Shown here in pieces: positions 1 to 64,000 of a DNA stretch of 64,000 nucleotides. The stretch is from Methylobacterium sp. (GTDB lineage: Bacteria; Pseudomonadota; Alphaproteobacteria; Rhizobiales; Beijerinckiaceae): NCBI GenBank assembly GCA_020252645.1, contig JADCCN010000002.1, forward strand, positions 372,001 through 436,000. Reading direction: 5' to 3'. Each line of letters begins with the position of its first letter. Positions within the stretch are counted from its first letter, which is position 1. The notes below the pieces were generated by a model, which had not been told where the DNA came from, made no database searches, and worked only from the letters and a program-made list of their open reading frames with translations. The position numbers and the translations under genes were made by a program.

Positions 1-233
1 TGGGGATCATCGCGACCGTGGGCACGAAATTCGCGATCCTGGTGCTGTTTCCACAAGCGAAGCCCTTTGTTCTCGGGCCGATCCAGCTTCTGGCCCCCGC
101 CGGCGCGCCGGACCTCAAGGCGATGCTGCTCGCGGCCCTGGCCCTCGCACTGAGCTTTATCCTCCATTGGTCGATGTTGCGCATGCTCGGCATGGTCACG
201 ATTGCGGGATTGGCGCTGTTTTTCGTCGCCTAG
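1..233 (+). CDS. C-terminal fragment of a membrane protein, possibly a chromate transporter (ChrA-like)
   Basis: The reading frame is open from the window edge (first full codon at base 3) to a TAG at 231-233, so only about 76 C-terminal residues are visible. They contain a short hydrophobic stretch, a loop carrying LFPQAKPF, and two further hydrophobic segments ending in LALFFVA. The arrangement recalls the last transmembrane part of CHR-domain chromate/anion transporters, but no diagnostic motif lies in the fragment. Any polytopic membrane protein would fit. The identity is an inference; that it is the tail of a membrane protein is seen directly. Confidence 0.4.
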   Translation, partial: GIIATVGTKFAILVLFPQAKPFVLGPIQLLAPAGAPDLKAMLLAALALALSFILHWSMLRMLGMVTIAGLALFFVA

Positions 234-328
234 CCACGGATTTCTCGCCTGCGAGCCTCGCGCTCGGTTGCGCGAAACCGCGTTTGGGACTATGGCGAGC
301 CCATCTCCAAAACAAAAAGGCGCGCTGA

Positions 329-613
329 ATGGCGAAGGAAGAAGTGATCCAGTTCGAAGGGCTCGTGCTCGAGCTCCTGCCGGATGCCCGGTTCCGGGTG
401 AAGCTCGACAGCGGGCATGAAATCATCGCCTACACGGCCGGCAAGATGAAGAAGAACCGGATCAAGACCCTCGCCGGCGACCGCGTGACGGTCGAGATGT
501 CGCCCTATGATCTCGAGCGCGGGCGCCTCATCTTCCGCCACAAGGATGCGAATTCGGGCTTCACGCCCGGTGGACCACCGCGTGGCAAGGGCCCCCCGCC
601 CAAGCGCCGCTGA
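329..613 (+). CDS. infA: Translation initiation factor IF-1 with C-terminal tail
   Basis: IF-1 binds the 30S A site with IF-2 and IF-3 during initiation. The 94-residue product opens with [11 protein letters not shown] and holds the S1/OB-fold signature around residues 8-72, including [16 protein letters not shown] and the VEMSPYDL segment. Standard IF-1 is about 72 residues. Here a Gly/Pro/Arg/Lys-rich tail of about 20 residues follows, as in the second IF-1 type of some alpha- and betaproteobacteria. The ATG is preceded by an A/G-rich stretch (AAAAAGG) at suitable spacing. It may be a paralogue of a standard infA elsewhere in the genome; that cannot be judged here. Confidence 0.93.
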
Positions 614-740
614 GGCCTTTTCCGCAAGGGCTGAAGCCTTTCCGTCTGCCATGAGCGGGCAATCCTGCTTGCCTTGCGCTGCATGGCAGGCAACAAAACC
701 GGGACTTCCCAACGAGGACCCCTTGGTGTTCGAACCCCGC

Positions 741-1946
741 ATGGCAGCCCCGAGCATGATGCGCATTTCGCGCAGCCCGCATCGCCTTTTCCTCGCGCTG
801 CCGGTTCTGCTGGCGCTGGCCGCCTGCTCCTCGCGCCCGGAGCCCGCCCTCACGATCATCGAGCCGAAACAAAGCGCCGCACAGGCGATCCCGGTGGAGC
901 TCTTCGCCGTGAGCATGCGCCGCCCCTCCGAGGATGAGCGCCTGCGGTTCTCGGGCGAGCGGACGCCGATACCGCGCTTTGCCCGCATGGTGATTTCCAT
1001 TCCGAAGGATCGCCCGTCGGGCGAGATTCAGTGGCCGAACGGTTCGACCGGCGACGCCGGTGCGCATTTCGGGGCGCGCGCCTTCGAAAATCTCGATCGT
1101 GATGCCTTCCGAGCAAGCCTGGCTCGACATGTTTCAGCGAAAAATGGCCGGCACGTGCTGGTTTTCGTCCACGGCTACAACACGCGCTTCGACGAGGCGA
1201 CCTTCCGCCTCGCGCAGATCGTGCATGACAGCGGCGCGGATGTGACGCCCGTGCTGTTCAGCTGGGCTTCCTGGGCGAGCCTTGGCGCCTATCCCTATGA
1301 TCGGGAAAGCGCTGCCCTCGGTCGCGATGGGCTCGAGACGCTGATCGAAAAGCTTTCGGCAGAACCGGGCGTGCATCAGGTTTCGATCCTGGCGCATTCC
1401 ATGGGTGGATGGCTGACCCTTGAAACCCTGAGGCAGATCGTCATCCGCCGTGGCACCCTGCCCGGCAAGGTCACCAACGTCATCCTGGCCGCACCGGATA
1501 TCGATATCGATGTCGCGCTGGCGCAGGGGAGCGTCATCCGGCAATCACGGAAGAAACCGCGGGTGACCTTGTTCGTCTCCACCGATGACAGGGCGCTTTC
1601 GGCCTCGCGCTGGCTGTGGGGCAGCCGCGACAGGCTGGGCGCCATCAACCCCGCCAAGGAACCCTACAAAACCATTATCGAGAATTCCGGCGTGACCGTC
1701 ATCGACCTCTCGGATGTGTCGACCGGGGATTCGCTCAATCACGGCAAGTTTGCCGCAAGCCCCGCCATCGTTCAGCTCATCGGGAAGCGCCTCGCCAGCG
1801 GACAGGACATCGGGGCGGCACAAGGTGGAGCCAATCCGCTGACGGCCATCGTGCAAGGCACGACTCGCGCGGCGGAAACCCTGCTGACGGCACCCTTGCG
1901 CATTGGCGAGCAGGTGGGACCTCCGGGCAGCGCGCTTTCCGAGTAA
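741..1946 (+). CDS. Alpha/beta hydrolase of the DUF900 type, probable lipoprotein
   Basis: From the ATG at 741 the product is 401 residues. It starts with a basic region, a hydrophobic segment (LFLALPVLLALAAC) and a lipobox (LAAC) followed by SS, so it should be lipidated at Cys and anchored in the envelope. The core carries VLVFVHGYNTRF (oxyanion region) and the nucleophile elbow AHSMGGW, both typical of the DUF900 alpha/beta hydrolase family. A late LNHGKF stretch may supply the catalytic His. A GTG at 726, seven bases after GAGGA, is an alternative start. Reading further upstream would run into infA and adds no plausible sequence. The substrate is unknown. Confidence 0.8.
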   Translation: MAAPSMMRISRSPHRLFLALPVLLALAACSSRPEPALTIIEPKQSAAQAIPVELFAVSMRRPSEDERLRFSGERTPIPRFARMVISIPKDRPSGEIQWPNGSTGDAGAHFGARAFENLDRDAFRASLARHVSAKNGRHVLVFVHGYNTRFDEATFRLAQIVHDSGADVTPVLFSWASWASLGAYPYDRESAALGRDGLETLIEKLSAEPGVHQVSILAHSMGGWLTLETLRQIVIRRGTLPGKVTNVILAAPDIDIDVALAQGSVIRQSRKKPRVTLFVSTDDRALSASRWLWGSRDRLGAINPAKEPYKTIIENSGVTVIDLSDVSTGDSLNHGKFAASPAIVQLIGKRLASGQDIGAAQGGANPLTAIVQGTTRAAETLLTAPLRIGEQVGPPGSALSE

Positions 1947-2040
1947 AGACCGATTTCGCCTTGTTCATCGGCCGGCTTCCCCGCAAGGCCGGGCACTGCA
2001 TCGACCTCGCCGGAACCCCGGTTGCCATCGGCCTCGGTTG

Positions 2041-2090
2041 AGAGCATTTTTTGAAGAAGTGAATACCGGTTCTTCGAAAGAAAATGCATA
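2041..2090. repeat. Short imperfect palindromic element (AGAGCATTTT...AAAATGC type)
   Basis: The segment begins AGAGCATTTTTTGAAG and ends with CGAAAGAAAATGCAT, so the ends can pair, with an ACCGGTT core between them. The same core design (GCATTTTCC...GGATACCGG...GAAAATGC) recurs at 3667-3825 and 28789-28890. It abuts a second, longer element at 2091. The role is unknown; elements of this kind are common between genes in Hyphomicrobiales. Confidence 0.7.
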
Positions 2091-2193
2091 GAGCATGATG
2101 TGTTCAGACGGAAGCACATCATGCTCTTATCTTATTATTATCGCATGCTTTTTTGTGAAAAACCGGGTTCCACTTTTTCACAGCATGCTCTAG
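2091..2193 (+). repeat. Palindromic repeat family A, copy 1 (~101 bp)
   Basis: The copy starts with a perfect 12-bp hairpin, GAGCATGATGTG at 2091-2102 pairing with CACATCATGCTC at 2115-2126. A TTATCTTATTATTATC stretch follows, then a second imperfect hairpin closing with CAGCATGCTC. By eye it differs from the copy at 18365-18465 at two positions. A third copy lies inverted at 28891-28992. It ends at the stop codon of the sugar transferase, so it may also shape the 3' end of that transcript. Confidence 0.9.
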
Positions 2194-3299
2194 TAGACGT
2201 TTCGATTGTGGAACAATTCTCCGACCGTGCGGAACAGAATGCGCAGGTCGAGCCAGAACGATCGGTTGCGGATATACCAGAGGTCGCAACAGACGCGCGA
2301 GACCATGAGGTCGAGTTGCGGGGTTTCGCCCCGGTAGCCATTCACCTGAGCCCAGCCTGAGAGACCCGGCTTGACCGACTGGCGCAGGCTGTAGCCTTCG
2401 ATGAGCTGCCCATAATGATCATCATGGGCCATGGCATGCGGGCGCGGGCCCACCAGGGACATCTCCCCCTTCAGCACGTTGAAGAGCTGCGGCAGCTCGT
2501 CGAGGCTGGTCGCGCGGATGATGCGTCCGCTGCGCGTCACGCGATCATCATGGCGCTGGACCTGACGAACATCGGAGCCGTTCTCCAGAACGCGCATCGA
2601 CCGGAACTTGAGGATCTCGAACGGCTTTCCGTTCAACCCGCGCCGATGCTGCCGGAAGATCACGGGGCCGGAACTGTCGAGGCGGATCCACAGGGCCAGC
2701 AGCAGGAAGACCGGCGCGAGGAGGACGATTGCCGAGCCAGCCAGCACGATATCGAGCAGGCGCTTGGCACCGTTTCCAGCCGGCGAGACCGGCCCGCGCA
2801 TGGCGGTATCCTGCGGCAGGGAATCATTCGCGGCGACCGGAAAGGCGATCGGCACCCGCGCGGAATGCGCGGGGGGCGGCAAGCCGCGATGCCGGGAGCG
2901 CCAGGCCCGAGCCTTCGGAGCGCGTTTCTCGGCGGAACTCGCGATCGCGCCAGGGGACAATGCTTCCGGCAAGGGTTCCAGCGGTGCAGCCATGGCGGAA
3001 GACGGCCGGGTCTGGACCATGGGGAACAGCAGGGCCGCGCCGGCAAAGGCCAGAAGCAGGGGCCTGGGCATCGGCTGGCCCATTTCCTGCCAGCCCGATG
3101 TGTCGGCTTGGAACAGAAGGGCCCGCGCCCATCCGGGGAGCAGGGCTCCAAGAACAAGAGGAACAGGCGCCCGCAAGATTGAAGCCGGCTTCAGGTGGGC
3201 GAAAAAAGCTCGTATCTTCAATGGAATGGTCTCTTTCTCACGCTGATCTCGCGGGAGGAGCGACTGGCAACGCTGATGTGGCTGCCGTGCCTCCTGCAC
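2190..3299 (-). CDS. Sugar-phosphate transferase (undecaprenyl-phosphate glycosylphosphotransferase, ExoY/WcaJ-like)
   Basis: Family members load the first sugar phosphate onto undecaprenyl phosphate for exopolysaccharide or O-antigen synthesis at the inner membrane. The C-terminal ~190 residues carry the whole catalytic domain: [16 protein letters not shown] membrane helix, [49 protein letters not shown], and a [18 protein letters not shown] ending. The N-terminal part is weakly hydrophobic and poorly conserved in style. The start is uncertain: 3299 is the longest frame, and ATGs at 3083 or 3071 in front of a hydrophobic segment are alternatives. No other polysaccharide genes are nearby, so the priming enzyme looks orphaned or serves genes elsewhere. 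Confidence 0.88.
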
Positions 3300-3875
3300 G
3301 AGGCGGAGACGGCAAGATCAATGCCAGTTGGGGAGGCACGCAGGCCGGGGACGGCGAGGCGGAGAAGGCCAGGCGGAGAAGGCCGCTCAAGGCTGCGGCG
3401 ACATTCGCGATCAGTGCCAAACCGATGATCATGCCGGACCCGCCGACGGAGCGACAGCGGACGCAGTGAGCAGCGCCACCCCATTCATCGGAGGGGCGAA
3501 TTCCTGAACTGTCGCTCATTCCGCATGTGCAGTTTTCTGCACGGGGCGCCCGAAGAGACAGCCCGGCCGGCGAGGTCGCCGATCGCGGTTTCCAGCCCGA
3601 GCATCCTGCGGCTCGGTTCTTGCGGATCGCGTTCGATCCCGGCTTGGGAAAGCCCGCCATCATGCCGAGAGCATTTTCCGATCTGACCGGATCAGCTCGG
3701 ATGCTCCATCTCTTTGTCTTGAGCGGAATTCGATCTGAATGAATGAGATCGACCACTCTATGTTTTTGTTATTCATCGTATTTTTTTCGACCAACCGGTT
3801 TCCACTTGATCGGAAAATGCTCTAGATTGAGACAGATGTGATTTGGTGCGGCCGTTTTCCGGGAGCGGAGCGAGG
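3300..3875. other. Non-coding stretch with a palindromic element; no convincing gene
   Basis: About 576 bases separate the sugar transferase from the CDP-alcohol transferase. A weak 64-codon minus-strand frame (3238-3432, starting MIIGLALIANVAAAL, hydrophobic) overlaps the transferase 5' end, but has no clear ribosome binding site and is not called. The last part is taken up by the repeat at 3667-3825. The remainder shows nothing recognisable. Confidence 0.6.
3667..3825. repeat. Composite palindromic element with long-range inverted ends
   Basis: The left end GAGAGCATTTTCCGATC and the right end GATCGGAAAATGCTCT are near-perfect inverted repeats about 150 bases apart. Further internal pairs are visible (GATCTGACCGGATCAGCTC and ACCAACCGGTTTCC). 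The ends match the short elements at 2041 and 28789. It lies directly before the start of the CDP-alcohol phosphatidyltransferase, so it could sit in that gene's leader. Confidence 0.8.
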
Positions 3876-4478
3876 GTGTTCGACGCAAGATTGGCTCCGC
3901 TGGCCACGCGCCTGCTCGCGCCTGCGGCGCATTGGCTTGATCGCCGTGGCCTGAGCGCCGATCAGGTGACGCTGACCGGTTTCGGGATCGGACTTCTCGC
4001 CGTTCCGCTTCTGGCCGCCGGCCAGTTCGGCTGGGCGCTCGCTGCCATCCTCGCGAACCGGGTTGCCGATGGGCTGGATGGCACGCTCGCGCGCCTGCAA
4101 GGCCCGACCAGCCGGGGTGCCTTCCTTGATATCGCGCTGGATTTTGCCTTTTACGCGCTGGTTGTGCTGGGCTTCGCGCTGGCTGACCCGGCACGGAACG
4201 CGCTGCCTGCCGCCATTTTGCTCACGGCCTTCATCGGCACGGGATCATCCTTTCTCGCTTTCTCGGTGATTGCGGAGCGCAAGGGGCTGGCTTCGAAGGA
4301 TTTCACCGGCAAGGGCATCTTCTATCTCGGCGGGCTCGCGGAAGGCGCGGAAACCATCGCGTTCTTCCTGCTGGCATGCCTCTGGCCGCAAGCCTTCCCC
4401 TGGCTGGCCTATGGCTTCGCCTTCGCCTGCCTGCTGACGACGCTCTCCCGCTGGCGGGAAGGCTATCGCCGCTTTTGA
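3876..4478 (+). CDS. CDP-alcohol phosphatidyltransferase family membrane protein
   Basis: Family enzymes move a phosphatidyl or phospho-alcohol group from a CDP-linked donor to an alcohol acceptor in the inner membrane. The 200-residue protein has the class motif in DGLDGTLARLQGPTSRG followed by AFLDIALD, giving the D-x2-DG-x2-AR...G-x3-D-x3-D pattern. About five hydrophobic segments follow, ending in SRWREGYRRF. GTG at 3876 is chosen because GGAGCGAGG stands in front of it; a TTG at 3843 would add a non-hydrophobic tail. The exact product (for example PgsA- or PssA-like) cannot be read from sequence. It is a single gene with repeats just upstream. Confidence 0.82.
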   Translation: MFDARLAPLATRLLAPAAHWLDRRGLSADQVTLTGFGIGLLAVPLLAAGQFGWALAAILANRVADGLDGTLARLQGPTSRGAFLDIALDFAFYALVVLGFALADPARNALPAAILLTAFIGTGSSFLAFSVIAERKGLASKDFTGKGIFYLGGLAEGAETIAFFLLACLWPQAFPWLAYGFAFACLLTTLSRWREGYRRF

Positions 4479-4668
4479 CAGGGCGGGCAAATGCCCCCAT
4501 GCGGGGCTGACGTGGGCCTTGCATGGACGCATGGATGGCAGGTGCGATCCTTCATCGAAGTTGCGGACAGGGCAGGACGGCTCTCGATGGGAAGGGCGCG
4601 GGCCTCTCGAGCAGAGGCTTGACCGGCTGATCACCCGGCCGTTCCGCGATTCCCGGGGAGGTTGGAAC

Positions 4669-5376
4669 TCAACCCAGCGGAAAGCGCCGGCGGATGTGAA
4701 AGCGTGCGCCGGGCTCCGGCTGTTCGAACAGCAGCAGCGATTGGCAGGTGAGCCGCATCAGGGCGGGATCGGCCGCGAGCCGCGCCGCCAGAGCCGCGCG
4801 CAGTGGAGCATTCGCTGCCATGGGGCCGGTCAGCGAGAGATGCGGCCGGAAGCCTTCAAGCACATGCGGATAGCCATAGGTTTCAAGGTACCCGCGCTCC
4901 TTGCGGTTCAGGCGATCAGGCTTGCGCCGCGCGATTTCCGCAAGGGAAAGCGGCGCGCGGAATCGATCCAGCGCCATGACGGCATCGGCTTCGAGACGAT
5001 GGAGCGCCGGCTCGGTTCCAGCCGGGGCGAGACAGAGAAAAACCTGATCCTCGCCGGCCTTCCGTGCCTCAAGGGCCAACGGGACCGGCCCGAATGCGGC
5101 ATGGCAGCGGCTGAGCCCATCCAGCGCGTACTCCAGTTCCAGGATCGACAGGCCTTCGATGAGGCGAAACGGTGCCTTCAGCGTGACATGCAGCCCGTAG
5201 AGCCGGGGATGGGCCGTTGCCTCCCGGATTGTTTCCGCGGAAAGGCCGGGCAAGACCGGATGCTTCACATCGGCCCGTGTTTCGGCGTCATAGCCGAGCC
5301 AACTCGAACCGAACCGCCAGAGCGGCTCATGCGGCTCCGGCGCGAGATAGATCGCGAAACGGGGCTCGGGGATCAT
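4669..5376 (-). CDS. DUF1045 phosphonate-operon protein, 2H-phosphoesterase-like
   Basis: The 235-residue protein is the last gene of the phn operon and overlaps phnN by four bases (ATGA). It carries two H-x-T/S motifs, HVT at 63-65 (in HVTLKAPF) and HLS at 179-181 (in HLSLTGP), spaced as in 2H phosphoesterases, which cleave cyclic phosphates. The DUF1045 family is known from phosphonate operons. C-P lyase pathways need hydrolysis of 5-phosphoribosyl-1,2-cyclic phosphate, normally by the metallo-beta-lactamase-fold PhnP, which is absent here. A role replacing PhnP is therefore a reasonable inference from motif and position. Confidence 0.87.
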   Translation of the reverse strand: MIPEPRFAIYLAPEPHEPLWRFGSSWLGYDAETRADVKHPVLPGLSAETIREATAHPRLYGLHVTLKAPFRLIEGLSILELEYALDGLSRCHAAFGPVPLALEARKAGEDQVFLCLAPAGTEPALHRLEADAVMALDRFRAPLSLAEIARRKPDRLNRKERGYLETYGYPHVLEGFRPHLSLTGPMAANAPLRAALAARLAADPALMRLTCQSLLLFEQPEPGARFHIRRRFPLG

Positions 5377-5942
5377 GCCCGGCGGCGCTCCCGCGCGCAG
5401 AGCGGCATCAGAGCTTCCATCAGGGCGCTCACGGCCATGTCGATCGAGCCATTGTTCTCGATGCGGATATCCGCCTCCACGCTCTGGTCGAGTGCCTCGC
5501 CACGCGCGAGGCGGGCCTGCTGCTCGATATCGAATTCGCGGCCGCGCGCCCGCAGGCGCTGCTCCAGAATATCGCTGCGCGCCGTGACATGCACCACCAG
5601 CACGCGGGGTGAGGCGGCGCGGAGGACAGGCACCACGGCGCGCGAGAGATTGGCGATGATATGCCGACCGGCCTCGAGTTCAGCCCGCATCGCGGCGGGA
5701 ATGCCGTAGCAAAGCCCATGCGCCTCCCAATCGATGAGGAATGCGCCGCGCCGTCGCGCCGCCGGGAAATCCGCCGCAGCGAGATACGCGCTGGCCTCGC
5801 TGGCATCGGGGATTCGCGAGATCACGCGGACGGGAAACACGAAGTTCTCCGGTGGCAGCACAGCCTTCAGCCGGGCCAGGATCGTATCCTTGCCCACCCC
5901 GCTGGCGCCCACCACGGCAATGAAGAGGCCCGGCCCGCTCAC
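5373..5942 (-). CDS. phnN: Ribose 1,5-bisphosphate phosphokinase PhnN
   Basis: PhnN phosphorylates ribose 1,5-bisphosphate to phosphoribosyl pyrophosphate (PRPP), returning the ribose made by C-P lyase to nucleotide metabolism. The 189-residue protein begins with a guanylate-kinase-like P-loop, GASGVGKDT at about residues 12-20, followed by a VFPVRVISR segment and a LIDWEAHGLCYG segment typical of the family. It overlaps phnM by four bases upstream and the DUF1045 gene by four bases downstream, so translation is likely coupled. Confidence 0.93.
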   Translation of the reverse strand: MSGPGLFIAVVGASGVGKDTILARLKAVLPPENFVFPVRVISRIPDASEASAYLAAADFPAARRRGAFLIDWEAHGLCYGIPAAMRAELEAGRHIIANLSRAVVPVLRAASPRVLVVHVTARSDILEQRLRARGREFDIEQQARLARGEALDQSVEADIRIENNGSIDMAVSALMEALMPLCARERRRA

Positions 5943-7081
5943 GAGACGCGGCGCCCCTCTCGCCAGGCCGCGCGCAGGACCGGCTGGCCGCTGGCGGCAT
6001 CGACTCGGATGAGATCCGCCCGCTTGGCCACCGCGATCTCGCCACGATCGGTCAGACCGGCCGCATCCGCCGGGTTCTTGCTCACAAGGCGGATGGCGCC
6101 CGGCAGGCCGCCGATGGCCTCGACATCGCCGAGCGCGAAGGCGCCCATCAGCAGGCTCGTCGGCACGTAATCCGAGGAGAGCACGTCGAGCACGCCATTC
6201 TCGGCCAGGGCGCGGGCGCTGACATTGCCGGAATGCGAACCGCCGCGCACCACGTTCGGCGCGCCCATCAGCACCTTCAGGCCCGCTTGATGCGAGGCCG
6301 CCGCCGCTTCCACCGTGGTGGGGAATTCCGCGATGTGCATGCCATCGGCGATGGCTTCCTCGACATGCGCGATGGTTGCATCATCATGGCTCGCGAGGAT
6401 GACGCCATGGCTCTGGCAGAGCCCCACGATCGCGCGGCGGTTGCCATCGGCATATTGCGCATGGATGGCGCGGCGGCGAATGATGCGCTCGTTCATCTCT
6501 GCTTCCGAGGCACCCCGCTTGCCGGCATAATAGGACTTCCACTTGGAGACATCGATGAATTGCCGCTGGCCCGGCGTGTGATCCATCACCGAGACGAGCT
6601 TCAGTTGCGGATCGGCGAGGAAAGGCTGCATTTCCTCCACCACGTCGGCACAGGAGATTTCGCATCGCAGATGCACGAAATGCTCGGCACGCGTGAGGCG
6701 CTGGCCCTTCGCGGTGGCGATGGCCTCTGCGAGCTTCTTCATGCGCGCGCCGAATTTCTCGTCATCGTAATCATTGCCCACGCGCAAGGCATCAAACACG
6801 GTGGTGATGCCGGCGCCGATCACCTGCGCATCATGTGCGAGCACGGCCGAGACCGCCGGCCATTCCACCTTCGGGCGGGGCATGAAATGCACTTCCAGAT
6901 GGTCCGTATGCAGTTCCACGAGGCCCGGCAGCAGGAAATCACCGTCGAAATCCATGCCGCGCTCCGGGGCACGGCCCTCGCCGATCTCCGCGATCCGGCC
7001 ATCCTGCACCACCACATAGCCGCGGAACTGCTGATCCGCGGTGACGATCTCGGCATTGGAGAGAATGGTCGGCTCGCTCAT
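5939..7081 (-). CDS. phnM: Alpha-D-ribose 1-methylphosphonate 5-triphosphate diphosphatase PhnM
   Basis: PhnM is an amidohydrolase-superfamily enzyme that removes pyrophosphate from the 5-triphosphate intermediate before C-P bond cleavage. The 380-residue product has the [13 protein letters not shown] metal-binding region at about residues 51-63, a [11 protein letters not shown] motif, and an ASHDD segment. The start at 7081 ([13 protein letters not shown]) is chosen because it overlaps the stop of the upstream acyltransferase by four bases. A longer frame to 7189 exists but has no similarity to the family N-terminus. Confidence 0.95.
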
Positions 7082-7758
7082 CGGGTGACCTCGCGGGGCT
7101 GGTTTTCGTGGACGTCGAGGAAGGCCTCGATGGAAAGCGCGCGGAAATCCTCGAGCGAGGCCCGCAGGCGGGCATGGCTCCAGTCCCACCAGCCCAGGGC
7201 CTCGAGGCGAGCGGCGACACTTTCCGGAAAGCGGCGGCGGATGGGCTTCGCGGGAACGCCCGCGACGATCGTGTAGGGCTCGACATCGCGGCTCACCACC
7301 GCGCCCGCACCGATGACCGCACCATTGCCCACCGTCACGCCCGGCAGGATCGTGGCGCCGTGGCCGAGCCAGACATCATGCCCGATGGTCACGGCATGCT
7401 CGCGCCGCCACTCGAAGAACTCGGCCTCGGCTTCCGCATCCGGCCAGTAATTCTCGGCGCGGTAGGTGAAGTGGTGGAGCGTCGCCCGCCAGGTCGGGTG
7501 GTTCGGCGCGTTGATGCGGGCATGGGAGGCGATGTTCACGAACTTGCCGATGGTTGCGCACCAGATCTCGCCATCGCGCACGACATAGGAATAATCGCCG
7601 ATCGCGCTGTCACTGATGCTGCAGCGCTCATAGATCTCGGTGTAGCGGCCGAGCGTGGTGTTGCGCACGTCGGCGGTCGGATGAACGAGCGGCGTCTCGG
7701 AGAGCTTCGTCTTGCGGATCGGCTGGATCTCGGCGCTCCCTTTTCTCTCGATGTTCAT
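7078..7758 (-). CDS. Hexapeptide-repeat acyltransferase of the phosphonate operon
   Basis: The 226-residue protein has left-handed beta-helix repeats ([21 protein letters not shown] and similar) and the TFTYR-like [10 protein letters not shown] loop of xenobiotic acetyltransferases. The family is found embedded in phn operons of many Proteobacteria, but its substrate has not been settled to my knowledge. Acetylation of an aminoalkylphosphonate would resemble the role of PhnO in Escherichia coli; that is inference. It lies between phnL and phnM with four-base overlaps on both sides. Confidence 0.88.
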
Positions 7759-8477
7759 GCGGCAAACTCCCGGGCCGGCGAGAAGCGCGTGACATCGAGG
7801 ATGCGATCCGCCACGCGCTCGCGCACTTCGGCATCATGGAAGATGCCGAGAAAGGCCGTGCCTTGCGCCTTTCTTTCGGCGATGAGGCCGATGACGGCTT
7901 CGCGGTTCACGGCATCGAGCGAGGCGGTCGGCTCATCGAGGATCAGGAGGCGATGCTTGCCCGAAAAACCGCGCGCGATGTTCACGCGCTGCTGCTCGCC
8001 GCCGGAGAAGGTGGCCGGCGGCAGGTTCCAGAGGCGTTCCGGCAGGTTGAGATGCGCCAGAAGCCGGCCCGCGCGCTCGCGGGCCTCATCGGGTGAGAAC
8101 CCTGCGGCACGCGCCGCTTCGGCTACAATCTCCAGCGCCGGCACGCGCGGAATGACACGCAGGAACTGGCTCACATAGCCCATGGTATGGCGCCTGAGCG
8201 CAATGATCGCGCCGGGCGAGGCGGTGACCACATCCACCTTCGTCTCGCCATCATCGAGGATGATCGCGCCGGAATTCGCGAGATAATTCCCGTAGATCGC
8301 CTTGAGGATGGAGGATTTGCCGGCACCGGACGGACCGCCGAGCACGACGCATTCACCCCCATGAACAACGAAATCCACGCCCTCCACCACCGGCAGGTGC
8401 TTGCCGCCGTGGAGATGCAGGTGAAACGCCTTCGTGAGGCCGGAGACTTGCAGAACAGGGTTCATCATGGCCCTCAC
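7755..8477 (-). CDS. phnL: Phosphonate C-P lyase system ABC-type protein PhnL
   Basis: PhnL is an ABC-ATPase-like subunit associated with the C-P lyase core complex. The 240-residue product has Walker A (GPSGAGKSS), a Q-loop region ([11 protein letters not shown]), the signature [15 protein letters not shown] and Walker B ([12 protein letters not shown]). [14 protein letters not shown] is characteristic of PhnL and not of importer ATPases. The start at 8477 overlaps the phnK stop by four bases; in-frame ATGs at 8468 and 8465 are possible. Confidence 0.94.
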
Positions 8478-9259
8478 GCAGCGAGAACGGACGAGACGAG
8501 GAGCTGGGTGTAGGCCTCCTGCGGATCATCGAGCACGCGATCCGTCAGGCCCGCCTCGATCACATGGCCGTCCTTCATCACGAGGATGCGATGCGACAGG
8601 AGCCGCGCCACCGAGAGATCATGCGTGACCAGCACCACCGCGAGGCCAAGATCGGCCACGAGGCCGCGGATGAGGTCGAGCAGGCGCGCCTGCACCGAAA
8701 CATCGAGCCCGCCGGTCGGCTCATCCATGAAGACGAGGCGCGGATGCGTGACGAGATTGCGCGCGATCTGCAGGCGCTGGCGCATGCCGCCGGAGAATTG
8801 CGTCGGCTTGTCGTCGATGCGGGCGGCATCGATTTCCACGCGCTCCAGCCAGCCGCGGGCCGTCTCGCGGATGCGGCCATAATGCCGGTCGCCCACGCCC
8901 ATCAGGCGCTCGCCGATATTGCCCCCGGCGGAAACGCCCATGCGCAGGCCGTTGCTTGCATCCTGATGCACGAATCCCCAATCGGTGCGGGCGAGGAAGC
9001 GCCGCTCGGCCTCGGTGAGATCGAGCAGGTTTTTCGTTTCGCCATCGCGCATGCGGTAGCGCACCGCGCCGGAATCAGGCGGGAGCTGGCCCGAAAGCAG
9101 GTTCAGCAGCGTGGTTTTTCCCGAACCGGATTCGCCCACGATCGCCAGCACCTCGCCGGGCTGAAGCGCGAAGCTCACATTCCGGCAGCCGATGCGCAGG
9201 CCGTAGAATTTCGAAAGCCCCTCGGCCACGAGAAGCGGGGAAGCGGAAAGATTGGTCAT
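8474..9259 (-). CDS. phnK: Phosphonate C-P lyase system ABC-type protein PhnK
   Basis: PhnK binds the PhnGHIJ core complex and is needed for C-P bond cleavage in vivo. The 261-residue protein shows Walker A (GESGSGKTT), WGFVHQDASNGLRMGVSAGGN with the family Q-loop, the signature FSGGMRQRLQIARN and Walker B (LVFMDEPTGGLD). The start at 9259 (MTNLSASPLLVAEGLSKFYG) overlaps phnJ by four bases. A longer frame upstream would lie inside phnJ. Confidence 0.95.
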   Translation of the reverse strand: MTNLSASPLLVAEGLSKFYGLRIGCRNVSFALQPGEVLAIVGESGSGKTTLLNLLSGQLPPDSGAVRYRMRDGETKNLLDLTEAERRFLARTDWGFVHQDASNGLRMGVSAGGNIGERLMGVGDRHYGRIRETARGWLERVEIDAARIDDKPTQFSGGMRQRLQIARNLVTHPRLVFMDEPTGGLDVSVQARLLDLIRGLVADLGLAVVLVTHDLSVARLLSHRILVMKDGHVIEAGLTDRVLDDPQEAYTQLLVSSVLAA

Positions 9260-10149
9260 TCGGCAGCCTCCGTCACGGGCATGCCGAGAGGGCCGACATG
9301 GCCCTCGGCGCGGCGCGTTTCGCAATGATGGGTGTCGGAGCAGACGAACATCCTCCCGCCGCGATCATCCGTGATGACCTCGTCGAGATAGCTGTCGGTC
9401 GCGCCGCAAAGGGCGCAGGGCTGGTCGAATTTCGTTGCCTCGAAGGGGTGATCCTCGAAATCGAGGCTCACCACCCTGGTATGCGGCGGGATGGCGTAGA
9501 TCCGCTTCTCGCGCCCCGCGCCGAAGAGTTGCAACGCGGCGCTCTCGTGCATTTTGGGATTGTCGAATTTCGGGATGGGGGAGGGGTCCATCACATAGCG
9601 ATCCGCGACCAGCACGGGGTAGGCGTAGGTCTTCGCGATGTGTCCGTGCCGGGCGATATCCTCGTAGAGCCGCACATGCATCAGGCCGTATTCGGCGAGC
9701 GCATGCAGCGTGCGGGTCTCGGTCTCGCGCGGCTCAAGAAAGCGCAGCGGCTCAGGGATAGGCACCTGGTAGACCAGCACCTGATGGGCCTGAAGCTTCG
9801 CCTCGGGGATGCGATGGCGGGTCTGGATCACGGTCGCCTTCCCGGTCTCGGTCGTGGTTTCCACGCCCGCCGTCTTCTCGAAGAACTGGCGGATGGAGAC
9901 GGCGTTCGTGGTGTCGTCCGCGCCCTGGTCGATCACCTTGAGCACATCCGAAGGGCCGAGGATCGCCGCCGTCACCTGCACACCGCCGGTGCCCCAGCCA
10001 TAGGGCATGGGCATTTCGCGGCTCGCGAAGGGCACCTGATAGCCGGGAATCGCGATGGCTTTCAGAATCGCGCGGCGGATCATCCTTTTCGTCTGCTCAT
10101 CGAGATAGGCGAAGTTGTATCCGCGATAATTTTCCGCCGTCCGGCTCAT
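9256..10149 (-). CDS. phnJ: Alpha-D-ribose 1-methylphosphonate 5-phosphate C-P lyase PhnJ
   Basis: PhnJ is the radical-SAM enzyme that breaks the carbon-phosphorus bond, releasing a hydrocarbon and 5-phosphoribosyl-1,2-cyclic phosphate. The 297-residue protein carries the cluster-binding cysteines as C245-x2-C248-x21-C270-x5-C276, the same spacing as the E. coli enzyme. GYQVPFASREMPMPYGWGTG at about 36-55 is also conserved. All residues expected for activity are present. It overlaps phnI and phnK by four bases each. Confidence 0.97.
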   Translation of the reverse strand: MSRTAENYRGYNFAYLDEQTKRMIRRAILKAIAIPGYQVPFASREMPMPYGWGTGGVQVTAAILGPSDVLKVIDQGADDTTNAVSIRQFFEKTAGVETTTETGKATVIQTRHRIPEAKLQAHQVLVYQVPIPEPLRFLEPRETETRTLHALAEYGLMHVRLYEDIARHGHIAKTYAYPVLVADRYVMDPSPIPKFDNPKMHESAALQLFGAGREKRIYAIPPHTRVVSLDFEDHPFEATKFDQPCALCGATDSYLDEVITDDRGGRMFVCSDTHHCETRRAEGHVGPLGMPVTEAAE

Positions 10150-11246
10150 TCCGCGGCCTCCGGGTGGGTGATTGAACGGGTCTCGAGTTCGCGGCGCATC
10201 TGCCGCAGCAATGCGAGTTCGGCCTGGAAATCGACGTAATGCGGCAGTTTCAGGTGCTCGACGAAGCCGGTCGCCTGGATGTTGTCGGAATGCGAGAGCA
10301 CGAATTCCTCATCCTGCGCGGGGCTCGTGCGCTCCTCGCCGAGTTCGCCGGCGCGAAGTGCGCGATCCACCAGCGACATCGACATGGCGCGCCGCTCGCA
10401 ATGGCCGAAGGAGAGGCCATAGCCGCGCGTGAACTTTGCCGGCTCGGTGAGCGAACCCTTGAACTGGTTGACCATCTGGCACTCGGTGAGCGTGACCACG
10501 CCGAGCGAAACGATGAGGCCGAGCTCGGGGATCTCGAATTCCACCTCCACCTCGCCCATGCGGATTTCGCCCACGAAGGGATGGTTGCGGCCATAGCCGC
10601 GCTGGGTGGAATAGCCGAGCGCCAGCAGGAAGCCCTCGTCGCCGCGCGCGAGGTTCTGCAGGCGCAGATCGCGCTCCGCCGGGAAGGCCAGCGGCTCGCG
10701 CGTGAGATCGCCCACGGGCTTTTCGGGGTCGCCGGGCGGGTTGCGCTCGATGAGATCATCCTGCGCGAGGAGATCGGTCACGCGCGGGAAGCGCTCTTCC
10801 GTGTCGACCGGTGCCGTGACCGGCGCGGCAGGCTCGCTCTCCGCTGCCAGCGCGAAATCGAGCAGGCGATGCGTGTAATCGAAGGTCGGGCCCAGAACCT
10901 GCCCGCCCGGCAGGTCCTTGTAGGTGGAGGAAATGCTCCGGCGGATCGCCATTCCGGCCGTATCGAGGGGCACGGAGAAGCCAAAGCGCGGCAGCGTGGT
11001 GCGATAGGCGCGGATCAGAAAAATCGCTTCGATCAGATCGCCGCGCGCCTGCTTGATGGCGAGTGCCGCAAGCCCGCGATCATGGAGCGACCCCTCGCTC
11101 ATCACGCGGTCCACCGCAAGGCTCAGCTGCTGTTCGATCTGTCCGGTGCCGATCTCCGGCACGTTGCGATCGCCGCGCCGCTCATGTTCGAGCAGGCGAT
11201 GGGCATTGGCGATGGCGCGTTCGCCACCTTTCACCGCGACATACAT
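10146..11246 (-). CDS. phnI: Alpha-D-ribose 1-methylphosphonate 5-triphosphate synthase subunit PhnI
   Basis: PhnI is the nucleosidase-type subunit that, with PhnG, PhnH and PhnL, couples the phosphonate to ribose triphosphate from ATP. The 366-residue product starts MYVAVKGGERAIANAH, as PhnI proteins do, and has the conserved RGYGLSFGHCERRAMSMSLVDRAL region and the HSDNIQATGFVEHLKLPHYVDFQ segment. The start at 11246 coincides with the final base of phnH, in keeping with the coupling seen along the operon. Confidence 0.96.
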   Translation of the reverse strand: MYVAVKGGERAIANAHRLLEHERRGDRNVPEIGTGQIEQQLSLAVDRVMSEGSLHDRGLAALAIKQARGDLIEAIFLIRAYRTTLPRFGFSVPLDTAGMAIRRSISSTYKDLPGGQVLGPTFDYTHRLLDFALAAESEPAAPVTAPVDTEERFPRVTDLLAQDDLIERNPPGDPEKPVGDLTREPLAFPAERDLRLQNLARGDEGFLLALGYSTQRGYGRNHPFVGEIRMGEVEVEFEIPELGLIVSLGVVTLTECQMVNQFKGSLTEPAKFTRGYGLSFGHCERRAMSMSLVDRALRAGELGEERTSPAQDEEFVLSHSDNIQATGFVEHLKLPHYVDFQAELALLRQMRRELETRSITHPEAAE

Positions 11247-11830
11247 CAGCGCGCCTCCGTGAGAATGCGCGTGGAGCGCGGCAGGCCGATCACGGCCTCG
11301 CGGGTCGCGAAGATCAGATCGACGCCGAGCGGGAAACGCGCGGCATTCGCAGCCCATTGCGCGACGAAATCCGCCGGCAGGCCGGGGATTGCGAGTTCGC
11401 GCGTTCCGGGAATGCCGGGGCCGGCGAGGCTGTGCGCCGGGCCGCCCGCAAGGCTCTCCACCTTGAGGATCACGGTGGTCGAGCGATCCGGGTATTCCGG
11501 CGTGCCTTGCGCGAAGCTTGCGAGATCGAGCGCATCGCGTGTGAGATCCACGAAGGCGAATTCGGCTTCATCCGGCCGGGCCGCGCGCCGCGAACCGGTT
11601 TGGAAGGTGATGTCCTCTTCCGCCGCGATGAGGCCCGGCGAGAGATGGAACTGCACTTCGAAATCGAGCAGGCTCAACGCAATCGCGCGCGCCACCGGGC
11701 CGAGGGGCGAAGCCCCGCCCGCCAGCGCGCCGGCCGGGACAATGCGGCCGGGCTCGGCCAGCGCCTGCATCACGGAGCGGAACGCCGCCTGCTGGTCGAG
11801 AACGGGATTGGAGAACCCGGTGAGGCTCAT
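11246..11830 (-). CDS. phnH: C-P lyase core complex subunit PhnH
   Basis: PhnH is a structural, dimer-forming subunit of the PhnGHIJ core. The 194-residue protein matches the usual length (about 190-200) and has the expected AAFRSVMQALAEPGRI N-terminus, the AAEEDITFQTG region and a LSLLDFEVQFHL stretch. It follows phnG with two bases between stop and start and runs directly into phnI. Confidence 0.93.
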   Translation of the reverse strand: MSLTGFSNPVLDQQAAFRSVMQALAEPGRIVPAGALAGGASPLGPVARAIALSLLDFEVQFHLSPGLIAAEEDITFQTGSRRAARPDEAEFAFVDLTRDALDLASFAQGTPEYPDRSTTVILKVESLAGGPAHSLAGPGIPGTRELAIPGLPADFVAQWAANAARFPLGVDLIFATREAVIGLPRSTRILTEAR

Positions 11831-11832
11831 CG

Positions 11833-12300
11833 TCAGCCCTCCGCACGCACGAGAGTGAAGAAATCGACGCGCGTGGCCGCGGTTTCGGCGCGCTTCTTCT
11901 GCGCTTCCTCCGCAAGGCGCTGGCGGATGGGCGCGAGCACCTCCTGCTCCACGGTCGCGCGATCGGTCGCGCGCTGGGCGAGGGCCTCCAGGATCGCGGC
12001 CTGTTCGGCGCGCGCCGGGTCACGGCCGAGGAACTGGCCATAGCCGCGCTCGCCGGTCGCAAGCTCCACCACCGCGCGGGTCACGGTCGCTTCGCCGAGA
12101 TTGAAGGGCGCGCCATCGCCGCCCATCCGGCCCCGCAGCATCACGAGGCCGATTTCCGGCGCGCGAATGGTGGCATGGGCAAGCTTCGGCCAATGGGCGC
12201 GAAGGGGCTGGTCGAGTTCCTCCCGCGTCGCGCGGGCCAGCAGGGCCATCGTCGCGGCGCGGCAATCGGGGTTCGGCCTTGCGGCCTGGGTATCGGGCAT
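11833..12300 (-). CDS. phnG: C-P lyase core complex subunit PhnG
   Basis: PhnG takes part in the first step, attaching the phosphonate to the ribose of ATP. The 155-residue product has RPEIGLVMLRGR-like APEIGLVMLRGRMGGDGAPFN and the GERGYGQFLGRD segment of the family. ATG at 12300 gives the usual N-terminus (cysteine/alanine-rich helix CRAATMALLARA). The 89-base gap upstream holds the PhoB-box array, so phnG probably starts its own transcription unit. Confidence 0.93.
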   Translation of the reverse strand: MPDTQAARPNPDCRAATMALLARATREELDQPLRAHWPKLAHATIRAPEIGLVMLRGRMGGDGAPFNLGEATVTRAVVELATGERGYGQFLGRDPARAEQAAILEALAQRATDRATVEQEVLAPIRQRLAEEAQKKRAETAATRVDFFTLVRAEG

Positions 12301-12346
12301 TGCGGGCCATCCGGTCAGTGAGGATGCCTGCTCTTCCACCGCGCCG

Positions 12347-12386
12347 ATGACGGGCCGATGATGGTGCGATGACGCTTCGATGACAG
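12347..12386 (-). promoter_or_regulatory. PhoB-box array: four 7-mers at 11-bp spacing upstream of phnG
   Basis: On the minus strand the 7-mers are CTGTCAT (12386-12380), GCGTCAT (12375-12369), CCATCAT (12364-12358) and CCGTCAT (12353-12347), each separated by four bases. This is the geometry of a Pho box (CTGTCAT-N4-CTGTCAT), doubled. It lies in the phnE2-phnG gap, ending about 47 bases before the phnG ATG. It implies PhoB-activated transcription of phnG and the genes after it under phosphate limitation. Confidence 0.8.
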
Positions 12387-12389
12387 GTG

Positions 12390-13244
12390 TCACGCCTCGG
12401 CGCGGCGCAGGCCGATGAGGCGCGTGCGCAGGCGCGAGGAGAGGAAATCGATTGCCGCGACGGTCGCGAGAATCATCAGGATGATGAAGGCCACGCGATC
12501 CCATTCGAAGGTGCGGATCATCTCCGCGAGGTGCAGGCCAATGCCGCCCGCCCCGACGATCCCGATGATGGTTGCGGAGCGCGTGTTCGATTCGAAATAG
12601 TAAAGCGTCTGGCTGATCAGCACCGGCATCACCTGCGGCAGCACCCCGAACCGCATGACATGCAGGCGGTTGCCGCCGGTGGATGTCACACCCTCTGCCG
12701 GCTTGCGATCCGTCGCCTCGATGGCCTCGGAGAAAAGCTTCGTGAAGGAGCCGATATCGCTGGTCATGATGGCGAGCACGCCGGCGAAGGGGCCAAGGCC
12801 CACCACATTGATCCAGATGAGTGCCCAGATCAGCGTGTCCACGCCGCGAATGGTGTCCGAGAAGCGCCGGGTGATGAAGCGCATCGCCCAGCCGCCGATC
12901 ATGCCTTGTGCCGCCAGGAAGCCGAGAGGCAGCGCAATCGCCGCCGCAAGCAGGGTGCCGAGGAAGGCAATGGCCACGGTCTCGCCCAAAGACTTGAAGA
13001 AGGTTGCCGCATATCCGCCCGCCGAGGGCGGGAACATGAGCCCAAGGAAGGTCGCGAGTTGCGCCATGCCGCTGCCCAGCCGGACGAAGGAGAATTCGAG
13101 CCGCGCGAGCGCGTAGATCGCCACGCCGACCATTCCGGCCACGACAAGGCTCGTGATGATCCGGCTCCTGATCGAGGGGCGGACAAGCCCCGGATGGTTC
13201 CGCCGCGCATGATCGCGGTCGAGAAGCGAGGCTTTCGGGTTCAT
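12390..13244 (-). CDS. phnE: Phosphonate ABC transporter permease PhnE (second copy)
   Basis: This is an inner-membrane permease subunit of the PhnCDE importer. The 284-residue protein has a cytoplasmic N-terminus, about six hydrophobic segments and the EAA-type loop for ATPase contact near EAIEATDRKPAEGVTSTGGNR. The GAGGIG segment late in the protein is typical of PhnE. Paired with phnE1, it would form a heterodimeric channel. It overlaps phnE1 by four bases, and its stop codon sits directly beside the PhoB-box array. Confidence 0.92.
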   Translation of the reverse strand: MNPKASLLDRDHARRNHPGLVRPSIRSRIITSLVVAGMVGVAIYALARLEFSFVRLGSGMAQLATFLGLMFPPSAGGYAATFFKSLGETVAIAFLGTLLAAAIALPLGFLAAQGMIGGWAMRFITRRFSDTIRGVDTLIWALIWINVVGLGPFAGVLAIMTSDIGSFTKLFSEAIEATDRKPAEGVTSTGGNRLHVMRFGVLPQVMPVLISQTLYYFESNTRSATIIGIVGAGGIGLHLAEMIRTFEWDRVAFIILMILATVAAIDFLSSRLRTRLIGLRRAEA

Positions 13245-14125
13245 CGGCGCTGCTCCCCGGCAATCAGGCGGTGGCGGATGCGCTCGGTCACGAGGTCGAT
13301 CACCATCACGGTCGCGATGATGAGCAGCAGGATCGCCGAGACGTCGGAATAGTAGAACTTGCGCACGGCCTCGATCAGCTCCTGGCCGATGCCGCCGGCA
13401 CCGACGAAACCCATGACCGAGGCGCCGCGCACATTGATCTCGAAGCGCAGCAGGCTGTAGCTCGCGAAATTCGAGAGCACCTGCGGCACGGCCGCGTAGC
13501 GGATCACCTGCCAGCGGCTGGCCCCCGTGGCGATGGCACCATCCACCGGCTTCATGTCGATGTTCTCGACCACTTCCGCAAAGAGCTTGCCGAGCGCGCC
13601 AAAGGTGTGGATCGCGATCGCGAGCACGCCCGGCATGGGGCCGAGCCCGAAGGCCACGACGAAAATGAGCGCGAAAACGAGTTCCGGCACGGTGCGGCAG
13701 AATTCCAGCACCCGGCGCGCGATGAAGCGGGTCGTGCTGTTGGGCGAAAGGTTGGAGGAGGCGGCGAAGCAGGCAAGGAAGGCCGCCACCGCGCCCAGAA
13801 GAGTGCCGAGATAGGCAATCAGCAGCGTATCGCCGATATGGATGAGCCACTTCTTCCAGCCCCAGAACCATTCGGCGGGGTCGGTCAGCACGAACTGGCC
13901 ATTATCGAGGTGGAAGATGCGCCCGATATAGCTCGTGAACTGGTGGATATTCGCCGCGAATTTCGCGGGCTCCACCTCCGCGACATGGCTCGCCACGAGG
14001 ATGAGCACCAGCAGGGTGGCAAGGCCGAAGAGGCCGGCGCGGCGTTTTGCGGCCTGTTCGCGATCATAGGCGGCGAGATGTGGCGCAATCTGGTGATCGG
14101 GGAGACGGGTGACAGCCGTGGCCAT
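13241..14125 (-). CDS. phnE: Phosphonate ABC transporter permease PhnE (first copy)
   Basis: This is the first of two adjacent PhnE permeases. The 294-residue product has a membrane helix at about 33-50, a WFWGWKKWLIHIGDTLLIAY segment, and the EAA-like loop EVVENIDMKPVDGAIATGASR facing the ATPase. GFVGAGGIGQELIEAVR near the C-terminus is diagnostic of the family. It is separated from phnD by 82 bases that hold a probable terminator, so expression relative to phnD may be reduced. Confidence 0.93.
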   Translation of the reverse strand: MATAVTRLPDHQIAPHLAAYDREQAAKRRAGLFGLATLLVLILVASHVAEVEPAKFAANIHQFTSYIGRIFHLDNGQFVLTDPAEWFWGWKKWLIHIGDTLLIAYLGTLLGAVAAFLACFAASSNLSPNSTTRFIARRVLEFCRTVPELVFALIFVVAFGLGPMPGVLAIAIHTFGALGKLFAEVVENIDMKPVDGAIATGASRWQVIRYAAVPQVLSNFASYSLLRFEINVRGASVMGFVGAGGIGQELIEAVRKFYYSDVSAILLLIIATVMVIDLVTERIRHRLIAGEQRR

Positions 14126-14162
14126 GGAATTGCTCGCGGAGATCGGGGATCATGGTCGCGCG

Positions 14163-14187
14163 AAAAAGGCCGGGGCAAAGCCCGGCC
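14163..14187 (-). terminator. Probable intrinsic terminator or attenuator between phnD and phnE1
   Basis: On the minus strand GGCCGGGC-TTTG-CCCCGGCC can form a strong GC hairpin (14168-14187), followed at once by TTTTT (14167-14163). It lies 21 bases after the phnD stop. Read-through would be needed to make the permeases, so it may set a binding-protein to permease ratio, as is common in ABC operons. Confidence 0.65.
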
Positions 14188-14207
14188 TCGCGTCCGTCAG
14201 TCCGGCG

Positions 14208-15116
14208 TTACGAGCCCTTCTTGCGCAGGGCGTCGACGAACTTCTGGAGGTCTTCCGTGACCTTGTAATCGGAATGCTTCACAGCCGCGAAACCGGGCGA
14301 CTTGCCATCCGAGAGACGCTTGAAGGCTTCCGGCGCCTTGGTCGGCGCATCGAAGAACGCCTTGGCGATCGCGGCCTTCAGGTCAGCCGGCATGCTGGTC
14401 AGCACCGCATAGGGCGAGCCGGGGATCAGCTCGGAGCGGAAGACGATCTTGAAATCGTCCTTCTTCACCATGCTCTTGTTGGCCATGCGCGAGAGGTTCG
14501 AATCATCCTCGGAGTTCCACCAGTTGAAGGCCACGTCGCAGGTGCCCTGCTGCACGGCCATCACCGCGTTCTCGTGGCTGCCGGCATTCACGACCTTGCC
14601 GAAGAACTTCGCGGGGTCGATGCTCGCCTTGTTCATCGCGAACATCGGCACGTTGAAGCCGGAGGTCGAGTTCGGGTCGACGAGGCAGAGGTTCTTGCCC
14701 TTGAAATCCTCGAGCTTCGCGCCGGCCGCGTCCTTCTTCGCATAGGCGACCGAGTAGTAACCGGTCGAGCCATCGGCCGCGCGCATCGTCGCGAAAGCTT
14801 CCACGCCGCCATTCGAAACGGTGTGGGCGCGGACATAGGAAGACGGGCCGTAATCACCGATATGGATGGTGCCGGCGCGCTGGCCTTCGATCACCGCCGC
14901 GTAGTCGGCCGCGATGCGCAGGGTTACCTTCACGCCGAGTTCCTTGGAGAGATATTCCATCCAGGGGCCGAAGCGCTCGGTCACGCCCGAGGCGTTCTCG
15001 GCAGGAATGGTCGCATAGACGAGCTCGGGATATTTCGACTTCCAATCCTGCGCGAGGGCGGGAGCGGCAAGGCTGAGAAGGGCGGCAGCAAGCACCGCAC
15101 GACGGGGGAGCGTCAT
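14208..15116 (-). CDS. phnD: Phosphonate ABC transporter substrate-binding protein PhnD
   Basis: PhnD is the periplasmic binding protein of the PhnCDE importer. The 302-residue precursor has a Sec signal peptide (MTLPRRAVLAAALLSLAAPALAQ, cut near residue 22), then the family pattern: IPAENASGVTERFGPW, AADYAAVIEGQRAGTIHIGDYGPSSY, and DPNSTSGFNVP. These are the stretches that line the phosphonate pocket. It lies 32 bases after phnC. Confidence 0.95.
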   Translation of the reverse strand: MTLPRRAVLAAALLSLAAPALAQDWKSKYPELVYATIPAENASGVTERFGPWMEYLSKELGVKVTLRIAADYAAVIEGQRAGTIHIGDYGPSSYVRAHTVSNGGVEAFATMRAADGSTGYYSVAYAKKDAAGAKLEDFKGKNLCLVDPNSTSGFNVPMFAMNKASIDPAKFFGKVVNAGSHENAVMAVQQGTCDVAFNWWNSEDDSNLSRMANKSMVKKDDFKIVFRSELIPGSPYAVLTSMPADLKAAIAKAFFDAPTKAPEAFKRLSDGKSPGFAAVKHSDYKVTEDLQKFVDALRKKGS

Positions 15117-15148
15117 GGTCGTTTCCTTGTGTTTGCAGGGAGATGAAG

Positions 15149-15976
15149 TCAGGCGACGGCTGCCAGCTGGGGGAGACGAGCGGGCACGGAAGGCGGAAGC
15201 ACGTTCATCGCGTCCTCGGCCTCGAGGCCGTAGAGTTCGCGCGCGGTCGCCTCGGTCAGGGCCTCGGGCGCGCCATCGAACACGATGCGGCCCTGCGCCA
15301 TGCCCACCAGGCGGTCGCAGTAATCCTTGGCGATATCAAGATCATGCAGGTTGCAGATCACGGTGATGCCGAAATGCTTGTTCAGCCGCTGCAGCGCATC
15401 CATCACGATGCGGGTGTTGCGCGGATCGAGCGAGGCAATGGGCTCATCGGCGAGAACCAGATCCGGCTCCTGCACCAGCGCGCGGGCAATCGCCACGCGC
15501 TGCTGCTGGCCGCCGGAGAGCGTTTCCGCCCTTTGCGCCGCGAGGTTCGCGATGTCGAACTGCTCCAAGGCCGAAACAGCGAGCGCGCGGTCTTCCTCGG
15601 CCCAGAGCTTCAGCATGGACCGGGCCATGGAGGTGGCATGCAACCGGCCCATCAGCACATTCGTCAGCACATCGAGGCGTCCCACGATGTTGAATTGCTG
15701 GAAGATCATGGCGCAGGAGGTGCGCCAGCGGCGAAGATCGCGGCCCGCAAGCGCGGTTACCGGGCGGCCGTCCCAATGGATCTCGCCGGAAGACGGCTCC
15801 TGAAGCCGGTTGATCATGCGCAGAAGCGTGGATTTCCCCGCGCCGGAGCGGCCGATCACGCCGACGAAGCTGCCCTTTTCCACTTGAAGGGACACATCAT
15901 CCACGGCACGCTTGTCACCAAATCGCCGCGTCAGGTTCCGGATTTCGAGCATCTCAAGCCTCGGTCGATCGATCAT
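15149..15976 (-). CDS. phnC: Phosphonate ABC transporter ATP-binding protein PhnC
   Basis: PhnC is the ATPase of the phosphonate importer. The 275-residue protein has Walker A (GRSGAGKST), Q-loop [20 protein letters not shown], signature [15 protein letters not shown] and Walker B ([12 protein letters not shown]), followed by the H-loop [18 protein letters not shown] is a PhnC hallmark. It is the first gene of the phn locus in the window; no phnF-type GntR regulator precedes it. Confidence 0.95.
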
Positions 15977-16220
15977 TGAGCATGGTCGTTAGCGAGCTTG
16001 CGCAACACTTCGATGACGTTTGGACGACGATCCTGTTGCGGTCGGCGGATAATGGACGGTTCGAGCTTCGCGGATCGAACGGGACTCCCGCGTTCTCGAA
16101 GGCCGCTCGCCCCGATGGGGAATCCCCGGTCCTGATGTTCGGTTGAGGCGCGAAGCGGGTCCGGCGGCAAATGTCACAAGACAAGCATTTTCGAGCGAAG
16201 TGGTTTCCGGCCTCGGTTTT
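15977..16220. other. phnC upstream region with a weak Pho-box-like pair and a partial palindromic element
   Basis: On the minus strand, TCGTCGT-N4-ACGTCAT (16030-16013) has Pho-box spacing but only moderate similarity, about 37 bases before the phnC ATG. The 16186-16219 part (GCATTTTCGAGCGAAGTGG and onward) looks like half of the palindromic element seen in pgi. The GTTCGA/TCGAAC pair at 16056-16077 could form a hairpin. No gene is supported. Confidence 0.4.
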
Positions 16221-16607
16221 TCACTGGATGGGAATGCTGGCCGCCTTTGCCGCCTCGATCGTCCCGGAATCCGGAATCGCTCCGTGATTGGAAAGCATGA
16301 AAGCCACGATGGACAGCTTTTCCTCGTCGGTCAGCGAGGCAGGATCGTTGAACGGCATCAACTGCATGTAGTCGATCAAACCCTGAGCATTGCCGAACTT
16401 CGATGCAATGAGCGAGCCGACGCCCCAGATCGGGGTCTGGAAGCCCTCTCCACGCTTGCCGTCGACCCCGTGGCAAAGCTTGCAAGCCTGCTCATAAAGA
16501 GCCTTGCCCTCCTGCACCTGCCTGGAGGGCCCCGTCGCGCGGCTCGCGCTGCCATAGGCGGTTACGGCAAGGGCGGTCAGGGCAAGGATGCTGAGCGATC
16601 TAGTCAT
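16221..16607 (-). CDS. Small periplasmic cytochrome c, probable partner of the adjacent molybdoenzyme
   Basis: The 128-residue precursor starts at 16607 with a signal peptide (MTRSLSILALTALAVTAYGSASRA). One haem site, CKLCH at 42-46, is present, with a possible axial Met in YMQLMPFND. Mono-haem size fits a SorB-type electron acceptor better than the di-haem SoxD. It lies 72 bases after the molybdoenzyme gene on the same strand, so electrons from the Mo centre likely pass to it. The pairing is well known for sulfite dehydrogenases; the substrate here is inferred. Confidence 0.85.
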   Translation of the reverse strand: MTRSLSILALTALAVTAYGSASRATGPSRQVQEGKALYEQACKLCHGVDGKRGEGFQTPIWGVGSLIASKFGNAQGLIDYMQLMPFNDPASLTDEEKLSIVAFMLSNHGAIPDSGTIEAAKAASIPIQ

Positions 16608-16679
16608 GGGCCTTCGGAGAAAAAGAGGGTGGAAAGGCGGGCGCACCCTCTCCGGATGCGCCCTTGGCGGGGCATGGTG

Positions 16680-18062
16680 TCAGACGATCTCGATCTTGAA
16701 CTTCGGGATCGACCAATTCGCCATGCCCAGACTGTTCAGCGGGATCTTCTCAGGCTGGGACGTTCCGGCATTGTCGGTGGTGCGCGTCTCGATCACATGC
16801 TGGCCTGCCGTCGCATCCCACGGGAAATCGAAGCGGACCCAGGTATACTTGCCGAGATTCGGCGCCCTCAGCGCAGCCACCTGCCAGGCGCCGCCGTTCA
16901 CGCGATACTCGACGTGCTTTACCCCATGTTGTGGAGCCCAGGCATAGCCGCGCATGACATGACGGCCAGCAGTCATGCGGGGCACCTCACCTTTCTTCAG
17001 CGGATAATTCGCCGGAATGGAGGGAGACTGCTCCAGAACGAGGGGAACCGTGATCAGGGATTTCGGCGGCATCCAGGTCACCATCGGACCCTTGATATCC
17101 GCCGGCGTGATACCCGGGAGGAACTCGTCATTCGCGGCATCGAATTCCGGCGCCTGATAATCCGGGCCGAGGAACACCTCGCCCTTGGTGTTGAGGCGCG
17201 TCCAGATCCGCCTGTCCGATACGCGGATCTCGGTCACCCACTTGATCGAGGCCGTGCCGCCCCAGCCCGGCACAACCACGCGCACGGGCGCGCCATGATC
17301 CGGCGAGAGCGGATTGCCGTTCATTGCAAAGCAGATGCCCATGTCGTGCTGCTGCGCCAAGACATCGGCGAAGGGCATGGGCCGGCCCATGTCATTGCCA
17401 TCGACACCCGACCAGAACAGCACGGTGCGCGCATTCGGCTTGATGCCGCAGCGTGAAAAAATCTCGGCCATCGAGACATACTGCCACTCGGCCTGCCCCA
17501 CCGCTCCGAGCACCCAGTTGCCGCCGCCCACCTGCTGGCCGGTGAAACCGCCCTGCTCCCAGAAGAGGGTGCGGCCGTTCCCGTGGCATTCCATCGTGGC
17601 GATGATGGTCTTCGACGGCATCCTGATCAGGTCTTCGTAGCTGATCTCGAGAGGCCGCTCGACCGACGAGCCATGGATTTTCAGCTTCCAGTTCGCGCGA
17701 TCGAGAACCGGCTTCTGGTCGACGGTCGGCGTCGGATAGTGGTTGCGGACATAGAACTCCTCGACCGGAGTCATGAAGGTCGAGAAATTCCAGTAATTGC
17801 CCGAACGGACCGTCGCGCCAATGTTCAGGACGCGGCTGTCATCCTTGATCAGGATGCGGCGTGCAGGCGCTGCCGGAGCAGCAGGGGCAGCCGGCGCCGG
17901 CGCTGGCGGCGCCTGCTGTGCGGCCGCTTCCGAGCCCACCATCGCGGCCGCGCCAAATGCGCTGGCTGCAACGAACAGGCTTCGACGATCCATATTCGTC
18001 CCGTTTTTCAGGACGTCCTTCACAAGCGCTTCTGCGGCTGCGCGCTGACGTGTCTCCGACAT
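16680..18062 (-). CDS. Sulfite-oxidase-family molybdopterin oxidoreductase (SoxC/SorA-like)
   Basis: Enzymes of this family oxidise sulfite (SorA) or a protein-bound sulfane (SoxC) in the periplasm using a molybdenum cofactor. The 460-residue protein has a Tat-type signal (DRRSLF after an unusually long n-region), an Ala/Pro linker at about 51-68, the molybdenum-ligand Cys159 in ATMECHGNGR, an HGAPVRVVVPGWGG pocket motif, and a C-terminal Mo-co dimerisation domain. The start at 18062 has a strong GGAGGGG site; ATG at residue 24 is an alternative. A sigma-54 promoter stands 59 bases upstream. No other sox genes are nearby. Confidence 0.87.
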   Translation of the reverse strand: MSETRQRAAAEALVKDVLKNGTNMDRRSLFVAASAFGAAAMVGSEAAAQQAPPAPAPAAPAAPAAPARRILIKDDSRVLNIGATVRSGNYWNFSTFMTPVEEFYVRNHYPTPTVDQKPVLDRANWKLKIHGSSVERPLEISYEDLIRMPSKTIIATMECHGNGRTLFWEQGGFTGQQVGGGNWVLGAVGQAEWQYVSMAEIFSRCGIKPNARTVLFWSGVDGNDMGRPMPFADVLAQQHDMGICFAMNGNPLSPDHGAPVRVVVPGWGGTASIKWVTEIRVSDRRIWTRLNTKGEVFLGPDYQAPEFDAANDEFLPGITPADIKGPMVTWMPPKSLITVPLVLEQSPSIPANYPLKKGEVPRMTAGRHVMRGYAWAPQHGVKHVEYRVNGGAWQVAALRAPNLGKYTWVRFDFPWDATAGQHVIETRTTDNAGTSQPEKIPLNSLGMANWSIPKFKIEIV

Positions 18063-18120
18063 CGACTTCCCCTCCGATCGTTCTGGCGAAGCGCTCTGGT
18101 TGGCGCCCGTTCGCAGCAGA

Positions 18121-18136
18121 TGCAGTCAGAGTGCCA
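18121..18136 (-). promoter_or_regulatory. Sigma-54 (-24/-12) promoter for the molybdoenzyme-cytochrome operon
   Basis: The minus strand reads TGGCACTCTGACTGCA, with GG and GC separated by ten bases as required for RpoN. Only the T of the usual TTGC is replaced by C. Transcription would begin near 18110, about 48 bases before the ATG at 18062. The adjacent response regulator is of the sigma-54-activating type, and rpoN itself lies at 33477-35015. An activator binding site further upstream was not identified. Confidence 0.75.
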
Positions 18137-18260
18137 TGGTGCTTCGCACAATCGACCCCAAAAAACGCTGTATTTTCAACGAACCGGTGATGCGCGCGTC
18201 CACGTTTTCGGATTGTGACAGGACAGGCAGTCCGAATTCCCGGACTGGCTCAGCCCTCAA

Positions 18261-18363
18261 AGAGCATGCTCTCGCAAAATTGGATACCGGTTTTGCGTAA
18301 CAACATGCGACAAAACAAAAAGATAGAGCACGGTTTTGATTCCATCCAAACGAGACGTGCTCT
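18261..18363 (+). repeat. Palindromic repeat family B, copy 1 (~103 bp)
   Basis: It begins AGAGCATGCTCTCGCAAAAT and ends GAGACGTGCTCT, with internal hairpins (CGCAAAAT...TTTTGCG; GAGCACG...CGTGCTC). The copy at 30259-30361 is its inverted counterpart, differing at about five of 103 positions by eye. It adjoins family A copy 2. Confidence 0.9.
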
Positions 18364-18364
18364 G

Positions 18365-18465
18365 GAGCATGATGTGTTCAGACGGAAGCACATCATGCTC
18401 TTATCTTATTATTATCGCATGCTTTTTTGCGAAAAACCGGATTCCACTTTTTCACAGCATGCTCT
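18365..18465 (+). repeat. Palindromic repeat family A, copy 2 (~101 bp)
   Basis: It has the same structure as the copy at 2091, with the perfect GAGCATGATGTG/CACATCATGCTC stem and a second hairpin at the far end. It ends on the stop codon of the response regulator gene. The copy at 28891-28992 lies in the opposite orientation, so the two bracket the 10.4-kb ars/ABC-transporter module. Confidence 0.9.
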
Positions 18466-19816
18466 AGCGAATGTCGAGCCTTCGGATCTTCTCGAAGAGG
18501 GTTGATCGGGAAACGTCGAGCTTCTGCGCGGCGAGTGTGACATCTCCCTTCGTCAGCGCGAGCGCGGCGAGGATGGCGCGGCGCTCCGCGATATCGCGGC
18601 TCTGCTGGAGGGAAAGCATCAGGTCGGTTTTGTCTGCGCGATGCACCTTTTCGGGAAAGAGATCGGCCGGACCAATCAGGTCAGCCTCGGCCAATGCGAC
18701 CGCCCGCTCGATCCTGTTGCGCAGTTCACGAATGTTCCCCGGAAAATCATGAGCCAGCAGGGCATCCTCCGCGAGGAAGGAGAACTGCTTCCGGCCCGTG
18801 CCAAATCCGGCGCAGAACTCGCCCAGGAATCGATTGGCCAGCGCGAGGATATCTTCGGGGCGCGCGCGCAAAGCGGGAATATCGACCACGATCACGGCCA
18901 GGCGGTAATAGAGATCCTCGCGGAAACGTCCGTCCTTGACCCGCTGGGTCAGGTCGGCATTGGTCGCCGCAACCACCCGGGCCCTGAAGCGTGTCAGGCG
19001 GTCACCGCCAACGCGCATGAAGGACCGCTCCTGCAGCAACCGCAGAAGCTTCGCCTGCATGGCCAAGGGAAGATCCGCAACCTCGTCGAGGAAGAGCATT
19101 CCGTCACCGGCCTGCTCGGCATATCCGATCCGACGCGCCTGTGCGCCGGTGAACGCACCCTTCTCGTGGCCGAAGATCTCGCTTTCCAGCAATTCGGTCG
19201 GGATGGCCGCGCAATTGATGGCCATGAAGGGCTGGCGGTTCCGCTCCCCCTTTGCATGCAGGAAGCGCGCGGCCACCTCTTTTCCGGCGCCGCTGGGGCC
19301 GGTCAACAGAACCGCGGAATCGACCGTCGCCAGCCGTCGCAACTGGCGCTCCACCATGGCGATGGCGGGAGAATTGCCGAGCTCGTAACCCTCTGTGAGC
19401 GCCCAGCGCGACGCGATAAGCTTTTCAATTCGCAAGAGCAGCGCATCAATTTCAAAGGGCTTGGTCATGTAATCGGCCGCACCTGCCTTCATCAGGCGCA
19501 CAGCCTGGTCTATATCTCCAAATCCCGTGATGAAAAGGATGGGCGTGCCAAAGACTTGCGACGCAATGACCCGGAAGATCTCTTCCCCGGTCAGGTCAGG
19601 CAGCCGGATATCACAGAGGATGACATCGGGATCGGCCTTACCAAGGTTCTGGATTGCATCGCGACCCGTGCGGAACCACTCCGTCCGGTAGCCCTCGACA
19701 TTGAACCACTCGACCAGAGACTGCCCCATCACCGGATCATCCTCGATGAGGACGATCAGTGGTCCGCGCCCCGGTATGGGAAGTTTAGGCTGCGGTTCGG
19801 AGATCTGGCTGAGCAT
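18464..19816 (-). CDS. Sigma-54-dependent NtrC-family response regulator (AioR-like position)
   Basis: The 450-residue protein has a receiver domain (acid pocket EDD, phospho-acceptor Asp69 in LCDIRLPD, MTKPFE lysine), an AAA+ domain with Walker A TGPSGAGKE, the GAFTGA loop that contacts sigma-54, ATNADL and DFPGNIRELRN, and a Fis-type helix-turn-helix (LAAQKLDVSRSTLFEKIRRL). The start at 19816 overlaps the kinase gene by 32 bases; a longer frame to 19930 lies wholly within the kinase. It should activate RpoN promoters when phosphorylated. The one seen nearby, at 18121-18136, drives the molybdoenzyme operon. Confidence 0.93.
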   Translation of the reverse strand: MLSQISEPQPKLPIPGRGPLIVLIEDDPVMGQSLVEWFNVEGYRTEWFRTGRDAIQNLGKADPDVILCDIRLPDLTGEEIFRVIASQVFGTPILFITGFGDIDQAVRLMKAGAADYMTKPFEIDALLLRIEKLIASRWALTEGYELGNSPAIAMVERQLRRLATVDSAVLLTGPSGAGKEVAARFLHAKGERNRQPFMAINCAAIPTELLESEIFGHEKGAFTGAQARRIGYAEQAGDGMLFLDEVADLPLAMQAKLLRLLQERSFMRVGGDRLTRFRARVVAATNADLTQRVKDGRFREDLYYRLAVIVVDIPALRARPEDILALANRFLGEFCAGFGTGRKQFSFLAEDALLAHDFPGNIRELRNRIERAVALAEADLIGPADLFPEKVHRADKTDLMLSLQQSRDIAERRAILAALALTKGDVTLAAQKLDVSRSTLFEKIRRLDIR

Positions 19817-21221
19817 GAGGGATCCTGACGGTAAGGGCGGTACCCGGTGGACCTTCGATGGAAAGGGTTGCTCGCTGATCCGAGACAATGCGCGCCACGA
19901 TCCACAAGCCGAGGCCGGCATTGGCATCATGGACCGATGTTGCGCCCGCGGTCAGGAGCATCGCTCGAGAATCCGCGGGCAGCCCCGGACCCTCGTCGGA
20001 GATCTGCAGCACCGTCTCGTCATGACTGGATCGAACGCTGAAAAAGACACGGCCTCCCGGCGGGGAAGCCGCGCAGGCATTGAGCGCGAGATTGAGAGCC
20101 ATCTGGCGGAAGGGTTGGGCGGCGATGGAGGATTCGGAGCCGAGTTCGTTGCTCCATTCGAGTTTCAGGTCGCGGCGATAAGCCTCGCTCTCGACCAGAA
20201 ATCGCAGGTCTTCGATGTCGCTGGTTGTCAGGATCCGGTCATCCGTCTCGCCACGCCAGACAACCAGCGAGGCCCGAACGATGTTCCGGATCCCGGTGAG
20301 ACCGCGTTCGAGCAGCGTCGCGGCACGCTCGCGCCGCTCGGGATCATCACCGTATCGCTGGATCATCCGCACCGCATTGAACATTCCGCCCAACGGATTG
20401 TTAACCTCATGCGCGATGGCCGATGCATAGCGCCCGAGCAGGGCCCGTCGCTCCTGGTCGGCCAGATGGTGAAGCAGGGCCTCCCGCTCGCTGATGGCGA
20501 GAGCCGCTGCGTTGTAGCGGCGATAGGCCTTGCCGGCCTCGGTATCCGGCGGCGGAAGCTTGCGTTCAGGAATGGGTTCCAGCCGTCCGTCGCCGGCGCG
20601 GGCCAGATAGGTGGAGAGGCGGAGCAAGGGACGGAGCGTGCGGTGGACGACGAACCAGCCCAGCCCGGTGAAAAGGAGTGTCAGCGCGCCATTGACGCCG
20701 AGGAGGGCCCAGAACGTTTCGGAGCGGATCCGCTGGATATTCGCGATATCGATCTCGGCCGCAATACGGCCGACCTCTTTGCCGCCCTCCCGCAAGGTCC
20801 TGTGAACCCAGACGCGCCCGCCGGGATCGGATAGATCCGGCTCGCCGCGATCAAAGCGAGCTTTCTCGGGCGCTTTCAGTCCGACGGGGTAGGTCGCCGG
20901 ATCGAGGGCCGCCAGCACGGATTCATTCGGCAGGATCACCAGAACGATCCTCGGGTTCACACCGGAATACTTGTGGCGGGCACGATCGAGGACATCGAAG
21001 GCCTCCCATGGCTCCTGCCGGATGACCGGCGAGTGGAGCGCCGTGGAAAGGCCGTCGAGATAGGCACCGGTCAGTTGCCGGAAGCTCTGGGCCTGGTCCC
21101 TCCCGAGGCGATCGAGAACGACCTTCGACATCGCCGCCGCAATGCCGATCATCAGCAGGGCCACGATGAGCGGCGCCCGGACGGCCAATGGCCACCTCTG
21201 GGGATGGAAAACCCCGATCAT
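19785..21221 (-). CDS. Membrane sensor histidine kinase (AioS-like position)
   Basis: The 478-residue protein has one membrane helix at about 14-34, a periplasmic domain of about 135 residues, and a second helix at about 172-195. A linker follows, then the H-box AIAHEVNNPLGGM, the N-box NLALNACAA, the G-boxes DEGPGLP and GLGLWIV. It overlaps the binding-protein gene by four bases and the regulator gene by 32. This order (binding protein, kinase, sigma-54 regulator) suggests the periplasmic protein hands its signal to the kinase's outer domain. Confidence 0.92.
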   Translation of the reverse strand: MIGVFHPQRWPLAVRAPLIVALLMIGIAAAMSKVVLDRLGRDQAQSFRQLTGAYLDGLSTALHSPVIRQEPWEAFDVLDRARHKYSGVNPRIVLVILPNESVLAALDPATYPVGLKAPEKARFDRGEPDLSDPGGRVWVHRTLREGGKEVGRIAAEIDIANIQRIRSETFWALLGVNGALTLLFTGLGWFVVHRTLRPLLRLSTYLARAGDGRLEPIPERKLPPPDTEAGKAYRRYNAAALAISEREALLHHLADQERRALLGRYASAIAHEVNNPLGGMFNAVRMIQRYGDDPERRERAATLLERGLTGIRNIVRASLVVWRGETDDRILTTSDIEDLRFLVESEAYRRDLKLEWSNELGSESSIAAQPFRQMALNLALNACAASPPGGRVFFSVRSSHDETVLQISDEGPGLPADSRAMLLTAGATSVHDANAGLGLWIVARIVSDQRATLSIEGPPGTALTVRIPHAQPDLRTAA

Positions 21222-22096
21222 CCGAATTCCTGCGCCCGCTTCCAGTGCTCGGCGATGCTGTCAAAGAGACTGGCTTCGCCCGCGACAAAGCCATCCAGCC
21301 GCAAAATGCCCAGGATCGCCCGTCCGTTCGGATCATCCGGCATGCTGATCAATGCCGCAGCAATGGCGTTCCGCAAGCCGGGGTCCACCCCGCGCGCCGC
21401 AGCAACCGGCGGAAAGCCCATAGGGTCGGAGATGTGTTGGATCCTCGTTCCGGAAACCAGCGCGGGTTCGATTTCGCGCATCACATCCCAGACATACCCG
21501 TCCACCGATCCCGAATGCGCGAGCCCCGATGCCACGGCACGGATCACGTTCCGATGCCCGAATGTGAAAAAGGTCCGGGCAAAGAAGGTCGAGGGGCTTT
21601 CGCGCAAGCCCGCCAGCAAGGATCGCGTGACCAGAAACCCTGAATTGCTGTCGGGGTCCGAAAAGGCATGAATGTCGCCGCGCAGGGAATGGATGCTTTC
21701 GCTCTCCCGTCCGGCGCGCGTGACGATATAGGCCCGGTACAGCGGCGCGCGCTGGTAAAGCGGAACCGCAACCAGCCTCAGATGCTCGCGGTTCTGCACA
21801 AAAGGAAAGCCGCAGATCCATGCGGCATCGAGCTGGTTGGCCACCAGCAGGGACGTGATCTCCTGATAGGTCCGGCGCTTCACCAGCTGTACCGGTCGCC
21901 CGATATGGCGCGACAGGTAACGCTCGAGATCGGCAATCAGCTGGATATCCGAGTCCAGGAACACGGGTGTCAGGCCGAAGAGCACCGGCCGCGCTGCGCT
22001 CGCGATGGTCGGGACACCCAAGGCAAAGGTCGCAAGGCCACCGGCCAGAACATGACGGCGAGAAACTTCCTTCGGCCGGGCCTGAGCCGAGCGCAT
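21218..22096 (-). CDS. PhnD-family periplasmic binding protein, probable signal receptor (AioX-like)
   Basis: The 292-residue precursor has a Tat-like signal (SRRHVLAGGLATFALG...ASA) and the phosphate/phosphite/phosphonate-binding fold: TPVFLDSDIQLIADLERYL, LVANQLDAAWICGFPF, and DPDSNSGFLVTRSL. Cys95 in AWICGFPF is the only cysteine in the whole protein. AioX arsenite sensors belong to this family and use a cysteine for arsenite; equating Cys95 with it is inference. GGAAGGAAGGG precedes the ATG at 22096. With no transporter genes beside it, and coupled to a kinase, a sensing rather than import role is likely. Confidence 0.82.
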   Translation of the reverse strand: MRSAQARPKEVSRRHVLAGGLATFALGVPTIASAARPVLFGLTPVFLDSDIQLIADLERYLSRHIGRPVQLVKRRTYQEITSLLVANQLDAAWICGFPFVQNREHLRLVAVPLYQRAPLYRAYIVTRAGRESESIHSLRGDIHAFSDPDSNSGFLVTRSLLAGLRESPSTFFARTFFTFGHRNVIRAVASGLAHSGSVDGYVWDVMREIEPALVSGTRIQHISDPMGFPPVAAARGVDPGLRNAIAAALISMPDDPNGRAILGILRLDGFVAGEASLFDSIAEHWKRAQEFG

Positions 22097-22190
22097 GGAA
22101 CCCTTCCTTCCAGCCGCGTCTCCCGCGAGGCTTGTGCGCAGAGTGATGGAGAAAGCAGCTGTGATCAAGCCGAGCGTTCCCGGCCGGGAT

Positions 22191-23063
22191 TCAGGCCACT
22201 TCCTGCGCCATGGCCTTTGCCGTCGCGCCCTCGAGCCGACCGATGACCTGAAGTTCGGTCCTCAGCCTGTCGAGGCCCATCCGCTCGATCGGCAGGTTGA
22301 CGAAGGCCGCGACACGCGAACTCAACTGTCGATAGGCATTCCGAAGGGCTTCACGCCGTTCTGCGTCGCTGACGCCGGCTTCCAGCGGGTCGGCGATGCC
22401 CCAGTGAACGACGAGAGGATGACCCTGCCAGCGGGGGCATTTCTCACCGGCAGCAGCATCACAGACGGTGATGACGAAATCCATCCGTGGGGCTTCGGCA
22501 AAGGCATGCCAGCTTTTCGAATGCAGGCCGGCCGTATCATAGCCGAGGCTGGTGAGAAGACGGAGCGCTTCCGGATCCACCACCCCTCGCGGGCGCGACC
22601 CGGCCGAGAAGGCACGGAATCGACCCCGCCCCTCGAGATTGATGAGCGCCTCGGCCATGATGGATCTTGCGGAATTGTGGGTGCAGAGGACGAGGACGGA
22701 ATACCGGGGCACACCTTCCTGCCATTCCTTGAGTGCGGGGATTGCCATTGAAGGCCCCTGTGCGCCCGCCGGTGCAAGGTTGCGGCCCAACACCTCAAGC
22801 ATCTCGGTGACAGCCGCCCGATCCATCGCATAAACCATGCGCCGCCCGTCCTTTCGCGATCGGACAAGGCCGGCACTCTCGAGCTGGGCCAGATGGGTCG
22901 AGAGCGTATTATGGGGCACTGCGATCAGCCGCGCGATGTCGCCGGCTCCAAGACCAAAGGGCTCATGACGCGCAAGCAGGCGAAGCACCGCTAAGCGGGA
23001 TGGTTGGGCAACGGCCTGGAGCTGTTCGACAAGAAGGTCGGGATGAAACGGTGTCGATACCAT
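22191..23063 (-). CDS. ArsR-type repressor fused to a low-molecular-weight-phosphatase arsenate reductase (ArsR-ArsC)
   Basis: Residues 1-95 form an ArsR/SmtB winged helix (PSRLAVLRLLA...LSTHLAQLESAGLVRSRKDGRRMVYAM). Residues 120-290 form an LMW-PTP domain with the P-loop C127-THNSAR and two more cysteines, C201 and C209, as in thioredoxin-linked ArsC. The N-terminal domain has no cysteine, so the usual ArsR As(III) site is missing and all three cysteines lie in the reductase part. It is transcribed toward the binding-protein gene (94-base gap) and divergently from gapdh-arsJ. The product both regulates and reduces arsenate, by inference from the fusion. Confidence 0.9.
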   Translation of the reverse strand: MVSTPFHPDLLVEQLQAVAQPSRLAVLRLLARHEPFGLGAGDIARLIAVPHNTLSTHLAQLESAGLVRSRKDGRRMVYAMDRAAVTEMLEVLGRNLAPAGAQGPSMAIPALKEWQEGVPRYSVLVLCTHNSARSIMAEALINLEGRGRFRAFSAGSRPRGVVDPEALRLLTSLGYDTAGLHSKSWHAFAEAPRMDFVITVCDAAAGEKCPRWQGHPLVVHWGIADPLEAGVSDAERREALRNAYRQLSSRVAAFVNLPIERMGLDRLRTELQVIGRLEGATAKAMAQEVA

Positions 23064-23151
23064 GCCTCCAGCTATCCCCTCTCGTTGCCAATCCGGTCAA
23101 CCCTGCATGGGCAGGAAATGAATTCGCCGGACCAAATCATCACGAGCCTAT

Positions 23152-23181
23152 TATTTCGATCATCGTCGACAAATCGAGATA
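23152..23181. promoter_or_regulatory. Candidate ArsR operator (inverted repeat) between the divergent ars operons
   Basis: TATTTCGAT at 23152-23160 and ATCGAGATA at 23173-23181 are inverted repeats with one mismatch in nine, separated by 12 bases. The site is AT-richer than its surroundings, as ArsR/SmtB operators usually are. It lies 89 bases from the arsR-arsC start and 110 from the gapdh start, so one site could control both directions. The assignment rests on position and symmetry only. Confidence 0.5.
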
Positions 23182-23290
23182 TCTCATCTAGAGGCGGAGA
23201 AGCAAGGCTTCCTGCACAAGAAGTCGGGCTGATCCAGAGGCCTCCGGCCGGGCAGGCGGATAAACATGCGCAGACAAGGAAGGGCATCCG

Positions 23291-24334
23291 ATGAGAGTGG
23301 GCATCAATGGCATGGGACGCATCGGCCGGCTGGCTCTCAGGGCCGCGTTCGGAAGCGCCCGCAGGCCGGCGGATGATCCCCGCAGGGGAAATCGGCTCGA
23401 TGTCGTCCATGTCAACGAGGTCAAGGGAGGAGCCATCGCTACGGCGCATCTGCTCGAATTCGATTCGATGCAGGGCCGCTGGCATGCCACGATTGCGCCG
23501 CAAGGCGAGGCGTCGCTACGCATCGAAGACCGGACGATCCGGTTCACTGAACACAAGACCTCGGCAGAGATCCCATGGGGTGATCTCAGCGTGGACCTCG
23601 TGCTGGAATGCACCGGCAAATTCCTCGATCGCAAGTCAATCGAGGGGCATCTTCATCGCGGCGCCAAGCGGGTGATCGTCGCCGCGCCGGTCAAGGTCGA
23701 TGGCGTGCTCAATCTTGTGGTTGGCGTCAACGAGCACCTGTATGATCCGGCCCGGCATGACATCGTGACCGCGGCATCCTGCACCACGAATTGCCTCGCT
23801 CCTGTCGTGAAGGTGCTCCACGGCGAAATCGGCATCCGGCACGGGCAGATCACGACGATCCATGACCCCACCAACACCAATGTCATCGTCGATGCCCCGC
23901 ACAAGGACCTGCGGCGCGCGCGTTCGGCCATGTTGTCCCTCCAACCCACGACAACCGGCAGCGCCACGGCGATCGGGCTCATTTATCCCGAATTGAAGGG
24001 CAAGCTCGATGGCCATGCCGTTCGGGCACCCGTTCTCAATGCCTCTCTGACGGATTGTGTGTTCGAGATGGCGCGCCCCGTCACGGCGGAAGAGGTGAAT
24101 GGCCTGTTCCGGGCCGCTGCCGCCGGGCCCCTGGCCGGCATCCTGGGCTTTGAAGGCCGGCCGCTGGTTTCGATCGACTACCAGGGCGATACGCGTTCCG
24201 CGATCATCGACGGGCTGTCGACGCTGGTGACCGACGGGACGATGCTCAAGGTCTATGCCTGGTACGACAACGAGATGGGCTATGCCTGCCGCATGGTGGA
24301 TCTGGCCTGCCATCTCGAAGCCACGGGGCTTTGA
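23291..24334 (+). CDS. Glyceraldehyde-3-phosphate dehydrogenase of the ArsJ pathway
   Basis: The 347-residue protein has the NAD-binding start [15 protein letters not shown] and the active site [10 protein letters not shown] with Cys164, plus [12 protein letters not shown] near the C-terminus. Canonical GAPDH is of similar length. Its gene is followed one base later by arsJ, the arrangement known for arsenate resistance. There GAPDH makes 1-arseno-3-phosphoglycerate from arsenate and glyceraldehyde 3-phosphate, and ArsJ exports it. It is therefore likely a dedicated copy and not the main glycolytic gene. The ATG is preceded by AAGGAAGGG. Confidence 0.92.
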
Positions 24335-24335
24335 C

Positions 24336-25592
24336 ATGCGACCGTCAGCCACTGCCCCGAAATCCGCCGGGCTGCGCAATTATGCCATCGTCACGGCGGC
24401 CTATTGGGGTTTCACGCTGACGGATGGCGCCCTGCGGATGCTGGTGCTGTTCACCTTTTTCAAGCTGGGCTATTCGCCCTTCACGCTCGCCTTCCTGTTC
24501 CTGCTCTACGAGGCAGCGGGCATCCTCGCCAACATGATCGGCGGCTGGCTTGCCTCGCGGTTCGGGATCAAGCGGATGCTGGTCATCGGGCTGAGCACCC
24601 AGATCCTCGGATTTCTGACGCTCTCCGCCATGCAGCCGGGCTGGCCCTCGGCTTTCCTGGTAACCTGGGTGGTGCTGGCGCAAGGCATCTGCGGGATCGC
24701 GAAGGATCTGACCAAGACCGCGTCGAAATCAGCCATCAAGCTGACGGCGGCCGAGGCCAAGGGCCAGGGCGAAGGCCGTCTCTTCAAATGGGTGGCCTGG
24801 TTCACCGGGTCGAAGAACGCCATGAAGGGCCTTGGCTTCTTCCTCGGCGGCGTGCTGCTGGAAGCTTTCGGCTTTTCGCCCGCACTCTGGCTGATGGCAG
24901 GCAGTTTAGGCCTGATCCTCGCCGGCGTTCTGCTCTCGCTGCCCCCGTTGAAGGGCAAGGCGAAGGCGAGCAAGAATGCCCGCGAATTATTTGGCAAGAG
25001 CCGCGGCGTCAATCTGCTGGCTCTCGCGCGGGTTGGCCTTTTCGGCGCCCGCGATGTCTGGTTCGTCGTTGGCGTGCCGGTTTTCCTCTATGCGAATAGC
25101 TGGACCTTCCCGATGGTGGGCGCGTTCCTCGCATTCTGGACCATCGGCTATGGCGTGGTTCAGGCGGCTGCACCTGCCGTCGTGAGGCGTAGCGCTGACG
25201 GGCTTTCCAGCGAGGTTCCTGCGGCGCGGCTGTGGTCCCTCCTTCTCCTGCTGGTTCCCGCAGGCTTGACCGCCATCCTCGCGCTGGACCTTGCCCGCCC
25301 CGATCTGGTGCTGGTCACGGGGCTCTGCCTGTTCGGGGTGATCTTCGCGGTGAACTCCTCCGTGCATTCCTACCTCATTCTCGCCTACGCCGGATCGGAG
25401 AAGGCGGCCGAGGATGTCGGGTTCTATTACGCCGCCAATGCCCTCGGGCGCTTCCTTGGAACGCTGCTCTCAGGGCTGCTCTACCAGCTCGGCGGCCTTC
25501 CCGCCTGCCTGATCGGCTCGGCGGTGATGCTGGCAACAAGCTGGCTCGCAACCCAGGCTTTGCCTCAACGAAGCGAACATCGCGGCGATTGA
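24336..25592 (+). CDS. arsJ: ArsJ, organoarsenical (1-arseno-3-phosphoglycerate) efflux MFS transporter
   Basis: The 418-residue protein has about 11-12 membrane segments in MFS layout, with family-like stretches NYAIVTAAYWGFTLTDGALR, GIAKDLTKTASKSAIK and WFTGSKNAMKGLGFFLGG. It sits one base after the GAPDH stop, so the two are translationally linked. The exported organoarsenical breaks down to arsenate outside the cell. The start at 24336 follows the gapdh stop; an overlapping longer frame lies inside gapdh. Confidence 0.92.
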   Translation: MRPSATAPKSAGLRNYAIVTAAYWGFTLTDGALRMLVLFTFFKLGYSPFTLAFLFLLYEAAGILANMIGGWLASRFGIKRMLVIGLSTQILGFLTLSAMQPGWPSAFLVTWVVLAQGICGIAKDLTKTASKSAIKLTAAEAKGQGEGRLFKWVAWFTGSKNAMKGLGFFLGGVLLEAFGFSPALWLMAGSLGLILAGVLLSLPPLKGKAKASKNARELFGKSRGVNLLALARVGLFGARDVWFVVGVPVFLYANSWTFPMVGAFLAFWTIGYGVVQAAAPAVVRRSADGLSSEVPAARLWSLLLLLVPAGLTAILALDLARPDLVLVTGLCLFGVIFAVNSSVHSYLILAYAGSEKAAEDVGFYYAANALGRFLGTLLSGLLYQLGGLPACLIGSAVMLATSWLATQALPQRSEHRGD

Positions 25593-26034
25593 CCATCCCA
25601 GGCACCGCGCTGCCGCGAGATCAGGAGAGGGATCGCGTTTGAAGAGGCCGTCCGTCCTGCGGAGGATCATCTGTCGCAGGCCATCATCCGGCTGGTTGTC
25701 CTTGTCACTGTCATCATCGGTGAATGGATCCCGTCCAAAGTGCGAGGGATCATCATCGAGAGCGGGGATCGCGCTTCGAGCGCCGGTAGCAGGCTCGAAG
25801 CGCCTGTGAACGCTCGCATTTTCTCCGATCAATCTTTATCCTCTTGATCGGAAAAAAGCTCTGGGCAGGAAGGCGTCCACGAATCTGGGAGCAAGTCATT
25901 CCTCACGATGCTGATGGCCTGACCATCCGGAACATCGCCACAAGCTGGCTTGCTCGGTTGTTCGGGACTTGCGAATGTCATTCGCCTGCAACAAACCGCG
26001 GGCACCAATCCCGAAGATCATCTTGGAGGCCGTC
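25593..26034. other. Intergenic region after arsJ with a degenerate palindromic element
   Basis: No gene is supported in these 442 bases. A hydrophobic plus-strand frame (about 25638-25845) lacks a start codon and may be a gene remnant. At 25816-25862, GCATTTTCTCCGATC...TTGATCGGAAAAAAGCTCT looks like a decayed copy of the AGAGCATTTTCCGATC element. Confidence 0.5.
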
Positions 26035-27015
26035 ATGAACGCTCGGAACATGCTGATGGGCCTCGTGCTCGTGATGGGCGCGAGCTCAGTATCGAATGCG
26101 CAGGAGGGGAGGCTCGTTCTTTACACGAGCCAACCCAACAACGATGCCCAGCAGACCATCGATGCCTTCCGGGCCAAGTATCCGAAGGTGGAGATCAGCT
26201 TCGTGCGGGACGGCACGCCGCGCCTGATGGCGAAGCTTCGGACCGAATTGCAGGCCGGCGCGCCGCAGGCCGATGTGCTGCTGATTGCGGATAGCGTGAC
26301 GATGGAAGGCCTGAAGGCAGAGGGACGCCTGCTGGCCCACTCCGGCGCCAATCTTGCGGGCTATCCGGAAGGTCTGCATGACCCGCAGAAATTCTGGTTC
26401 GCGACCAAGCTGATCACCACCGGTATCATCTACAACACCAGGAGTCCCATCCGCCCGGAAAGCTGGGTGGACCTGCTGCGACCCGAGCTTCGCGGCCAGC
26501 TCGTCATGCCGAGCCCGCTGAATTCCGGTGCGGCGCTGATTCATGCCGCCACGCTGGTCGGGACCCTTCCGGGCGGGTGGGATTTCTATCGCAAGCTCAA
26601 GGCGAATGACGCGCTGGCAGGCGGCGCCAATGGCGATGTCCTGCGCCAGGTAGCCGGCGGCGAGAAGCTTGTCGGAATGATCGTCGATTTCCTGCCGATC
26701 CGCGAGAGGGCCAAGGGCGCGCCTGTCGAGTTCGTTTTTCCGAAGGAAGGCGTCTCTGCCGTCAGCGAACCCGTCGCTGTTCTGGCCAGCACTAAAAACC
26801 CGGATGCTGCAAAGTCATTCGTCGATTTCCTCCTCTCCGCGGAGGGGCAGGCTCTTGCCGCCCGGCAGGGCTATCTCGCGGCTCATCCCGCCGCTGCGGT
26901 TCCGGCTGGTTTTCCGGCGCGCGACAGCATCCGCCTGATGACGTTCGATCCTGCGAAGACGCTCCGCGAGGAAACGCGCATCCGCAAGGATTTTGCTGAT
27001 ATCTTCGGCCAGTGA
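26035..27015 (+). CDS. Extracellular solute-binding protein of an iron(III)-type ABC transporter
   Basis: The 326-residue precursor starts at 26035 after TTGGAGG, with a signal peptide MNARNMLMGLVLVMGASSVSNAQ. The mature part follows the FbpA/AfuA pattern: LVLYTSQPNNDAQQTIDAFRAKYPKVEISFVRDGT, ADVLLIADSVTMEGLKAEG, and a C-terminal SVDFLLSAEGQ-like region. Related proteins bind ferric iron, 2-aminoethylphosphonate or thiamine, so the ligand is open. It overlaps the permease gene by four bases. Confidence 0.88.
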   Translation: MNARNMLMGLVLVMGASSVSNAQEGRLVLYTSQPNNDAQQTIDAFRAKYPKVEISFVRDGTPRLMAKLRTELQAGAPQADVLLIADSVTMEGLKAEGRLLAHSGANLAGYPEGLHDPQKFWFATKLITTGIIYNTRSPIRPESWVDLLRPELRGQLVMPSPLNSGAALIHAATLVGTLPGGWDFYRKLKANDALAGGANGDVLRQVAGGEKLVGMIVDFLPIRERAKGAPVEFVFPKEGVSAVSEPVAVLASTKNPDAAKSFVDFLLSAEGQALAARQGYLAAHPAAAVPAGFPARDSIRLMTFDPAKTLREETRIRKDFADIFGQ

Positions 27016-28790
27016 GGATTGGCCTTTTCTCCAGCGAGGCCCCCTTTCTCGAACGGGAAGGACGCGGGCTTCTGCTTCTTGTCGCTCTCTGGCTGGCGGT
27101 GGCATCGGTTCTTCCGTTGGCCATGCTGGTGCGCACGGCAATGGGCGGCACGGAAGCCGGGCTTGCTGATCTCATGGCCGAATGGCGCCGTCCCTCGGTG
27201 AGGCGCGCCATCGGCAACAGCCTCGCCAGCAGCTTTGGCGCGATGGCGGTGTCGCTTCTTCTGGGTGGCGTCGCCGCGATGATGCTGGCGACGACGCGAA
27301 CGAGGGGACGGCGGCTTTTCGCGTTCCTGTTCACGCTTTCGATGCTGATCGCACCGCATGTCGCGGCATTGGCATTCAAGACCCTGGTTGGCCCCGCCTC
27401 GCCCGTCCTGCAGGCTTTTGGACTGGCGCCACCGCCGGGAAGCCCGAACCCGCTGCTCAGTTTCACCGGCATCGTCATCGTTCTTGGCCTCCACCACGCG
27501 CCCGTTGTGATGCTGACCCTGCTGGCAGGCATGCGGACCATTCCGCATGAACTCATCGAAGCCGCGCAGGTGGATGGTGCCCACCCGCTGCGGATCATCC
27601 GCGATATTCTGATGCCGCTGCTCGCCGGGCATTGGCTGGCGGCGGGAATGCTGGCTTTCGTCGCGGCCTTCGGGAATTTCGGCATTCCGGCGCTCCTGGG
27701 TTTGCCAGTGAACATCCTCACCCTGCCGACCCTGATCTATCGCCAGCTCTCCAGTTTCGGCCCCAATGTCCTGCCCGATGTGGCGGGGCTGTCGGTGCTC
27801 ACCATGCTTGTGGGCGGCGCGAGTATCGTGCTGGCCGTGCTGCTTCTGGGCCGGCGCGGGACGGCTCTTGAACCCGATCGGCAACTGAAAGCCTTCTGGT
27901 CGCCCGGATGGCCCGGGCGCGCGATCATCTACACGAGCGGAATGATTCTGTTGCTCGTCGCCTTGGTCCTGCCGGTCTTGTCGCTGCTGGCAGCCTCGCT
28001 GGTGCCGAGCTATGGCGTGCCCCTGACATTGGAGACAGCGACCGGCCGCGCCTATGCGGAGGTGCTGTTCCGGCAAGCCTCCACGCGCGAGGCCTTGCGC
28101 ACCTCCATCGGACTTTCGGGAATGGCGGCGGCGATTCTGGCGATGCTGGCCATCCCGCTGGCCTTCGCCATCCATCGTTTTGCGGGAAGCAGCCGGGCGC
28201 TTTTCATGTTGCTCATCGAGCTGCCCTATGCCTTGCCCGGCATCGTGATCGCCATTGCGGCGATTCTTCTGTTCCTGCACCCGTTGCCGCTGCTGGGTTT
28301 CAGCCTCTATGCGACGCCCTGGATCATTCTCGTGGCCTATCTCGTTCGGTTTCTGCCGCTTGCAGTCAAACCGGCGCTGGCCTCGATGGGAACGATCGCC
28401 CCGGCCATGGAGGAGGCCGGCGCGCTTTGCGGCGCCCGTATGATGCGCAGGCTCGTCACGCTCATTCTTCCCACCCTGCTGCCGGCCCTGTGTGCGGGCG
28501 GGTTGACGGTGTTCCTGATGGCATTTTCGGAACTCACGGTCTCGGCGCTGCTCTGGAGCGCCGGCAGCCGCACTCTGGGCGTTGTTGTCTATGGCCTTGA
28601 GGAGGCGGGGCTCACCACCGAAGCCTCCGCGATGGGAATCGTGACGATCGGGATCGTCGGGCTGGTCATGCTGGTGATTGACCGCATGAGCGGTCTTCTG
28701 CCGCCGGGCTCCGTGCCGTGGAATGTTGCCGAGGACGAGTGCTCCGTCGGAAACCGGTTGTCACGAGACCGTCAAGCCCGCGCGCCCTAG
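27012..28790 (+). CDS. Two-domain ABC transporter permease (FbpB-like)
   Basis: The 592-residue protein has about 12 membrane segments in two halves, each with an EAA-type loop: IEAAQVDGAHPLRIIRDILMP near 190 and EEAGALCGARMMRRLVTLILP near 470. This is the fused form typical of iron(III) and 2-aminoethylphosphonate importers. It begins with GTG at 27012 inside the stop of the binding-protein gene. No ATP-binding gene follows: palindromic elements begin at the stop codon. The last ~20 residues (after VPWNV) have no family character. Confidence 0.9.
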   Translation: MRIGLFSSEAPFLEREGRGLLLLVALWLAVASVLPLAMLVRTAMGGTEAGLADLMAEWRRPSVRRAIGNSLASSFGAMAVSLLLGGVAAMMLATTRTRGRRLFAFLFTLSMLIAPHVAALAFKTLVGPASPVLQAFGLAPPPGSPNPLLSFTGIVIVLGLHHAPVVMLTLLAGMRTIPHELIEAAQVDGAHPLRIIRDILMPLLAGHWLAAGMLAFVAAFGNFGIPALLGLPVNILTLPTLIYRQLSSFGPNVLPDVAGLSVLTMLVGGASIVLAVLLLGRRGTALEPDRQLKAFWSPGWPGRAIIYTSGMILLLVALVLPVLSLLAASLVPSYGVPLTLETATGRAYAEVLFRQASTREALRTSIGLSGMAAAILAMLAIPLAFAIHRFAGSSRALFMLLIELPYALPGIVIAIAAILLFLHPLPLLGFSLYATPWIILVAYLVRFLPLAVKPALASMGTIAPAMEEAGALCGARMMRRLVTLILPTLLPALCAGGLTVFLMAFSELTVSALLWSAGSRTLGVVVYGLEEAGLTTEASAMGIVTIGIVGLVMLVIDRMSGLLPPGSVPWNVAEDECSVGNRLSRDRQARAP

Positions 28791-28890
28791 AGCATTTTCC
28801 GACCAGGTGGATACCGGCTGTTCGAAGAAAATGCGGTAAATCAAGAGCTTAGAGCGGTCGACCTGATTGAGGCAGATCGGCAACCGCTCT
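28789..28890 (+). repeat. Palindromic element of the AGAGCATTTTCCGA type
   Basis: AGAGCATTTTCCGACCAGG with a GGATACCGG core and GAAGAAAATGC forms the first hairpin. AGAGCGGTCGACCTGATTG and GGCAACCGCTCT form the second. It overlaps the last bases of the permease gene and abuts family A copy 3. Confidence 0.85.
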
Positions 28891-29269
28891 AGAGCATGCT
28901 GTGAAAAAGTGGAATCCGGTTTTTCACAAAAAAGCATGCGATAACAACAAGATAAGAGCATGATGTGCTTCCGTCTGAACACAGCATGCTCTAGGTGCCT
29001 GTGTTCGGCTTCATCGCGATCAAGACCATGCGTGCGCTGGCAACGCTGCTCATCTGCGTAACGGCGGTCCTTGTTTTCCTGCGGATCGCATGCGCGATCG
29101 ACCCCAGGGTCCAATCCCTGCCGCGGCAAAAAAAGACGTAACGCGAACCCATGTCTTGCGAAACCCGGGGATCGGCGCAGACCGCATTCAAAGCCCATGG
29201 CGAACAAGACGGGGCAAAGAGGGAACGATAGAGGATAATTCTAAATTATCTTGCAAATTCAACAGTTTG
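28791..29269. other. Repeat-filled intergenic region before tRNA-Ser, with a doubtful small ORF
   Basis: The first 200 bases are two palindromic elements (28789-28890, 28891-28992). After them a plus-strand frame, 28995-29141, could encode 48 residues with one hydrophobic segment (ATLLICVTAVLVFLRIACAI) and a basic tail. It follows an in-frame TAG directly and has no good ribosome binding site. It may be a gene remnant or a small membrane protein. The final 130 bases show nothing recognisable. Confidence 0.5.
28891..28992 (-). repeat. Palindromic repeat family A, copy 3 (inverted)
   Basis: Read on the minus strand, it matches copies 1 and 2 with about four differences, including one mismatch in the main stem (CTGTG for ATGTG). 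Its orientation is opposite to copy 2 at 18365. This leaves the sensor system, ars genes and ABC transporter genes between a pair of inverted repeats. Confidence 0.9.
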
Positions 29270-29359
29270 TGGCGGACAGGGAGGGATTCGAACCCTCGAT
29301 AGAGTTGCCCCTATACACGCGTTCCAGGCGTGCGCCTTCAACCACTCGGCCACCTGTCC
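29270..29359 (-). tRNA. tRNA-Ser (anticodon GGA)
   Basis: Read on the minus strand, the 5' acceptor strand GGACAGG pairs with CCTGTCC before the discriminator G and an encoded CCA. The D-loop GGCCGAGTGGTTGAAGG, the anticodon loop CTGGAAC and the T-arm GGTTCGAATCC are all clear. A long variable arm marks it as serine-type. The total is about 90 nucleotides. The 3' end faces the repeats and the ars/ABC-transporter module. Confidence 0.96.
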
Positions 29360-29609
29360 GTCCGCCTGCGCCCGTCAGGCGCACGCATTTCTTTCCGATG
29401 TGAAGCCATGGGCATACATCAGGCGAAAGTCGCGCGGTTTATGGCGGGAGGCCTGACAAAATGCAAGGCGGCTCGCGGCGCTTTTCGAAAGCCGGCGTCG
29501 CTTTTCTCAAACCGGGTCACGTTCCCGCGAGAGTGCGGCGACCGCCCTTGCGCGAAAAGCGCGGCGGCCCCAGCTTTCGGGTCCATCATCGGCTCTTCTG
29601 GAGGTTGCC

Positions 29610-30260
29610 ATGTTCTTCGCCCGCAAAGCCGTCACGCTCCCTCGCGCCGAAGAGGCGCTGCCGGGCCGCTCGCAGGCCATCCCCATTGCGGCGACGCATT
29701 GGGTGTTTCGCACGCCGCTGAACGGGCCGATCCCGGAGGGCTTCGAGGAGGCCGTGTTCGGCATGGGCTGCTTCTGGGGAGCCGAGCGCAAGTTCTGGCA
29801 GATCGGCGACGGCATCTGGAGCACGGCCGCGGGTTACGCCGGCGGCTTCACGCCGAACCCCACCTACGAGGAGACCTGCTCCGGCCGCACGGGCCATACG
29901 GAGGTGGTGCGCGTGGTTTATGACCCCTCGAAGGTGAGCTTCGCCGATCTCCTGCGCGTCTTCTGGGAGAATCACGATCCGACGCAGGGCATGCGGCAGG
30001 GCAATGATGTCGGCACGCAATATCGCTCGGCGATCTTCGCGGCCAGCGCGGCGCAGCTCGGCGAGGCGAAGGCCTCGCGCGAGGCTTATCAGGCGCGGCT
30101 GAAGTCGGCGGGATACCCGGACATCACGACCGAGATCGCACCCGCCGGGCCGTTCTACTTCGCCGAGGAATATCACCAGCAATATCTGGCGAAGAACCCG
30201 AACGGCTATTGCGGGCTCGGCGGCACGGGCGTCTCCTGTCCGATCGGGCTCAAGACATAG
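29610..30260 (+). CDS. msrA: Peptide methionine sulfoxide reductase MsrA
   Basis: MsrA reduces methionine-S-sulfoxide in proteins using thioredoxin. The 216-residue protein has the catalytic GCFWG (Cys54), [32 protein letters not shown], and a C-terminal region with resolving cysteines ([13 protein letters not shown]). An N-terminal extension of about 45 residues precedes the core, as in several alphaproteobacterial MsrA proteins. TGGAGG precedes the ATG. It is a single gene between tRNA-Ser and nhaA. Confidence 0.95.
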
Positions 30261-30361
30261 AGCACGTCTCGTTTTGATGGAATCAAAACCGTGCTCTATC
30301 TTATTGTTTTGTAGCATGTTGTTACGCAAAATCGGTATCCAATTTTGCGAGGGCATGCTCT
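30259..30361 (-). repeat. Palindromic repeat family B, copy 2 (inverted)
   Basis: This is the reverse complement of the copy at 18261-18363, with about five differences. It starts in the msrA stop codon and ends at the nhaA stop codon, filling the whole convergent gap. Each transcript would end inside this hairpin-rich sequence, so it may serve as a bidirectional 3' end. Confidence 0.88.
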
Positions 30362-30365
30362 GGCG

Positions 30366-31544
30366 TCAGGAGCCGTCAGGCGCACGCTTCGCGGCGATCC
30401 ACAGCACCAGCACGCCGAAGATCGCGCTTGCGAGCGATCCCATGATCACGCCGAGGCGCAGGCGGTCCTGCAAGGCGGGATCGCTGAAGGAGAGCGAGCC
30501 GATGAAGAGGCTCATCGTGAAGCCGATGCCGCAGAGCACGGCCGCGCCATAAACCTGAAGCCAGGTGGAGCCGGCGGGCCTGGGTGAAAGCCCGGCCCGC
30601 ACGGCGATCCATGTCGCGCCGAAGATGCCGAACTGCTTTCCCAGGAAAAGGCCGAGGATGATGCCCATCGTCAGCGGGGCGAATAAGGCATCAAGCCCCA
30701 TCCCGGCCAGTGGCACGCCGGCGTTCGCGAAGGCGAAGATCGGCACGATGAGGAAGGACACCCACGGCTTCAGCCCATGTTCGAGCTCCTCCAGCGGCGT
30801 CGCGGCGGATTTCGTGAGCAGCGGAATGACAAAGCCCATGGCGACACCGGCGAGCGTGGCATGCACGCCGGATTTCAGCACCAGAGCCCACATCACGATG
30901 CCCACCAGCATATAGGCTGCGATGCTCCGCACGCCGAACCGATTGAATGCGACGAGAATCGCGAGGCAGATGACAGCGAGCCCCAGCATGGGGAGCGAGA
31001 GCTTCGCCGTGTAGAACAGGGCGATCACCAACACCGCCATCAGATCATCGATGATCGCGATGGCCAGCACGAAGACCTTGAGGCTGAAGGGCACAAGCCG
31101 GCCCAGCGCCGCGATGAGGCCGACGACGAAAGCGATGTCGGTCGCGGTCGGCACCGCCCAGGCCGTCATGTTCTGCGGCGAACCGCTGTTGAGCGCCACG
31201 AACAGCAATGCCGGCACCGCGAAACCGCCGCAGGCGGCGATGAGCGGAAGCACGGCGCGCCGCCAATCGGAAAGTTCGCCGGCGAGAAACTCGCGCTTGA
31301 TTTCGAGGCCGACGAGCAGGAAGAAAATGGCCATCAGCCCGTCATTCACCCAGAGACGCAATGGCTTGGCGATCGCGAAATCACCGATGGCCACGTGAAT
31401 GGGAAAGCCGAGAAACGCCGAATAGACGCCGGACAAGCCGGAATTGGCAAAGATCAGCGCGAGGATGGCAGAGCCCGCCAGGGCAAGGCCCGCCCAGCGT
31501 TCCATCGTGGTTTGGTCACTCGCGGTTTGGTCACTCGCGGCCAT
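30366..31544 (-). CDS. nhaA: Na+/H+ antiporter NhaA
   Basis: NhaA expels sodium in exchange for protons across the inner membrane. The 392-residue protein has about 12 membrane segments, FLLVGLEIKREFLAGEL, ATDIAFVVG and the paired aspartates of the ion site in AIIDDLMAV. The start at 31544 follows a strong GGGAGGGG site. The first codons include a 15-bp exact tandem duplication, giving the repeat DQTASDQT before the first helix. A longer frame to 31592 has no RBS. Confidence 0.95.
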   Translation of the reverse strand: MAASDQTASDQTTMERWAGLALAGSAILALIFANSGLSGVYSAFLGFPIHVAIGDFAIAKPLRLWVNDGLMAIFFLLVGLEIKREFLAGELSDWRRAVLPLIAACGGFAVPALLFVALNSGSPQNMTAWAVPTATDIAFVVGLIAALGRLVPFSLKVFVLAIAIIDDLMAVLVIALFYTAKLSLPMLGLAVICLAILVAFNRFGVRSIAAYMLVGIVMWALVLKSGVHATLAGVAMGFVIPLLTKSAATPLEELEHGLKPWVSFLIVPIFAFANAGVPLAGMGLDALFAPLTMGIILGLFLGKQFGIFGATWIAVRAGLSPRPAGSTWLQVYGAAVLCGIGFTMSLFIGSLSFSDPALQDRLRLGVIMGSLASAIFGVLVLWIAAKRAPDGS

Positions 31545-31666
31545 TGGCACCCCTCCCTTTCGGCCGGGATGCCAGGCGCTTCCCAAGTCCATGTCCCGGT
31601 GTTACTCGGTAGGGAGGAGTTAGAGCCGGGTTGGCCATTCGCCAAGCCCGAACGAGGAATGGCCTG

Positions 31667-32209
31667 ATGATCGAACGCCTTCTGGAGCGGTTTTTGTTTG
31701 CGAGCCGCTGGCTTCTCGCGCCCTTCTACGTGATGCTCGTGGCTGCCTTGGGCGTGCTGCTGCTGAAGGCGGGTCAGGAGCTGGTGCATTTCGTCGGCCA
31801 TGGTTTCACGGCCACCGAATCAGAGGTCATCCTCGGCGTGCTGGCGCTGGTGGACCTCACGCTGACTGGCTCGCTGATCGTGATCGTGATCTTCTCCGGC
31901 TACGAGAATTTCGTGTCGCGCATCGATCCGGGCCAGACCGAGGACTGGCCCGAATGGATGGGCAAGATCGACTTCACCGGTCTGAAGCTGAAGCTGCTCT
32001 CGTCCATCGTGGCCATCTCGGCCATTCAGGTGCTCAAGGCCTTCATGAACGTGAAGAACACCTCGGATCGTGATCTCACCTGGCTGGTGGCGATCCATAT
32101 GGTCTTCGTGGTGTCTGGCCTCATCATGGCGCTGACGGATCGCTTCTCGGAAGCGTCACACGGCAAGAAGATGAGCGAAACGAAGGCCGGCACCGAACGC
32201 GGCCAATGA
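31667..32209 (+). CDS. YqhA/UPF0114-family membrane protein
   Basis: The 180-residue protein has about four hydrophobic segments and the family stretches ERFLFASRWLLAPFY, EVILGVLALVDLTLTGSLIVIVIFSGYENFVS and KLLSSIVAISAIQVLKAFM. The function of the family is not established. GAGGAAT precedes the ATG at 31667. Its stop lies 15 bases from the convergent ptsN stop, leaving no room for a shared terminator. Confidence 0.88.
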   Translation: MIERLLERFLFASRWLLAPFYVMLVAALGVLLLKAGQELVHFVGHGFTATESEVILGVLALVDLTLTGSLIVIVIFSGYENFVSRIDPGQTEDWPEWMGKIDFTGLKLKLLSSIVAISAIQVLKAFMNVKNTSDRDLTWLVAIHMVFVVSGLIMALTDRFSEASHGKKMSETKAGTERGQ

Positions 32210-32224
32210 CAGGGCCATGCGGCT

Positions 32225-32689
32225 TCAGGCCGCGCGCGGCGAGGATTCAGAGGTCAGGATCGCGAAGAGCGCAGCAGGGTCATCCGCCTGCCGCAGCATC
32301 TGCACTTGCGCGGGCGAGCGGAAGAACCGCGCCACGCGCGAAAGCGCCTGCAAGTGATCGGCGCCCGCGCTTTCCGGCGCCAGAAGCACGAAGACCAGGT
32401 CCACCGGCTGGCCATCGACCGATTCGAAGTCCACGGGCCGTCCGAGCCGGGCGAAGAGCCCGAAGAGATGCGGCAGGCCGGGAATCGCCGCATGCGGGAT
32501 CGCCACGCCCTGCCCGATGCCGGTGGAGCCGAGACGCTCCCGCTGGAGCAGCTGATCGAAGATGATGCGCTCCGGGCGGCCGCTGATTTCGGCCGCACGC
32601 AGGGCGAGCTCCTGCAGGAGCTGCTTCTTGCCGTTGGGCTTTAGATCCGAAAGCACAGCCTCCGGAACAAGGAGTGACGTAAGCGCCAT
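32225..32689 (-). CDS. ptsN: PTS IIA-like nitrogen regulatory protein PtsN (EIIA-Ntr)
   Basis: PtsN is the end acceptor of the nitrogen phosphotransferase chain and regulates potassium and nitrogen functions by its phosphorylation state. The 154-residue protein has the phosphorylated His66 in GQGVAIPHAAIPGL. The start at 32689 (MALTSLLVPEAV) gives the usual N-terminus. It is the last gene of the lptC-A-B-rpoN-hpf-ptsN block, the classic rpoN neighbourhood. Confidence 0.93.
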   Translation of the reverse strand: MALTSLLVPEAVLSDLKPNGKKQLLQELALRAAEISGRPERIIFDQLLQRERLGSTGIGQGVAIPHAAIPGLPHLFGLFARLGRPVDFESVDGQPVDLVFVLLAPESAGADHLQALSRVARFFRSPAQVQMLRQADDPAALFAILTSESSPRAA

Positions 32690-32772
32690 GACACCTGACC
32701 AAGCAGGCGGCGTGCCGTTCTGCATCGCCGACCCGAAAGTTGCACCCAGAGGGCTGTTCCGCCCCGCCCCTA

Positions 32773-33345
32773 TCAGCCGATATCAACCCAGCCGTAATGG
32801 CCATCCTTACGGCGGTAGAGCACATTCACGCGGCCGGTGCCAGCGTTTCGAAACACGAGGACGGGGAGATCCGATTTCTCGAAGGCCTCCACGGCGGAGG
32901 TGGTGCTGTGGCGCGGGGCATTCGCGACGGCCTCGGCAATGATCACCGCGCCGGCACCGGTGGTCGCCACCACATCATCCTCGTCTTCCTCCGAATGGTC
33001 GAAGGCGGCCGGGGGGCTGGTGTCGAAACCGTCCATCGGCACACGATCCGCGCCGTGCCGGTCCTTCTTGCGCTTGAATCGGCGCAGGGATTTCGCGATC
33101 CGCTCGATGGCGACGGAAAGCGAATGATAGGCATCGGGCGCTTCGCCCGTCACATGCATCACAGGGCCATGGTCGAAGCGCACGGCGCATTCGGTCTTGA
33201 AGCCGATGCCGTCGCGCGAGACCGTGACATGGCCGGTGAAGTTGGAATCGACGTATTTCCGGATCACTTCGTTGAGGCGATGCTCGGCCTGGTGGCGCAG
33301 CACTTCTCCAAGATCGATGTTCTTGCCGGAAACACGGATTTCCAT
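32773..33345 (-). CDS. hpf: Ribosome hibernation-promoting factor, long form
   Basis: Long HPF dimerises 70S ribosomes in stationary phase. The 190-residue product has the N-terminal S30AE domain (MEIRVSGKNIDLGEVLRHQAEHRL), an acidic linker (HSEEDEDDV), and the C-terminal dimerisation domain (LPVLVFRNAGTGRVNVLYRR). The length and two-domain build show the long type. It lies between rpoN and ptsN, as in most alphaproteobacteria. Confidence 0.94.
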   Translation of the reverse strand: MEIRVSGKNIDLGEVLRHQAEHRLNEVIRKYVDSNFTGHVTVSRDGIGFKTECAVRFDHGPVMHVTGEAPDAYHSLSVAIERIAKSLRRFKRKKDRHGADRVPMDGFDTSPPAAFDHSEEDEDDVVATTGAGAVIIAEAVANAPRHSTTSAVEAFEKSDLPVLVFRNAGTGRVNVLYRRKDGHYGWVDIG

Positions 33346-33476
33346 GATCGACTCCCCTGTTCGCGCCCCCGATTCCCACGGGAGGTGACTTGGAAGGCTA
33401 CGTCCGGCTGGCGGGGCTCGTCAATCGAAAGCCGCCGGCGGCCTGACCGGGCCGAAGCATGGTGCCTAACGCATGC

Positions 33477-35015
33477 TCAACCCGCTTTCGCGCGCGGCAT
33501 GGCGGCAAGTTTCTCTCGCCGACGGATCGAGGACGAGGCAATTCCCAACCCTTCCCGATACTTGGCGACCGTGCGCCGCGCGATTTCGATACCCATGTCC
33601 CTGAGTTTGTCGACGATCGCATCGTCCGAGAGGATCGATTGCGCTTCCTCGGCATCGATGAGCTGCTTGATGCGGAAGCGCACGGCTTCCGCCGAAACCG
33701 AGGCTCCGCCATCGCTGGCGGCGATCGCGGTCGAGAAGAAATACTTCATCTCGAACAACCCGCGCGGGGTCGCCATGTATTTGTTGGCCGTGACGCGGCT
33801 GATGGTCGATTCATGCAATTGCACGGCATCCGCGATGATCTTCAGGTTCAAGGGCCTCAGATGCGCGACGCCATAGGTGAAGAAGGCATCCTGCTGGCGG
33901 ACGATCTCGGTCGCGACCTTGAGAATGGTGCGCGCGCGCTGCTCCAGGCTGCGCACAATCCAGTTCGCATTGCTCCAGTGCTCTTCCACGAAGCTGCGGG
34001 CCGACTTGTCCGGGTTCCTGGAGACCCGGGCATAGAAGGAACGGTTGGCGACCACGCGCGGCAGGGCGTCGGAATTCAGCTCCACCTGCCAGCCGCCATC
34101 GGATGCCGGACGCACCGAGACATCCGGCACGATGGCATCGATCATCGAGGAGCCGAAGATCAGCCCCGGCTTCGGATCGAGCCGGCGGATCTCGGCGATC
34201 ATGTCGGCGAGATCATCCTCATCCACCCCGCAGGCGCGACGAAGAGCCGCAAATTCGCGCTTCGCCAGGAGGTCGAGATGATGGATGAAGGCATCCATCG
34301 CAGGGTCGAGCCGGTCGCGCTCGCGCAGTTGCAGGCGCAGGCATTCCGCGAGGTTGCGCGCACCCACGCCGGTCGGCGAGAATCCATGCACCACTTCCAG
34401 CGCGATCTCGCAGCGCCTCAGCGACACGCCAAGGCGCTCCGCGAGGCTCTCCAGCGATTCCAGGAGATAGCCGGTCTGGTCGATCTGGTCGATGATCTGG
34501 CCGGCGATCAGCCGGGTGAGATCATCCGTGTCGCAGCAGCCGAGCTGGCTTGCGAGGTGTTCGTGCAACGAGTTGCCCGCCGCGATATAGGCCTCGAGGT
34601 TCGGATCATCGTCATCGAGCGAGGGTCCGCGCCCCGAACCGCCCGAGAGGTTCCAATGGGCGCTGTCGGGCTGCGGGCCGTCCTGCGTCACCACCGCTTC
34701 ATCGGGGAAGGCGTTCTCGAAGCTCGTGCCGGTCTCGCGTTCCAGCGTGGCGCGATCGGCCGGCATGTCCTCGCTGGCCCAGTCACCAGGCGTCGCCTCG
34801 GCGCGGGCCGGCTCCATCGGGCCGGCATCCGGCGCGATGGGGCCCTCATCGTCACGGCTGTCGCGTTCAAGCAGCGGATTGCGCTCGAGCTCCGTTTCGA
34901 CGAAAGCCTGCAACTCGGTCGTCGAGAGCTGGAGAAGCTTGATCGCCTGCAGCAGCTGCGGCGTCATCACCAGAGACTGGCTCTGGCGCATCATCAGTTT
35001 CTGGCCAAGGGCCAT
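33477..35015 (-). CDS. rpoN: RNA polymerase sigma-54 factor RpoN
   Basis: RpoN directs polymerase to -24/-12 promoters and needs an AAA+ activator to open them. The 512-residue protein has the glutamine-rich region I (LMMRQSQSLVMTPQLLQAIKLLQ), an acidic variable region II, the core-binding domain and the C-terminal RpoN box in ARRTVAKYREGLGI. The start at 35015 gives the standard MALGQKLMMRQSQ N-terminus. Its presence makes the sigma-54 promoter and activator at 18-20 kb workable within this genome. Confidence 0.97.
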   Translation of the reverse strand: MALGQKLMMRQSQSLVMTPQLLQAIKLLQLSTTELQAFVETELERNPLLERDSRDDEGPIAPDAGPMEPARAEATPGDWASEDMPADRATLERETGTSFENAFPDEAVVTQDGPQPDSAHWNLSGGSGRGPSLDDDDPNLEAYIAAGNSLHEHLASQLGCCDTDDLTRLIAGQIIDQIDQTGYLLESLESLAERLGVSLRRCEIALEVVHGFSPTGVGARNLAECLRLQLRERDRLDPAMDAFIHHLDLLAKREFAALRRACGVDEDDLADMIAEIRRLDPKPGLIFGSSMIDAIVPDVSVRPASDGGWQVELNSDALPRVVANRSFYARVSRNPDKSARSFVEEHWSNANWIVRSLEQRARTILKVATEIVRQQDAFFTYGVAHLRPLNLKIIADAVQLHESTISRVTANKYMATPRGLFEMKYFFSTAIAASDGGASVSAEAVRFRIKQLIDAEEAQSILSDDAIVDKLRDMGIEIARRTVAKYREGLGIASSSIRRREKLAAMPRAKAG

Positions 35016-35203
35016 CGACTTGCCTCTTCCCGAATTCCGCGAATCGCGCCTCCTGCGCGAAACCTGATTCGGCACATTTATTGCAGATACTTAATTTCGG
35101 AACTCTGAAGGGCAAGCCGAAACTTTCACCGGCTTGCGGAAGCCGTCGCATAAAGCCATGCAATTCTGGCATGCGGCGAAGCGCTGGCCCGGGCTGCAAT
35201 GCC

Positions 35204-36106
35204 TCAGAGGCGGAAATCCTCGCCGAGGTAAAGCCGGCGCACATCCGGGCTGGCGATGATCTCATCCGGCTGGCCTTCCATCAGAACCTCGCCGGAATGG
35301 ATGATATAGGCGCGGTCGATGAGCGAAAGCGTTTCGCGAACGTTATGATCGGTGATGAGAACACCAATCCCGCGTGATTTCAAGTGCTTGACGAGATCCT
35401 GAATATCGCCCACCGCAATCGGATCAATGCCTGCGAAAGGCTCGTCGAGCAGCATGAAATGCGGGCGCCCCGCCAGTGCGCGGGCAATCTCGCAGCGCCG
35501 GCGCTCACCGCCGGAAAGCGCGATCGAGGGCGAATGCCGAAGACGGGTGATCGAAAACTCTTCCAGCAGGGAGTGAAGTTCGCGCTCGCGCTTTTTCGGA
35601 TCCGGCTCGACCGATTCCAGCACGGCGCGGATGTTCTGCTCCACCGTCAGCCCCCGAAAGATCGAGGCTTCCTGGGGCAGATAGCCGATTCCGAGCCGCG
35701 CGCGGCGATACATCGGCAGGCCGGTGATGTCGAATCCATCGAGATGGATGCGTCCGTGATCGGCCGGCACGAGGCCAGTGATCATGTAGAACACGGTCGT
35801 CTTGCCCGCGCCGTTCGGGCCGAGCAGGCCTACAGCCTCGCCCCGGCGCACATAGAGGCTCACATCCTTCACGACCTTGCGCTTGCCGTAGCTCTTGCCC
35901 AGCGATTCCGCCACGAGAAAGTCGATCGAATGCGTCACTTTGGTGCCCGGCTGGCCGCGCAGGCGCAGGCCGATCGCCGCCGGACCCTGCCCCGCGGTGG
36001 ACGCGGCTGGCTTCTTGCCCAGGAGGCGCAGGAGGGACTGGAACACCGCAAAAACACTCGACAGAACGGAAGGATTGAGTTTCTCGCTTATCGCCGCTTC
36101 AGGCAA
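35204..36106 (-). CDS. lptB: LPS export ABC transporter ATP-binding protein LptB
   Basis: LptB powers extraction of lipopolysaccharide from the inner membrane. The 300-residue protein carries Walker A (GPNGAGKTT), LGIGYLPQEASIFRGLTVEQNI, signature LSGGERRRCEIARAL, and Walker B (FMLLDEPFAGIDP). About 60 residues precede the ATPase core, longer than in E. coli (241 residues). A start nearer the core, such as a non-ATG codon before FLVAESLGKSYG, is possible. It follows lptA at 25 bases. Confidence 0.94.
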   Translation of the reverse strand: MPEAAISEKLNPSVLSSVFAVFQSLLRLLGKKPAASTAGQGPAAIGLRLRGQPGTKVTHSIDFLVAESLGKSYGKRKVVKDVSLYVRRGEAVGLLGPNGAGKTTVFYMITGLVPADHGRIHLDGFDITGLPMYRRARLGIGYLPQEASIFRGLTVEQNIRAVLESVEPDPKKRERELHSLLEEFSITRLRHSPSIALSGGERRRCEIARALAGRPHFMLLDEPFAGIDPIAVGDIQDLVKHLKSRGIGVLITDHNVRETLSLIDRAYIIHSGEVLMEGQPDEIIASPDVRRLYLGEDFRL

Positions 36107-36131
36107 TCGTCACCTGCTGCCGGCGATGGGC

Positions 36132-36764
36132 TCAGGGCCGGGCCGGTTCCGGGCATTCCTTCGAACGAGCCGGCGTGCTGCCCGCATTGCGGTTATTGCC
36201 GCCCGGCGCCTCGGAGCCCGGCGTGAAAACACCCTGCACGCGACCCGAAGGCCCGGCATCAACCTTCGCGCGGCCGGTCTTCACATCATAGACCACGCGC
36301 TCGCCGCGCTGAACATTGTCGCAATCGGCGATCACCACGCGGCCGGTGAGCGTCACCGTATCGCTCGCGGCATGATAGACCATCTTCTGCGATGTGGCCG
36401 AAAGCGTGCCCGAGAGCAGCGAAACAGGGCCTTCGCACTCGATCTGCTGGATGGAGGTTGAACCCGGCGCCGGAGCCCCGCCGCCACGCGCCTGGGCATA
36501 GGAGATGTTCATGCTCGCGCAGCGCAGGATGCTCTGGCCCTGAACGGCAACGACATCGCCCGAATAGACCGCCCTGCTCTCCTTGTCGAAGACCTCGAGG
36601 CGGTTCGCATCCACTTTCACCGGCTCGCGGCTGTTCGATCCGAAGCCGAGGAACGGCGTGCCGCTGTTGCCGCGGCGGGGCGCATCCTGCGCGGTGGCCG
36701 CGCCGGCCAGAACAAGACCGGCAGCCAGGGCCACCAGAAGCTTCGGGAAGGGGTATCGCATCAT
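36132..36764 (-). CDS. lptA: LPS export periplasmic protein LptA
   Basis: LptA forms the periplasmic bridge for lipopolysaccharide. The 210-residue precursor has a signal peptide (FPKLLVALAAGLVLAGAATAQ) and an OstA/LptA beta-jellyroll core (VKVDANRLEVFDKESRAVYSGDVVAVQGQ...MVYHAASDTVTLTGRVVI). The C-terminus is a Gly/Asn/Pro-rich tail. It overlaps lptC by four bases and precedes lptB. Confidence 0.92.
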   Translation of the reverse strand: MMRYPFPKLLVALAAGLVLAGAATAQDAPRRGNSGTPFLGFGSNSREPVKVDANRLEVFDKESRAVYSGDVVAVQGQSILRCASMNISYAQARGGGAPAPGSTSIQQIECEGPVSLLSGTLSATSQKMVYHAASDTVTLTGRVVIADCDNVQRGERVVYDVKTGRAKVDAGPSGRVQGVFTPGSEAPGGNNRNAGSTPARSKECPEPARP

Positions 36765-37447
36765 GGTTCGGTCTTTCCGGCCGGGGCTGCATTGACGAAT
36801 TCGGAATGCACGCGCCCCTCAAACACGAATTTGTGGCCATTCTCCAGCACCTGCAGGCTGTCGGCCGAAATCTGCCCCGCCTGCATGCGCACTTCGACCG
36901 GCTTGTTGGAGACAACCGTGCCGGCCCTGAATTCGATTTCGGCTTCCTCGAGCTTCGCCTCGGTGCCGCTGTCGCTCTTCACGCGCACATTGCCGCGCAG
37001 GTTCAGCTTTTCCGCCTTGCTGTCATAGGTGCCGCCATCGCCGGAGAAATCGGTCCAGTTCTGCCGGCCCTGCTGCACGCGCGCCGAGAGCGTGAACATT
37101 TCGACGACGTTCGGGTTCCGGAGATCCTGCAAGGCCTTCTGCGCATTAAGTTCATAGGAGGAGCCATCGCGACGGAAACCGGAGAGCCTGGGCTTCTCGA
37201 CCACGATTTTCCGGTCCTCGATCGACACGGTCCCCGCCATATTCAACGGCACGCTCACCAGAAAACCCAGCACCGCGCGGGCCACGAGGAACATCACGAG
37301 ACCCCCGCAGGCGAGCGGAATGAGCCGCTTCAGCCAGCGCACGCGCCGCGAATGTCGTGCGGCCGCGACGAATTCCGGACGATGCGCCAAGGCCTCCGGC
37401 AAGGCGGGAAACCGGGCGCGGAAGAAAGGGGACGCCAGAAGCGACAC
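36761..37447 (-). CDS. lptC: LPS export system protein LptC
   Basis: LptC passes lipopolysaccharide from LptBFG to LptA. The 228-residue protein has one membrane anchor at about 41-65 (LKRLIPLACGGLVMFLVARAVLGFLV), then a periplasmic domain with PRLSGFRRDGSSYELNAQKALQDL and MQAGQISADSLQVLENG. The order lptC-lptA-lptB-rpoN is the standard alphaproteobacterial block. Confidence 0.9.
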   Translation of the reverse strand: MSLLASPFFRARFPALPEALAHRPEFVAAARHSRRVRWLKRLIPLACGGLVMFLVARAVLGFLVSVPLNMAGTVSIEDRKIVVEKPRLSGFRRDGSSYELNAQKALQDLRNPNVVEMFTLSARVQQGRQNWTDFSGDGGTYDSKAEKLNLRGNVRVKSDSGTEAKLEEAEIEFRAGTVVSNKPVEVRMQAGQISADSLQVLENGHKFVFEGRVHSEFVNAAPAGKTEP

Positions 37448-37554
37448 GCGAAGAACCGCCTTTTCTCATGCAGGTATTCCAAACCTATGCGGCATGCTCG
37501 CGGCGGAGTTATGGCACGGGAAACACCAACATCAAGTTCCCGCCCGCGCCATCT

Positions 37555-38169
37555 TCAGGCATGCGCGAAGATATCTGTCTCCGGCCAGCCCAGAAGGTCA
37601 AGCGCGGCCCGCGAGGGCAGGAAGCGGAAGCAGGCATCGGCCAGGTCCTTCCGGCCGTCCCGCGCGAGCAGCGGATCAAGCTTCGCCTTCAGCGCATGAA
37701 GGTGGAGCACATCGGAGGCCGCATAGGCCAGTTGCGCTTCCGTCAGCGTCTCCGCGCCCCAGTCCGAACTCTGCTGCTGCTTGGAAATCTCCACACCGAT
37801 GAGATCGCGGCAGAGATCCTTCAGGCCATGGCGATCGGTGTAGGTGCGCACGAGCCGCGAGGCGATCTTGGTGCAATAGACCGGGCTCGCCTGAACGCCG
37901 AAGGCATGCTGCAGAACCGCCAGATCGAACCGGGCGAAATGGAACAGCTTCAGGACGGACTTGTCCTTCAGCAGCTTCACGAGGTTCGGCGCCTTCTTCC
38001 GGCCCGGCGCGATCTGCACGAGATCGGCCGTGCCGTCGCCCAGCGAAAGCTGCACGAGACAGAGGCGATCGCGATGCGGGTTGAGGCCCAGGGTCTCGGT
38101 ATCGATAGCCACGATCGATCCGGCCGGGACCGGGGCGGGCAGGTCGCCCTTGTGCAGGCGGATGGTCAT
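37555..38169 (-). CDS. rnd: Ribonuclease D-type 3'-5' exonuclease
   Basis: The 204-residue protein contains the DEDDy exonuclease domain: VAIDTETLGLN (first acidic pair), FHFARFDLAVLQHAFG (third) and AYAASDVLHLHALK (fourth with Tyr). It lacks the HRDC domains of E. coli RNase D (375 residues), as is usual for the short alphaproteobacterial form. It probably matures tRNA 3' ends. It precedes lptC on the same strand with a 107-base gap. Confidence 0.92.
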   Translation of the reverse strand: MTIRLHKGDLPAPVPAGSIVAIDTETLGLNPHRDRLCLVQLSLGDGTADLVQIAPGRKKAPNLVKLLKDKSVLKLFHFARFDLAVLQHAFGVQASPVYCTKIASRLVRTYTDRHGLKDLCRDLIGVEISKQQQSSDWGAETLTEAQLAYAASDVLHLHALKAKLDPLLARDGRKDLADACFRFLPSRAALDLLGWPETDIFAHA

Positions 38170-38357
38170 GCGGAATACGCCTCCGGCAAAGAAACTGTGC
38201 TCCTCTCTAGCCCGTTCTTGTTTGCGCTCAACCCTTCATCGCGAGGTGAAGGCCGGATCAGCGCGCTTGGCCAATGTCTGATTGTGTTTGTGCAAGTGAA
38301 AAATCCTCCTGCCGCCTCCATATAGGCGACAACGCAATTTCAGCCCTGGAAGTTCCC

Positions 38358-39302
38358 ATGCAGCTGCTTGGCATCCACCATCTCACCGCGATTTCCGCGA
38401 ATGCGAAGAACAATCACGCCTTCTATGCCGGCCTGCTCGGCATGCGGCTCGTGAAGAAGACCGTCAACCAGGACGACACCTCTGCCTATCACCTGTTCTA
38501 TGCGGATGGTGAAGGTTCGCCCGGTTCGGATCTCACCTTCTTCGAGTTCCCCGTGCCCCGCGAGCGGCGCGGCACACATTCCATCACCCGCACCGCGCTG
38601 CGCGTGAAAGGATCGGAGGCTCTCGGCTTCTGGGAGAAGCGCCTCGCCGCGGCCGGCGTGCCGCTGAACCCCCTGCGCGCGATCGAAGGCCGCCTCACTC
38701 TCGATTTCGAGGATCCCGAGGGCCAGCGCCTCAGCCTCGTCGATGATGGCGGCGCGGGCGATGCTCACCCCTGGGCGAAGAGCGAGGTGCCCGCCGCATT
38801 CCAGATCCGGGGCCTCGGCCCCATCCGCATGAGCGTGCCGGAACTGCGCCGCACGAAGCTTTTCGTGGAAGGCGTCTACGGCATGCGCGAGGAGCGGGAT
38901 TACGAAAACCCGGATCACAGGGGCTCGCGCATCCATGTCTTCTGCATGGGCGAGGGCGGGCCTGCGGCCGAGTTGCATGTGGCGGTGGAACCGGGCCTGC
39001 AGCCGGCGATGCAGGGCGCCGGCGCGGTGCATCACGTCGCGTTCCGCTCGGCCGATGCGGATTACACGAACTGGCTCGCGCGCTACGCCGAAATCGGCCT
39101 GCGCTCCTCGGGTCCGGTGGATCGCTTCTGGTTCCGCTCGCTCTATGTGCGGGAGCCCAACGGCGTGCTCTTCGAGATCGCGACCGATGGTCCGGGCTTT
39201 GATGCGGATGAACCGAAGGAAACGATGGGCGAGACGCTCTCGCTCCCCCCCTTCCTCGAGCCCAAGCGGGCCGAGATCGAGGCGGGTCTCACCCCGCTAT
39301 GA
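38358..39302 (+). CDS. VOC-family ring-cleaving dioxygenase/glyoxalase-like protein (MhqO-type)
   Basis: The 314-residue protein has two vicinal-oxygen-chelate halves. Metal-ligand positions are visible as GIHHLTAIS at the start, GAVHHVAFRS at about 225, and REPNGVLFEIATDGPGF near the end. This matches the MhqO/ring-cleaving dioxygenase group, often tied to quinone or catechol stress. The substrate is not predictable. The start at 38358 gives MQLLGIHHLTAI. Its 3' end overlaps the convergent lyase gene by 14 bases. Confidence 0.85.
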   Translation: MQLLGIHHLTAISANAKNNHAFYAGLLGMRLVKKTVNQDDTSAYHLFYADGEGSPGSDLTFFEFPVPRERRGTHSITRTALRVKGSEALGFWEKRLAAAGVPLNPLRAIEGRLTLDFEDPEGQRLSLVDDGGAGDAHPWAKSEVPAAFQIRGLGPIRMSVPELRRTKLFVEGVYGMREERDYENPDHRGSRIHVFCMGEGGPAAELHVAVEPGLQPAMQGAGAVHHVAFRSADADYTNWLARYAEIGLRSSGPVDRFWFRSLYVREPNGVLFEIATDGPGFDADEPKETMGETLSLPPFLEPKRAEIEAGLTPL

Positions 39303-40638
39303 GGTTCGTGTCGAGGCTGGCTTCGGCCCGCGCGATCAGCCGGTCCAGCAGCGCGCGCGCCGGGGCAACCATCGCCTCGGCCCGCGCCACGGCCGCCCAA
39401 TCCACGGGAACTTCCGTCATCGCCGCGAGATGATCCAGCAGAGAGCGGTCGGAGCCCAGCGTGGCCTCGACCGCATTCTTCACGAGCGCCGTCGCCTCGG
39501 GGCGCGGGAGATGCCCGGCGAGCGCGAAGCTTGCGGCTTCCGCCAGCACGAGACCGCGTGTTGCCTCGATATTCGCGCGCATGCGGCCTGCATCGACACG
39601 CAAGGCGCCGAGCATTTCATCCGCGCGCAGGAGCGCAGCACCGGTTGTGGCGACCAGCGGCGGAAGCGCGAGCCATTCCAGCGTCCAGGCCGCGCCATCC
39701 CGCTCGTTGAGGTGCAGGCCAGCCTGAAGCAGCGCACCTGCCTCATTGACCGCATAGCGCGCCAGCGACTGCACGATCTCCGCAAGAACCGGGTTCTGCT
39801 TCTGCGGCAAGGTCGAGGAGCCGCCGGCACCGGCGAAACCCGCCTCGCTCACCTCGCTCTGCGCGAGAAGCGCGAGATCGCCGCCGATCATGCCCAGCGA
39901 GCCGGCGATCATCGCGAGCAACTGGCCGAATTCGATAATCCGGTCGCGCCCCTTGTGCCAGGGCTCGGCCCGGCCGAGCGCCAGTTCATCGGCGAGGCCG
40001 TCCATCACGGCGAGCGCCTGATCTCCGAAGACCGAGAGATTGCCCGCCGCACCGCCGATCTGAACCACGAGCAGACGGGGGCGGATTTCGGCAAGGCGTT
40101 CCCGATGGCGCAGCAGCGGCGCCATCCATTGCGCGGCCTTGAGGCCGAACAGCGTGGGTGCGGCCGCCTGCATGCGCGTGCGGGCAAGGCAAAGGGTGTC
40201 GCGATGCGCCTTCGCAAGGTCCGTGAGCCGCCTGATCAGCGCCGCGAGCCGGCGATCCACGATCTGCACGATCTCGCGCAGGCGCAGAACCAGCGCGAGG
40301 TCGGTCAAATCCTGCGAGGTCATGCCCCAATGGAGCCAGCCACCCGCCTCCTTCGGCAATTGGGCGCGCAATGCTCCCACGAAGGCCGGTGCGATCACGC
40401 CGTCCCGCGCGATGCCGCCCGCAAGTTCCTCCGGGCGAAGATTGGCCTTGGCGAGGGCCATGACCAGCGCCTCGCCCGCCTCCCGCGGGATGATGCCGAG
40501 CCGCATCTGGACCGTGGCCAACGCGCTCTCGACGCGAATCATCGCTGCGAGTTCGGCCTCCTCGCCGAGCAGCGCCGCGATCACCGGATCGCCGAGCAGG
40601 CGCTGATGCAGGCGGTTATCGAGCGGGGAAAGGCTCAT
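39289..40638 (-). CDS. PcaB-like lyase (3-carboxy-cis,cis-muconate cycloisomerase family)
   Basis: The 449-residue protein belongs to the fumarase/aspartase/PcaB superfamily: WLHWGMTSQDLTDLAL, the QIGGAAGNLSVFGD stretch and the signature GGSSTLPQKQNPV. PcaB converts 3-carboxymuconate to gamma-carboxymuconolactone in protocatechuate breakdown. No other pca genes are beside it; an upstream purine-degradation operon leaves a different lyase role possible. The closest family by these motifs is PcaB. Confidence 0.82.
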   Translation of the reverse strand: MSLSPLDNRLHQRLLGDPVIAALLGEEAELAAMIRVESALATVQMRLGIIPREAGEALVMALAKANLRPEELAGGIARDGVIAPAFVGALRAQLPKEAGGWLHWGMTSQDLTDLALVLRLREIVQIVDRRLAALIRRLTDLAKAHRDTLCLARTRMQAAAPTLFGLKAAQWMAPLLRHRERLAEIRPRLLVVQIGGAAGNLSVFGDQALAVMDGLADELALGRAEPWHKGRDRIIEFGQLLAMIAGSLGMIGGDLALLAQSEVSEAGFAGAGGSSTLPQKQNPVLAEIVQSLARYAVNEAGALLQAGLHLNERDGAAWTLEWLALPPLVATTGAALLRADEMLGALRVDAGRMRANIEATRGLVLAEAASFALAGHLPRPEATALVKNAVEATLGSDRSLLDHLAAMTEVPVDWAAVARAEAMVAPARALLDRLIARAEASLDTNLIAG

Positions 40639-40785
40639 GGCGGGCCTCAGGTGATCCGAACGAAGCGGGCGGGCTCAAACGACAGGAAAACGCCCTTCCG
40701 CACAAGCCGGAATTGACGTCGCGATCTCGCTGTCGGATGGTCGGCGCACCACAATCCTTATCCCGCGAAACTTCCGGAGGATGGC

Positions 40786-41142
40786 ATGGGGCGCCTGTCC
40801 ACGCATGTTCTCGACACCACCCATGGCCGGCCCGCACGCGGCATGGTGATCGAGCTTCTCGAAGCCCGGGCCGAAGGCGGCTGGAAGGCGCTGAAGACCG
40901 TCACCACCAATGCCGATGGCCGCACCGACGGGCCCATTCTCGGCCCGGACGAGATGCACGCGGGCCGCTTCCAGCTGCGGTTTCATGTCGGGGCCTATTT
41001 CCGGGCGCTGGGCCTCGACCTGCCCGATCCCGCCTTCTTGGAGCATGTGCCGATCCAGTTCGGCATCGCGGATGCATCAGGGCATTACCACGTGCCGCTT
41101 CTGTGCACGCCATGGTCCTATTCCACCTATCGGGGCAGCTGA
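40786..41142 (+). CDS. hiuH: 5-hydroxyisourate hydrolase (transthyretin-like)
   Basis: The enzyme hydrolyses 5-hydroxyisourate, the uricase product, to OHCU. The 118-residue protein has the expected LSTHVLDTTHGRPARGM start, an RFQLRFHVGAYF segment, HYHVPLLCTPWSYSTYRGS and the YRGS C-terminal signature. CCGGAGGA precedes the ATG. The next purine-degradation gene begins three bases after its stop. No uricase gene lies in the window. Confidence 0.95.
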   Translation: MGRLSTHVLDTTHGRPARGMVIELLEARAEGGWKALKTVTTNADGRTDGPILGPDEMHAGRFQLRFHVGAYFRALGLDLPDPAFLEHVPIQFGIADASGHYHVPLLCTPWSYSTYRGS

Positions 41143-41145
41143 AGA

Positions 41146-42579
41146 ATGACCTATCCGCGCGATCTTGTAGGCTATGGCCGCAACATTCCGCATGCGAAAT
41201 GGCCGGGCGGCGCCCGGATCGCCGTGCAATTCGTGATCAATTACGAGGAAGGCGGCGAGAACAACATCCTGCACGGGGATGCGGGCTCCGAAGCCTTCCT
41301 CTCGGAAATCGTGGGCGCGGCCGCCTGGCCCGGCATGCGCCACATGAACATGGAATCGATCTACGAATACGGCTCGCGCGCAGGCTTCTGGCGGCTCCAC
41401 CGCATGTTCACCGATCGCAACATGCCGGTGACCGTCTATGGCGTGGCCCATGCCATGATGCGCAACCCGGATGCGGTGGCGGCGATGAACGAAGCGGGCT
41501 GGGAAATCGCCAGCCACGGCCTGAAATGGATCGATTACCGCGATTTTTCCCCGGAAGACGAGGGCAGCCACATCGCGGAAGCCGTGCGCATCCATGCGGA
41601 GGTGGCGGGCGAGCGGCCATTGGGCATGTATCAGGGCCGCACCAGCGCCAACACCCTGCGCCTCACGCAAGGCGAGGGCGGTTTTCTCTATTCCGCCGAC
41701 AGCTACGCCGATGAACTGCCCTACTATGTCGAGGGGCCGAATGCGCGCGGCGGCACGGGGCCGTTCCTCATCGTTCCCTATACGCTGGATGCGAATGACA
41801 TGCGCTTTGCCACGCCGCAGGGCTTCAATTCCGGCGACCAGTTCTTCACCTATCTCAAGGATAGTTTCGACACGCTCCATGCCGAGGGCGAGACCGCGCC
41901 GAAGATGATGTCGATCGGCCTGCATTGCCGGCTCGTGGGGCGGCCGGGCCGCGCGGCGGCGCTCGCGCGCTTCCTCGATTATGTGCAGGGCCACGAGAAG
42001 GCCTGGGTGGCGACGCGGCTCGACATTGCAAGGCACTGGGTGATGACCCATGCACCCGCCGGAGGGTGGAAACCTTCGCGCCTGCCGAAGCCGCTCTTCA
42101 TGGCGCGATTCGGCGGCATTTTCGAGCATTCGCCCTGGGTGGCGAGGGGAGCCTTCGCGGGCGGCCTCGGCCCCGGGACCGATACCGCGCCGGGCCTTCA
42201 CGCGGTGATGGTGAAGGCGATGCGGGCCGGAACGGACGAGCAGAAGCGCGCGTTAATTCTCGCGCATCCTGATCTTGCGGGAAGACTGGCGCTCGCCAGG
42301 CAGCTCACGGCGGATTCCTCCAAGGAGCAGGCTTCCGCCGGGCTCGATCGCCTCACGCCGGCGGAACTCAATGAATTCACGCGGCTGAACGACGCCTACA
42401 AGGCGAAATTCGGCTTCCCCTTCATCCTCGCCGTGAAGGGCCGAAGCAAGGATGACATCTTGCGCAGCTTTACAACGCGAATGGGCAACAACACCACCGA
42501 TGAATTCGCGACCGCCCTCGCCGAGATCGAGCGCATTGCACGCCTGCGACTGGGCGAGATCCTGCCGGAAACCGCATGA
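41146..42579 (+). CDS. Fused allantoinase (PuuE) and OHCU decarboxylase
   Basis: Residues 1 to about 305 form a cofactor-independent polysaccharide-deacetylase-like allantoinase: [50 protein letters not shown] and [13 protein letters not shown]. Residues from about 315 to 477 form OHCU decarboxylase with [12 protein letters not shown] (catalytic His), [12 protein letters not shown] and the [19 protein letters not shown] end. The two steps, OHCU to allantoin to allantoate, are thus in one protein of 477 residues, a fusion known in several Proteobacteria. It overlaps pgi by four bases. Confidence 0.94.
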
Positions 42580-44234
42580 CCCGAAATTCCTCCGCCCTCG
42601 ATACTGCCTGGGCCGCGCTTCGCGCGCATCATGCCGGCCTCGCCAGCACGCGCATGATGTCGCTTTTCGAGGCGGACAAGGGGCGGTTCGAGGCCTTTTC
42701 CGCCAGCACCGATGGCCTGCTGATGGATTATTCCAAATGCAAGGTGACCGTCGAGACCCGCCGCCTTCTCCTCGCGCTGGCCGAGGCAGCGGATGTGCAG
42801 GGCTTCCGGGACCGGATGTTCGCCGGCGAGGCGATCAATCTGACGGAAAACCGGGCAGTTCTGCATGCGGCGATCCGCGCGCCAAAGGGCGCGCGCTTCA
42901 CGCTGGGCGGGCAGGAGGTGATGGCGGATGTCCTCGCCATGCGCGAAGCTTGCTTCGCTTTTGCGCGGGAAGTGCGGAGCGGCAAGATCGCCGGCGCGGG
43001 TGGCGCCTTCACGGATGTCGTGAATATCGGTATTGGCGGCTCGGATCTCGGTCCCGTCATGGCGGCGGAGGCCCTCCGGCCATTTCATGATGGCCCGCGC
43101 CTGCATTTTGTCTCGAATGTCGATGGCGCGCATCTCGCGGATGTCCTGAAGGGGCTCGATCCGGCGCGGACGCTGATTCTCGTGGCGTCGAAGACCTTCA
43201 CGACCATCGAGACCATGACCAATGCGCGCTCGGCGCGGACATGGCTCGCAAGAGCTTTGGGCGAACAGGCGGTTTCCAATCATTTCGCGGCCGTTTCCAC
43301 CGCGCGCGAGAAGGTCGAGGCCTTCGGCATTCCGGCCTCGCGCATGTTCGGCTTCTGGGATTGGGTCGGCGGGCGCTATTCGGTCTGGTCATCCATCGGC
43401 CTGCCGCTGATGATCGCCATCGGGCCGGAGCGTTTCGCGGAATTCCTTGCGGGCGGCCATGCGATGGACCGGCACTTCCGCGAGGCGCCGGCGGAACAAA
43501 ACCTGCCGATGCTGCTCGGCCTCATCGGCATCTGGCATCGCAATCTCTGCGGGCATCCGAGCCGAGCAGTCATTCCCTATGCGCAGCGCCTCTCGCGCTT
43601 TCCCGCCTATCTCCAGCAGCTCGACATGGAATCGAACGGCAAGCGCGTGACGCGCGAGGGCGAGCCTGTCTCCATGCCCACCGGGCCGATCGTCTGGGGC
43701 GAGCCCGGCACGAATGGCCAGCACGCCTTCTTCCAGCTGATCCATCAGGGCACGGATATCATCCCGGTGGAGTTCCTGCTGGGTGCGAAGGGCGAGGATG
43801 ATCCCGCACACAAAGCAAGATCAAGCGAAGTGGACTCCGGTTCGCGTGAAGATTTTGCGTTTGAAAAGGCTCTATCCGCCCATCATCCCCTGCTCGTGGC
43901 GAATTGCCTCGCGCAATCGCAGGCCCTGATGCGCGGGCGCACGCTCGCCGAGGCCGGCGGCAATCCGCATCGCGTCTTCCCGGGCGACCGGCCCTCGATC
44001 ACGCTTGTTTTCGAGCGTCTCACGCCCTTCGTGCTGGGCCAGCTCATCGCGCTCTACGAGCATCGGGTTTTCGTGGAAGCCGCGATCTGGAACATCAATG
44101 CCTATGACCAATGGGGCGTGGAGCTGGGGAAAGAACTCGCAACGAAGCTTGAGGGTCCGGTACTAACCGGCGAGGGGCTGGAGACGCTGGACGGCTCGAC
44201 CGCGGGGCTGATAAGAAGGATCCGAGGGGAATGA
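42576..44234 (+). CDS. pgi: Glucose-6-phosphate isomerase, with an internal palindromic-element insertion
   Basis: The 552-residue protein has [19 protein letters not shown], the phosphosugar-isomerase signature [19 protein letters not shown], and a C-terminal [13 protein letters not shown]. Between VEFLLGAKG and [13 protein letters not shown] about 23 residues more are present than in E. coli Pgi. The DNA coding for them (43807-43873) has the sequence character of the genome's palindromic elements. Frame and neighbouring motifs are kept. The ATG overlaps the preceding stop by four bases, tying an upper-glycolysis gene to purine-degradation genes. Confidence 0.95.
43807..43873 (+). repeat. 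Palindromic element inserted in frame in pgi
   Basis: AAGCAAGATCAAGCGAAG-TGGACTCCGGTTCGCGTGAAG-ATTTTGCG has the layout of the half-palindromic elements common between genes in Hyphomicrobiales (compare 16186-16219, GCATTTTCGAGCGAAGTGG). It translates to [21 protein letters not shown] without a stop. The length is a multiple of three within the ~69 bases that exceed the usual gene. Confidence 0.65.
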
Positions 44235-44261
44235 AGGGAGCCACACGAATGAGGATACCCC

Positions 44262-44840
44262 ATGTTGAAACTCGGCACCCGCACCGTTCTTCTGCCCGTC
44301 GACCTCCAGATGGCGTTTGACGCAGCACCGTGGCCACCCCGCAACAATCCAGCCTCCGACGAAAACGGCTTGGCGCTTCTCGCCGCCTGGCGCAAGAACG
44401 GCTGGCCTGTCATTCACGTCCGGCATGATTCGATCGTTCCGGGCTCGACGCTCGGGCCGGGGATGCCCGGGCATGCGTTCCGGCCCGGTTTCGAGCCCCG
44501 GGAGGGCGAGGCCCTCGTGACGAAATCGGTCAATTCGGCCTTTATCGGAACGGATCTGGACCTGCGGCTGAAGCGTCTTCAGGCCGAAGCGGTGGTGGTC
44601 TTCGGGATCGCAACCGATATGTGCGTCTCCACGACCGTGCGCATGGGCGCGAATATGGGCTGGCGCATGATCCTCGCGTCCGATGCCTGTTTCTGCTTCG
44701 ACCAGCGGGACCTCGACGGCACCCTTATTCCGGCGGACGCCATGCATCGCGCGCATCTCGCAACGCTTGCCGCGGAATTTGCGACGGTTCTGCCAACCGC
44801 GGCCTTGCTCACGGCTGCAAGACCGGACCATTCCGGCTGA
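44262..44840 (+). CDS. Isochorismatase-family cysteine hydrolase
   Basis: The 192-residue protein shows the catalytic triad: Asp14 (LLPVDLQMAF), Lys88 (VTKSVNSAF) and Cys121 (GIATDMCVSTTVR). Family members hydrolyse amides or ureido compounds such as nicotinamide, N-carbamoylsarcosine or ureidoacrylate. Its place 27 bases after pgi, in an operon with purine-degradation enzymes, makes a ureido substrate conceivable but unproven. A strong hairpin terminator follows. Confidence 0.88.
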   Translation: MLKLGTRTVLLPVDLQMAFDAAPWPPRNNPASDENGLALLAAWRKNGWPVIHVRHDSIVPGSTLGPGMPGHAFRPGFEPREGEALVTKSVNSAFIGTDLDLRLKRLQAEAVVVFGIATDMCVSTTVRMGANMGWRMILASDACFCFDQRDLDGTLIPADAMHRAHLATLAAEFATVLPTAALLTAARPDHSG

Positions 44841-44847
44841 GCGCCCG

Positions 44848-44876
44848 AAAAAAAGCCGCGGTTTGCCGCGGCTTTT
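44848..44876. terminator. Bidirectional intrinsic terminator
   Basis: GCCGCGG (44855-44861), loop TTTG, CCGCGGC (44866-44872), with TTTT after it and a run of seven A before it. It can end the plus-strand hydrolase operon and the minus-strand pnp operon, which converge here. Confidence 0.85.
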
Positions 44877-44931
44877 CTGTTTTTCGAGACTGGATCACCG
44901 GGTCAACCCCGGTGATGACAGCGGCGGAGGC

Positions 44932-47088
44932 TCAATCCTCGTCGCCGCCCTTGCCGGCTTCGCGCTCGGCTTTCTGCTTGGCCTCGAGGTCTTCGCCGGT
45001 GGCCTGATCCACGACCTTCATCGACAGCTTGGTCTTGCCGCGATCATCGAAGCCCATCAGCTTCACCTTCACCTTGTCGCCTTCCTTCACCACATCCTTC
45101 ACATTCGCGACCTTGCGGGAGGCGAGCTGCGAGATGTGGACGAGGCCGTCCTTGGAGCCGAAGAAGTTCACGAAGGCGCCGAATTCCATCACTTTCACCA
45201 CCGTGCCTTCGTAGATCTGGCCGATTTCCGGCTCGGAAGCGATGCCCTTGATCCAGTTCAGCGCGGCCTTGATCTTCTCGCCATCCGAGGAGGCGACCTT
45301 GATCGTGCCGTCATCCGAGATGTCGATCTTGGTGCCGGTCTTCTCGGTGATCTCGCGGATCACCTTGCCGCCGGAGCCGATCACTTCGCGGATCTTGTCG
45401 GGGTTGATCTTGATGGTCTCGATGCGCGGCGCATATTGGCCGAGTTCGCCGCGCGGCGCATTGAGGGCTTCGGCCATCTTGCCGAGGATATGCATCCGGC
45501 CGCCCTTCGCCTGATGCAGCGCGACCTTCATGATCTCCTCGGTGATGCCCGCGATCTTGATGTCCATCTGCAGGGAGGTGATACCATTCGCCGTGCCGGC
45601 GACCTTGAAATCCATGTCGCCGAGGTGATCCTCGTCGCCCAGGATGTCCGAGAGAACCGCGTAGCGATCACCCTCGAGGATGAGGCCCATGGCGATGCCC
45701 GCCACCGGCGATTTCAGCGGCACGCCCGCATCCATCATCGAAAGCGAGGCGCCGCAGACGGTCGCCATCGAGGAGGAGCCGTTCGATTCGGTGATCTCCG
45801 AGACCACGCGGATCGTGTAGGGGAATTCATGCGCCGCCGGCAGCATCGGGCGCACGGCGCGCCAGGCGAGCTTGCCATGGCCGATTTCGCGGCGGCCCGG
45901 CGAACCCATGCGGCCCGTCTCGCCCACGGAATAGGGCGGGAAGTTGTAGTGCAGCATGAAGCGCTCGTGGCGGGTGCCCTCGAGATCGTCGATCATCTGC
46001 TCGTCATCGCCCGTGCCGAGGGTGGCCACGACCAGCGCCTGCGTCTCGCCGCGCGTGAACAGCGCCGAGCCATGGGTGCGGGGCAGCAGACCCACTTCCG
46101 AGACGATGTTGCGGACATCCTCGAGGCCGCGCCCGTCGATGCGGCTCCTGGTGTCGAGGATGTTCCAGCGCACGATCTTCGCCTGGAGCTCCTTGAAGAC
46201 AACCTTCACCTGCTCCTTGTCGAATTTCGGCTCCTCGCCTTCCGGGAAGAGCGCGGTCATCACCTTCGCCTTCACGGCATCGACCGCTGCATAGCGCTTC
46301 TGCTTGTCGACGATCTTGTAGGCCTCGCGCAGGTCTTTCTCGGCAACCGCGAGCATGGCCTTCTCGATGGGCGAGAGATCGGCCGGCTCGAAATCGCGCG
46401 GCTCCTTCGCGGCGCGCTCGGCCAGCGCGATGATCATCTCGATCACCGGCTGCCAGCCCTTCTGGCCCGCGACCACCGCTCCGAGCATCACATCCTCGGG
46501 CAGTTCCTGCGCTTCCGATTCGACCATCAGCACCGCATCGGCCGTGCCGGCGACGACGAGATCGAGCTTCGTGTTCTTCATCTGCTCCAGCGTGGGGTTG
46601 AGCACGTAGTCGCCGTTGATGTGACCCACGCGTGCCGCACCGACCGGACCCATGAAGGGCACGCCCGAAATCGTGAGCGCCGCCGAAGCCGCGACCATCG
46701 CCACGATGTCCGGATCATTCTCGAGATCATGGGAAAGAACCGTCACGATCACCTGCGTATCGTTGCGATAGCCTTCCACGAAAAGCGGGCGGATCGGGCG
46801 GTCGATCAAGCGGGAGACCAGCGTCTCACGCTCGCTCGGGCGTCCCTCGCGCTTGAAATAGCCGCCGGGAATGCGGCCCGCAGCGAAGGTCTTTTCCTGG
46901 TAATTCACGGTGAGCGGGAAGAAATCCACGCCCGGTTTCGGCTCTTTCGCCGAAACGACGGTGGCGAGCACGGTGGTCTCGCCATAGGTGGCGAGCACGG
47001 CGCCATCCGCCTGGCGGGCAATGCGGCCGGATTCGAGCGTCAGCTTGCGGCCGGCCCAGGTGATGGTCTTGCGTTGAATATCGAACAT
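44932..47088 (-). CDS. pnp: Polyribonucleotide nucleotidyltransferase (PNPase)
   Basis: PNPase degrades RNA 3' to 5' with phosphate and belongs to the degradosome. The 718-residue protein has both RNase PH domains ([42 protein letters not shown]), the [16 protein letters not shown] active-site region, a KH domain ([11 protein letters not shown]) and an S1 domain ([15 protein letters not shown]). The start at 47088 gives the usual MFDIQRKTI. It is the last gene of the rimP-to-pnp block. Confidence 0.97.
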
Positions 47089-47154
47089 GTCTTGTCCTGT
47101 CGTGGCCGCACCGGACCCTCCGGGCGGCATGGCGGGTTATGCGCGAAACGGCCG

Positions 47155-47172
47155 GGGCGATTGCAATCGCCC
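47155..47172. promoter_or_regulatory. Perfect 18-bp palindrome in the pnp leader
   Basis: GGGCGATTGCAATCGCCC is fully self-complementary and lies about 67-84 bases before the pnp ATG. As RNA it forms a seven-pair hairpin with a four-base loop. pnp mRNA leaders often carry an RNase III-processed hairpin used in autoregulation, so this is a candidate for such a structure. A DNA operator is an alternative. Confidence 0.4.
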
Positions 47173-47380
47173 GGCACGGCACTCGCAAAACGGCGAGGCG
47201 CACCCGAACCCATGGGCAAGACGGCGGGAGGCTCCGGCGATCCGGCCAAGCTGGCCAGCGAAGCCCCCGGCGATCCTGCCATGGACACGTCGGGTTTCGC
47301 GCATGGGCGAAAGGGGCGGACCATTCCGTCCCATTCGGCAGAAGGGGGCGCAGGCAGCAGGCCCACACCCCGTTGGAAGT

Positions 47381-47650
47381 TCAGCGGCGGATGCCCAGCC
47401 GCTGGATGAGCGCCTGGTAGCGGCCCTCGTCCTTCTTCTTCAGGTAATCGAGCAGCGAGCGGCGCTGGGAAACCATCTGCAGAAGCCCGCGGCGCGAATG
47501 GTTGTCCTTCTTATGCGCCTTGAAATGCTCCGTGAGGTTCACGATGCGCTCCGAGAGGATCGCAACCTGCACTTCCGGCGAACCGGTATCGCCCGACTTC
47601 GTGGCGAAATCCGAAATGATCTGAGCCTTGCGCTCGGCAGTCACCGACAT
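47381..47650 (-). CDS. rpsO: 30S ribosomal protein S15
   Basis: S15 binds the central domain of 16S rRNA early in 30S assembly. The 89-residue protein matches the family length and pattern ([44 protein letters not shown]). The start at 47650 is preceded by AGGAGG. It lies between truB and pnp, the usual place; 292 bases without a gene separate it from pnp. Confidence 0.97.
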
Positions 47651-47789
47651 CGAAACCTCCTGAGGTTGGGAACAGAGCCAGGCCGGGATGTCGTCCAGCG
47701 AGGCTGAAAATGCGCCACGGCCAAGCCGTATCGCGAGCGGGGCTATACAAGTCTTTGGCGGAAAAGGCCAGCCTATTCTGGGTTGAGCC

Positions 47790-48740
47790 TCAGCCCCCGA
47801 ACTGGAACACGCGATGCGGCCGCAGTTCCGCGCGCTGCACATCGCCGATGGCCACGAGATCGGGGCCGGAAAACACCGTCACATGGCCTTCCATCACCGG
47901 CGCGTCGCGCCCACGCAGGATGATGCCCTGCCCGCGCCGCAGACGCGCGGCGTCCCCGCCCGTAACGGTGACGCTGGGCAGTTCATCGAGCCCGCGCTCG
48001 ACCGGCGCGATGAGTGCGGCGAGATGCGCCTCGCGTTCCGCCGGATCGGCGATCTCGCGCGTGAGATCCTCGGCCGAGACAAAAATCGCCTCGGAGAACG
48101 GCCCCACCCGCGTGCGGCGCAGCGCCGTGACATGGCCGTAGCAGCCCAAGGCGCGGCCGAGATCGCGCGCGATGGCCCGCACATAGGTGCCCTTGCCGCA
48201 CTCCGCTTCCAGCACCGTGGCGGAATTCGTGTGGCTGACGATGGTCAGCCGCTCAATGACCACCTCGCGGGCCTCGAGCGCGACCGTCTCGCCATCGCGC
48301 GCGAGATCATAGGCGCGCTCGCCATCGATCTTGATCGCCGAGAATTGCGGCGGCACCTGCTGTATGACGCCCGTGAAGCGGGCCAGAAGCGCTTCCACCT
48401 CGGCGCGGGAGGGTCGCTTGTCGGAGGTTTTCGTCGCGGTGCCCTCGGTATCATCCGTGGTGGTCTCAACGCCCCAGGTCACTTCGAACCGGTAGGCCTT
48501 CTCGCCATCCATCACGTAAGGCACGGTTTTCGTCGCTTCCCCCAGCGCGATCGGCAGGCAGCCGGAGGCAAGCGGATCGAGCGTGCCGGCATGGCCCGCC
48601 TTCTTGGCGCGGAAGACGCGCTTGACGATCGCCACGGCGTGGGTGGAGGTCATCCCGACCGGCTTGTCGAGGATCAGCCAGCCATGCACATCGCGCTTCT
48701 TCGGGCGCGGCTGACCGTTTTGCTGCGGGTTATTCATCAT
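47790..48740 (-). CDS. truB: tRNA pseudouridine-55 synthase TruB
   Basis: TruB makes the universal pseudouridine in the T-loop of tRNAs. The 316-residue protein has the catalytic Asp55 in [13 protein letters not shown], the [12 protein letters not shown] motif and [12 protein letters not shown]. It overlaps the 3' end of rbfA by 11 bases. Confidence 0.96.
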
Positions 48741-49155
48741 CCTGGCCCGTTTCGGCCTCGCGCTTGGGCGCGAGATCGCGCTTCACGCGCTCTTCTGCGA
48801 AAATCTTCTCGATGCGCGCGGCTTCGTCATAGCGGTCATCGATGCGGAAGCGCAGGTCGGGCGCGAATTTCATGCCGCGCAGCCGCCGCGAGACCGCCCC
48901 GCGCAAGGCCTTCGCGTTGCGGTTGAGCGCCTGTACCGCTTCCTTCTCGCCTTTTCCCCCGAGCGGCATGATGAGCGCGGTCGCGAGCTTCAGGTCAGGC
49001 GACATCCTGACCTCGAGCACCGAGATGATGAAGCCATCAAGCGCCGGGTCCGGCGCCTCGCCTCGGGCCAGCGCGTCGGAGAGCGCATGGCGCACCTGCT
49101 CGCCCACGCGAAGCTGGCGCTGGGAGGGGCCCTTGGAGGGCTGGGTGGGGCGCAT
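48730..49155 (-). CDS. rbfA: Ribosome-binding factor A
   Basis: RbfA assists late 30S maturation and 16S 5' end processing. The 141-residue product has the KH-like core ([38 protein letters not shown]-like [13 protein letters not shown], and [18 protein letters not shown]). The start at 49155 gives [21 protein letters not shown] charged C-terminal tail overlaps truB. Confidence 0.94.
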
Positions 49156-49223
49156 GATGCAATCCTTCAACACGGGTGGCGGGGCTTGGACCCGCCCACC
49201 CGACTGGTGTTTTCAAGCGGGCC

Positions 49224-52200
49224 TCACAAGCTCCGCTTGATCTCCTCGGTGCGGAAGCACTCGATGACATCGCCGGCGCGCATGTCTTCGTAGTTGGTGA
49301 AGGCCATGCCGCATTCCTGCCCGACCTGGACTTCCTTCACCTCGTCCTTGAAGCGCTTCAGCGTCTTCAGCGTGCCCTCGTGGATCACCACGTTGTCGCG
49401 GATCAGGCGGACGCCCATGCCGCGCTCGACCTTGCCATCGGTGACGAGGCAGCCCGCGATGTTGCCGACCTTCGTGATGTTGAAGACCTGCTTGATCTCG
49501 GCATTGCCCATCATGGTCTCGCGGACCGTCGGCGCGAGCAGGCCCGACATGGCCTGCTTCACATCATCCACGAGGTCATAGATGATCGAGTAGTAGCGGA
49601 TCTCGACGCCTGCGCGCTCGGCGGCCTCGCGGGCCTCCTTGTGCGCACGCACGTTGAACGCCACGACCACGGCACCCGTGGCCTGCGCCAGCGTGATGTC
49701 GCTCTCGGTCACGCCGCCCGCCGCCGTATGCAGCACGCGGGCGCGCACCTCGTCGTTGCCAAGCTTCTCGACCGAAGCGGTGATGGCTTCCACCGAACCC
49801 TGCACATCGCCCTTGATGACGAGGGGGAATTCCTTCTTCCCCGCGCCATCCTTGGCGGCCTTCATGAGTTCCACGAGGCTCCGGCCCGTGCCGCCGCCGC
49901 GTGCTGCTGCCTTGTCGCGCTTCAGCCGCTCGCGATACTCGGTGATTTCGCGGGCGCGGGCTTCGTTCTCGACCACCGCGAGGCGATCACCCGCTTCCGG
50001 CGCGCCATTGAAGCCCAGGACTTCCACCGGAACCGACGGACCGGCTGAAGTGACCTGCTCGCCCTGGTCGTTGACCAATGCGCGCACGCGACCCCAATCC
50101 GAACCGGCGACCACGATATCGCCCTGCTTCAGCGTGCCGCGCTCGATCAGCACGGTCGCAACCGGACCGCGGCCGCGATCGAGCTTCGCCTCGATGACCG
50201 TGCCTTCGGCGGCACGCTCGGGATTGGCCTTGAGATCGAGCACTTCGGCCTGCAGCTGGATGGTCTCGAGCAGCTTTTCGAGATTGGTTCCGGCCTTGGC
50301 CGAAACCTCGATCTCGAGCGTTTCGCCGCCCATGCTCTCCACCTGCACATCGTGCTGGAGCAGCTCGGTGCGCACGCGCTCGGGCTTGGCTTCCGGCTTG
50401 TCGATCTTGTTGATCGCCACGATCATCGGCACCTTCGCCGCCTTGGCGTGGTTGATGGCCTCGATCGTCTGCGGCATCACGCCGTCATCCGCCGCCACCA
50501 CCAGCACCACGATATCCGTGACACGGGCGCCGCGGGCGCGCATCGCCGTGAAGGCCGCGTGGCCCGGCGTGTCGATGAAGGTGATCTTGCCGCCGAGCGG
50601 GCTCGTAACCTGATAGGCGCCGATATGCTGGGTGATGCCGCCGGCCTCGCCCTTCACCACATTGGTCTTGCGGATCGCGTCCAGCAGCGAGGTCTTGCCG
50701 TGGTCGACATGGCCCATGATGGTGACAACCGGCGGACGGGAGACCTGATCCCCTGTCTCGTCGGCTTCGCCGAAGAGGCCTTCTTCCACGTCCGCATCCG
50801 AGACGCGCTTCACCGTGTGGCCCATCTCCTCCGCCACGAGCTGCGCGGTATCCGCGTCGATCGTGTCGGTGATCTTGTGCATCTGGCCCATCTTCATGAG
50901 CAGGCGGATCACATCCACGCCGCGCTCCGACATGCGGTTCGCGAGTTCCTGGATGGTGATCGTCTCGGGCAGCACGACCTCACGGACGATTTTCTCGCGC
51001 GATTCGTTGCTCTGATGGCCCTTCATGCGCTGCACGCGGCGCTTGAACGCCGCGACGGAACGCTGGCGCTCGTCCTCATCCGAGGTGACGGACGAAATGG
51101 TGAGGCGACCGCGCGCCTTTTCCATGCCGGGCTTCGGCTTCTCGGCCCGACCCGGGGCGGGGAGCTTCACATTCGCCTTGCGGGGCGCATCCTCGTCGTC
51201 GAAATCGGCCGGCTTGCGCGGGGGGGCCGCACCGGGCTGGCGCTGCGGACGGATATCGCCGAATTCCGGGCTGACCGCCGGAGGGGCGCCGCCGCCGAGA
51301 CGCGGACCACCCGGACCACGGGCCGAGAGCCCGCCCGCCGGCCCCTGGCCGGGCCGCGGGCCGAAGCCGAGGCGCACCGTGCCCTGCGGACGATCCCCAT
51401 CGCGGCGGGGCGCACCCTCGCCACGCGGACCATCGAAGCGGCGCGGCGAACCACCCTCGCGGTTGAAGCCACCGCCTTCGCGCGGCACGCCCTCGCCGCG
51501 GGGGCGGAACCCGCCGCCTTCACGATTGAAACCACCGCCCTCACGCGGCGCGCCTTCGCGCGGGCGAAAACCACCGCCTTCACGATTGAAACCACCGCCC
51601 TCACGCGGCGCGCCTTCGCGCGGGCGAAAACCACCGCCCTCGCGCGGGGAACCGCGATCACCCCCTTCGCGACGCGGACCATCGCCGCGCGGCGCATTGC
51701 CTTCGCCGGAGCGGTTGAAATTCTTGCCATCGAGACGCGGCGGGCGCTGCCCGAAATCGCGCTGGGGCGAATCGTAGCGCGGGCGATCCGTTTGCGACGG
51801 CGCAGGACGCTGGGCCTGTGGCGCGGGCGCCGGCGCGGGCACCACGGGCTTGGCAGGAACGGGGGCAGGAGCGGGTGCTGGCGCGACAGGGGCGGGCTGC
51901 TGAGGCTGGGCGCGCGGCGCTTCCGGCGCGGAGGATGGCGCGGCGGCAGCGGCGGCGGCCTTCTGGGCAGCAGCTTCCTGCTCGCGGCGGCGCGCCTCGG
52001 CGGCGGCATGCTCCTCGCGCTCGCGGCGCTCCTGCTCCTGGCGACGACGCTCTTCCTCCTCGCGGCGGCGAGCCTCGGCGAGAACCTGGGCGCGACGATC
52101 GGCCTCGGCATTGGTGAGGTTGCTCTGGGCCTCTGGCGCGCGGGGCGCCGGCGCTTCCTGCACGGGCGGGCGCGGCGGCGGCGGAACCGGCTGGGCCTTG

Positions 52201-52400
52201 GTTTCCGTGAAAACGGGCTTTCCGGGGCGCGCCTCGACCGGGCCGGGACGGCGCTTCACCGTCTCGACGACGACCGGGTTCGTACGGCCATGCGAGAAAC
52301 TCTGCTTGACGATGCCCGTCTCGATCGGACGCTTCAGCGAAAGGGTCTTGCCCCCGCCGACCGTCAGCTTCTTGTCGCCCGTGTCGTTGTTGTCCGCCAT
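49224..52400 (-). CDS. infB: Translation initiation factor IF-2
   Basis: IF-2 is the GTPase that places initiator tRNA on the ribosome. The 1,058-residue protein has an N-terminal IF2_N-like start ([14 protein letters not shown]), a long Ala/Glu/Arg and Pro/Ala region, a Gly/Arg-rich region with repeated [16 protein letters not shown] units at about 250-330, and then the G domain ([21 protein letters not shown]) and C-terminal domains. The start at 52400 ([11 protein letters not shown]) is used; upstream codons have no family similarity. Length is greater than usual because of the low-complexity region. Confidence 0.96.
51478..51640. repeat. Tandem ~60-bp repeats within infB
   Basis: Bases 51541-51579 and 51601-51639 are identical (TCACGCGGCGCGCCTTCGCG and onward), and the unit extends to a 60-bp period. 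A third, more diverged unit precedes at about 51478-51540. Each encodes the 20-residue repeat containing [13 protein letters not shown] and RPREGAP. Copy number is likely to vary between strains. Confidence 0.85.
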
Positions 52401-52565
52401 TCGTTTTCCGTCGTCCTCGTAACCCGTTCCCGTCAGTCCGGCCGCACGATCCTCGCACGAACCGGACCCGTGATGCTGGAGCGGCCCCATGCCGCCCTTA
52501 CCACGTCCGAAAGACCCCGACACGGAACTCGCATCCGATCCGGGATCGGACGGGTGCGTTCCGCG

Positions 52566-53261
52566 TCAGGATCGTGAAAAATCCAACGCCTCGGCAGGCA
52601 CGGCGTCCGGGGCGGAGCCGCCCGGGGCAGCCGGGTCGCCAACCCGGAATTCATCCAGTCGCCGCGCGCGGGCCAGAAAGGCCGAACTCGCTTCCTGCGA
52701 CCTGAGCGCGGCATGTATCACATGTTCACGCCCCAAGGACAGCGCTAATTCATGGGCCGCCAGCCCTTGAATCACGGGCGGATCAGCCCGGCCCGGCCCG
52801 CGACCACGCAGATACCCCTGGAGGCGTCGCCTTTCGGCCTCCGAGCCGTCCCGTGCCTGAACCAGCACGGCAATCGCGCCCTTCATGCCCTCGATCTTGT
52901 CGAAACCGGTCACGACCGCGCCGGCCTTGTTGGCGATCGAGAGCATCTGCAGCGCATCCTGCTTCAGAAGCCGCTCCACCTGTTCCGCGAGATCGCCCGG
53001 GCAGGTCACCTCGATTTTCAGCGCGCGGGCGAAGACCTTCCGGCGCATGGCCTGCTCGAGCGTCGCGCGGCTGTTCGAAACCCAGACCCCGCGCCCCGGA
53101 AGCCTGCTCCGGATATCCGGCACCACGCTTCCATCCGGCCCTGCGACAAAGCGGATGAGCTCTTCCACCGGCCGAACCGCACGTGTCACCGCGCACATCC
53201 GCTTCGTGGCGGCGCGATCCGCGTTCAGCATGTCGGCAGGAGGGATATCGGGTTCGGTCAC
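52566..53261 (-). CDS. YlxR (DUF448)-family RNA-binding protein with L7Ae-like C-terminal part
   Basis: The 231-residue product begins with the DUF448 fold: CAVTRAVRPVEELIRFVAGPDGSVVPDI and LPGRGVWVSNSRATLEQAM. Its second half (LLKQDALQMLSIANKAGAVVTGFDKIEGMKG) resembles the L7Ae/YlxQ-type RNA-binding fold. It is located between nusA and infB and overlaps nusA by four bases, as in other alphaproteobacteria. A ribosome or RNase P related role is suggested for the family; the function here is unproven. Confidence 0.88.
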   Translation of the reverse strand: MTEPDIPPADMLNADRAATKRMCAVTRAVRPVEELIRFVAGPDGSVVPDIRSRLPGRGVWVSNSRATLEQAMRRKVFARALKIEVTCPGDLAEQVERLLKQDALQMLSIANKAGAVVTGFDKIEGMKGAIAVLVQARDGSEAERRRLQGYLRGRGPGRADPPVIQGLAAHELALSLGREHVIHAALRSQEASSAFLARARRLDEFRVGDPAAPGGSAPDAVPAEALDFSRS

Positions 53262-54853
53262 GCCGTTTCCTGGGCCTCCTCAGCCGCCTCATCCTCGGCT
53301 TCCGCCTCGGCCTCGACCCAGCCGACCGCCACGCGGGCCGCCATGATGATCGCCTCGGCCTCGTCGCGGCTCACGCCGAGATCCGAGAGGAATCCGGGCA
53401 CGCGCACGGTTTCGCCACCCTTCTTCTCGGTCCAGCCGACGAGATCATCGGTCGCGCAGCCCGCAAGATCCTCGATGGACTTCACGTCATTCTCACCGAA
53501 GGCCACGAGCATCGCGGAGGTCACACCCGGAACGGCGCCGAGTTCATCCTCGACGCCGAGTTCCTTGCGGCGGGCCTGCCGGGCTGCTTCCTGCTCGGCG
53601 AGGAAGGTCTGGGCGCGGCGCTGGAGTTCGTCCGCCGTATCCTCGTCGAAGCCCTCGATGTTCAGCACATCCGAGCGATCAACATAGGCGATTTCCTCAA
53701 TGGTCGCGAATCCTTCGGAGGCGAGAAGCTGGCCGACCATCTCGTCGACATTGAGCGCCTCGCAGAAAAGCTTCGAGCGCTCGAGGAATTCCTTCTGGCG
53801 ACGCTCACTCTCCTCGGCTTCCGTGAGGATGTCGATGGACCAGCCGGTGAGCTGGGAGGCGAGGCGCACGTTCTGGCCACGACGCCCGATGGCAAGAGAG
53901 AGCTGGTCATCCGGGACGACAACTTCAATCCGCTCGCTCTCCTCGTCGAGCACGACCTTCGCCACTTCCGCCGGCTGCAACGCGTTCACGATGAAGGTCG
54001 CGACATTGTCGGACCACGGAATGATATCCACGCGCTCGCCCTGCAGCTCCTGCACCACGGCCTGGACGCGGGAACCGCGCATGCCGACGCAGGCCCCGAC
54101 GGGGTCGATGGAGCTGTCGCGGGAAATGACCGCGATCTTCGCGCGGGAGCCGGGATCACGCGCCACGGCCTTGATCTCGATGATGCCGTCGTAGATTTCC
54201 GGCACTTCCTGCCCGAAGAGACGCGCCATGAACATGGGATGCGTGCGGGAGAGGAAGATCTGCGGCCCGCGCGTCTCTCGGCGCACATCATAGAGATAGG
54301 CGCGGATGCGATCGCCCGGGCGGAAGACCTCGCGGGGGATCAGTTCGTCGCGGCGGATGATGCCTTCGCCCTTGCCGAGATCGACGATCACATTGCCATA
54401 TTCCACGCGCTTCACGACGCCATTGAGGATATCGCCCACGCGATCCTTGAACTCGTCGAACTGCTTGTCGCGCTCGGCCTCGCGCACCTTCTGCACGATC
54501 ACCTGCTTGGCGCTCTGCGCGGAAATGCGGCCGAAATCGACCGGCGGCAGAGTATCGGCGAAGATCGAGCCGATCTCGGCGGCCGGGTCGCGGCGCTTGG
54601 CGGTGGCGAGGTCGATCTCGCGGGAGGGGTTCTCGACATTCTCGACCACATGCATCAGCCGGGTCAGGCGGATTTCCCCGGTCTTGGGGCTGATCTCGGC
54701 CTTGATGTCGGTTTCGGCGCCATAGCGCTGGCGCGCGGCGCGGGCATAGGCATCTTCCAGCGCGCCGAGCACGATCGAACGGTCGATCAGCTTCTCGCGG
54801 GCGACCGCATCGGCGATCTGGAGAAGCTCCAACCGGTTTGCGGAAATGGCCAT
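53258..54853 (-). CDS. nusA: Transcription termination/antitermination factor NusA
   Basis: NusA binds RNA polymerase and modulates pausing and termination. The 531-residue protein has the N-terminal domain ([24 protein letters not shown]), S1 domain ([30 protein letters not shown]), two KH domains ([44 protein letters not shown]) and a C-terminal helix-hairpin-helix region. It follows rimP by 26 bases. Confidence 0.97.
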
Positions 54854-54879
54854 CGGTTCCTCCTGAGGAATTGGTATTA

Positions 54880-55593
54880 TCAGCGCGATCGCTTCGGGTT
54901 GCGGGGATCGGGTTTCGGCCGCTGCTTCTGCGGGCGCGGGCCCGGCCGGTAGCGGTTGGGTTTTTCGGCATTTTCGACCGGCTCTTCTGTCTCGTCGCCT
55001 TCGAGGGCGCGGAGCGCGAGCTTGGTGCGATAGAGCGATTCAGCAATGACCCCGTCCGTCAGCACGAGACGGGCCTCGCCGATCTCGCGGATGGGGATGA
55101 GCGCGAATTTCGGGCTGTCCTCCGGCGCATCCGGCAGGCCGATGCGGAGCATTTCGCCCGCGACACCCTCGAGGGGTCCACGGAAGCGCTTCCGACCATT
55201 CAGCATCATGGCCATCTCGACCTTGGCCTCGAAGCCGGTCCAGCGCGCGAAATCCGAAATCCGCACCAGCGGCCGGTCGATGCCCGGCGACGACACTTCG
55301 AGGTTATAGGCGCCCTGCACGGGCTCCTCGACATCCAGCAGCGGGGAGAGGGCCTTGCTCGTCGCCTCGCAATCCTCGACGGTGAAGGAGCCATCCGGGC
55401 GCTCGGCCATGATCTGCACCGTGCAGCCATTCTGAGCGGTGATCTTCACCCGCACGAGGCGATAGCCCAGGCTCTTCACGATCGGCTCCACCAGGCGGGC
55501 CACGCGCGCGGCCGGACCGTTCTCATGGATGAGACGCGGTTCGTCGAGTTCGGCCTCGATCACGGGCGGGAGGGGTGGGGTTGCGTCAGACAT
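54880..55593 (-). CDS. rimP: Ribosome maturation factor RimP
   Basis: RimP is needed for 30S maturation. The 237-residue protein has the [19 protein letters not shown] start, [38 protein letters not shown], and a charged C-terminal tail ([21 protein letters not shown]) longer than in E. coli. The start at 55593 follows the usual spacing; a longer upstream frame reads into trmB's downstream region without similarity. Confidence 0.93.
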
Positions 55594-55709
55594 CGGGCTC
55601 CGAAACCTGCAAACCGAAAAGAGCGGGTCCGTCGCCGGCCCACTCTCAATGTGCAGATCGCATGAATTGAGATTGATGCGCGTCGAGATACGCCCGAACG
55701 GGCGCAAAA

Positions 55710-56438
55710 TCAAGCGTCGCGCTTCAGGAAGCGCAGATAGCTCGGCACGCGCCCGTCGCGGATGGCCTTGGCCTCGTAACGCGTGCGATGCCAGCCCGCC
55801 CAGGGCACGCGCCAATCGGTGGCCTCGCGAGCAAGCCACCGGAAATCGCGGTTCGGCAGAACGCGTGCCAGCGTCCAGCCCACGTAATCGTCGATATCCG
55901 AGGCGAAGCGGAATTCGCCACCCGGACGAATCACGCGGGCCAAATCTGCAACGAAAACCGGGTCGATGATGCGCCGCTTGCGCTGGCGGCGCTTCGGCCA
56001 GGGATCGGGATAAAGGAGATAGACCGCATCGAGGCTGAAATCGGGCAGGCGCGCGAGCACCTCGCGGCCATCGCCACGCAACAGGCGGAGGTTTTCGAGA
56101 TTTTCCGCCTCGACCTGGCCCAGAAGCTTCGCGATACCGTTAAGAAACGGCTCGACACCGAGAAACCCGGATTCCGGCTCGGATTTCGCCATGGCGGCGA
56201 GATGTTCACCGCCGCCGAAGCCGATTTCCAGCACCATGCGCTTCGGCGCGGTCGGAAACAAGGCGGCAGGGCCAGCTTCCAGCCGCTCGAGGTCGATCTG
56301 GATTCGGGGGAGGATATCCGCGAGCCGCCGGCTCTGCGCGGGCCGCAGGGCCTTGCCCTTCGCCCGCCCGTGAAGCTGCCGGCGCGGGGTTGGAGCGCCG
56401 GTTGAATTCCTCCCGTCCGGAACGTCTTCCGGGCTCAC
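55710..56438 (-). CDS. trmB: tRNA (guanine-N7-)-methyltransferase TrmB
   Basis: TrmB methylates G46 of tRNA with S-adenosylmethionine. The 242-residue protein has the SAM-binding [34 protein letters not shown], and a C-terminal [12 protein letters not shown]. It overlaps metK by four bases, so the SAM producer and a SAM user are coupled in translation. Confidence 0.94.
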
Positions 56439-57655
56439 GAGAGTGCCGCAACCGCCTTCTTCAGCGCCGGGACGAGGTCGGTCTTCTCCCAGGAGAAGCC
56501 ACCGTCACGCGTCGGCTTGCGGCCGAAATGGCCATAGGCCGCGGTGCGCGCATAGATCGCCTTGTTGAGGCCGAGATGCGTACGGATGCCGCGTGGGGAG
56601 AGATCCATGATCTCCGGCAGCACCTTCTCGAGCGCAGCTTCCGTCACCTTGCCCTTGGCCGTGCCATGCAGATCGACATAGACCGAGAGCGGCTGCGAGA
56701 CGCCGATCGCATAGGCAACCTGGATGGTGCAGCGATCGGCAAGGCCGGCCGCAACCACGTTCTTCGCAAGATAGCGCGCGGCATAGGCCGCCGAACGGTC
56801 GACCTTCGTGGGGTCCTTGCCCGAGAATGCGCCGCCGCCATGCGGAGCCGCGCCGCCATAGGTGTCCACGATGATCTTGCGGCCGGTGAGGCCCGAATCG
56901 CCATCCGGGCCGCCAATCACGAACTTGCCCGTCGGATTGACATGCCAGACGGTATCCTTGCCGATCCAGCCTTCGGGCAGAACCTCGCGGATGATCGGCT
57001 CGACGATCTTCTGGACATCCCTGGAGGTCAGCTTCTCATCGAGATGCTGGGTCGAGAGCACGATCTGCGTCACGCCGACGGGCTTGCCGTTCTCGTAGCG
57101 CACGGTCACCTGGCTCTTGGCATCCGGGCCGAGCTTCTCGCAGCCGCGCTCGCCCTTGTGGCGCAGCGCGGAGAGAACCTCGAGGATCTTGTGGGAATAG
57201 TAGAGCGGCGCCGGCATCAATTCCGGGGTCTCGCGGCAGGCATAGCCGAACATGATGCCCTGGTCGCCGGCACCCTCGTCCTTGTTGCCAGAGGCATCGA
57301 CGCCCTGCGCGATATGTGCCGATTGCGGGTGCAGCAGAACGTCGATCTTGACCTTCTTCCAGTGGAAGCCATCCTGCTCGTAGCCGATGGCGCGGATCGC
57401 CTTGCGGGCGACGCTCTTCACCTTCGACTTCATGGTCTTCTCGTCGAGCGAGGTCCGAACCTCGCCGGCGATCACGACGCGGTTGGTGGTCGCGAGCGTC
57501 TCGCAGGCCACACGCACCTGCGCGGCATCCATGCCGGCCTTCCCCGCTTCCCTGAAGAAGAGATCGACCACCTCGTCGGAGATGCGGTCACAGACCTTGT
57601 CGGGATGACCTTCGGAGACCGATTCCGACGTGAAAAGATAAGAAGACCGCGCCAC
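56435..57655 (-). CDS. metK: S-adenosylmethionine synthetase
   Basis: MetK makes SAM from methionine and ATP. The 406-residue protein has [21 protein letters not shown], the [15 protein letters not shown] motif and [22 protein letters not shown] at 57655 is chosen because AGGAG lies six bases before it and it gives the expected [17 protein letters not shown] start. Longer reading upstream is not family-like. A hairpin with a T-run precedes it at 57696-57724. Confidence 0.96.
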
Positions 57656-57695
57656 GAAAGGCTCCTGTCGCTGAGAGGCGGGAAGGGAGGGCATG

Positions 57696-57724
57696 AAAAA
57701 AGCGCCCATCCCGGCAGATGCGCG
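57696..57724 (-). terminator. Hairpin with T-run between the xre gene and metK
   Basis: On the minus strand GCGCGCATC-TGCCGG-GATGGGCGC can pair (one mismatch inside the stem) and is followed by TTTTTT. It lies 94 bases after the xre stop and about 40 before metK. It can end the xre transcript or act as an attenuator in a metK leader. The sequence does not match the SAM-II riboswitch conserved core that I know. Confidence 0.6.
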
Positions 57725-57817
57725 CGTCTCTAAAGCGAAGTTCGGCAAAAGGTCAAGATGTTCTGGCGAACGAGTTCGTTGAAAAGAACGATTTGGACCG
57801 CCGCACGAACGCGCGCC

Positions 57818-58252
57818 TCACTCCTTGCGCTGGCCATCCGCCAGGGTGGTGACCAGATCCACGACGCGGCGGCGGACCTTGGGGTCCTCGATAGAGGCAA
57901 AAGCGCGAGCAAGTGCCACGCCTTCGGGGCTCAAGAACAGTTCGGAGGCAAATTCGGACTGCCGGGCTTCCCCAAAGCCGCCGCCCATTCCCGCAGCCTC
58001 CTCGCCCGGAGCGCCTTCGGTGAAATAGGCCATCGGCACGCCGAGCACCTGGGACACGATGCGCATGCGGCTCATCGTGATTCGATTCGCGCCCTTCTCG
58101 TATTTCTGCACCTGCTGAAAGGTGACGCCAAGGGAATCCGCCAGTCGCTCCTGGCTCAGGCCAACCTGGATGCGCCGCATTCGAATCCGTCGCCCGACGT
58201 GACGGTCGAAATCACCGGGAGCTTTTTTCAGGCTGCTGTCTTCTGCTGGCAT
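57818..58252 (-). CDS. XRE-family helix-turn-helix regulator
   Basis: The 144-residue protein has a Cro/CI-type DNA-binding domain at about 18-75 (RRIRMRRIQVGLSQERLADSLGVTFQQVQKYEKGANRI), followed by a C-terminal part with LSPEGVALARAFASIEDPKVRRRVVDLV. It sits between lnt and metK, its standard place in Hyphomicrobiales, where close relatives are of the PhrR/SinR-like type. The target is not known here; metK just downstream is a candidate. Confidence 0.92.
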   Translation of the reverse strand: MPAEDSSLKKAPGDFDRHVGRRIRMRRIQVGLSQERLADSLGVTFQQVQKYEKGANRITMSRMRIVSQVLGVPMAYFTEGAPGEEAAGMGGGFGEARQSEFASELFLSPEGVALARAFASIEDPKVRRRVVDLVTTLADGQRKE

Positions 58253-58369
58253 ACTCTTCCGAACTCCTAGCGATGATTGCCATGTGGACGCAGGCAGGTC
58301 GAACCCATCAGCGACGCACTCCCAATGTCAGAAGAGGCTCGGAGATCAGAATTCTCCGGCTTCTTCGCC

Positions 58370-60094
58370 CTAGGTTTTCAGAACGCGTTCAAGCGGTTGG
58401 CGACCATCAGCGCGCGAAATGCGCCTCCGGTTCCAACGCTGCAAACCGAACCCTAGAGACCCTGCCGCCCCCAGCAGACTCATCACGGTAGCGTAACTAT
58501 ACCAAATCGTCTGAAGATACAATGTTTGTTCCCCGGGAGCCGGCAAGGGAGCATCGATCACCTCGGTTTCGCCAAGCGGTCCCTGCGCGACGATCCGACC
58601 GTAGGGATCAATGACGGCGGAAATGCCGCTATTCGCCGCGCGGATCATCGGCAGCCCGAATTCGATCGTCCGCAGGCGGGCCTGCGCGAAATGCTGGTAG
58701 GGGCCGGATGTCGGGCCGAACCAGGCATCATTGGTGACATTCACCATGACGGGGCGGCTGCCCTCGGCCGGGGCGAGCTCGTGCGGGAAGATCGTCTCGA
58801 AGCAGATCATCGGCAGGCTGCCGGGCAGGCCCGGAATATCCAGCGGCCGGCGCCGCTCGCCGGCCGAGAACCCGCCGAGCACGCGCACGAATTGCTCCAG
58901 GCCCATGCCGCGCAACAGGTTTTCGACGGGCAGATATTCCCCGAACGGCACGAGATGCACCTTGTCATAGGTCGCCTGCAGGCCATCGCGATCCAGCATC
59001 TGGATGGAATTGTAGAACCGGAAACGCCGCGCGGTTTCCGGTGCCTCCTCGGCGCGGATGGCGCCCGTCACGAGGATCGTGCCCCCCGTTGCCAGCGCCC
59101 GCGCGATCGCCTCGATGGCGCGGGGTTCGCGATCGAGGATGAACGGGAAGGCGGCTTCCGGCCAGAAGAGATGCGTCACATCGGCGAGGCCCCGCGCATG
59201 GGCACCCGTCGCGCGGTCGCTGAGCTCGAGGTAGCGCCGCAGGATTTCGGGGCCCGAGCCGCCGCGATTCTTGTCTTCCTGAGCGATATTCGGCTGCACG
59301 ATCCGGATCTTCACATCCGGCACGATCGGCAGGGTCGCAAGATCGGGCCTCACCCCGCCGGTCGGCGCGAGGCGCAAAGCGCCATGGGCCGCCAGCGCAG
59401 CAAGCGCCAGAACGGCCAGCCCAACCGGCAGCACGCGCCCCGCGAGGCTGCGGCCGGTGCCCAGCGCGGCGGGCGTGGCAAAGACAACCAGCGCAAAGAG
59501 CCCCAGCCCTTCCGCGCCGATCAGGGCGGCGCCCTGCGCCAGCCAGAGATGATCGGAGAAAACCTGCCCGAAGCCGTTCCACGGAAATCCGCTGAACCAT
59601 TGCGCCCGCGCCCATTCCGATGCGCCCAGGCCGAAGGCGAGAGACGCGAAGCGAAAGGGTCCGGCGGACCAGATCATCCGCGCGATCATCACCCCGAAGG
59701 CCGGGAAGAAAGCGAGCCCCGCCGGCAGCCCGATGACGCCGAGCGGCAGGAGCCAGACAAATTGCTCGCCACCGATGATGAAGGCCGCGCCCAGCCACCA
59801 AAATCCGCCAAGGAAGTAGCCGAAGCCAAAGCACCAGCCAATGAGGAAGGCCGCACGCATCATGCGGCGGAAACCGCCCTCATTCGCGCCATCAAGGAGC
59901 CAGACCAGCAGCGGGAAAGCGATGGCAAGGGCCGGCAGCGCACTGACCGGCGGCAGCGCCAGCGCGGCCAGAAGCCCGGAGAGGAAGGCCGCAAGCGCAC
60001 GCGTGCGCCCTTCCAGCAGCGCGATGTGCCCGGCGAGATAGGGAAGCGCGAAACGATGGGTGCGCCATTCCTGCCAGAAATCCGCCCAGCCCAA
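58370..60094 (-). CDS. lnt: Apolipoprotein N-acyltransferase
   Basis: Lnt adds the third acyl chain to lipoproteins at the inner membrane. The 574-residue protein has about seven or eight N-terminal membrane segments and a nitrilase domain with catalytic Glu313 (FWPEAAFPF), Lys378 (YDKVHLVPFGEYLP) and Cys431 (ICFETIFP), plus VNVTNDAWFG. It lies 89 bases after corC. Confidence 0.95.
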   Translation of the reverse strand: MGWADFWQEWRTHRFALPYLAGHIALLEGRTRALAAFLSGLLAALALPPVSALPALAIAFPLLVWLLDGANEGGFRRMMRAAFLIGWCFGFGYFLGGFWWLGAAFIIGGEQFVWLLPLGVIGLPAGLAFFPAFGVMIARMIWSAGPFRFASLAFGLGASEWARAQWFSGFPWNGFGQVFSDHLWLAQGAALIGAEGLGLFALVVFATPAALGTGRSLAGRVLPVGLAVLALAALAAHGALRLAPTGGVRPDLATLPIVPDVKIRIVQPNIAQEDKNRGGSGPEILRRYLELSDRATGAHARGLADVTHLFWPEAAFPFILDREPRAIEAIARALATGGTILVTGAIRAEEAPETARRFRFYNSIQMLDRDGLQATYDKVHLVPFGEYLPVENLLRGMGLEQFVRVLGGFSAGERRRPLDIPGLPGSLPMICFETIFPHELAPAEGSRPVMVNVTNDAWFGPTSGPYQHFAQARLRTIEFGLPMIRAANSGISAVIDPYGRIVAQGPLGETEVIDAPLPAPGEQTLYLQTIWYSYATVMSLLGAAGSLGFGLQRWNRRRISRADGRQPLERVLKT

Positions 60095-60183
60095 ACCGTT
60101 TCTCCCGTCGCGAATCGTTTGCGCGGCAGGGAATCACCAAACACGGACGCGCAAAAGCGTTTCTTGTTCTGTCCGATGCAGCA

Positions 60184-61155
60184 TCAACCGCTGTCGTCGC
60201 TCGGGGGCCGGGCGATGCGGAGCTTGCGCATGCGCCGCGCATCGCCCTCGATCACGGTGAAAATCAGCCCGTTGGGCGCAGCGAGGCTCTCGCCCTTGGC
60301 CGGCAGGCGCCCGAGCAGGGCCGCGACATAGCCGCCGACGGTCGAGACCGGCTGGTCGCCCTCGTCAGGCTCGATCCGCAGGCCAAGCCGCAGGGCGACC
60401 TCGTCGAGATCAGCCTGCGAATCAACGAGCAGATCGCCATTGGGCATGGCCTCGATGCGGATGTCATCGGATTGATCATGCTCGTCCTCGATGTTCCCGA
60501 CGATGATCTCGATCAGGTCTTCCAGGGAGACGAGGCCATCGGTCTCGCCATATTCATCGATGACGAGTGCCATGTGGATGCGCTGGCGCTGCATATCCAC
60601 CAGCAGGTCGAGCGCGGGCTTCGAGGCCGGCGCGAAGAGCACCGGGCGCACGAGGCCGCTTTTTCCCACCGTGGTGCCGGAGGCGAGGCTCTCCATCCGC
60701 ACGAACACATCGCGGATATGGACCATGCCCTTGGGATCATCGAGAGTTTCGCCATAGACCGGCAGGCGCGAATGCCCGGCCGAGAGAAAGAGGGCCTTCA
60801 GGTCCCCGAAGGTCGCGTCCTCGGAAATGCCGATGATCGCGCTGCGCGGAACCATGACATCCGCCACGCGGGTGTCGCGCGCATCGAGGAGGTTGCGCAG
60901 GATGCGGCGCTCCTCGGGCGTGAAGCTGTCATTGTCGCCCTCGGCCTCCTGCTCCTCGAGCGCATCCTCGAGATTGTCGCGGATGGAATGAGCCGGCTTC
61001 AGCCCCAGCGCGATCTTGAAGCGATCGACCCAGGAATCGCGCCCGGAATCCTTCAAGGACTCCTTAAAGGACTCCTTCGCCTCACGCTCCCTTGGCGGCT
61101 CCCTGCCCTTGTTGTCCGGCACGCTGCCGCGTTCCGCCGGATTGTCACTACTCAT
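60184..61155 (-). CDS. corC: CorC/HlyC-type CBS-domain protein
   Basis: The 323-residue protein has paired CBS domains (RVADVMVPRSAIIGISEDATF; VDMQRQRIHMALVIDEYGETDGLVSLEDLIEIIVGNIEDE) and a C-terminal CorC/HlyC domain (TVGGYVAALLGRLP). Family members take part in magnesium/cobalt efflux. The N-terminal 60 residues are charged, with repeated KESLKDS-type units. The start overlaps the ybeY stop by four bases. Confidence 0.9.
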   Translation of the reverse strand: MSSDNPAERGSVPDNKGREPPREREAKESFKESLKDSGRDSWVDRFKIALGLKPAHSIRDNLEDALEEQEAEGDNDSFTPEERRILRNLLDARDTRVADVMVPRSAIIGISEDATFGDLKALFLSAGHSRLPVYGETLDDPKGMVHIRDVFVRMESLASGTTVGKSGLVRPVLFAPASKPALDLLVDMQRQRIHMALVIDEYGETDGLVSLEDLIEIIVGNIEDEHDQSDDIRIEAMPNGDLLVDSQADLDEVALRLGLRIEPDEGDQPVSTVGGYVAALLGRLPAKGESLAAPNGLIFTVIEGDARRMRKLRIARPPSDDSG

Positions 61156-61646
61156 CCAGTGGCGCCCCCTTCCGCGCCCGCATAAGGATCGGAAATGCCC
61201 AGAGAAGCAAGGATCGCGCGTTCGCGATCCTCCATCTCGTCGGCTTCCGCCTCCGTCTCGTGATCATGGCCCATCAGGTGCAATACGCCATGCACAACCA
61301 GATGGGACAGGTGATCGCCGAGGCTTTTTCCTTCGGCCATCGCTTCAGCCGCGCATGTTTCATAGCCCAGCGCGAGGTCTCCAAGGAAGAGTGATTCCGC
61401 ATCCCCCGCCCCGGAAGGCATCGCCGGCGCGGGAAAGGAGAGCACGTTGGTGGGTTTGTTGCTGCCGCGGAAATGGGCATTGAGACGTTGCATCGCGGCA
61501 TCATCGGTCAGCAGAACGGCGACCAGGGCCGGCGGGCTCCCATTGCCGGCACCGATGGCCGCAAGGCCTGCGCGCCGGGCGATGGCTTCTGCTTCGGGCA
61601 GTTTCTCCCAGCCTTCGGCCTCGATGAGTATCTCGATCTCAGCCAC
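61152..61646 (-). CDS. ybeY: Endoribonuclease YbeY
   Basis: YbeY acts in 16S rRNA 3' maturation and ribosome quality control. The product is 164 residues if it starts at the GTG at 61646, giving [17 protein letters not shown]. It has the zinc motif H-GVL-HLMGHDH (H-x3-H-x5-H) and the RGSNKPTNVLSFP signature. The start overlaps the phoH stop by eight bases; an ATG at 61685 would lie deeper in phoH and is less likely. Confidence 0.92.
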   Translation of the reverse strand: MAEIEILIEAEGWEKLPEAEAIARRAGLAAIGAGNGSPPALVAVLLTDDAAMQRLNAHFRGSNKPTNVLSFPAPAMPSGAGDAESLFLGDLALGYETCAAEAMAEGKSLGDHLSHLVVHGVLHLMGHDHETEAEADEMEDRERAILASLGISDPYAGAEGGATG

Positions 61647-62718
61647 GGCGCGGCTGGGGCGGCAGATCGGCCGCGCGTTCCTCATAGGCCTGCACGATGC
61701 GCCGCACGAGATCGTGCCGCACCACATGCTGGTGGCCGAACTTCACATGGCCGATGCCCTCGACATCCTTCAGCAGCGCGATCGCCTCGGCAAAACCCGA
61801 GACCTGGCCCGGCGGAAGGTCGATCTGCGTCGGATCACCCGTGATGATCATCCGGGAGCCCTCGCCGAGGCGGGTGAGGAACATCTTCATCTGCATGGAG
61901 GAGGCATTCTGCGCTTCATCGAGCAGAATCAGCGCATTGGCGAGCGTGCGTCCGCGCATGAAGGCGAGCGGCGCGATCTCGATCACGCCGGTCTGGAGCG
62001 CGCGCTCGACAAGGCGCCCCTCCATGAAGTCGTAGAGCGCATCGTAGATCGGGCGCAGATAGGGATCGACCTTCTCGCGCATGTCGCCGGGCAGGAAGCC
62101 GATCTTCTCGCCGGCTTCCACCGCGGGACGCGAGAGAATGAGCCGCTCGACATGCCCGGCTTCCAGCAATTGCACGGCATGGCCCACGGCGAGCCAGGTC
62201 TTGCCGGTGCCGGCGGGCCCTTCCGCGAAGGTGAGTTCATGCCGCGCGAGCACGCGCAGATAGGCATCCTGAGCCGCGTTGCGCGCCTTTACAGGTCCGC
62301 GCTTGCGCGTGGCGACATGGCCGAAACCCTGCTGCGCGGTCTTGTTCGCATCCGCCGGCTGCTCGCTTTTCACGGGGAAGAGCGCGCGCTGGAGCGCCGT
62401 CTCCTCGATCGCGCCATCGACATCGCCCACCCCGACGGTGCGGCCCTTGCGGATGGCGGCATAGAGATTCTCGATCACGCGGCGGGCATGGTTCACGGCA
62501 TCGCGGGAGCCGCGCAGGCGAACCTGGTTGCCGTTGACATGCGCCAGCACGTTCAGCCGTCGTTCGAGATGGGCGATGTTCTGGTCGTAATTGCCGACGA
62601 GAAGCACCGCGGCGCGGTTGTCGTCCAGCGTCAAGCTTTCCTCGACACCATCGAGCGCGGCTTCCACCGAAGCCGCAAGCCTTGAAGGCTCGCTGAGGCG
62701 GAAATTCAAGCGGCCCAT
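61639..62718 (-). CDS. phoH: PhoH family ATPase
   Basis: The 359-residue protein has an N-terminal KH-like part ([30 protein letters not shown]), Walker A GPAGTGKT at about 185-192, [27 protein letters not shown], Walker [12 protein letters not shown] and [10 protein letters not shown]. The role is thought to be in RNA metabolism, consistent with its ybeY neighbour. It overlaps miaB by 13 bases. Confidence 0.94.
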
Positions 62719-64000
62719 CCTCCCCGGTCGGCCTCGCCCACGGGCGAGATGATCTCACCATGCAGCGAGTTTGAACGAAGTTCGGTGATTCGCACATCCG
62801 CAATCCGGCCGAGCCAGGCGGAAATTTCGTCACCCTTGGGGATATCCACGTGAACCGCCTGAAGATACGGCGATTTTCCCGCAACCTGCCCCGCGTGCCG
62901 GCCGGGTTTCTCGAACAGCACGGAAACGTTTCTGCCAATCGTGGCCGCGTTGAACGCGTTCTGCTGTTCCATGAGCAGGGCCTGGAGCGCATGCAGGCGC
63001 GCGGTTTTCACCGCTTCCGGCACCGCATCCCCGGCTTCCGCCGCCTTGGTGCCGGGCCGGGCCGAATACTTGAAGGAATAGGCCGTCGCGAAGCCGGCTT
63101 CGCGCACGAGGCGCATCGTATCCTCGAAATCCGCATCGGTTTCGCCGGGGAAACCCACGATGAAATCCGAGGTGATCGCGATATCCGGCCGAAGGCTGCG
63201 CACGCGCTCGATGATGCGGAGGTATTCCGCCGCCTTGTGTTTGCGGTTCATCGCCTGGAGGATGCGATCCGATCCCGCCTGAACCGGCAGATGCAGATAA
63301 GGCATCAGCTTCGGCAGATCGCGATGGGCGAGGATCAGCGCCTCATCCATGTCGCGCGGGTGGCTCGTGGCATAGCGCAGGCGCTTGAGGCCATCGATCT
63401 CCGAGAGCGATTCCAACAGCCTGGCAAGACCCCAGACCGAGCCATCCGGCGCGATACCGTGATAGGCATTCACATTCTGGCCGAGCAGCATGATCTCCTT
63501 CACGCCCGCTTCCGCCATGCTGCGTGCCTCGGCGAGCACCGCGCCCACGGGTCGCGAGACCTCCGCGCCACGCGTGAAAGGCACCACGCAGAAGGAGCAG
63601 AACTTGTCGCAGCCCTCCTGCACCGTGAGGAAGGCCGAGGGGCCGCGCGCCTGCAACCGCTTCTTCGAGGGCAGGGGCAGATGGCCGAACTTGTCCTCGT
63701 CCGGGAAATCCGTGTCGATGGTCTTCCTTTCGCGCGCATCCTTCAGCAGGTGCGGCAGGCGATGATAGCTCTGCGGGCCCACCACGAGATCGACCGTCGG
63801 CGCGCGGCGGATGATCTCGCCGCCCTCGGCCTGCGCCACGCATCCTGCAACGGCGATCAGCGTTTGCTTGCCTTCGAGGGCCCGTTCTTCCTTCCGCACG
63901 CGCAAGCGGCCGATTTCCGAATAAACCTTCTCGGCGGCCTTCTCGCGGATATGGCAGGTGTTGAGGATCACGAGATCCGCGTCATCCGCGCTCTCGGTCG
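62706..64000 (-). CDS. miaB: tRNA-2-methylthio-N6-dimethylallyladenosine synthase MiaB (N-terminus outside the window)
   Basis: MiaB is a radical-SAM enzyme that thiomethylates A37 of tRNA. The visible part has [23 protein letters not shown] and GCVAQAEG with auxiliary-cluster cysteines, the radical-SAM motif [15 protein letters not shown], and a C-terminal TRAM domain. The frame is open to the window's end, so roughly the first 30 or so residues are missing. It is the first gene of the minus-strand block that runs to pnp. Confidence 0.96.

Follow-up and report, generated by a model that had tools for sequence, protein, structure and literature searches.

The locus analysed here raises the question of which compound switches on a sulfite-oxidase-type molybdoenzyme encoded beside a sensor, a kinase and a sigma-54 regulator, and what this enzyme does. 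The genes lie in a 64-kb stretch of a Methylobacterium sp. genome, which is referred to as the window. The molybdoenzyme, a proposed arsenite oxidase (16680..18062, minus strand), carries an N-terminal twin-arginine motif and is followed by a cytochrome c (16221..16646, minus strand; start probably the ATG near 16607), which is its probable electron acceptor. A first, sequence-only reading of this DNA had described the pair as a sulfite-oxidase-family gene and a mono-haem cytochrome, in agreement with the Pfam matches (PF00174 and PF03404 in the enzyme, cytochrome c in its neighbor) and the single CXXCH. It had also placed a regulator with a GAFTGA loop about 400 bases upstream of the enzyme, preceded by a kinase and a PhnD-like protein, and the gene calls and Pfam gave the same arrangement. 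The regulator was assigned as AioR, an NtrC-type response regulator (18464..19930, minus strand; true start probably inside this listed open reading frame), by its Pfam receiver, sigma-54 AAA+ and Fis helix-turn-helix domains. The kinase AioS (19785..21221, minus strand) was recognized by HATPase_c (E=1.1e-12), with HisKA under its Pfam cut-off, and adjoins aioX as in Pseudorhizobium banfieldiae NT-26. The predicted periplasmic arsenite-binding sensor AioX (21218..22168, minus strand; Pfam Phosphonate-bd) is encoded next to arsenic genes, namely an ArsR fused to an ArsC domain of the LMW-phosphatase type (22191..23063, minus strand; Pfam and curated models), an ArsJ-associated glyceraldehyde-3-phosphate dehydrogenase (GAPDH; 23291..24334, plus strand; NF033735, 529.7 bits, cut-off 450) and the organoarsenical efflux transporter ArsJ (24255..25592, plus strand, with a start probably later than listed; NF033734, 514.3 bits, cut-off 400). 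GAPDH and ArsJ together handle arsenate. On the other side are phn-type genes (9256..15976, minus strand), with phnC and phnD over their NCBIfam cut-offs and the remaining labels, towards phnJ, assumed by us. Genes of the phn type are frequent in arsenic islands and frequent neighbors of aio genes (excerpts of PMC3834237).

To identify the sensor, the protein was compared with solved structures and with the arsenite pocket of AioX. A phmmer search against the PDB matched it to AioX of NT-26 (6esv) with E=2.2e-82, at 50% identity over 290 aa, and to the phosphite-binding HtxB and PtxB only at 6e-8 and 1e-6. All seven residues of the arsenite pocket (Y88, C106, Y131, S161, S163, H192 and D210, as given in the part of PMC5908839 that was available) were present, as were the loop residues V56 and F57. 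The pocket was complete as well in 18 of 18 AioX proteins found in loci of the enzyme outside the window. The window PhnD has a glycine at the position of Cys106. AioX and its kin were reported to be selective for arsenite or arsenate among the oxyanions tested, AioX for arsenite (same excerpts).

The sequence-only reading had proposed a GG-N10-GC promoter ahead of the enzyme gene, and such a -24/-12 sigma-54 site, TGGCACTCTGACTGCA, was found there on the minus strand (18121..18136), separated by 58 bases from the ATG at 18062. No other stretch of the window matches TGGCAC-N6-TGCA exactly. Six matches with up to one mismatch were found where 4.16 are expected, and the bare motif is therefore weak evidence by itself. 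The promoter of aioBA in NT-26 reads TGGCACAACGATTGCA (PMC6011840, seen in excerpt). Relatives of the enzyme were collected in 29 loci, and GG-N10-GC sites were counted up to 350 bases upstream of the matched start of the enzyme if 9 or more of the 12 consensus letters agreed, a threshold of our own. Such a site was found in 18 of 27 relatives; L030 and L032 were left out because the start was missing, and L033 had only 106 bases upstream. Over 856,888 positions there were 312 sites with this score or better, a count that includes the true ones; this gives about 0.12 expected per locus. The promoter is thus above chance by its conservation in relatives.

Further upstream are two proposed AioR operators on the minus strand, a 16-base site 1, GTCCGGGAATTCGGAC (18230..18245), and a weaker site 2, ATCCGAAAACGTGGAC (18198..18213), 32 bases apart. 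They were scored with a matrix of the palindromes upstream of aioB from nine ordinary aioBA loci, which omits one of the 17 aioB-upstream palindromes (the third, at -76 of L134). By this matrix sites 1 and 2, 136-183 bases upstream of the enzyme gene, outscored every other pair in the 64 kb of the window (26.3, with 16.9 for the runner-up). Site 1 was also the top single site with a wider matrix, whereas site 2 fails a simple palindrome rule and is weak alone; one window palindrome by itself was within chance (34/200 shuffles). The top pair lay just upstream of the enzyme in all 12 alphaproteobacterial relatives scanned that are linked to aioX, aioS and aioR (XSR-linked), hence in 13 of 13 with the window, and its far end was at -150 to -183 in these 13 loci. 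In the betaproteobacterial loci the aioB matrix placed a pair at the gene in 0 of 8, and GTTAC-N6-GTAAC was present at -166 to -185 in 6 of 8; taken one by one, five of these six were not significant. A possible operator in an inverted repeat near 18273-18292 was rejected; the core of this repeat recurs with one mismatch at 30330-30349, which makes a dispersed repeat the likelier reading.

The complete AioX pocket, the adjacent ars genes and the AioR-type operators make arsenite itself most likely the compound sensed, as predicted from sequence. The sequence-only reading had left two alternatives, that the sensed compound is not arsenite or that the role of the enzyme is not plain sulfite oxidation. 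The same three observations speak against the former. The latter probably holds, since arsenite is most likely the compound sensed. That reading had neither named AioX nor seen that the enzyme sits in the aioBA slot, and it had overlooked the tandem operators.

The link between AioXSR and the enzyme is conserved, and the evidence for regulation is strong. AioXSR, or the kinase and regulator where a contig ends, adjoins the enzyme in 21 of the 29 related loci, which span Alpha- and Betaproteobacteria. The -24/-12 site is present in all 18 XSR-linked relatives whose regulator carries GAFTGA or GAYTGA, whereas the other three of the 21 lack both the sigma-54 loop and the site (Fisher p=0.0008, for 21 loci that are not independent). 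Conservation of the -24/-12 site in relatives was a check set beforehand, and the result, 18 of 21 with the remaining three also missing the loop, supported the earlier proposal that an AioXSR-like chain acts on a sulfite-oxidase-type gene through sigma-54. In 25 of 29 loci the enzyme gene has a match to the window cytochrome downstream (1.8 kb away in L016). L029 has a cytochrome after the enzyme by Pfam, and L014, L026 and L027 end inside the gene or at most 250 bases from it. In 4 of 29 loci the cytochrome of the enzyme is followed by a second one, 37-49% identical to the NT-26 aio-operon cytochrome. Eight of the 29 loci show no AioXSR: the sequence upstream is too short for a decision in L013, L030, L032 and L033, and L014, L018, L023 and L029 have 1.7-10 kb upstream of the enzyme without it. 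No AioX match at E<=1e-20 was found in 8 of 29 genomes, including those of L013, L014, L018 and L023, and the L029 genome has a weak match (32%) with Trp for Tyr88. The enzyme can therefore occur without the switch, unless the drafts are incomplete. Carriers of the locus with strain-named records include Elioraea thermophila YIM 72297 (L024) and Bosea sp. Tri-44 (L008); the regulator of the Bosea strain is without the sigma-54 loop.

To place the enzyme among known families, domain models, curated equivalog models and a tree were used. The enzyme belongs to the sulfite oxidase superfamily, with the molybdopterin domain PF00174 at E=3.5e-45 and the C-terminal dimerisation domain PF03404 at E=4.2e-5. 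C159, which we take to be the Mo ligand, is kept in 25 of 25 alignment rows, and the other core residues R106, H108 and K274 are present, together with R164 as in SorA. The enzyme had been called SoxC/SorA-like, and this was right for the superfamily but not for the SoxC, SorA or SorT families, whose cut-offs the protein misses by far: 156.7 bits against 420 for SoxC (TIGR04555), 141.4 against 600 for SorA (NF052245) and 152.1 against 570 for SorT (NF052247). A separate SoxC in the same genome scored 630 bits against the cut-off of 420. In the tree, the enzyme and its relatives formed their own clade (100/100), with SoxC as the nearest large group (87/91, not starred). All 21 PDB matches of the enzyme were sulfite oxidases or dehydrogenases or nitrate reductases, the best by sequence being 4pw3 (E=4.8e-34), presumably SorT. 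A Tyr-to-Phe change at position 245, which we take to be the active-site tyrosine of sulfite oxidase, was dropped as a specificity change because the residue varies in the groups compared. The loop W168-E169-Q170 had seemed unique to the clade in a MAFFT alignment, and this was likewise rejected, since true SorT has a counterpart of equal length; W168 and E169 are invariant in 25 of 25 rows. The AlphaFold model had a mean pLDDT of 69.6, with residues 161-170, where this loop lies, and 178-187 below 50, so no argument was drawn from the pocket of the enzyme.

The gene order X-S-R-enzyme-cytochrome matches the X-S-R-B-A-cytC of NT-26, with the enzyme in the place of aioBA. No AioA or AioB match above 45 bits was found in the 29 loci or the window, and AioA over its cut-off was found in 0 of 30 genomes with the enzyme (the window genome and 29 relatives), compared to 8 of 9 genomes that have AioX but no close relative of the enzyme; this mutual exclusion comes partly from draft genomes of unstated completeness. 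The 30 genomes also had no ArxA-like match above 33% identity at E<=1e-40. Of 12 other AioX regions inspected, 8 have aioBA in the slot. The AioXSR switch thus lies, in the window and many relatives, beside an enzyme in the usual place of aioBA, which makes a third, undescribed kind of arsenite oxidase the probable reading, one induced by arsenite in an arsenic island where a sulfite-oxidase-superfamily molybdoenzyme has replaced aioBA. Locus, regulation and replacement are what suggest arsenite as its substrate. No described case was known to the earlier reading, and a literature search likewise found no description.

Four other explanations were weighed. The enzyme may be a sulfite (or organic sulfur) dehydrogenase under arsenite control that removes sulfite or balances sulfur chemistry in arsenic stress. 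Superfamily membership, the conserved core residues and the nearest solved relatives by sequence, which are sulfite oxidases and dehydrogenases, agree with this. However, the enzyme scores far under the SoxC, SorA and SorT equivalog cut-offs and has its own clade, the genome already has a true SoxC, and the enzyme replaces aioBA rather than accompanying it, so we regard this role as unlikely. We find it quite unlikely that arsenite is only the signal and that the substrate is a different form of arsenic or antimony (antimonite, methylarsenite or a thioarsenic compound, for example). The locus evidence is the same as for an arsenite oxidase, and ArsJ next door suggests more than plain arsenite efflux, but the reported selectivity of AioX for arsenite among the oxyanions tested (excerpts of PMC5908839) and the presence of aioBA in the slot of most other AioX regions inspected argue against it.

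A sensor for phosphite or phosphonate in an island for phosphorus acquisition would fit the phn genes that follow on the same strand and the phosphonate-binding Pfam family of the sensor. Cys106 is present in the sensor, though, the AioX structures match at E=2e-82 compared to 6e-8 for HtxB and 1e-6 for PtxB, and phn genes frequently neighbor aio genes anyway (PMC3834237, in excerpt), which makes this explanation very improbable. That regulator and enzyme are chance neighbors with a spurious promoter is hardly credible: the bare motif with one mismatch does occur at chance frequency in the window, but the linkage recurs in 21 of 29 loci across two classes, the operator pair in all 13 alphaproteobacterial XSR-linked loci scanned, and the sigma-54 loop and -24/-12 site are concordant.

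Under the proposed mechanism, arsenite would be bound in the periplasm by AioX via Cys106, and the complex would stimulate the AioS kinase, leading to phosphorylation of AioR. AioR would then occupy the two 16-base palindromes, and its GAFTGA loop would open sigma-54 RNA polymerase at the -24/-12 promoter. Once induced, the enzyme would be exported folded via the Tat system; at its single molybdenum center it may turn arsenite into arsenate by transfer of an oxygen atom, passing electrons to the adjacent cytochrome c. Arsenate entering the cell would go to GAPDH and ArsJ and to the ArsC domain.

Compared to AioXSR-AioBA of NT-26, the window shares the sensor, kinase, regulator, gene order, tandem operators, -24/-12 promoter, downstream cytochrome c and phn surroundings, whereas AioB (Rieske) and AioA (DMSO reductase family) are missing and a sulfite-oxidase-type enzyme takes their place. 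ArxXSR-Arx, the anaerobic arsenite oxidase system, also has an AioX-type sensing module beside a molybdoenzyme, but Arx belongs to the DMSO reductase family. The sulfite dehydrogenases SorT/SorU and SorAB share the superfamily and the combination of a molybdenum subunit with a cytochrome c, but the window enzyme is far under both curated cut-offs, and regulation and surroundings differ. SoxC of the Sox thiosulfate pathway is alike in superfamily and nearest in the tree, but has Gly at 164 where the window clade and SorA have Arg. A SoeABC-like enzyme was proposed as an alternative arsenite oxidase in Thioalkalivibrio, with SoeA cytoplasmic and in the Aio/Arr/Arx (DMSO reductase) family (excerpts of PMC6620896); this too is a sulfur-type molybdoenzyme suggested to oxidize arsenite, but the protein is unrelated to the window enzyme.

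The arsenite oxidases named in excerpts of reviews are Aio and Arx, both in the DMSO reductase family (PMC12263811; PMC13262295). It seems fairly likely to us that a third class arose independently within the sulfite oxidase superfamily and took over the AioXSR module together with the place of aioBA, in members of the Alpha- and Betaproteobacteria where searches found neither aioA nor arxA, and that this class consists of a molybdenum subunit and a cytochrome c, with no Rieske or iron-sulfur subunit. If true, the known arsenite switch would also control an enzyme of the sulfite oxidase type in which arsenite oxidation arose independently, and this could account for arsenite-oxidizing organisms that carry neither aioA nor arxA. 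The common marker gene is aioA; surveys based on it would miss such arsenite oxidizers, and the enzyme would provide a new marker for environmental surveys.

AioX was found in 26 plasmid records (E<=1e-40), but at E<=1e-60 the plasmid records contained nothing related to the enzyme. An ABC transporter considered as common to the window and L014 was rejected, the similarity being only distant (29% and 23%). Among AioX regions with neither aioBA nor the enzyme, L168 had no regulator match, and L129 is cut off by its contig edge, AioA being on a different contig. Part of L127 is present a second time as a 2.1 kb copy, and L126 falls within this copy; L135 encodes a DMSO-reductase-family protein with ArrA among its weaker matches, which was taken as Arx-like.

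The sulfite-oxidase-superfamily molybdoenzyme gene (16680-18062, minus strand) and the cytochrome c gene after it (16221-16646, minus strand) stand downstream of the sensor AioX (21218-22168), the kinase AioS (19785-21221) and the NtrC-type regulator AioR (18464-19930), all on the minus strand. The order X-S-R-enzyme-cytochrome parallels X-S-R-B-A-cytC-moeA in NT-26, a strain with the ordinary AioXSR-AioBA arsenite oxidase system, and puts the enzyme in the slot of aioBA. Each element of the sequence-only reading, from promoter, enzyme and cytochrome to regulator, kinase and binding protein, was found at the position claimed. Judged from comparative sequence evidence, AioXSR very probably regulates the enzyme.

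A scan of genome contigs with the enzyme as query gave 29 loci. AioX was present in 18, and three more (L008, L025 and L026) had kinase and regulator at the contig end. No AioXSR was found within 1.7-10 kb upstream of the enzyme in L014, L018, L023 and L029, and the upstream DNA of L013, L030, L032 and L033 was too short to judge. At the genome level, 21 of the 29 gave an AioX match at E<=1e-20, the match in the L029 genome being weak and altered, and the search found none at this threshold in eight. X-S-R and the enzyme share a strand in alphaproteobacteria and are divergent in betaproteobacteria, and the available text of PMC3834237 describes the same split for aioXSR and aioBA. Among the Chloroflexota, L029 and L033 hold relatives of the enzyme (46% and 33% identity) that are each followed by a cytochrome, and no AioXSR was found within their short contigs.

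The predicted -24/-12 sigma-54 site, TGGCACTCTGACTGCA (18136-18121, minus strand, GG-N10-GC spacing), is separated by 58 bases from the enzyme ATG at 18062, which a GGAGG ribosome site precedes. The NT-26 aioBA promoter is given as TGGCACAACGATTGCA in the available part of PMC6011840, and a sigma-54 factor gene lies inside the window (matched domain 33516-33995, minus strand). Since a bare -24/-12 motif is not rare, the weight of the site comes from its conservation. At a threshold of 9 or more of 12 consensus letters, a GG-N10-GC site was found no farther than 350 bases upstream of the matched enzyme start in 18 of 27 relatives (L030 and L032, whose start is missing, fall outside this set, and L017, L019 and L026 were matched from a later residue). 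The earlier claim had been staked on a -24/-12 element conserved in relatives with the same gene order, and the site was indeed present in 18 of 21 XSR-linked loci versus none of the remaining six. The regulator carried the sigma-54 loop in exactly these 18 loci, as GAFTGA in 17 and GAYTGA in L020, and both loop and site were present in eight of nine AioBA loci (one loop reading GAFTSA) and neither in L134. This concordance had a Fisher p of 0.0008 across 21 loci and 4e-5 across 30, uncorrected for kinship, and L008, L009 and L012, the XSR-linked loci lacking the site, are not unrelated to one another. A search of the regulators in the AioR position of these three loci found neither GAFTGA nor GAYTGA, and the palindromes were retained; in L012 the matched ORF comprised the receiver and the DNA-binding end only.

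According to the accessible text of PMC3834237, a tandem pair of palindrome-like sequences lies 100-200 bases upstream of all 12 aioXSR-bearing aioBA operons, each of which also has a -24/-12 region. A matrix was built solely from 16 aioB-upstream palindromes (one of 17 omitted) of the nine AioBA loci, namely NT-26, one other plasmid and seven further genomes. Its best pair at 30-34 base spacing in the 64 kb window was 18198-18213 plus 18230-18245 (score 26.3; next 16.9), a candidate operator pair 136-183 bases upstream of the enzyme start. The best pair of the locus likewise lay upstream of the enzyme in 12 of 12 scanned alphaproteobacterial XSR-linked relatives (L026, whose class is not stated, was outside the scan), with the far end at -150 to -183. 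No such pair was found at the enzyme gene in the four scanned loci without XSR (L013, L014, L018 and L023) or in the eight betaproteobacterial loci, where palindromes have a different form. Under a simpler palindrome rule only a single site of the pair was recovered in the window, and 34 of 200 shuffles reached that count; L006, L010, L012 and two aioB controls also had one site each, and the counts in 9 of 12 relatives and 7 of 9 aioB controls were reached by at most 5 of 200 shuffles. The 20-base sequence AACCGGTATCCAATTTTGCG at 18273-18292 recurs with one mismatch at 30330-30349, where none is expected by chance, and looks like a dispersed intergenic repeat.

By sequence comparison the binding protein is AioX. 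Against all PDB sequences it matched AioX of NT-26 at E=2.2e-82 and ArrX at 8.7e-39, with phosphite-binding proteins at 6e-8 or weaker. It has all seven pocket residues reported in the available text of PMC5908839, including the arsenite-linked Cys106, plus the V56-F57 loop, as do 18 of 18 AioX proteins from enzyme loci; PhnD of the window has Gly at the Cys106 position. An ArsR-type repressor fused in one frame to a low-molecular-weight-phosphatase-type arsenate reductase (ArsC) domain (22191-23063) adjoins aioX, as do, divergently, ArsJ and its associated GAPDH, both above curated cut-offs. The GAPDH-ArsJ pair deals with arsenate. ArsJ, GAPDH or ArsR/ArsC-type matches occurred in 9 of the 29 loci, a set with many short members (the nine are L007, L008, L010, L015, L018, L020, L023, L028 and L030), and in L023, which lacks AioX, two ArsC-type genes, an aquaporin and pst-type genes surround the enzyme and cytochrome.

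No known arsenite oxidase was found alongside the enzyme in the genomes searched. With NT-26 AioA and AioB as queries, neither the window nor any of the 29 loci gave a match above 45 bits; of 12 other regions carrying AioX, 8 were matched. AioA above the TIGR02693 cut-off was absent from the window's own genome and from all 29 relatives' genomes, whose completeness is not given, and present in 8 of 9 AioX-bearing genomes among 385 of the class, own genome excluded (Fisher p 1.5e-7 for AioA with versus without the enzyme). In the ninth, an Arx-like protein of the DMSO reductase family lies beside AioX; used as a query against all 30 enzyme genomes, this protein gave a best match of 33% at E<=1e-40. 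None of the nine has a close enzyme relative (best 36% identity). In L008, L009, L010 and L025 a cytochrome 37-49% identical to that of the NT-26 aio operon directly follows the enzyme's own. Enzyme-linked and AioBA-linked sensors were intermixed in the AioX tree, with at least two label changes forced by starred branches (7 of 30 inner branches) and five on the best tree, which points to the oxidase under the same switch having been swapped more than once.

The enzyme scored under the SoxC, SorA and SorT cut-offs, and the genome carries a separate SoxC above cut-off, so the enzyme is distinct from the Sox one. A tree of 66 rows, from which the partial relatives L026, L027, L030 and L032 were excluded, placed it among 25 rows that form one clade (100/100, stem 1.87). 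This clade includes L029, excludes L033 and is separate from SoxC, from SorA-like proteins and from the other alphaproteobacterial members. R26-R27 (twin-arginine motif), R106, C159, R164 and K274 were present in 25 of 25 rows and H108 and H160 in 24. Because the gene has the slot, operators and partners of an arsenite oxidase, and because no arsenite oxidase was found in the carrier genomes, we infer with moderate confidence that arsenite is its substrate. Sulfite and arsenite are alike in that each is oxidised at a molybdenum centre by transfer of oxygen to a lone pair in a two-electron reaction, and this makes arsenite chemistry plausible for this enzyme. No description of a sulfite-oxidase-family arsenite oxidase, or of AioXSR adjoining a sulfite-oxidase-type gene, was found in the full-text literature searched, a scope that leaves most subscription papers and all bioRxiv preprints outside. 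The available portions of PMC12263811, PMC13262295 and PMC6549141 name Aio and Arx as arsenite oxidases, that of PMC6620896 puts forward an enzyme resembling SoeABC and belonging to the Aio/Arr/Arx family, and nothing contrary was found in those of PMC6723331, PMC5894208 and PMC10071563.

On the Methylorubrum extorquens AM1 megaplasmid (L168), a long ORF comes after aioX where the kinase would be expected, and no match to aioBA, a sulfite-oxidase-type gene or the regulator was found nearby; it is an orphan sensor. In L005 (6100-7045) aioX is readable as two overlapping pieces, probably through an assembly frameshift. In genome G057 (L126 and L127) a 2.1 kb aioX-bearing piece is duplicated at 99.7% identity, with one copy distant from aioBA.
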